Source: a virus
Direction: 5' to 3' (one strand)
DNA length: 21,699 bases
IMG/VR virus record: IMGVR_UViG_3300022921_000129
Coordinates: 1-21,699 of that record
Positions 1-21,699 of the stretch are shown here, piece by piece. Under the pieces are notes generated by a model that was not told the origin of the DNA, ran no database searches, and saw only the letters and a program-made list of their open reading frames with translations. The number at the start of each line of letters is the position of its first letter. Positions within the stretch are counted from its first letter, which is position 1. Both the position numbers and the translations under genes were made by a program.

Positions 1-169
1 AATCAAATTGAAGCAACTTATAAGTTGAGTTATTATTATCTATAGTATTGAACTTTATAGAAAGTGTGTCGCCTACGTATATAGGTAATCCATTTATAAA
101 GCTATGATCAAGATACATGTCTTGACCGTAGGTGATTGCTGATAGTAACAACAATAGTAGTTTTTTCAT
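1..169 (-). CDS. Exported protein of unknown function, partial (3' end outside window)
   Basis: The first 56 codons of a gene cut by the left window edge are visible. The start ATG at 169-167 overlaps the previous stop by four bases (ATGA), so the two are probably translated as a coupled pair. A strong signal peptide is visible (MKKLLLLLSAITYGQD, likely cut after YGQ), followed by a beta-prone, Asn-rich segment (INGLPIYVGDTLSIKFN). The frame stays open to position 1. Together with the preceding exported protein and the small membrane protein it forms an envelope-directed group at the end of the structural block. The function is unknown. Lysis accessory, spanin-like, or host-surface modification are all possible. 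Confidence 0.6.
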   Translation of the reverse strand, partial: MKKLLLLLLSAITYGQDMYLDHSFINGLPIYVGDTLSIKFNTIDNNNSTYKLLQFD

Positions 170-621
170 AGTTTTAGTTTCTTAATTATTTGTTCACAGA
201 GTTTTTTAAGAGCAACAGATACGCTTTGTTGATTAAACGTACCACCATTATTTAATACTATTGTAGATGTTATTATATTGTCAGCGGTTGCTTTGACTTT
301 TACTTTTTTTCTATTATACCTAGCTTCAGCTATAATTTCAACTTGATTATTAGTTTTAGAAAATACCGCAGCATTAGTAGACTTTCTAACTACACCAAAA
401 TACAATAAGTCAACCTCAAGGATTGACTCACTGTTTTCTACAAGATAGTATCCCTCATCTTGCACAAGTTCTTCTAGAATATTTTTTACACCAAATTCAA
501 GACTCCTATTACCCGATAAATCGCCGTGTATAATTTTATTGCTAACCTTCCCTATTGTTATTTCTTGGCAGAAAACATTTATTGTAAATAGTAAACTACT
601 TATTGCGATTATGTACTTCAT
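166..621 (-). CDS. Exported protein of unknown function
   Basis: This 151-residue protein has a clear signal peptide (residues 1-19: basic MKY, hydrophobic IIAISSLLFTINVF, then CQ). The FCQ ending is common at Bacteroidota cleavage sites. The Cys at 18 is not in a good lipobox, because Phe precedes it, so ordinary secretion is more likely than lipidation. The mature part alternates helix and strand. A helix near 40-55 (FGVKNILEELVQDEG) is followed by strands (ILEVDLLYFGVV, NQVEIIAEARY, KKVKVKATADNI) and a last helix (VALKKLCEQIIKKLKL). This loosely recalls small periplasmic CsgG/LpoB-type folds, but I do not claim homology. The start is set by the signal peptide and lies inside the preceding small membrane gene (26-base overlap). 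The stop overlaps the next start (ATGA). Confidence 0.75.
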   Translation of the reverse strand: MKYIIAISSLLFTINVFCQEITIGKVSNKIIHGDLSGNRSLEFGVKNILEELVQDEGYYLVENSESILEVDLLYFGVVRKSTNAAVFSKTNNQVEIIAEARYNRKKVKVKATADNIITSTIVLNNGGTFNQQSVSVALKKLCEQIIKKLKL

Positions 622-751
622 ACCATTTAGTTAAAGTATACCCAATAGACACAAGAAGAAGTGTTATTTTTAAAAACATCTCTATTTGAGTCATTGTTAT
701 AGCCATTGTAGCTATGTTAATAGCGTATATTTTTAAATCCTGAAGGTCCAT
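596..751 (-). CDS. Small membrane protein, putative holin
   Basis: This 51-residue protein starts five bases after the giant gene's stop. Charged MDLQDLK is followed by a hydrophobic helix (about 8-22, IYAINIATMAITMTQ), a short turn with Glu, a second hydrophobic helix (about 25-41, MFLKITLLLVSIGYTL) and a charged tail (KWYEVHNRNK). Two short membrane helices with a charged C-terminus are typical of class II holins, which open the inner membrane at the end of infection. No endolysin is visible nearby, so the holin role is inferred from size, topology and its position just after the structural block. An inner-membrane ejection helper is the alternative. Its last 26 bases overlap the following gene in another frame, which also supports it being a real, coupled gene. 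Confidence 0.65.
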   Translation of the reverse strand: MDLQDLKIYAINIATMAITMTQIEMFLKITLLLVSIGYTLTKWYEVHNRNK

Positions 752-756
752 TTAGT

Positions 757-3700
757 TTAAATTTTCTTTTTAGCAGATTTTTTCTTTTTATAACCTACTT
801 TTGGTTTTTTGTTTTTTTCTTGTTTATTGACTTCTTTTAAGCCTAATTCCCATTGTCCCCAACCTAATGCTAATGCAATTGCTTGATAAGTTTGTATTTC
901 ATGTCTCACAGGGTAACTTAAATTATCCATTTTACGAATTAACCTATCAAGAGGAACGTTTGTAATTGCCGAAACAAATTTACCAGTCGCTTCAAAAGCT
1001 GGATTATCTAAACTAACACCTTCTGTTCTTACTTTTTCAAGTTCTTGTTTCCAAGTAAAAGTTCTAGCTCCTTGTTCCAGCCTACTAATTTTAGAAGATA
1101 TTGCTGGTGATAATGTTCCAATTTCAAGAATAACATCCTGGAAGTTTTTACGACCACCTTCACCATATTCGTTCATTGCTTCTTGAACAACATTCTTCAC
1201 CATAACCGCAATAGCGCCACCGTAACCAAGACCTCTACCAAAACCATCTATAGCAGAATTGATAACATTTACATATTTTTCTACTTCTTCATCATCTTCA
1301 TCTGGTTCATCGTCTAACCATAAAGAAAACAATGCTTGTTGCAAACCGGAGAACACAATATTTTGTACCATGCCGTAGTATAATACCTTGGACATGTTTG
1401 TTTTGAAGTCTCCGCGACCTGCTAATAAATCCAATGCTGCTTTCTTTGTAATACGAGCATACTGCATAGGTGTATTACCAAATGCAAGAACTAATCTACC
1501 TAATGTACTCGCTTGTTGTTGCGAAATTTTATCAGGTCTTGAAGATTGTTGAGATTCTTCTGCGTTTTCTTTCCAATCGTTATAAGCTTTCTCTTTTGCT
1601 TCAGATTCAGAAAGACCTTCACGCATATACGTATTAATTCTGTTTCTAAAGAATGGTGCTCCACCAAAAGCAATTGCAAATGAATCTGCAAATTGTGTAG
1701 GCAGGTAACCAGCTCTTAAAATAGCTGTAATAGCCGCCCCTGCTTTATTAGCACTACTTTCAGCTGATTTAGCAATGTCATCAGCCGCTACATCAATTTT
1801 AAGGCCATTTCTACGAGAAACTAGATAATCACTATTCATTAGCTCCATAACATCCTTAGAAAGCTGCGGTAGGTTAGCATAAGCTTGCGCAGCAGCAATA
1901 GGATTATTGTCGCTGAAGTTTATAAAGTTTACAAACGAAACCATTTGTAAGATTGCCGAGCGAGTATTGAAGAACATGATTGTTGCAATCGAACCATTAA
2001 TATAGTTTTCTAATTGAGAAACCAATCTATTTCTACCAAACTGACGTGATCTACCGACCTTCATTCTATAAAGTACATCACTTAACGCTTCAACATAGTT
2101 ATTACCAAATGCTGCTCTAAGCTTGTTAGCTAATGGACCTTGAATTTCACCTCTATTGTCCATTTTACCAAATGTTTCCTCAGCTACACTAATAAAGTCA
2201 GCAAAAAATTCTTTTCTTGCTTGTTCATTAATATGCTCTAAAATATCAATTGTTAAACTGCCTGAAGCCCAACTTTCTTGAGGTTGCGGAAAATCAGACA
2301 TAAGCATATTTTGAACTTGTCTAGAAAAATCTAATAACTCTTTATTATTGCTTACATATTCTCTTATCGCGCTAATTTCAGATTGATTAATACCAGGAAC
2401 CTCATATCCTAATTCATTCCACATAAAAACACGCAAGGCTTGCTCATTAGTAAAGCCCATTACAGCCTCTTTCTTTAAGCCGGCCGGAGTATTTCTAATG
2501 CTCTTTTTAAGTTTTCTATATGATTTAAGAGTATTCATTTTATATTCTTCATATACTCTTTGAGCTTTAGCAAATGGGTCAATCAACGTTTTCTTAATAA
2601 AAGCTAAATCAGCATCCCCCTGTCTTCCTTTACGTACTAAATAATACATTAGCCCCATAAAGTCATCAGCTGATGGTGGGATAAAGAATTTAAATCTACC
2701 TTTGTTTTTACCTAGCCGTCTTGCCTGGAATTCTGATATTTCAGATTTGTTTTCAATATTAAGCTTTTCAGAAACCATTTCGTTCAAGCTATTGTCAACC
2801 ATTTTTGTTAATGGTAATGCAATAGAAAGTTGAAAATTAGAAGCATTGCTAGCAACTACGTCCGCATTGTTTTCACGGGATAACCTTCTTATTTCTTTTA
2901 TTTTTTCAGCTCTATTTGCTGTTTTAAATCCCGTTGAATCAAGTATCTTTGCCATCCAAGAAGGAATAAACCAAACTTCAGGTTGTTTAAAAGTTGTTTT
3001 ATTTCCTCTTATTAAGTCCTTAAAGAATTGTTCTTCCATTCTAAGAGCAGAATTAACATGCTCCATGTAATATGTTGCGTCTTCAGAATATACTAGCCCA
3101 CCTATTTTAGCCCCGGCTTTTCTACCTTCTGCAATATTAGAAGAAGAAGCGTATATTATTTTTGCGTACTTTAATGCCCTAAGCTTTTCTTCAGGTGTAG
3201 GTAACGATGCTATATAGTCTTGCATTGCAATATTGAAAGCTTTAACATTGAGCATTCTAAGAAGATTTTTGTTTTTAGCATTTTCACTGCTAATTAATTC
3301 TTCTTTTTGTTTAAGAAATTCTTTTTTAGAAAGTCCTTGCAGCTTTTCATATATATTGTATCTAGTAGTTGCATTAAGTGTTTCTAATTTTGTAGCTTTA
3401 TTAAATTTTAGTTGATTTTGAACTTTTTTAATTTGCCCAAGAACTTCTTTTAATTCGTTTGAATATTTATTTTCACTTTTGTTTTCATCAAGTAAAATTT
3501 CTCTTTCAGACTTGTTTAAAGCACCTTGTGCAAATAAACCGGCAGCCTGTTTGTTGGATATTTTACCGTCTTTATCTTTAATTATTTTAACTTTACTGAC
3601 TTCACCGTTATCTTTTACCCATTTAACGCCAAAACCATTCACTCTATAGTGAAAACCAAGCATACTATTAATAAAGACTCTTTTTTTAGTTAATATGGGC

Positions 3701-6700
3701 GGCATAAAAGCCATAGGTCCTGCAATAAAATCAGTAAAATCAGCAAGATCTTCTAGTAGCCATGTTTGAGTGCCACTCGATTTGTCGGCGATCATTGTAC
3801 TAGAACTCGCAAGCTCGTTGATCATTTCTTCTGTAAGTCCCATTTTACGAAGAGCCGCTCTGTTCTTTTTTACAATTTTATCAAACGCAGGCTGATAATT
3901 TTTAGTGTCTTCAGTAGATAACGCAGCTTCTTGCGCAGCAGAAACAATACTTAATTGGAATTCAGATCTACCTGCGCCTATGTCAACTATTGTATTCTGA
4001 CTTGCTTGTTGATATTCTAATTCTTGTCTGACAGCAGTATTAGTCATTAATTTGCCTGTAAGTCTAGCTAAAGCAAATAATGCTTGTGCTCTTGGGTCCT
4101 GCCCGTTAAAAGAAATTTTTGTTCCATCAGGTTTAATACCAAATGCTTCAAAAAATTCTTCTTTTGTTATATCTTCTAATTTTGAAAAAGGATACAGCCC
4201 TTGATCTTGCTTTAATCTAGGATTTTTAATATAAAAAGCATCTAAAAGCTTTCTAGGCAATCCAGTACCAGTGCCTATTAATTTTTCAGAAGCAGCCTCT
4301 AATACTGCACCCTCAGGTAATAGCTTAATTAATTTATCTACATGCTCAATAACAAAATCTTGCATGGCTATTACTTGCCCTGTTGTTATATTAGTTTTTG
4401 GATTAACTAATTTTGCCGCAGGTATACCAACAGCTCTTTCAGTTATTTGGGGCGCTAAATCTTCTAGCTTTTTAAAGGTAACATCATTAACATCACCTAG
4501 ATTTTTTAATTCCTCTCTTATAATAGCTCTATATTCGTCTCTTGAATCTTCATCAAGAAACTCTATAGGGTTTATAAGTTCACCATTATTATCTACTAAT
4601 TCAATATCAAAACCATATTCGTCAATTTGCTCAAATTCATCTGCTATTTCATAGCTATCATCTGCGGCAAACTGTCTTCCAGAATCAATATCTTCTTCAA
4701 AAGTTTGAGTAGTTACTTTACCTTCTTTGAGTACTTGTTTTACTTTATTAGATATCTGCGAATTAATCCAGCCCTCTAAACTGTCATTCTTCGAAGGGTC
4801 AAAGTTTCTTATATGCTGAATCATTTTGTTCATGAATTCAGACTTAAAATCTTCAGGTAAAAATCCTGGAAGATCGCGAAGCATGGTGGTTTTACTCTTA
4901 TCAAACGGCTTAGCCATTTGCACTTCCGCTATTTTATCAAAGTAGTCTTCAAAATATAAATTAGCAATAACCTCATCAGCACCGCTTGCTTTCCATTCTT
5001 CTAAAGAGTTTGTAGTTACAAAAGAATTTACATCAACTTTAGACAATTGAATTTTAGGTTTTGATGCTCTAACATCAGCGGCTCTACCAATAGCATCTAA
5101 CGTTGCTTGGTTTAATTCGCCTTTAGAAACACTCTTTTGGTATTCTTTCATAAATTGGTAAACTTGCTTACCATTTTCAAAGCCTACTTGTTTAAATCCT
5201 AATGGTCTAAGTACTTTTGTTACAATGAAATCACCAATCTTATTAAATAAACCTTCGTTAAATTTAATTTGGTTTTTAGCTACTAAATCTGAAAATACAG
5301 TTAGTGTTTCATCATTAATAGCATCGGGCTTATAACCTCTTCTTTGTAGTTCGTTATCTAATGTATTTAAATCGTCTTTAGATAATTTTTTTCTAAAGTC
5401 ACTAATAATGCCGCCAAGTTTATCTTGACTTATCTTGGTATTTATAATACCATGCAATACTTCGTGAGCACCTACATTTATTTGTCCTGTTTTAGCCGCT
5501 ACTTGCTTATTGATATATATTTTACCGCCATAAGCAACGCCGCCTATATAATCAAGAGCATTGACTTCTTTATCACCAACTTTGATTTTTCTTTTAAGAA
5601 TATTTGTTTCAAGATCTTGTAAGGCTTCTTTGTCGCCCATAAAGTCCTTGAATAATTGTTTACGTATTGCTTCGGTGCTATCAAAGTCTTGCACTTCAAC
5701 CATGCCTTTTGTTTGTTCAGCAGCCCTCTTTGCAAAAGAAACAGTATCCGCTACTTTTCTTTGTTTAAGTATAACTTTAAGCTCTTCTGCTTTTTGTTCT
5801 ATTTCTTTTCTCTGCTCTTGAACAAGCTTAGTTGGTCTACCTTTACCAGGTTTATTTTCAGCTTGAATAGTTTTAATTTCTTCTTCTACTTCAGCTTTTC
5901 GTTCCTGTGCTGATAATGTTTTGTTGCTAGCTAACTTTGCTCTTTCAAGCTCTAATTCAGCAATGCGTGTTCTAGCCGCGTCGTCTGTAATATTTTTATC
6001 TACTAATGTTTTAAAACGAGCAACGCCTTGCTTGTCTAACATTTTGTTCTGTAGTAAATCGTCGTTTTCTACAGTTATATTAACCTTAGATAAATCCATG
6101 CCATCATTGTCATCAATAAATTTGTTGACTTCGGCTCTAGACATTTCTTTACCGTCAATTTTATATTTAGGTGATTTTGTTAAATTTCTAGCTGTTTGTA
6201 CTTGCCCTCCTATTGCTGTAGGACTCACTCCAAATACTTCAAGTACAGCTTCTTTAAAATCAAGTTCATCGCCAGCTGCTTTTTGAGCAGCAAGTTCACC
6301 TGTAAACTCTCCTGTAGTAGTTATAAGACCTTCTGCTGTTCCCGCCGCTACAGCACCCGCTTTTTTACTTACACCTTTAGCCAATGCTTTTTTACTAATA
6401 GCACCAGCTACTTTACTACCGCCGCCGGCAGCTACTAAATCAAATGCAGCAATCGTACCAGCTCTTGTAGCCGCCCTATTTCTCGCGCGTGTTAAAAGCT
6501 CTTCATCTTTAAATGCTTCTTGTATATCTTCAACAGTATAATCTTCTGGTAAAGATTCTCTTATAGTTTCACCAAAAGCTGCAAATAATTCAACAGAAGC
6601 GCCTAGCCCAGCCATAGCTCCTTTAATTGCGCCGCCGGCACCACCAATAGCCGTGCCAATGCCCGGTGCTACAGAACCTAATGCCGCACCTGCTCCTGCC

Positions 6701-7365
6701 GCGGTAGCTGCTCCAGCAGCACCTAACCCAATATTTTCTTTTGAAAACATCATAGCGAAACTTCTTGCTCCGTATAATAATGCAGCTTGAGGGTTTCTTA
6801 TAGTTGCGCCTACAGCTCCTGCAAACCAGTCAGGTACTATACCTGTGTTGGCAGTAGATATTGCGTCAAAGTCTTTCTCCCATTGTTCTTCTCCTTCTGT
6901 TAAGCCAGATGCATCTTGCTTTTGCCAAAGATCTAATAATTTTTGAGCATCTTCATCGCTTATATTTTCAGCATATTTATCAGAAAAAATAGCTTTAGAT
7001 AGGTAATCGTCTAAATCAGCTTGTATTTGACCTCCGGACCACGCTGTAGCCATTTGTTGAAAGAAATTATCTTTCTTTTCTTCAGCATCAGGATATTGGG
7101 CTAAAAATTTATCTGTTAGATTTTCTGGTATTTCATAAGTGTCATCACCTACTTTATATTTTTTAGTACGTGATACCGATGAAGTACTTTCCGATTTGGA
7201 TTCCATACCGGGCGCTGCAGTTTCTTCCACAGGCGCACCCGAAACCTGCGGTTGTGTCTTTCCCGCTTCTTCGTTTAAAACTGCATTTGGATATGCGGAT
7301 AAAAACTCTTGGACTTTGTCCTCGGGAATATTATAAATATCTTCTCCTACTTTATAAACAGGCAT
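757..7365 (-). CDS. Giant multidomain virion / ejection protein with HExxH metallopeptidase motif
   Basis: This 2202-residue protein takes up almost a third of the window. Visible parts in order are as follows. Two copies of a short motif (YKVG-D-Y-IPE then FL-YP-A) lie at residues 4-28 and 70-94, joined by a Ser/Glu/Thr-rich linker. Gly/Ala-rich hydrophobic stretches occupy about 212-265 and 296-362. A charged coiled coil runs from about 459 to 545. A zinc-peptidase-type motif GAHEVLHG has H634, E635 and H638. Long helical domains follow. The C-terminal region contains ILRAGYLPTQFADSFAIAFG and RLVLAFGNTPMQYARITKK, a hydrophobic segment near 1996-2020, an acidic patch (DDEPDEDDEEVE), and a Lys-rich end. 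Size, position after two smaller ejection candidates, and membrane-prone parts suggest a virion protein injected with the DNA, like T7 gp16, with a peptidase in place of a transglycosylase. It also resembles phage large polyvalent proteins. Enzyme activity is inferred. Confidence 0.75.
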   Translation of the reverse strand: MPVYKVGEDIYNIPEDKVQEFLSAYPNAVLNEEAGKTQPQVSGAPVEETAAPGMESKSESTSSVSRTKKYKVGDDTYEIPENLTDKFLAQYPDAEEKKDNFFQQMATAWSGGQIQADLDDYLSKAIFSDKYAENISDEDAQKLLDLWQKQDASGLTEGEEQWEKDFDAISTANTGIVPDWFAGAVGATIRNPQAALLYGARSFAMMFSKENIGLGAAGAATAAGAGAALGSVAPGIGTAIGGAGGAIKGAMAGLGASVELFAAFGETIRESLPEDYTVEDIQEAFKDEELLTRARNRAATRAGTIAAFDLVAAGGGSKVAGAISKKALAKGVSKKAGAVAAGTAEGLITTTGEFTGELAAQKAAGDELDFKEAVLEVFGVSPTAIGGQVQTARNLTKSPKYKIDGKEMSRAEVNKFIDDNDGMDLSKVNITVENDDLLQNKMLDKQGVARFKTLVDKNITDDAARTRIAELELERAKLASNKTLSAQERKAEVEEEIKTIQAENKPGKGRPTKLVQEQRKEIEQKAEELKVILKQRKVADTVSFAKRAAEQTKGMVEVQDFDSTEAIRKQLFKDFMGDKEALQDLETNILKRKIKVGDKEVNALDYIGGVAYGGKIYINKQVAAKTGQINVGAHEVLHGIINTKISQDKLGGIISDFRKKLSKDDLNTLDNELQRRGYKPDAINDETLTVFSDLVAKNQIKFNEGLFNKIGDFIVTKVLRPLGFKQVGFENGKQVYQFMKEYQKSVSKGELNQATLDAIGRAADVRASKPKIQLSKVDVNSFVTTNSLEEWKASGADEVIANLYFEDYFDKIAEVQMAKPFDKSKTTMLRDLPGFLPEDFKSEFMNKMIQHIRNFDPSKNDSLEGWINSQISNKVKQVLKEGKVTTQTFEEDIDSGRQFAADDSYEIADEFEQIDEYGFDIELVDNNGELINPIEFLDEDSRDEYRAIIREELKNLGDVNDVTFKKLEDLAPQITERAVGIPAAKLVNPKTNITTGQVIAMQDFVIEHVDKLIKLLPEGAVLEAASEKLIGTGTGLPRKLLDAFYIKNPRLKQDQGLYPFSKLEDITKEEFFEAFGIKPDGTKISFNGQDPRAQALFALARLTGKLMTNTAVRQELEYQQASQNTIVDIGAGRSEFQLSIVSAAQEAALSTEDTKNYQPAFDKIVKKNRAALRKMGLTEEMINELASSSTMIADKSSGTQTWLLEDLADFTDFIAGPMAFMPPILTKKRVFINSMLGFHYRVNGFGVKWVKDNGEVSKVKIIKDKDGKISNKQAAGLFAQGALNKSEREILLDENKSENKYSNELKEVLGQIKKVQNQLKFNKATKLETLNATTRYNIYEKLQGLSKKEFLKQKEELISSENAKNKNLLRMLNVKAFNIAMQDYIASLPTPEEKLRALKYAKIIYASSSNIAEGRKAGAKIGGLVYSEDATYYMEHVNSALRMEEQFFKDLIRGNKTTFKQPEVWFIPSWMAKILDSTGFKTANRAEKIKEIRRLSRENNADVVASNASNFQLSIALPLTKMVDNSLNEMVSEKLNIENKSEISEFQARRLGKNKGRFKFFIPPSADDFMGLMYYLVRKGRQGDADLAFIKKTLIDPFAKAQRVYEEYKMNTLKSYRKLKKSIRNTPAGLKKEAVMGFTNEQALRVFMWNELGYEVPGINQSEISAIREYVSNNKELLDFSRQVQNMLMSDFPQPQESWASGSLTIDILEHINEQARKEFFADFISVAEETFGKMDNRGEIQGPLANKLRAAFGNNYVEALSDVLYRMKVGRSRQFGRNRLVSQLENYINGSIATIMFFNTRSAILQMVSFVNFINFSDNNPIAAAQAYANLPQLSKDVMELMNSDYLVSRRNGLKIDVAADDIAKSAESSANKAGAAITAILRAGYLPTQFADSFAIAFGGAPFFRNRINTYMREGLSESEAKEKAYNDWKENAEESQQSSRPDKISQQQASTLGRLVLAFGNTPMQYARITKKAALDLLAGRGDFKTNMSKVLYYGMVQNIVFSGLQQALFSLWLDDEPDEDDEEVEKYVNVINSAIDGFGRGLGYGGAIAVMVKNVVQEAMNEYGEGGRKNFQDVILEIGTLSPAISSKISRLEQGARTFTWKQELEKVRTEGVSLDNPAFEATGKFVSAITNVPLDRLIRKMDNLSYPVRHEIQTYQAIALALGWGQWELGLKEVNKQEKNKKPKVGYKKKKSAKKKI

Positions 7366-7377
7366 ACTATATTATTT

Positions 7378-8658
7378 TTAATTTACTTTATACTGCGAAA
7401 AATCAGTAGTAATTTCAGTTTCTTGCTGGGTCTGTTCAGGCTGCTGCAATTGTAAACCAAATTCTTTTGCTAAATCTTCAACAGTTATTTTAGACTCTAC
7501 TGAACCTTCAACATTTTCTTCAAATGTTATTTCGCCCGTTTCCTTTTTTTTCATGATGTACTCTTTCTTTTCAACATCATTACTTCCTTTATATTTGAAA
7601 ACAAAATCTTCACCTGGTTTTAAATTGACAATGTTTTTAAAAGCAATTTCTCTGTCTTGAGCATTTAATCCAGTTCTTTTTTCAAGAGGATCTACTGTTT
7701 TAACTTTAGCAGCAGCAGCCTCAGCGGCTTTACGCTCGCGTTCTTGCTGTTCTTTTTGCGCTTGTTTGATACCATCAATTTCTGCAGAATCATCCTCTAT
7801 TCTTGATTGTATATATTCTAATATTACGCCATCAGCAGCTTCTCTTAAGTTATCATTATCAATAATATCCATATAAGAATAATCAACTTTACCTTCTTCT
7901 TGGTCTTTTAATTCTGATTGTGCTAATTCAAAAAGATATGCTCTTTGCGAAGGGTCATTTATTTGCGCAAATATATTGTTTGCAGAACGCGCTAATTTGT
8001 TTTTCATAGAAGTAGCTTCGCCTGCTTTTCTTACGTGATCATCAACTTGTTTTACAGCGTCTTTAATACCCGCTTCAAAAACATCATAAACTTGGCTTCT
8101 GCCTTGGTAGCCAATTGCGCCATCAGGAATTTTATCTACAGAAAGGAAAGATTTTTTCCCGTCTTTAATATAACTGAAACCCATTTGCCCATTTACCTTT
8201 TCAAGTGAAATGTTGTTATCAATAGCGGGTTTATTTTCAATAAAATCTAAAAATTCTGGATTATCCTCAAATTGACCCGGAAGTATTTCATTAAAATCAA
8301 TTTGTAATGCAGCATCTGTTTTTTGAGCAATTGAAGTAATACTTGTATTTAATTCGTCAAGCATGTCTTGTTGCTCGGATTGCGTTGCTGAAGCAAATTT
8401 ATTATTAGAGATATAGTCCTCTTCAACTATGCTTTTAATAGTATCCGCTTTTTGCTTACCATATTTTTTAACCCATTCTGGATATTGCAAATTCTGTTTT
8501 AATTTAGCATTAGCTAAATCATATTTTTGCGCGCGTTCCTTTCTTTCAGCCGCTTTACGTTCTAATTCAGCTTTAATAGGGGCAATGCCTTTTTCAAATG
8601 CTTGCATAAATGCATTTGGATTAGCTATGTAAATTTCACCTGGATTTCTATAACTCAT
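7378..8658 (-). CDS. Putative internal virion / DNA-ejection protein, middle
   Basis: This 426-residue protein sits between the 220-residue and 2202-residue ejection candidates. It is hydrophilic, charged and largely helical. Residues about 20-75 are a Lys/Glu/Ala-rich coil (IKAELERKAAERKERAQKYD), the centre is mixed with a short beta-rich stretch (VNGQMGFSYIKDGKKSFLSV), and a second strong coiled coil follows at about 290-330 (KQAQKEQQERERKAAEAAAA). The C-terminus is Gln/Glu/Thr-rich. There is no signal peptide, membrane segment or catalytic motif. It begins 14 bases after the 220-codon gene and ends 12 bases before the giant gene, both gaps being pure A/T-rich leader. By order it corresponds to the middle internal-core protein of T7-like phages (gp15 position). 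That match is positional only. Confidence 0.6.
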   Translation of the reverse strand: MSYRNPGEIYIANPNAFMQAFEKGIAPIKAELERKAAERKERAQKYDLANAKLKQNLQYPEWVKKYGKQKADTIKSIVEEDYISNNKFASATQSEQQDMLDELNTSITSIAQKTDAALQIDFNEILPGQFEDNPEFLDFIENKPAIDNNISLEKVNGQMGFSYIKDGKKSFLSVDKIPDGAIGYQGRSQVYDVFEAGIKDAVKQVDDHVRKAGEATSMKNKLARSANNIFAQINDPSQRAYLFELAQSELKDQEEGKVDYSYMDIIDNDNLREAADGVILEYIQSRIEDDSAEIDGIKQAQKEQQERERKAAEAAAAKVKTVDPLEKRTGLNAQDREIAFKNIVNLKPGEDFVFKYKGSNDVEKKEYIMKKKETGEITFEENVEGSVESKITVEDLAKEFGLQLQQPEQTQQETEITTDFSQYKVN

Positions 8659-8672
8659 TTTATTATTTTTTA

Positions 8673-9335
8673 TTATTCCGGACTTGCTAAACCTACGCCT
8701 AATCCGACCATTGAACTAAAAGCACTGCCAAACGCTGATGCTTGTGCTTCTTGCATCATAGCAGCTTGGCTAGCATATCTATCAGACATTGATTGTAATC
8801 TATCAAGTTTTTGCATTTCGCGCTCTTCTCTTGTAGCAAACATAAATTGCCTTCCTGCAACATCAGCTTGCTGTAATCTTGATGCTTCTGAAATTTGCAT
8901 TTGTTGCATTTGTTGTTCACCTTGAGCACGCAATCTAGCGTTTTGGGCTTCTTGCTGTTCAATATTAGTTGCAATATCCATTTTAGCTCTTGAAGCAGAT
9001 TGAGCCAACGCGGTTGCTGCACCGGCACCACCACCAGTTGCTCTTAAAACATCTAATGTTTGGGCTAAAGATATATCTGTTTCTCTAGCTCTCATTTCAG
9101 CGGCCCCTGTAGCAACTTGTAAGTTTGCAAAAGGATTTGTTATCATAGAACTTAAGTCCGTAATATTCGCATACGGATTAATAATTTCTTGTCTATTACT
9201 TTCTGCCGCGGCAAGTTGGCGCTCAAATGATCTTTGTTGGCTAGCCGCTCTGCGTCGTCTTTTGCCAGCACCTAATCCTGTAAATAAATTACCTATAGCG
9301 CTTGCGGCCATTAAACCTATGCTTATTGGTTCCAT
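8673..9335 (-). CDS. Putative internal virion / DNA-ejection protein, small
   Basis: This is a 220-residue protein, the first of three ejection-type genes. A hydrophobic N-terminus (about 4-23, ISIGLMAASAIGNLFTGLGA) is followed by a basic patch KRRRR and then a long Ala/Gln/Glu/Arg-rich helical region (about 30-195) with dense glutamines (GEQQMQQMQ). The C-terminus is again small and hydrophobic (FGSAFSSMVGLGVGLAS). This layout, a membrane-prone end plus a coiled-coil body, matches small podovirus ejection proteins such as T7 gp14 or P22 gp7 in style. No sequence homology is claimed. The start overlaps the upstream stop by one base (TAATG). A position right after the nozzle gene and before two larger proteins supports the role. 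Confidence 0.62.
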   Translation of the reverse strand: MEPISIGLMAASAIGNLFTGLGAGKRRRRAASQQRSFERQLAAAESNRQEIINPYANITDLSSMITNPFANLQVATGAAEMRARETDISLAQTLDVLRATGGGAGAATALAQSASRAKMDIATNIEQQEAQNARLRAQGEQQMQQMQISEASRLQQADVAGRQFMFATREEREMQKLDRLQSMSDRYASQAAMMQEAQASAFGSAFSSMVGLGVGLASPE

Positions 9336-12300
9336 TAATATGTATTTATATTATAATTAGAGGAAACTGCAAATAGTTCTCTATATACAGTATCACTTGT
9401 TTTTATAGTTAATTTAGTAAAAAATCCTTTTATACCAGATATTTCTTCACCAAATATTACCTCATTATCAAATGAATAGCTTGGCTGTGTATTTGAAACA
9501 TTTGACAGAGTAGCTGTATATTTTCCAGATTGTCTTTTAAATGTTGAAATATAGAAAGATAAATCATTATCAATATATGAATTGTTATATTCAGATATGT
9601 TCAGTGCTTTATCTGTATCTGTAATTATATCTTGTACTTCCCAGCCAATCGTGCCTTCATAAGAAATGGTTTGGAATACTTTATTTGAAGAAACGGCTGT
9701 ATTTAAAATTAATTCAATTTCAGAATTATAATTTGAGCTGTAGAAGTTATTATAAGTTGAACCCGTATAATGCTTCCAAATATTGTTATCTTTTATAGTA
9801 AAGAATTGACTATTTAAACTAAAGCCAGCAACAGGCAAGAAACTATATCTTGATGTCCAACCATTTACACTTTCATCAAAGCCAATAGTTGTAGTATTAT
9901 GAGTTAATATGTATTCGTTATTATGCTCATCATACATTCCTTGTGTAAAATCCGAACTTTCTGATAATAAATCTCTGAAATAACTACGCATAGAATAATT
10001 AGATATTTCAGTAATACCATCTCTTGAAAGTCTTAATACAGCTCTTTTAGGCTTATCTACAAAATACTTTCTGCCTGCTTTATAAGCAAAGCTTTCAGGA
10101 TTTTTGCCGATACCATAGTTGGTACCATAAGGTATAATTTGACCAATAACCGCCATCCCGGAAGATGTAATAGTTCCGCCTTCGGCTGTATAAATTGCGT
10201 CTTTATCAATGAGAGCGCTTGATACTCTTTCCTCCTGAAATATATTTAAATTAGTATCTTCTGCAAAAAGCTTTTGAATACTACCATACTGTATATCTAC
10301 AGCTTTAATTATATTTTGATTAGACGGGTATTCATTAAGCGCATTGAAATTTGTTCTTGAATTAAATATACCTGAGTATATTAATGAGTTTTCAAGATTT
10401 GTTTGTTTGTAGTTTTCATCAGTTATATGGGCAATAACACCGTAATCAACACTGTCCTTATTAAAATCACCATATAATCTTGATTCTTCAATGTACCAAT
10501 TATCAGTGCCTGTTTGATCACCTTTTACAACGAACGTGTTAAAATAATTTATTTTTATTGCGGCGTTTTGTGTTATTTCCGATAATAAACCAGACGTACT
10601 TGTTTCATAATAAATATCTAAAGCACTTTCAAACGGCTCTGTTTCAAATACAGCTAAATCAACCGCTTTTTGTTTTAATCCTACAATATTTGTAGTATCA
10701 TTTAATTCAGCTATAAGATTAGAAGGATTTTCTTTATAAAAACCAACCTCATCAGAATCCGGTATCTCGTCTAATGGTAATTCGCTAAACTGACTTAATG
10801 TACCAATGCGACTAACACTTATATAACCCGCATCTGATTGTATTTGAGAAGCATTTGTTAAAGTATAATTTTCAGAAAAAGGATTTGAATCAGCCACGCT
10901 TAATGAAACGTTTGTGGCAGCACCAGCTGTAACACTTCCTCCAACAACAACTGTTGGGGTTATTAAAGCATTTATTACAATAGTTGTTTGTCCGCCGCCG
11001 GTACCATTAATTGAAAAATCATTAAATTTAAGTATAACGTCAATTTTATCCGATGCAGCAGGCATTTCATCGAATGTTAATCTTCCCGCGTTATTTACAC
11101 CAGCATTGCCTACAAATGTATAATCATTAGAATTTTTAAATTTCCCATTTACAAAAACATAAACAGAATCAGGCGTATTACAATAAAATTCGCCATCGCT
11201 TCCGCAGCTTGTAAAAGCAGGATCAACAGCTAAATCTATATATCCAGTTAAACTTACTTGCGTAAAGTCGTCACCGTTAAATTTTTGTATTTCAGCAGAA
11301 GTATAATTTGTAAAAAAAGCATCGCCGTAAGGTGCTGAGCTTGAATTTTTTATACTATAAGCTATAGATTCTATTTCACCATTAGTTATAGTAAACGGCG
11401 GAAAAACAGCAGCGTAGGTAGACTTATTAATTACTTTAGGATATAATCTTACGTCTGATCTAGCAAAGTCGCCTTCATATACATTGTCTGTATTTCTAGG
11501 TACTTTATTTACGTTGTCTCCTAATAAAGAGATATATGTTTTACCATTATATTCACCGCCGCCTGGAACATAAACATTATAATATTCTTGTTCTGGTTGT
11601 TTTACAACTATTCGATAAGAATACCAATCACCCCAGTCTGATGGCAAAGACGTGAAAGTTAATGTTAAACAATCACCATTCCATGTGTCTACATCAAAAT
11701 TTACTTTTGGGTTAACATAAACCGACGAATCTGGTAATGTTATAACAGGCGACTTTCTTCCGTATTTATCAGAAAGAACAATTCCTAATTCGTACGTTCT
11801 TCTACTTTTAATACTATGTTGTAGCAAATTAGAAAAGTCAGATACTTTTCCATCTACGCCAACTGTAAAATTAAAGTCAGGAACATCTCTGTTTAAAGTT
11901 ATATTGCCATAAACAAGCCTGTTACTTATAATTTCTTGAGCCAATGCCTTTACAGGGGCGTTTTCGTTAACTCTAAGGAGCTGTTGTTCTGGTATTGTAC
12001 TTAACGGCAGCTCAGACTTATAATCGTGCGTTAAAGTAGCTATATCGCTTGATATATCTTTTTTAGCAACAATACGAACAGCTGGAGAATCAGCCTCCTT
12101 CATTAAAATTTCTACGCTTACAATTCTATGTGTTGAATAAGCTTCGCTAGGCATTGTGATTGAAAGCGCAACTTGATTAGCGTGATTTTTAAAATTGTCA
12201 AGTCTACCATTTTTATATGCATTTTCAACGTCTGTTCCTGTTAAAGAATCATTTTGTTGTTTAAACGCTATTGGTGAAAATGGAGCTAATTGCGAATATT

Positions 12301-12904
12301 CGTTATTTTCAAATTTGAATCTATAAGAAAATCTAACAAATTTTTCTTGAATATAATCTGAGCTAATATTAGTGTCATTAGTTAAAGTTGTAATTGATGG
12401 TGCTAAATATGGAGATATTTTTACAACAGATACTTTATCTACGTTACCATTTGTTGTATAATATGCAGAATCACTAGCCGCTTTGTTTAAATCAATTACT
12501 CTTGGGGCATTCACATTGTCTGTCCAAAATAACTGTTCTTCCAAAAGGTTTATACCTGTTATATATTTTGTTGAGTCAAAATTTAAATAAGCACCTTCTG
12601 CAATAACTGTAGCTGTACCGTTAGATTCAACTTGATATATTTTATCCGTAGTGCCTGCTATAAACCAAAAAACACGATCATTCTTATTATCTATAAAATG
12701 ACCAATAGTTTTATCTCCTGAGGGTAGGCTTAAATTAGTAAAGTTAGTATTGCCTAAAATATTATGAGCCGCACCAGCATCTTCGCCGTCTGCCTTTGTT
12801 ATTTGAACATTCAAAGCATCACGGTATTCACCCTCTGGAAGAAGTCTATCGTCCAGGCTTTTATTCATTTTTCCTTTCAGAAAAGTGTTTTTAATTTCAG
12901 GCAT
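9335..12904 (-). CDS. Putative tail nozzle / hub protein (tail tubular protein B-like)
   Basis: This large tail structural protein has 1189 residues. It opens with KGKMNKSLDDRLLPEGEYRD (about 10-29), a signature I associate with nozzle or stabilisation proteins of marine podoviruses. Residues about 60-145 contain propeller-like repeats, including LFWTDNVNAPRVIDL, similar to YWTD-type blades, which fits a beta-propeller as in T7 gp12. The rest is almost wholly beta-rich, Asn/Ser/Tyr-heavy and without membrane segments. An inserted region around 550-690 includes a fibre-like beta-module (579-627) resembling one in the preceding gene, and a glycine/valine/alanine-rich linker after it. Its stop overlaps the next start (TAATG), so the downstream ejection gene may be translated by reinitiation. 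It could instead be a hub carrying receptor-binding parts, since no separate fibre gene is in the window. Confidence 0.72.
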   Translation of the reverse strand: MPEIKNTFLKGKMNKSLDDRLLPEGEYRDALNVQITKADGEDAGAAHNILGNTNFTNLSLPSGDKTIGHFIDNKNDRVFWFIAGTTDKIYQVESNGTATVIAEGAYLNFDSTKYITGINLLEEQLFWTDNVNAPRVIDLNKAASDSAYYTTNGNVDKVSVVKISPYLAPSITTLTNDTNISSDYIQEKFVRFSYRFKFENNEYSQLAPFSPIAFKQQNDSLTGTDVENAYKNGRLDNFKNHANQVALSITMPSEAYSTHRIVSVEILMKEADSPAVRIVAKKDISSDIATLTHDYKSELPLSTIPEQQLLRVNENAPVKALAQEIISNRLVYGNITLNRDVPDFNFTVGVDGKVSDFSNLLQHSIKSRRTYELGIVLSDKYGRKSPVITLPDSSVYVNPKVNFDVDTWNGDCLTLTFTSLPSDWGDWYSYRIVVKQPEQEYYNVYVPGGGEYNGKTYISLLGDNVNKVPRNTDNVYEGDFARSDVRLYPKVINKSTYAAVFPPFTITNGEIESIAYSIKNSSSAPYGDAFFTNYTSAEIQKFNGDDFTQVSLTGYIDLAVDPAFTSCGSDGEFYCNTPDSVYVFVNGKFKNSNDYTFVGNAGVNNAGRLTFDEMPAASDKIDVILKFNDFSINGTGGGQTTIVINALITPTVVVGGSVTAGAATNVSLSVADSNPFSENYTLTNASQIQSDAGYISVSRIGTLSQFSELPLDEIPDSDEVGFYKENPSNLIAELNDTTNIVGLKQKAVDLAVFETEPFESALDIYYETSTSGLLSEITQNAAIKINYFNTFVVKGDQTGTDNWYIEESRLYGDFNKDSVDYGVIAHITDENYKQTNLENSLIYSGIFNSRTNFNALNEYPSNQNIIKAVDIQYGSIQKLFAEDTNLNIFQEERVSSALIDKDAIYTAEGGTITSSGMAVIGQIIPYGTNYGIGKNPESFAYKAGRKYFVDKPKRAVLRLSRDGITEISNYSMRSYFRDLLSESSDFTQGMYDEHNNEYILTHNTTTIGFDESVNGWTSRYSFLPVAGFSLNSQFFTIKDNNIWKHYTGSTYNNFYSSNYNSEIELILNTAVSSNKVFQTISYEGTIGWEVQDIITDTDKALNISEYNNSYIDNDLSFYISTFKRQSGKYTATLSNVSNTQPSYSFDNEVIFGEEISGIKGFFTKLTIKTSDTVYRELFAVSSNYNINTY

Positions 12905-12908
12905 TTAA

Positions 12909-14012
12909 TTAGTGTTTGATATGTTTAGACTTACCTCGCATTACTTGAGTTAATTCAGGTAATTTTAAATCGTATAATCTAAGCTTAGCATTTCGCATCG
13001 CGGCTCTGCGTTCCTTTTTAAATCTATTTACAATATATTCCGGAACTTGCGCCATTGAAGATAAGATAGCATGAGCTACATATTTATATATAGCTTCTTC
13101 TGCTAATTTGTGCACTTTCATTTCTTCGTCAGTGCCTAATCCATCAGAAATATACTTAATAGTAATTAGTACACCTACAAAATTACTTGTAAAATTAATT
13201 GTGCCTTTATTTTCATCAATAATGAAAAATCCATTTTGATTTGTGTTTTCTGGGTCAAGACCATATCTATTCCCGTTTTGAAATAAAGAGTCACCTAAAT
13301 TATCATCACTATGATAATAATCTTGATTACTGTAAGAGCCAGATATATCTTGTATATCTAAATCTTTAAACCTATCATCTGTTACAGGCGAAGTAGTAAC
13401 CAAATTATCCTCGCTGTCGTAGTTGTAATTAAAGTAATCATCCTGTGCAATAGCTTCCGATGGTTTAGAAGTAATTCTTCCACGAGGTATAGAATGTTCA
13501 ATGCCGTAATCATCTACATAAGATATTGATGCATAATTTACATAATCACGTGGCATTGGTATAGAAAGCGTTGGTCCTACTTCAACTTCTTGTATTTTTT
13601 CTACTTTAGTTATATCGTAAGAAAACTCTTGTATTGCACGTTTAACATGAAATAACACATCTGTTCTTTTGGCTCTATTAATAATTTTACCATCACCAAT
13701 ATAATTAACAACAAAATTATTTACAATATCTTTTAACGATGTATATCTATAGTCCCCGTATTTTTTATTCTTAAGCACAATCAGCACTTCAACACCTAAT
13801 AACGGAGCAGTGCTAAATGTTATTTCAGAATTAGAATATGTATATGAAGATTCAGATTGTAATACATTATCTAAATAAACGTAAAAGCTTGAAACTGTTG
13901 CACCTGCCGGTATAGACATTTGATCTAATGAAAAAACTACAGTTGTTCCATCTCCTTCAAATATTTGATTACCGCCGTAATAACTTCTATCTGTTCCTGT
14001 TAAAAGCCCCAT
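12909..14012 (-). CDS. Putative connector / ring protein with N-terminal beta-module
   Basis: This 367-residue protein lies between two tail-structure candidates. It has two parts. Residues about 14-80 form a beta-module of the kind found in phage fibres and adhesins (FYVYLDNVLQ, then YTYSNSEITFSTAP, then VEVLIVL). From about 92 the connector-like core begins (DIVNNFVVNYIGDGKI, KRTDVLFHVKRAIQEFSYDI), with a beta region around 140-190 and a basic helical C-terminus (KKERRAAMRNAKLRLYDL). An aromatic, acidic stretch at about 190-250 looks like a surface loop. It starts right after the previous gene's double stop and ends four bases before the 1189-codon gene. I infer a ring or adaptor at the portal-tail junction. 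The exact family is not established. Confidence 0.65.
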   Translation of the reverse strand: MGLLTGTDRSYYGGNQIFEGDGTTVVFSLDQMSIPAGATVSSFYVYLDNVLQSESSYTYSNSEITFSTAPLLGVEVLIVLKNKKYGDYRYTSLKDIVNNFVVNYIGDGKIINRAKRTDVLFHVKRAIQEFSYDITKVEKIQEVEVGPTLSIPMPRDYVNYASISYVDDYGIEHSIPRGRITSKPSEAIAQDDYFNYNYDSEDNLVTTSPVTDDRFKDLDIQDISGSYSNQDYYHSDDNLGDSLFQNGNRYGLDPENTNQNGFFIIDENKGTINFTSNFVGVLITIKYISDGLGTDEEMKVHKLAEEAIYKYVAHAILSSMAQVPEYIVNRFKKERRAAMRNAKLRLYDLKLPELTQVMRGKSKHIKH

Positions 14013-14015
14013 TTA

Positions 14016-14717
14016 TTAAGAATTTTCTTGATTAAAACTATTTACCTCTTGTTGTTGTGCTGCTTGAATAACTAGCGGGTCTTTTATAATTACACCTGCA
14101 TAAGAAAGTATTTTAATAATTAAAATAGGCTCTTCTGATGGATGCAACTCAAAATCCTGTGATCCGCTTGTTGTGTATGTATATGCAGACGCCCCACCTC
14201 CTGTGTAATTCCAAATTGGATCTGCAGGCACTTTAATATAATCCATTGTAGCAGAGGTAATTGTGCTTGGAAAAACATTTATAATGTTATTTTCAAAATA
14301 ATACAAAGGATAATCAGTAGTTGGAGCAGTTAATTTAGAAGCATTTAAATACGTTAACTCAGATTTTTTAACCGGCTCAATTTGGGTTGTTCTATTATCT
14401 GTTGTTAACTGTATTAGCTTATATACAAGATCCGCTGATATATCACTAGTTCCACTAGTAATAGTAATAGATTTACTTCTTGATAAATAATCAATTTTTT
14501 CTTGTATATTATCAGCTATATCACCGTATTCGCTATTTACGCCTTGTATATTTCTTCTAGTTAAATGCCTATTATAATCATAAAAAGACTTTTCCAACAA
14601 GTCAAGTTGTGCTTGTCGGGCAAGTCTATTAAATTGATCTGGCGTTAAATAACCGCGTTGCTCTTTATTTAATATAGAAAGAACGGTTCTATATACTTTA
14701 TTTACGTCTATAGCCAT
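14016..14717 (-). CDS. Putative head-tail adaptor / connector ring protein
   Basis: This is a 233-residue protein that opens the tail block. The N-terminal helical region (residues 1-80) has the pattern VYRTVLSILNKEQRGYLTPD followed by QFNRLARQAQLDLLEK, which I associate with small structural proteins next to the tail-tube genes of Bacteroidetes phages. The rest is beta-rich and ends in a helical, Gln-rich tail (IQAAQQQEVNSFNQENS). Its place first in the connector set, before a 367-residue and a 1189-residue tail protein, fits an adaptor in the gp4/gp11 (P22/T7) position. The start lies only four bases after the terminator T-run, so its message comes from read-through or a promoter inside upstream genes. 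Stop codons are doubled (TAATAA), with the next ATG immediately after. Function is inferred from place and pattern. Confidence 0.65.
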   Translation of the reverse strand: MAIDVNKVYRTVLSILNKEQRGYLTPDQFNRLARQAQLDLLEKSFYDYNRHLTRRNIQGVNSEYGDIADNIQEKIDYLSRSKSITITSGTSDISADLVYKLIQLTTDNRTTQIEPVKKSELTYLNASKLTAPTTDYPLYYFENNIINVFPSTITSATMDYIKVPADPIWNYTGGGASAYTYTTSGSQDFELHPSEEPILIIKILSYAGVIIKDPLVIQAAQQQEVNSFNQENS

Positions 14718-14721
14718 TGTT

Positions 14722-14748
14722 AAAAAAAATGGAGGCCCGAAGGCCCCC
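14722..14748 (-). terminator. Rho-independent terminator with UUCG loop
   Basis: On the minus strand GGGGGCC (14748-14742) pairs with GGCCTCC (14737-14731) around a TTCG loop, with one G-U pair. The sequence continues with A and eight Ts (14729-14722). This is a textbook intrinsic terminator with the very stable UUCG tetraloop. It lies 12 bases past the stop of the 251-codon gene, and its T-run ends four bases before the next start codon at 14717. Confidence 0.9.
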
Positions 14749-14759
14749 GGGTTATATTT

Positions 14760-15515
14760 TTATTTTAGTTTCTTTTCGATAGTTTGGTAAACTTCGACAC
14801 CTTCGTCGGTTTTAAACCATGCCGCCAATGCTGAATACGGATTTTCATCAAATGGCACAGTAATTAACTTTCTGCCATTACTAGCCCAAGAAAAAGTTCT
14901 CTGATCACCAGCTAATTTGATAATTCCATTTTCTACAGCCTTGATACCAACATTACGTACTTGAATGTTTTCATCATTAGCTAATTCTAAGAACAATTGT
15001 GGATCTCGCTTAGCAAATACTAATAAATCTCTTTTTAACTCGCTAGAAGTCATCTGAGACACCTTAGAACCTACATTAACGCGTACAATTGCTTCAGCAT
15101 GTTCAATGTCTAAGTTTTGAGCAGCCATTAATGCGTCAATCTCCATTTGAATAATATCTAATTCATCTGCAGCTTCTTCTTCAGCATTAAATTCTGCATA
15201 TTTTTTGTTTAGGTCCGGGTGGTACAGCGATAATAACTTTTGTAAAGTTTGTTTTTCACGAGGTACAGATAAAACACCATCTCTAAATATAATGTGGCCA
15301 AGTCTTGCTTCGCCTTTAAATTCATCTACAAATACTGATTGTTGATTTGTTGTGAATTTTAATTCTCTTTCAAATCCTTTTTCTTCATCAAACCAAAAAA
15401 TTCCTTTGCTTCTTAGTTTGTGTACAATAGGCGATTTGTTTCCTAATAAATAATAATTTCTGTCTTTAATCTCCCATGTGTTTTTAGCGGGAGCAGCTTT
15501 AGCTTTAGTTGCCAT
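14760..15515 (-). CDS. Conserved-type hypothetical protein downstream of the capsid gene
   Basis: This is a 251-residue protein I do not recognise with confidence. The N-terminus (MATKAKAAPAKN) is Ala/Lys-rich. Residues about 17-100 are a beta-rich stretch with aromatic residues (NYYLLGNKSP, KGIFWFDEEKGFEREL, GHIIFRDGVLSVPREKQ). Residues 110-150 are acidic and helical (EEEAADELDIIQMEID), and the C-terminal half looks helical with a final aromatic segment. There is no signal peptide, membrane segment or catalytic motif. It sits alone between two hairpins, one after the capsid gene and a terminator just past its own stop, with an AT-rich 77-base leader. Position next to the capsid gene suggests a head-decoration, head-completion or assembly role, but that is inference only. 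Confidence 0.75.
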   Translation of the reverse strand: MATKAKAAPAKNTWEIKDRNYYLLGNKSPIVHKLRSKGIFWFDEEKGFERELKFTTNQQSVFVDEFKGEARLGHIIFRDGVLSVPREKQTLQKLLSLYHPDLNKKYAEFNAEEEAADELDIIQMEIDALMAAQNLDIEHAEAIVRVNVGSKVSQMTSSELKRDLLVFAKRDPQLFLELANDENIQVRNVGIKAVENGIIKLAGDQRTFSWASNGRKLITVPFDENPYSALAAWFKTDEGVEVYQTIEKKLK

Positions 15516-15540
15516 AATATGATAAAATATAAATTAAAAA
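15516..15540 (-). promoter_or_regulatory. AT-rich leader of the 251-codon gene, with a 12-base repeat shared with the scaffold leader
   Basis: Between the capsid-gene hairpin and the ATG at 15515 the minus strand is almost pure A/T. It contains ATATTTTATCAT at 15530-15519. The same 12 bases end at the scaffold start codon (18208-18197). The block has no Shine-Dalgarno sequence, as is usual in Bacteroidota, where A/T-rich leaders guide initiation. It could be a translation-enhancing leader or part of a late promoter of the TAnnTTTG type, though that box is not clearly matched. Confidence 0.3.
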
Positions 15541-15585
15541 GTAAGTAAAAACTTACCCCCGCCGTATGACGAGGGCAGTTCTTAC
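15541..15585 (-). terminator. Long hairpin after the capsid gene, putative terminator or 3'-end stabiliser
   Basis: Read on the minus strand, bases 15585-15570 can pair with 15561-15545 to give about 16 pairs with three G-U pairs and one bulged A around an eight-base loop. The GC-rich top is CCCTCG with CGGGGG. The 3' side ends in a TTTTT run, and a second T-run follows at about 15540-15536. A smaller competing hairpin, GTAAGT-TTTT-ACTTAC, occupies 15556-15541 and uses part of the same 3' arm. The position, starting eight bases after the capsid stop, fits a terminator or an mRNA-protecting 3' structure. Confidence 0.6.
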
Positions 15586-15592
15586 AGTTTGT

Positions 15593-16993
15593 TTATTGGA
15601 AAAGGATAAAGTTGTTAGCTCCTTGAACCACTAGACATCTTTCAGATAGGAAGTGTACCTCCATTGCATCAAGATCGCTAGTTTGAGCACCAACCGAACC
15701 AGTAACCCAAGACTTCATTCTACGATTATCAGCCTCAGAAGCACGGTAACGTACGTGTAGGAACGGACGCTTAATGTTTTTACCAAGGATTTGATCGTAT
15801 ACTGATGAAGTTCCAGCAGGTACTAATACTCCTTTAACACCAGAGATTTGTCCACGAGTTGCGTGGTCGTTTAGATATTTCCAGTCAGTTTTGTAGAAAT
15901 CGTAAGATCCACGACGGAAACCTCTAAATCCTAGGTTAAGTGCCATATCCTCAGAGTTAGAGAATACACCATAAGCAGTACCACCAGCAGAACCAGCAGA
16001 AATGTTAGCTAAAGCGTCATCGAAGATAAGGTTTGAAGCACGATTTAAGAAAAGCATGTTTTCTTCAATAGCACCTTGCTTATCAAGCTCAGCTAATAAA
16101 GTATCAAAGTCAGCGATAAGGTCACTTGCAACATCAAATACGTTGTCAGCAGTGATACCTCTGTCTTCAATTTGCTTGAAGAAACCGTCAGTACCTTTAA
16201 GACCAGCGCCTAAAGCAGCAGAACCAGTAGCAGCTTTTTCAGCTTCTACCATAGTCATTTCAAGGTAGTCCTCATAACGAGTACGAGTATCACCAAGAGC
16301 TTTTAAATACCATAAGTATCCTGTTTGTCCGTCTTCACCAGTTACTTCAACCCAACCAATTTGAGAAGCGTCAGATCCTGAAACCTCAAATTTGTCTTTA
16401 ATAATGATTGGGGTGTTAGTGAAAGATTCGAATTTAGGCTCTACAGAACCGCTCATTCCAGCAGTACCTTTTTTGAATTCAGAACCAAATACGAAAAGTT
16501 TTACAGCCTCACCATCAGCAAAACCAGCAGCAGCTAGTGTAGCAGCAGAGTAAGGAAGTACAGTGATAGTATCAAGATCACCATCAGAGTCAGCATCAGA
16601 AGTTGCAGATACATAACCTTTAACAACGTTTCCGTTAGCATCCTCGATAACAACAGTTTGTCCAACGCGCACAACGTGTCCTTCACCGATGTTAACAGTT
16701 CCAGAAGCAGCAGTAGTCACAGTTCCTGAATAGAAAATGTGAAGACGACCTTGCTCAGACCAAATAACTTGATCAGAAGACATAGGCATTTCAGCTCCAA
16801 CCATACGAAGGAAAGAAGAGATTGAACGGTTACCGTAACGCTCTACTTCAGCCTCATATAGATCTGGAAGGTATTGTTGAGACCAGTTAGCTCCACCGGA
16901 CCCGTGGAAGTTTAAGTAGTTGCTTGAAAGCGCAACTTTTTGTACATACGGAGTAAATTCCGCAGGTGTACCTAAATTAGCAATTGCAGCCAT
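15593..16993 (-). CDS. Major capsid protein (HK97-fold type)
   Basis: This is the 466-residue major head protein. The N-terminal segment (about 22-90) has the pattern of marine Bacteroidetes-phage capsid proteins: SSNYLN, NWSQQYLPDLYEAEVERYG, then SISSFLR and QVIWSEQGRLH. Residues about 92-175 form a beta-rich insertion with a DADSDGDLD loop (133-141). The stretch from about 230 onward alternates helices and strands as expected for the A and P domains. Codon use differs from the neighbours: Arg is mostly CGT, and Gly GGT, Ala GCT and Phe TTC are frequent, as in very highly expressed genes. The leader ends in an A-run before ATG. A long hairpin follows the stop by about eight bases. Scaffold upstream and connector genes downstream support the call. 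No obvious N-terminal propeptide is seen. Confidence 0.88.
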   Translation of the reverse strand: MAAIANLGTPAEFTPYVQKVALSSNYLNFHGSGGANWSQQYLPDLYEAEVERYGNRSISSFLRMVGAEMPMSSDQVIWSEQGRLHIFYSGTVTTAASGTVNIGEGHVVRVGQTVVIEDANGNVVKGYVSATSDADSDGDLDTITVLPYSAATLAAAGFADGEAVKLFVFGSEFKKGTAGMSGSVEPKFESFTNTPIIIKDKFEVSGSDASQIGWVEVTGEDGQTGYLWYLKALGDTRTRYEDYLEMTMVEAEKAATGSAALGAGLKGTDGFFKQIEDRGITADNVFDVASDLIADFDTLLAELDKQGAIEENMLFLNRASNLIFDDALANISAGSAGGTAYGVFSNSEDMALNLGFRGFRRGSYDFYKTDWKYLNDHATRGQISGVKGVLVPAGTSSVYDQILGKNIKRPFLHVRYRASEADNRRMKSWVTGSVGAQTSDLDAMEVHFLSERCLVVQGANNFILFQ

Positions 16994-17010
16994 TTTTTAG
17001 TGTGTTTTAA

Positions 17011-18198
17011 TTATTGTTTTAGTTTTACTTTTAATTTCGAACCATCATCGCCACTTATAGCTCTAACTTTCATGCCACCTGCTTCAATAACGCTACCCGC
17101 GCTTTTACGTGCATCCATATTAATATTTTTGGATTGTGCATTTAGTTGTCGTATTGCATCAGCTTTGCCTTGCTCATAAAAATGATTAGCAAGAGAATCT
17201 GCATTACGCGCTGCAAATAATGCTTTATGATAGCCAACGCCGTCTTTTAAAGTATTATTCTCATCTAAAAAATTTGAGAATGCATTTAAAATATCGCTTT
17301 GAGCTTCTTTGGTAGAATTAACATCTTTTACATTAAATCTAAATTTCTTGTCTCCAACTTTGAAATCAAAACCTTTAAAATCTTCGTTGAATACTTGATT
17401 AGTTTTTTCTGTAAAATTTTTAATACTACGTTCCTGCGTTTGCTGTAGTTCAGATTGTTCTTCTTTATATCGATTGAAGAAGTTAACCGCTTCTTGTTGC
17501 TCAGGCGTTAAACGAGAACCCAACTTGACTTCATCGTAATATTTATCCTTAAGCGAGTTTAAGAAGTTTTTAGCTTCTGCTATCTCTTCTTTAAATGCAA
17601 GCTTTTTACGTCTTACATCTCTTTCTTCATCTAATTCTTCGTCATAAGAAAAATTGTCTTCAATTAAAAAGTCAATTTCATCTTGGCTTAGATGAGGTTT
17701 CTTTTGTTTATAGTATTCTCGTAATAACGCATTGTCATCAATATTACTATAATCTGTATTTAGCCTAACATAATCTTCAAGAGTACCGCCTGTTTCATTC
17801 ATAAAGTCTACAACTTTTTGAATATTTTCAGGTAATTCAATTTGTGGGTTTTCTGCAGCTTCATTAATAACGTCTTGTTTTGTTACTTCTGGCTCAGCTG
17901 GAGGTTCTTCAATTTCAGTTATTTTTTCAACAACTGGGTTTTCTTCTCCCACTTCTTGCAGTTCCACGTTGGTTTCTTGCCCGCTTTCTTCATTTTGTTG
18001 TACTGGCTCCAACACGCTGCTCTCTGTTTCCTGTTCTTGAACGGCATCTTGTTCTTGTGTTTCGTTAGCGTTTAAGTTTACTTTGTAAACACCATCTTCT
18101 AATGTAGTCTTTACCCCTGCGTCTTCAAGCACTTGTTCTTCGCGCTCTGCCGCGGTTGGAGTTTCGTCTACGATTGGTTCATTCGTGTTTTCTGACAT
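17011..18198 (-). CDS. Putative capsid scaffolding protein
   Basis: This is a 395-residue protein between portal and major capsid protein, the standard place for a scaffold that templates procapsid assembly and then leaves. The first ~125 residues are extremely acidic and Glu/Gln-rich (for example QEQDAVQEQETESSVLEP) and look disordered. The middle (about 190-300) is charged and helical. The last ten residues turn basic (GSKLKVKLKQ), which resembles the basic capsid-binding tail of known scaffolds. No protease motif is evident, so a scaffold-protease fusion is unlikely. The start at 18198 has a very AT-rich leader with no Shine-Dalgarno sequence. The capsid gene begins 17 bases after the stop. 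The call rests on position and composition, which are good but not decisive. Confidence 0.72.
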   Translation of the reverse strand: MSENTNEPIVDETPTAAEREEQVLEDAGVKTTLEDGVYKVNLNANETQEQDAVQEQETESSVLEPVQQNEESGQETNVELQEVGEENPVVEKITEIEEPPAEPEVTKQDVINEAAENPQIELPENIQKVVDFMNETGGTLEDYVRLNTDYSNIDDNALLREYYKQKKPHLSQDEIDFLIEDNFSYDEELDEERDVRRKKLAFKEEIAEAKNFLNSLKDKYYDEVKLGSRLTPEQQEAVNFFNRYKEEQSELQQTQERSIKNFTEKTNQVFNEDFKGFDFKVGDKKFRFNVKDVNSTKEAQSDILNAFSNFLDENNTLKDGVGYHKALFAARNADSLANHFYEQGKADAIRQLNAQSKNINMDARKSAGSVIEAGGMKVRAISGDDGSKLKVKLKQ

Positions 18199-18226
18199 GA
18201 TAAAATATTATATAAGTTATTAATTA

Positions 18227-20644
18227 TTACTTAGGTTCAAACGACCCTAAGTCAAATCCGCCAAGTACGTCATTACCTGAGGATTCAAAGTTTTTAGGAC
18301 CTGCCATCCCTTTTCGCTGCTCAATTAATTCAGATTGTTGAGTAGCTTGTATTTTAGTTCGCTTATCTTTGCGATCTTCTTTATACTTCTCTTTACTATT
18401 AATTACGTTTAAATCAGCTTCTTTAAGCCTCATGTTTAGCTCAAACTCTTTCTCCATAAGCTCTTTTTTAATTTGTGCTTCTCTTTCTAGTTTAGCAATA
18501 TCAAATTCTAATTGGGCTTTGTTGATTTGAACTTTAGACGAAGCAATAGCTTGCTCTTTCTGCATATCTGCCTGTGCTGCCGCTTGAGCAGCTGCTGTAT
18601 TTGATTCAGTCTGCGCTTGAATATTTTGCATTTGAACTTGTCTATCTTGCTCAAATTTCTTACGTCTTCTTAGTTTAAGTAGTTGATTAGCAAGCTTTAT
18701 GTTTTTAATTTCTCTAATATCAATAGCGTCTTCTAAAAATATTTGATCTTTTTGAAGAGCCATTTGAATATTATTCTCAAGCAATTGCTTTTCTTCTTCG
18801 TCAGGCGCAAGCTCTAAGAAAATACCAAAATCATGTAAATGAAGGTTTTCAATTTCTTTTAATGCACCAACATTAAATTTACCAATGCCTTGTATAAATG
18901 CTTGTGTTGTATTGCCAAATTCAAGTACATCAGATATTCTAAGTGAAATAGCTTCAGCAGTTTTTAACGTTAAATACAATCCAGCTTGAAGCACGTGTCT
19001 TGTAGCTGTATTTGAATTTGCGGCAGCAAGTTTTTGCAGGCCTACTAATGCGTTCTTATCAGGCATACTGCCATCTCTAGCTTCATTAAGACCAGTAACA
19101 TCCCGCATCATACTTAAATAATAATTGTACGAAGCAATCAGGCTATTAATTTTTGAATTACCAGAGCTTGATTGTAATTCTTGAACAGGCATACGACCGT
19201 GATTAAACTCGCCGTCTTGTGTCATTGATCTACCAATAACAGAACCTGTTTGAAAATACATATTTAAAGCTTCTTGCGGATTATAGTTTGTGCCATTACC
19301 CAAATCAATTTCAGCAATACCATCAGCGTCGAGGTATACACCATCGGGTACCATTCTCGACATTACTTGCTGCAGCTTTAAATGAGTTAGTTGAATCATA
19401 TCAGCAAAACTTGTCATTCTGCTAACTAGTGATTCAATTTTACCTTTATAAATTCTTGGCGCTATAATATTATATGACATATTAACTTTAGTCGTATCCG
19501 ACTTAGGTCTTGTCATATTTTCAGCAATCTGCCACTTAAGCAATTTATTATGACCAATTATTTTTGCACCTTCATAAAGAACTTCAATAGATCTATTTAC
19601 TTTTTCAAATCTTGAGCGCTCATCTTTTGGCGGATTAAATTGATCTGTTTTTTCAATTGCTTTATCAGCGCCAGTAGCCGTTTGTTTTATTTTGTATACT
19701 TGATTTTGAAATGTTTTATATTCAAAATGCATTACATATACGTGGTTAGTATCTTCTGCATCTGCACTTGCATAGCTTTTATTATAAAGCATGGCGTTAC
19801 TACCAGTACCTTCTATTTCTTTTATATCTTCATTAGTTAATTCCGGAAATTGCTTTTTTAATTCAGGAATACTAACTCTTCTTATTTCTCCTACATAATA
19901 TATATCATCAAAATAAGGTGATTCTGTATATGAATAAACAATATCTGCAGGATCAACATATTCTACTCTAATTCCTTCCGCGGTATTAAACGTGGTCTTA
20001 TCACATGCAATACCAATAACCGCCAAATCATAATCAAGCCGTTTCTTTAATAAATGATACTTGTTATAATCTAATACGTTATTAATAGCTTCTTCTTCTG
20101 CAATTTCAATTGATTGCTTATAATCTAACTGCATGTGCAATTGTAACTCTTCATTACTTTGCGGCAATGCTTCTGGATTAGTATTAAACATATTCAATCC
20201 AAAGTTTTGCTGCATTGATTCTAGCAATCCTTTATTTTGCATATCTCTAACAATTGACTCTACATATTGCGTTCTTTCTTGCAATGATGACGGGTCCTGT
20301 GAATATGCTTTGATGTCATACATTCTTTCGTTAATACCATTAACCACAATATCCACGAACTTCGGGATAATTGGAACAGGTTTCCAATCAAGATTAAGAT
20401 AAGATAAATCACCATTGATTGATAATTCATCTTTATACTTTTGAATTGATTGCTCTCCTCTAGCGTATAATCTTAATCTGTGAAAGTTATCCCTGTTAGC
20501 GTAATAGCGTATACCTCCATTATCTCTTTTGAACCATTCAGATTCAATAGCCTTAGCGACTTCCATCCCATATTTCAGGTCTGCCTTTTCAGCATCACTA
20601 ACAGCTTGGCTAGGAAATATACCCTTTGGTAATACTTTCGACAT
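18227..20644 (-). CDS. Portal protein
   Basis: This is the head-to-tail portal, a dodecameric ring at one capsid vertex through which DNA enters and leaves. It is 805 residues, longer than most portals (about 500-700) and like the large portals of P22-type and crAss-like phages. The N-terminus carries a stretch typical of these portals (RLYARGEQSIQKY, then PKFVDIVVNGINERMYDI, about residues 55-110). The core (about 100-600) is mixed alpha/beta with conserved-looking segments such as ARDGSMPDKNALVGLQKLAA. Residues about 645-770 are strongly charged, Gln/Ala/Glu-rich and predicted coiled coil, which fits a long C-terminal barrel. The start directly follows the terminase stop, and 28 bases separate it from the scaffold gene. 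Identification rests on length, composition and gene order. No homology search was possible. Confidence 0.85.
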   Translation of the reverse strand: MSKVLPKGIFPSQAVSDAEKADLKYGMEVAKAIESEWFKRDNGGIRYYANRDNFHRLRLYARGEQSIQKYKDELSINGDLSYLNLDWKPVPIIPKFVDIVVNGINERMYDIKAYSQDPSSLQERTQYVESIVRDMQNKGLLESMQQNFGLNMFNTNPEALPQSNEELQLHMQLDYKQSIEIAEEEAINNVLDYNKYHLLKKRLDYDLAVIGIACDKTTFNTAEGIRVEYVDPADIVYSYTESPYFDDIYYVGEIRRVSIPELKKQFPELTNEDIKEIEGTGSNAMLYNKSYASADAEDTNHVYVMHFEYKTFQNQVYKIKQTATGADKAIEKTDQFNPPKDERSRFEKVNRSIEVLYEGAKIIGHNKLLKWQIAENMTRPKSDTTKVNMSYNIIAPRIYKGKIESLVSRMTSFADMIQLTHLKLQQVMSRMVPDGVYLDADGIAEIDLGNGTNYNPQEALNMYFQTGSVIGRSMTQDGEFNHGRMPVQELQSSSGNSKINSLIASYNYYLSMMRDVTGLNEARDGSMPDKNALVGLQKLAAANSNTATRHVLQAGLYLTLKTAEAISLRISDVLEFGNTTQAFIQGIGKFNVGALKEIENLHLHDFGIFLELAPDEEEKQLLENNIQMALQKDQIFLEDAIDIREIKNIKLANQLLKLRRRKKFEQDRQVQMQNIQAQTESNTAAAQAAAQADMQKEQAIASSKVQINKAQLEFDIAKLEREAQIKKELMEKEFELNMRLKEADLNVINSKEKYKEDRKDKRTKIQATQQSELIEQRKGMAGPKNFESSGNDVLGGFDLGSFEPK

Positions 20645-21699
20645 TTATTCTATTATTTTTGAAATTGATCCTTGATTATTATATTTTTTAAATCCAAAGT
20701 TTAAAACTTTAGTTTGTCTTTCTTGCCTCGGCGTATATAAATGCCTATTGCATGCCATTATAGCTAGACCCGAACTAATTGCCGCGTCAAACTTGGTTCT
20801 ATTATTTATATCAAATTTTGCCCAGTCATTTAATGTATTATTGAAATACATTGTTCCGTAAGAACCGTCCATTTGCAAACCAATATGTTTGTCTATATAA
20901 GACTCAATAGCGGCTGCGTGTGCTTGCTTTATATCTTCAGATGAGTTTGGTATACCACCAATTTCTTTTTCTGTAGCTGAAAGCTTATTAAATGTTTTAT
21001 CAGGTCTATTCATTGAATAACCTCTGTAACCTCTTCTCTTTAAATAATAAAGCAAACGAGGCTTATTATTTTCAGCAAGTAACGGCATTCCGTAAAACAC
21101 TAACGCCATTAATACGTCTTCAAAAAATATTTCCGCTGTTTGTGGCCTAGCTATATACTCTAAAAAGAAAGTGTTTGGAGGCGCATCCTCCATACTAAAC
21201 TTTGTAAGTCCGTGTAACGAACCTTTAGAGCCCTTGCCTCCAACAGTACCGGATATATCGTAAGAGTCACATCCAAAAGCGCCCATGTGCTCATTACCGG
21301 GATACTTACCTCCATTTTTTAGTATTACGCGATTTTGCAAATTATAACTAGGAATCCAAGATATATTAAACCTCCCGGAAGTATTAGGCGTAAATATTAC
21401 TTTAGAATCTTTAACACCGTTTTCCCATTGAAAGTTGCCTGTTGTAACAACACCCGAGCTTCTTAAATCTTCGTTGTAGTCTATTTGTTCGTATATCTTA
21501 ACTAAATTAAATATACTGTTTTTAGTTTCGTCACGAAATGCATGTTCTTCTGTTCTTGGAAACTGTCTGTAAAATTCATTTAAAGCATCTTGATCTCCTC
21601 TGAGACCTTCTGCTTCATTTTCCCAATGCTCTATTACCCCAACTTCAATAGCCTCTCCCATCGGTCCCTCAGCTGGGTTTGATGGTGTATCGAATACAG
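20645..21699 (-). CDS. terL: Terminase large subunit, C-terminal part (5' end outside window)
   Basis: This is the DNA-packaging motor subunit that cuts concatemeric DNA and feeds it through the portal. Only the C-terminal part is present. The frame stays open from the ATG at 21661 to the window edge (12 further codons), so that ATG is internal and the ATPase domain lies outside. Counting from it, the RNase H-like nuclease domain shows a first acidic site in GAFGCDSYDISG (D132, D135), a middle segment around FFLEYIARPQ with nearby E and D residues (about 165-182), and a last acidic site in KFDAAISSGLA (D292). This three-site layout is that of large-terminase nucleases. The stop codon touches the portal start (TAAATG), and the order terminase-portal-scaffold-capsid is the usual one. 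I am sure of the family. Assigning the individual catalytic residues is inference from their positions. Confidence 0.9.
   Translation of the reverse strand, partial: VFDTPSNPAEGPMGEAIEVGVIEHWENEAEGLRGDQDALNEFYRQFPRTEEHAFRDETKNSIFNLVKIYEQIDYNEDLRSSGVVTTGNFQWENGVKDSKVIFTPNTSGRFNISWIPSYNLQNRVILKNGGKYPGNEHMGAFGCDSYDISGTVGGKGSKGSLHGLTKFSMEDAPPNTFFLEYIARPQTAEIFFEDVLMALVFYGMPLLAENNKPRLLYYLKRRGYRGYSMNRPDKTFNKLSATEKEIGGIPNSSEDIKQAHAAAIESYIDKHIGLQMDGSYGTMYFNNTLNDWAKFDINNRTKFDAAISSGLAIMACNRHLYTPRQERQTKVLNFGFKKYNNQGSISKIIE

Follow-up and report, generated by a model that had tools for sequence, protein, structure and literature searches.

A giant protein of a marine phage with an embedded zincin domain, a sigma-like domain and candidate cleavage sites at module borders

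The window analysed here, the whole 21,699-nucleotide stretch of IMG/VR record IMGVR_UViG_3300022921_000129, comes from a marine phage and encodes a 2202-residue protein with an embedded zincin domain and a short motif that recurs where its homology blocks meet. We consider it somewhat better than an even chance (probability about 0.55) that this giant is a virion-carried polyvalent polyprotein, whose own zincin cuts the chain into domains, one of them sigma-like. Embedded zincins have been proposed to process polyvalent proteins (Iyer et al., 2017; PMC5512222), so self-processing is already in the literature; the candidate sites and the sigma-like cargo appear to be new. The portions of the literature consulted give no recognition site (that paper names no cleavage motif in the part seen, and the word 'sigma' is absent from its main text), which has made the self-processing idea hard to test.

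The giant gene, its locus and its relatives

The giant gene lies downstream of the portal, major capsid protein (MCP) and tail genes of the window (Table 1). Giant last genes occupy a comparable position in Elemovirus, Callevirus and Maribacter phage Panino, and it is near these that the MCP, judged by its sequence, places the phage. A preliminary description of this DNA had called the product a giant ejection-type protein, which fits both this locus and the annotation of a homologue in Tenacibaculum phage Gundel_1 as a 'structural protein'; the chain would be packaged and injected. The product of the same locus in phi40:1, gp101, has been detected by MS/MS, and has no detectable homology to the window giant: it was rejected as a homologue, there being synteny only and no core match. 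Family searches with the 426-residue upstream neighbour gave no match.

Table 1. Features of the giant protein and its surroundings (positions in the window)
Feature	Residues	Position	Strand	Basis or remark
Giant modular protein, 2202 aa		757..7365, stop codon included	-	ORF
Zincin domain	~600-771	5053..5568	-	phmmer homology block in 44 relatives; AlphaFold model
GAHEVLHG	632-639	5449..5472	-	
HEVLH	634-638	5452..5466	-	predicted zinc ligands H634/H638, general base E635
E686 (INDETLTVFSD), candidate third zinc ligand	686	5308..5310	-	conservation and predicted helix
D693, possible active-site residue	693	5287..5289	-	D/E in nearly all relatives
Border motif 1, KIQLSK	771-776	5038..5055	-	candidate cleavage site after zincin
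Sigma factor region-2-like domain	~795-885	4711..4983	-	fold comparison
Helical block	930-1139	3949..4578	-	aligned in 18 relatives; pLDDT 78-95 through most
Border motif 2, EFQLSI	1135-1140	3946..3963	-	end of 930-1139 block
Border motif 3, NFQLSI	1510-1515	2821..2838	-	directly before conserved core
Conserved C-terminal core	~1516-2202	760..2820	-	common to relatives
Upstream 426-aa neighbour, probably a second internal or ejection protein		7378..8658	-	position alone
Gln/Ala-rich protein, 220 aa		8673..9335	-	syntenic relatives annotated virion structural protein
Major capsid protein		15593..16993	-	39-51% identity; PHROG 13704, E 2.6e-104

Neither the whole giant nor the zincin alone retrieved anything useful by tblastn from 50,697 phage records, and a plain protein scan of IMG/VR matched only a near-identical contig. 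Relatives were obtained by way of the conserved tail protein first and of the core second, core identity being 36-45% in the first records found and 41-53% in the best 80 of more than 500 IMG/VR stretches. The resulting 132 non-redundant core-sharing giants comprise set 1 (78, window included) and a hold-out set (54), and because they share descent, counts across them overstate independence. In two of 12 relatives (L122 and L125) the core is encoded as a gene of its own, which favours the polyprotein reading. Pfam matches of the giant to EcoEI_R_C, GvpG and Cadherin were judged to be due to chance.

An embedded gluzincin-type domain

The giant contains the HEVLH motif to which the preliminary description had drawn attention, at the place stated there. 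With 8 His and 179 Glu among its 2202 residues, the chance expectation of an HExxH in this protein is 0.0024; across the family, the motif is found in the non-core (variable) part of 122 of the 132 giants (69/78 in set 1, 53/54 in the hold-out), against 0.68 proteins expected by shuffling. The only invariant columns in an alignment of 55 sequences are H634, E635, H638 and E686, so that the catalytic Glu and three ligand residues are unchanged while identity to the window domain falls to about 15-32%. The first three had been singled out beforehand as residues whose invariance in homologues should be checked, along with the presence of a third ligand downstream. E686 suits the latter role, its column being Glu in 70/70 domains of set 1 and in 53/54 rows of the hold-out alignment. 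The D693 column is nearly always acidic (D 43, E 26, S 1 in set 1; D 33, E 18, N 2, Q 1 in the hold-out).

In the AlphaFold model of the domain (pLDDT 88-94 over the catalytic helices), the HExxH residues (H75, E76 and H79 in model numbering) lie in helix 72-85, in agreement with the helical setting suggested earlier, and E686 (E127) lies within a separate helix, 126-137; both helices follow a beta-sheet. A downstream Glu as third ligand, with HExxH and Glu in separate helices, indicates a gluzincin-type zincin and not a metzincin. Of the two classes initially offered, therefore, gluzincin stands and metzincin falls: the pattern HExxHxxGxxH does not fit the window sequence (HEVLHGIINTKI), which has no third His at that place. 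The assignment as a gluzincin-type zincin is well supported by alignment and model, and the domain is probably an active peptidase.

Its closer affinities are harder to place. Foldseek found no significant match to the zincin model in the PDB, and VIA-align put lethal-factor-type and PPEP folds in its top rows (Z 4.3-4.7 over 140-163 residues, with unrelated rows at 3.0 or below); the low Z, and the lack of any sequence relation found, make this likeness a fold lead only. Pfam zincin families gave weak matches, under their cut-offs. The arrangement resembles that described for MPTase-PolyVal domains by Iyer et al. (2017; PMC5512222), with an HExxH helix, a Glu in the following helix, and a location within a very large multidomain phage protein beside virion genes. 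However, a Pfam scan of the window domain gave no match to PF18818 (MPTase-PolyVal), and that family was absent from the 25 listed for 55 members (the window domain and 54 relatives). PF18818 proteins from 198 genomes of one phylum were mostly short open frames, unusable for a test of the motif considered next.

Candidate cleavage sites at module borders

The sequence [IF]QLS occurs three times in the window giant, against 0.037 expected (0 of 20,000 shuffles reached three), and all three copies are at homology-block borders. At the position of motif 2, relatives have LQFSK, LMFSK, IMYSR, LLFSR, VMLSK, AMFSL or IMASK, and a motif directly ahead of the core is also present in L119, L123, L124, L129, L131, L137 and L159. 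The generalized form, phi-[QKM]-[FLYA]-S-[KRLI], is enriched, and located at block borders, in both set 1 and the hold-out. A first test on HExxH-containing giants gave 74 copies against 19 expected, and the hold-out gave 40 against 14.5 (the maximum of 100 shuffles being 31), with one in the core. A block end was no more than 12 residues from 94% of KF/QF sites in set 1 (mean 9.25 versus 1.79 in the control) and from 91% in the hold-out (17.0 versus 3.3); scrambled motifs showed no excess at block ends. Enrichment together with location at block borders is as expected of sites of cleavage in cis, and we infer that the zincin cuts there. Against this, KFSK motifs persist in a few giants without a recognizable HExxH (L174, L175 and L185).

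A lineage-specific Q-or-K code in the motif was also considered. Agreement of Q versus K inside one protein was strong in set 1 (95/109 pairs versus 56.8 expected) and failed in the hold-out (25/41 versus 20.6, p about 0.1), so the code was dropped as evidence. In trees the Q/K label tracks zincin and core about equally, a result that would fit coevolution with the protease and common descent alike.

A domain resembling sigma factor region 2

Between border motifs 1 and 2 lies a region of about 90 residues (~795-885) for which a structural model strongly predicts a sigma factor region 2 fold. In VIA-align its 26 top rows were all sigma factors (best match Z 9.0, rmsd 2.0 Å, 78 residues), the next unrelated row having Z 4.2. 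Foldseek E-values against the PDB were not significant, and Pfam Sigma70_r2 scored below threshold (18.9 bits versus a cut-off of 24; E 0.0013). The sigma-like profile matches 59 of the 132 giants, mostly 110-250 residues after the HExxH. Region 4, which recognizes the -35 element, had no match in Pfam or among the fold rows. The domain also matches T4 gp55, a late sigma factor of the sigma-2 type (7d7c_F, Z 6.8). T4 gp55 is synthesized during infection, whereas the sigma-like domain here is inside a probable virion protein.

What the zincin may act upon

Zincin, sigma region-2-like domain, helical block and core, encoded beside portal, MCP and tail genes, together make up the kind of multidomain chain termed polyvalent. 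In the scheme that we favour, zinc would be held by H634, H638 and E686 and water activated by E635, and the zincin would cut its own chain at 771-776, 1135-1140 and 1510-1515, either in the capsid or after entry. The N-terminal product would carry the protease; after it would come a piece of about 360 residues with the sigma region-2-like and helical domains, then a variable piece of about 375 residues, and last the conserved core of about 690 residues, for packaging or ejection. The preliminary description had allowed for action on virion proteins or in the cell, as for polyvalent proteins; this suggestion fits best, specifically as self-processing, since the candidate sites mark module borders.

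Phage P1 DdrB, a polyvalent protein with an MPTase, is processed before packaging (PMC5512222), but belongs to a different phage group, and its DdrB-ParB domain was not found in the window giant with Pfam or PHROGs. Among analogues with a zincin-like domain, the one studied most thoroughly is the virion RNA polymerase of coliphage N4; according to the same source it is packaged without processing, which counts against self-cleavage. Its C1 domain (PMC12633501, in the part consulted) is, as here, an embedded HExxH zincin-like domain in a giant ejected protein, but the window giant has no T7-like RNA polymerase module detectable with Pfam, PHROGs or NCBIfam, and has the sigma-2-like domain instead.

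The N4 example, in which such a domain remains in an uncut chain (PMC5512222), agrees better with a zincin that acts as an injected effector, cutting host proteins concerned with, for example, transcription, defence or envelope stress, the border motifs being perhaps docking or packaging tags. Host targeting is listed as an option by Iyer et al. (2017; PMC5512222) and in a jumbo-phage survey, and relatives carry other likely effector domains (a Zeta-toxin-like kinase in L188, and one ART-PolyVal match). We nevertheless regard this as rather improbable, as the motif specifically marks block borders, and as the zincin is in almost every family member while cargo domains are patchy, suggesting a general role in handling the chain. 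Nor is the N4 C1 domain reported to have activity (PMC12633501, same part), which would suit a catalytically silent fold kept for structure or zinc binding, with motifs that are linker peptides or binding sites; the invariance of the catalytic Glu and ligands in so divergent a family makes this the least probable of the readings.

Phage maturation proteases are common, and the survey suggested such a role for an uncharacterized zincin of group 1 jumbo phages, so the peptidase might mature other head or ejection proteins in the virion and be spent before infection. This is unlikely, given that other proteins of the window lack the border motif (barring one QFSE in the 1189-residue tail protein) and that the domain is built into the giant rather than being a separate head-locus protease. 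Podovirus ejection proteins often bear cell-wall enzymes, in keeping with the early suggestion that the zincin cuts envelope proteins or peptidoglycan cross-links during entry. That proposal found no positive evidence: no known lytic family was detected in the giant, the structural leads are protein-cutting zincins, and the border coincidence concerns the giant's own joints, so we rate it slightly lower still.

Returning to self-processing, the sigma-like piece, once free, may engage host RNA polymerase. Tentatively, and with the odds against so full a version, marine flavobacterial-type podoviruses might inject a polyprotein from which its own sequence-specific zinc protease, cutting at the border motifs, frees a sigma-like protein that redirects the host enzyme only minutes into the infection. 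If true, this would be an unusual route to the takeover of host transcription; our literature search found no earlier description of virion proteins that include such a domain. The family brings together over 100 varied members, predicted fragments and a candidate cleavage motif that is backed statistically in the hold-out. For experiment there is an isolated phage, Tenacibaculum phage Gundel_1, whose 2482-residue homologue has an HExxH and matches the core with an E-value of 5e-12.

The phage group and its host

The window, a virus record of 21.7 kb, has on its minus strand the genes for terminase and portal, then a probable scaffold-like gene, the MCP gene, tail genes and that of a 1189-aa tail protein; two small proteins follow, and after them the 2202-aa giant protein. 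In its MCP the phage shares 39-51% identity with Elemovirus, Callevirus, Maribacter phage Panino and the Manatee Spring podovirus. Searches made directly with the whole giant protein failed to bring in relatives. A walk via the conserved tail protein led to 80 loci; compared with these records, residues ~1510-2200 of the giant are kept at 36-45% identity in many, and the remainder is variable. A profile of this conserved C-terminal part (the core) matched >500 stretches in IMG/VR. The best 80 of them were examined, and a second profile, seeded on a divergent member, supplied 80 more. Removal of near-copies left 78 proteins in set 1 (including that of the window) and 54 in a hold-out set, 132 in total; all counts over these giants are inflated by kinship among the sequences. 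Core-bearing MAG contigs occur in Flavobacteriaceae, Sphingobacteriales and Cryomorphaceae bins (and in bins of other groups, which may be contamination), so the host of the window phage is likely to belong to the Bacteroidota.

Features of the giant protein and its surroundings
Feature	Residues of giant	Window positions (strand)	Remark
Giant protein	1-2202	757-7365 (-)	
YKVG(E/D)D.Y.IPE repeat, copy 1	4-29	7279-7356 (-)	
YKVG(E/D)D.Y.IPE repeat, copy 2	70-95	7081-7158 (-)	
HEVLH	634-638	5452-5466 (-)	putative zinc ligands and catalytic Glu of zincin
Candidate third-ligand Glu	686		
KIQLSK	771		end of zincin block (771)
Sigma70_r2 match	~795-885		
EFQLSI	1135		end of 930-1139 block (1139)
NFQLSI	1510		start of core (~1516)
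Core	~1516-2202		
151-aa protein		166-621 (-)	3' of giant gene

A gluzincin-type domain

The preliminary description had placed an HEVLH zinc-peptidase motif in the giant, and the coordinates that it gave proved right. By composition (8 His in 2202 residues) only 0.0024 HExxH would be expected. Outside the core, HExxH is present in 69 of the 78 proteins of set 1 and in 53/54 of the hold-out, while shuffles of the same sequences average 0.68 among all 132. A Glu aligns with E686 in 70/70 domains, and in 53/54 of the hold-out; nearly all have D or E at position 693. In an alignment of 55 domains, whose members are only about 15-32% identical to the window, H634, E635 and H638 are together with E686 the only invariant columns. 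Of the two classes originally offered, gluzincin or metzincin, the conserved Glu decides for the former: the domain is a gluzincin-type zincin.

An AlphaFold model (mean pLDDT 70, rising to 88-94 over the catalytic helices) predicts beta strands, the HExxH helix (model residues 72-85), two further helices and then the helix bearing E686 (126-137). Foldseek gave no significant match to this model; the top four rows of VIA-align, a structural alignment ranked by Z, were lethal-factor-type chains and a Pro-Pro endopeptidase, at a low Z (4.3-4.7) that makes the predicted likeness only a fold lead. Weak Pfam matches of the members are most often to zincin families (Peptidase_M78, DUF6782, SprT-like, DUF3267), with PHROG 87 'metallo-protease' also among the weak matches; PF18818 was not matched.

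The Manatee Spring phage giant (MW202828.1, 741-12320, minus strand; 3859 aa; locus L008) has two HExxH, at residues 1615 and 2500. Some other giants (L136, L140, L146, L165, L171, L204) carry a further His motif, [AVR]HE[KE].H, past the core and close to the C-terminal end of the protein; it possibly forms a second, small zinc site.

A motif at module borders

Before the core, QLS occurs exactly three times in the window giant, each time after I or F and each time at a border defined by separate homology searches (see table). Composition predicts 0.037 [IF]QLS, and none of 20,000 shuffles reached three. In similar kinds of place in relatives, phi-[KQ]-F-S-[KLRTI] is found 74 times in the HExxH-containing proteins of set 1 (19 expected) and 40 times in the hold-out (14.5 expected), with one in the cores. 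A BLAST homology-block end lies within 12 residues of 94% of the KF/QF sites of set 1 (mean 9.25 ends, against 1.79 at random places) and of 91% in the hold-out (17.0 against 3.3); scrambled or altered motifs had no excess of nearby block ends. Aligned across relatives, the motif that closes the 930-1139 block varies (FQLSI, LQFSK, LMFSK, IMYSR, LLFSR, VMLSK, AMFSL, IMASK), and its general form would seem to be phi-[QKM]-[FLYA]-S-[KRLI]. An agreement in Q or K within proteins, neat in set 1, was not repeated in the hold-out and is not used as evidence.

Sigma-like and other cargo

Residues after the zincin match Pfam Sigma70_r2 at E 0.0013, under the curated cut-off. Residues 795-1145 were also modelled, at a pLDDT of about 45-75 in the sigma-like part. 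The top 26 VIA rows for this model are all sigma factors, T4 gp55 among them; the best has Z 9.0 and superposes 78 residues at 2.0 A, and unrelated structures begin at Z 4.2. The model thus has a sigma-2-like fold. No region 4 was recognised. A profile of the sigma-like part matches 59/132 giants, usually 110-250 residues past HExxH. One member of the family matches ART-PolyVal.

In the L188 giant the zincin is followed, at aa ~785-953, by a Zeta-toxin/AAA_33-like kinase domain that Pfam matches at E 4.7e-12 and 4.8e-13. A DFDDTLA...LTAR...GYNDFYFADD stretch, not seen in the window giant, is conserved just upstream of the core in many relatives (e.g. L114, L120) and reads like a HAD-type phosphatase. 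Such a mix of activities is what defines polyvalent proteins (PMC5512222).

How the giant protein may work

The account that we prefer, as the best reading, is that the phage packages the giant protein and ejects it together with its DNA; the zincin would then divide the chain at the joints, letting the pieces act apart, and one freed piece, sigma-like, may aid early transcription. For packaging there is indirect support. Tenacibaculum phage Gundel_1 has a 2482-aa protein, annotated 'structural protein', that matches the core at E 5e-12 and has HEFGH at 1337, with KFST some 70 residues further on. In phi40:1 the protein of this locus, gp101, was identified by MS/MS, though it shows no detectable homology to the giant.

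As to cutting, the border motifs are recurrent, short, confined to module borders and in a chain with a peptidase, as cis-cleavage sites should look, and are candidates for such sites. Against their being cut by the zincin, three giants (L174, L175, L185) have KFSK border motifs with neither HExxH nor a match to the zincin profile; their protease may be a different one or may act in trans. Self-cutting is also opposed by the N4 virion polymerase, which retains a zincin-like domain of its own yet enters the particle as one uncut chain. L122 and L125 are two relatives whose core has its own gene, apart from the zincin-bearing part; this fits parts able to act separately under our preferred account, the alternative being sequencing frameshifts.

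Zincins in polyvalent proteins, and self-processing, had already been proposed (PMC5512222), and N4 provides a structural example (PMC12633501). Three things appear new, the lack of an earlier report in the open-access papers searched being weak evidence for each: the border motif as a candidate cleavage site, the pairing of zincin and core, which is near-universal in this phage group, and the presence of a sigma-2-like domain in a polyvalent zincin protein.

The 151-aa protein encoded 3' of the giant gene has an N-terminal signal-like segment and a weak Lipoprotein_16 match (E 0.0027). The short repeat that the giant carries twice in its N-terminal part is matched at the N terminus in about 15 relatives, and is possibly a packaging or docking tag.

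Follow-up and report, generated by a model that had tools for sequence, protein, structure and literature searches.

A conserved intrinsic-terminator-like hairpin behind the 251-codon gene of an uncultured phage

We analyzed a stretch of 21,699 nucleotides, here called the window, which is a 21.7-kb IMG/VR virus record (IMGVR_UViG_3300022921_000129) of an uncultured phage. Its large genes are located on the minus strand in the order 338-codon gene, portal gene, 395-codon gene, capsid gene, and the 251-, 233-, 367-, and 1189-codon genes, followed by more. The portal protein gene (18227 to 20644) was assigned to phrog_6547, and the 395-codon gene (17011 to 18198) lies between the portal and capsid genes. 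The 466-codon gene (15593 to 16993, phrog_13704) likely encodes the major capsid protein, as the related gene 9 of Calle_1, a member of the same PHROG, is labelled structural or major capsid protein. The 251-codon gene (14760 to 15515, phrog_34748) ends with the stop codon TAA at 14762–14760, and the 233-codon gene for a virion structural protein (14016 to 14717, phrog_14543) begins with the ATG at 14717–14715. A 2202-codon protein (757 to 7365) closes the structural gene block. The named relatives are the Flavobacterium elemo phages, Cellulophaga phages phi38:1 and Calle_1 (Pervagoviridae) and phi13:2 and phi18:3 (Pachyviridae), Maribacter phage Panino, and the isolate ctfjg026.

Homologs of the 251 gene are labelled hypothetical in elemo, ctfjg026, Panino, phi38:1, and Calle_1. 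The AlphaFold model of the 251 protein, built from 31 sequences, had a pLDDT of 84 and a pTM of 0.50, and a Foldseek search of the PDB with this model gave no match at E ≤ 0.001 (best 0.043). A scaffolding role for this protein would be a guess. A PDB sequence search with the alignment of the 233 protein gave chance-level matches only.

The gap between the 251 and 233 genes is 42 nt long (14759–14718, minus strand). It contains a hairpin, designated as terminator 2, at 14748–14731 (GGGGGCC-UUCG-GGCCUCC), in which a 7-bp stem carries a UUCG loop closed by a C-G pair. A single A at 14730 separates the stem from a run of eight Ts (14729–14722), and AACA (14721–14718) lies between this run and the ATG of the 233 gene. 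The distances to the ATG given in a preliminary description, four bases from the T-run and 13 bases from the stem, are exact by coordinates. A G-C-rich stem directly before a T-run is the arrangement by which intrinsic terminators are recognized, and terminator 2 has it. RNA folding of 61 nt around terminator 2 gave −14.7 kcal/mol with the hairpin included, and the z-score against shuffles of the same 61 nt was weak (−1.38), because the local base composition already favours pairing.

We scanned the window for terminator-like sites at two levels of stringency. The loose scan of positions 5000 to 21699 found nine sites against 8.5 expected, which is no excess. The strict scan (stem of at least 6 bp with at least five G-C pairs, followed by at least six Ts in eight) found two sites on the coding strand, at 15577 and 14747/8, one on either side of the 251 gene, when 0.015 per strand were expected from Markov simulations; none of 200 simulations produced a site as strong as terminator 2. 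The opposite strand gave no site in the strict scan, which contradicts a two-way terminator. No Rfam family matched at the gathering score in the window or in the related loci L067, L053, and L097. A chance origin of terminator 2 is ruled out by the strict scan together with the conserved 26-mer described below; the loose scan or the local z-score alone would not exclude it. Judged from its sequence, terminator 2 is a real and conserved intrinsic-terminator-like element, and mostly an ordinary one.

The hairpin and T-run together form an exact 26-mer, GGGGGCCTTCGGGCCTCCATTTTTTT, which was present in eight IMG/VR stretches. In all eight it directly follows the stop codon of a homolog of the 251 gene, and the 251 proteins of these carriers are 66–100% identical; one carrier, L119, is practically the same phage as the window. 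The 233 gene comes directly after the 26-mer in L117, L120, and L123, an extra gene separates the two in three carriers (L044, L118, and L121), and in L122 another gene follows the 26-mer and the contig stops before any 233 gene. The distance from the end of the T-run to the next ATG ranges from four bases in the window to 20 bases. The 26-mer thus stays behind the 251 homolog even when a gene is inserted, indicating that terminator 2 is tied to the 251 gene's end and that its nearness to the next ATG is a by-product. The preliminary description had the terminator pressed against the start of the 233 gene; the spacing is as described, but the hairpin tracks the stop codon of the 251 gene, not the start of the 233 gene. 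The genes inserted between the 251 and 233 genes (behind the terminator in L044, L118, L121, and L122, and behind the 251 gene in L038) are different, small, and Lys/Arg-rich, with 105–179 codons (that of L122 is cut by the contig end). Those of L118 and L121 have a basic C-terminal tail in common, and those of L044 and L122 had no match in PHROGs.

For comparison, homologs of the 233 protein led us to 107 loci (28 plus 80, with one repeat), to which seven phage records were added; the 80 loci are the best 80 of 584, and the sample therefore leans towards the window. The median gaps are 0 nt between the terminase-side gene and the portal gene, 31 nt between the portal and 395 genes, 19 nt between the 395 and capsid genes, 77 nt between the capsid and 251 genes, 58 nt between the 251 and 233 genes, and 3 nt each between the 233 and 367 and the 367 and 1189 genes. 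Among the examples printed, the short gaps had no hairpin. Hairpins, tails, and folds were counted in gaps of up to 200 nt, with identical gaps counted once, so that L032, L038, and L044 were left out for the 251–233 gap and 34 loci for the capsid–251 gap; the table of 251–233 gaps is also without L018, L035, L036, L106, and L117–L123. The longer capsid–251 gaps of these 34 loci (for example L004 and L067) have likewise taken up insertions that contain an open frame.

In 75 of 76 distinct 251–233 gaps we found a hairpin of at least 6 bp, with a median stem of 17 bp, and the single exception, L056, is due to a wrongly chosen ATG and does carry the junction hairpin. The median fold z-score of these gaps was −5.9 (74 of 75 below −2). 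Among stems of at least 8 bp, 64 of 73 end 9–16 nt before the ATG. Compressed spacing is therefore common among the relatives, although the 13 nt of the window are still the shortest of the 74 cores measured; some relatives come nearer than this if outer A-U pairs are counted as stem. L038, whose 233 protein has 68% identity, has no such hairpin at this junction.

The other hairpin flanking the 251 gene, hairpin 1, follows the capsid gene at 15585–15545 (core 15577–15554, minus strand). It has a long stem and is T-rich within the lower 3′ arm as well as in the sequence that follows. Of 64 capsid–251 gaps, 62 contained a hairpin of at least 6 bp; the median fold z-score was −5.3 (63 of 63 below −2). 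With stems of at least 8 bp, five or more of the next eight bases were T in 48 of 62 capsid–251 tails and A in three, whereas at the 251–233 junction they were A in 60 of 73 and T in six; this contrast depends on the assumed stem end. It is mostly gone when at least five Ts starting within 2 nt of the core are required (8/64 vs 9/76) or at least seven Ts in ten (24/64 vs 18/76), because the lower stem of hairpin 1 absorbs Ts. Under each of the three definitions, most hairpins of the 251–233 junction have no terminator T-run, so termination may not be their ancestral or shared function. All seven named loci have a T-run terminator after the 251 stop codon (two near-duplicate pairs are included).

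A tree of the capsid proteins with 79 rows, labelled by the five-T definition and in four rows by hand, carried 65 A-tailed, eight T-tailed, and four T-tailed junctions with a promoter, and two rows labelled none. The T label needs at least five changes on this tree, so the T-run was repeatedly gained or lost at a junction that kept its hairpin. By these counts, the constant of the family at the 251–233 junction is the hairpin, not the T-run. In phi13:2 (L035) and phi18:3 (L036), the 251 homolog is separated from the 233 homolog by a block of small opposite-strand genes, so the junction must be a transcript boundary there.

The near-universal hairpin, its A-rich tail, and the repeated label changes would also suit a different function, in which the hairpin at this junction mainly serves processing or protection of a 3′ end, cutting or capping the message between the 251 and 233 genes, and the T-run is an addition of the window lineage. 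Among the 17 gaps of one A-tailed group, five of nine core pairs had changed on both sides, and this covariation also favours such a function. The covariance model built from these 17 gaps, however, matched only five of 49 other sources at E ≤ 0.1 and did not match the window, and the consensus of a second group, with five pairs from a poor MAFFT alignment, missed the hairpin. RNase III-type processing hairpins have a long double-stranded stem of about 20 bp; the median stem of the relatives is 17 bp, but that of the window has only 7 bp and is followed by a perfect eight-T run, which is the form of a terminator. We consider a processing or protecting function rather unlikely as the main role.

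We searched for promoters that could serve the 233 gene. The preliminary description left no room for a promoter behind the terminator, and this is borne out by the 13 nt remaining after the hairpin. TAnnTTTG is the −7 element of sigma-ABfr promoters, whose elements are TTTG/TANNTTTG (PMC6847099). This box precedes the 233 gene in five of five named rows and in none of the 80 IMG/VR rows counted, a figure that makes no statement on all uncultured relatives, since L106, an IMG/VR locus outside these 80 rows, has a terminator and TATCTTTG before the 233 gene. Before the 395 gene it was found in five of five named rows and 0 of 77 IMG/VR rows, and before the 251 gene in two named rows and 0 of 83 IMG/VR rows. 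The coding strand of the window has seven such boxes against 14.4 expected, about half, as if the box were avoided; none lies between 13719 and 21699, and none is present between terminator 2 and the 233 ATG. Among the literature matches listed, none was recognized as dealing with transcription in these phages.

A different candidate is an AT motif, which in the window is flush with the 395 ATG (CTTATATAATATTTTATC, 18216–18199, minus strand) and also precedes the 251 gene (15538–15516, minus strand) as a candidate promoter or start element, where the best-fitting copy is 5 nt off the usual place. In most IMG/VR relatives it is strongly conserved and directly abuts the ATG, in 71 rows at the 395 gene (ATTTTATAATATTTTATY) and in 78 rows at the 251 gene (ATTTTATTATATTATATY). 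It is rare in 12 long records of 38–68 kb, with one to four matches each at up to two mismatches, and the backward control gave one match in each of two records; its positions were compared directly with genes in the fetched loci only. Before the 233 gene the motif was not found, and the leader there is A-rich. The AT motif may act as a promoter of near-leaderless messages or as an element of translation; the promoters at the corresponding positions in named relatives favour the former.

The 233 gene might instead be driven by an unrecognized promoter that overlaps the hairpin or lies inside the 251 gene, leaving little dependence on read-through. Matches to the sigma-70 type in 9 of 12 positions lie at 15259–15230 and 14791–14762, and phage-specific promoter types escape scans of this kind. 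Such sigma-70-like matches are at chance level, however (63 vs 64.4 expected in a loose scan of 5000 to 21699), the 251 gene has neither TAnnTTTG nor a strong match to the AT motif, and the window offers only 13 nt after the hairpin. We regard this promoter as improbable. The search inside the 251 gene proposed in the preliminary description thus gave no sigma-70-like or TAnnTTTG signal above chance, and the best upstream candidate, the AT motif at the 251 ATG, lies outside that gene. Of the two sources proposed there for the downstream genes, leaky termination is the most likely one, supported and not proven, and a promoter inside the upstream gene found no signal above chance.

We also evaluated ribosome access at the 233 start. 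Predicted pairing over −13 to +20 was 0.39, within the range of ten window genes (0.26–0.52), which does not bear out strong occlusion by the hairpin, and 64 of 73 relatives have similarly close hairpins; the suggestion that the hairpin hinders ribosome binding was therefore not upheld. Ribosome access on a read-through message looks ordinary in these predictions. That the hairpin is a translational control element of the 233 gene is very improbable: its distance to the ATG is fixed in most relatives and pairing over −20 to −1 (0.56) is the highest of the ten genes, but pairing around the start codon is not out of the ordinary and the same hairpin precedes an unrelated inserted gene in three 26-mer carriers.

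We therefore favour, as the probable explanation, that 14748–14722 is a rho-independent terminator that closes the 251 gene and delimits the head units, and that the 233 gene and those after it are expressed by read-through. The missing T-run in most relatives compared, the locus lacking the hairpin (L038), and the weak z-score of the 61-nt fold count against the terminator reading. The capsid message would end at hairpin 1 and the 251 message at terminator 2, and the two hairpins with the AT motifs would fence two high-output head units, one of the 395 and capsid genes and one of the 251 gene, both inside a longer late operon. Polymerases that read through would supply the 233 and later genes, whose products are presumably needed in lower numbers.

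Bacteriophage T7 offers a close parallel, as its genes 11 and 12 are expressed only by read-through of the terminator Tphi (PMC5592923). Tphi likewise lies behind an abundant head gene product, between the capsid gene 10 and gene 11, and close to the next start: in the T7 record it is annotated at 24210 and the gene 11 ATG is at 24228, with 17 bases from the annotated point to the ATG. Terminator 2 similarly separates a head gene from the structural genes that follow, close to the next ATG. The genes after Tphi have no promoter of their own; in the window neither TAnnTTTG, nor the AT motif, nor an excess of sigma-70-like matches was found there, by scans that other promoter types would escape. 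Tphi stops T7 RNA polymerase, and the polymerase acting in the window may be a different one; unlike T7, the window has two terminators flanking an extra gene, the 251 gene, which separates the capsid gene from terminator 2. The elemo phages, ctfjg026, and phi38:1/Calle_1 have homologous genes in the same order with a terminator directly behind the 251 homolog, but differ from the window by a sigma-ABfr-type box between this terminator and the 233 start. By analogy with T7, terminator 2 is probably a leaky brake between abundant head proteins and scarcer ones.

The less ordinary parts of the locus are computed patterns, namely the family hairpin without a T-run at the same junction and the AT motif at two sites. 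We tentatively raise the possibility that, in this phage lineage, a conserved expression module marks off the capsid and 251 genes. In this module, ATTTTATWATATTWTATY, which abuts the ATG of just two genes, would be a late promoter giving near-leaderless messages; a T-tailed hairpin would follow the capsid gene, and an A-tailed hairpin the 251 gene, about 13 nt before the next ATG. The A-tailed hairpin would divide the transcript other than by intrinsic termination, and on several occasions, the window included, would have evolved into a true terminator or been kept as one. If true, such a module is so far undescribed. The junction offers a possible way for this uncultured phage group to set the ratio of head proteins to connector and tail proteins. 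The relatives form a natural series at one homologous junction, with a terminator and promoter, a terminator alone, or a hairpin without a T-run, so that one can test whether different means lead to the same ratio. The AT motif would also be a candidate late-promoter motif for phages that have no cultured host.
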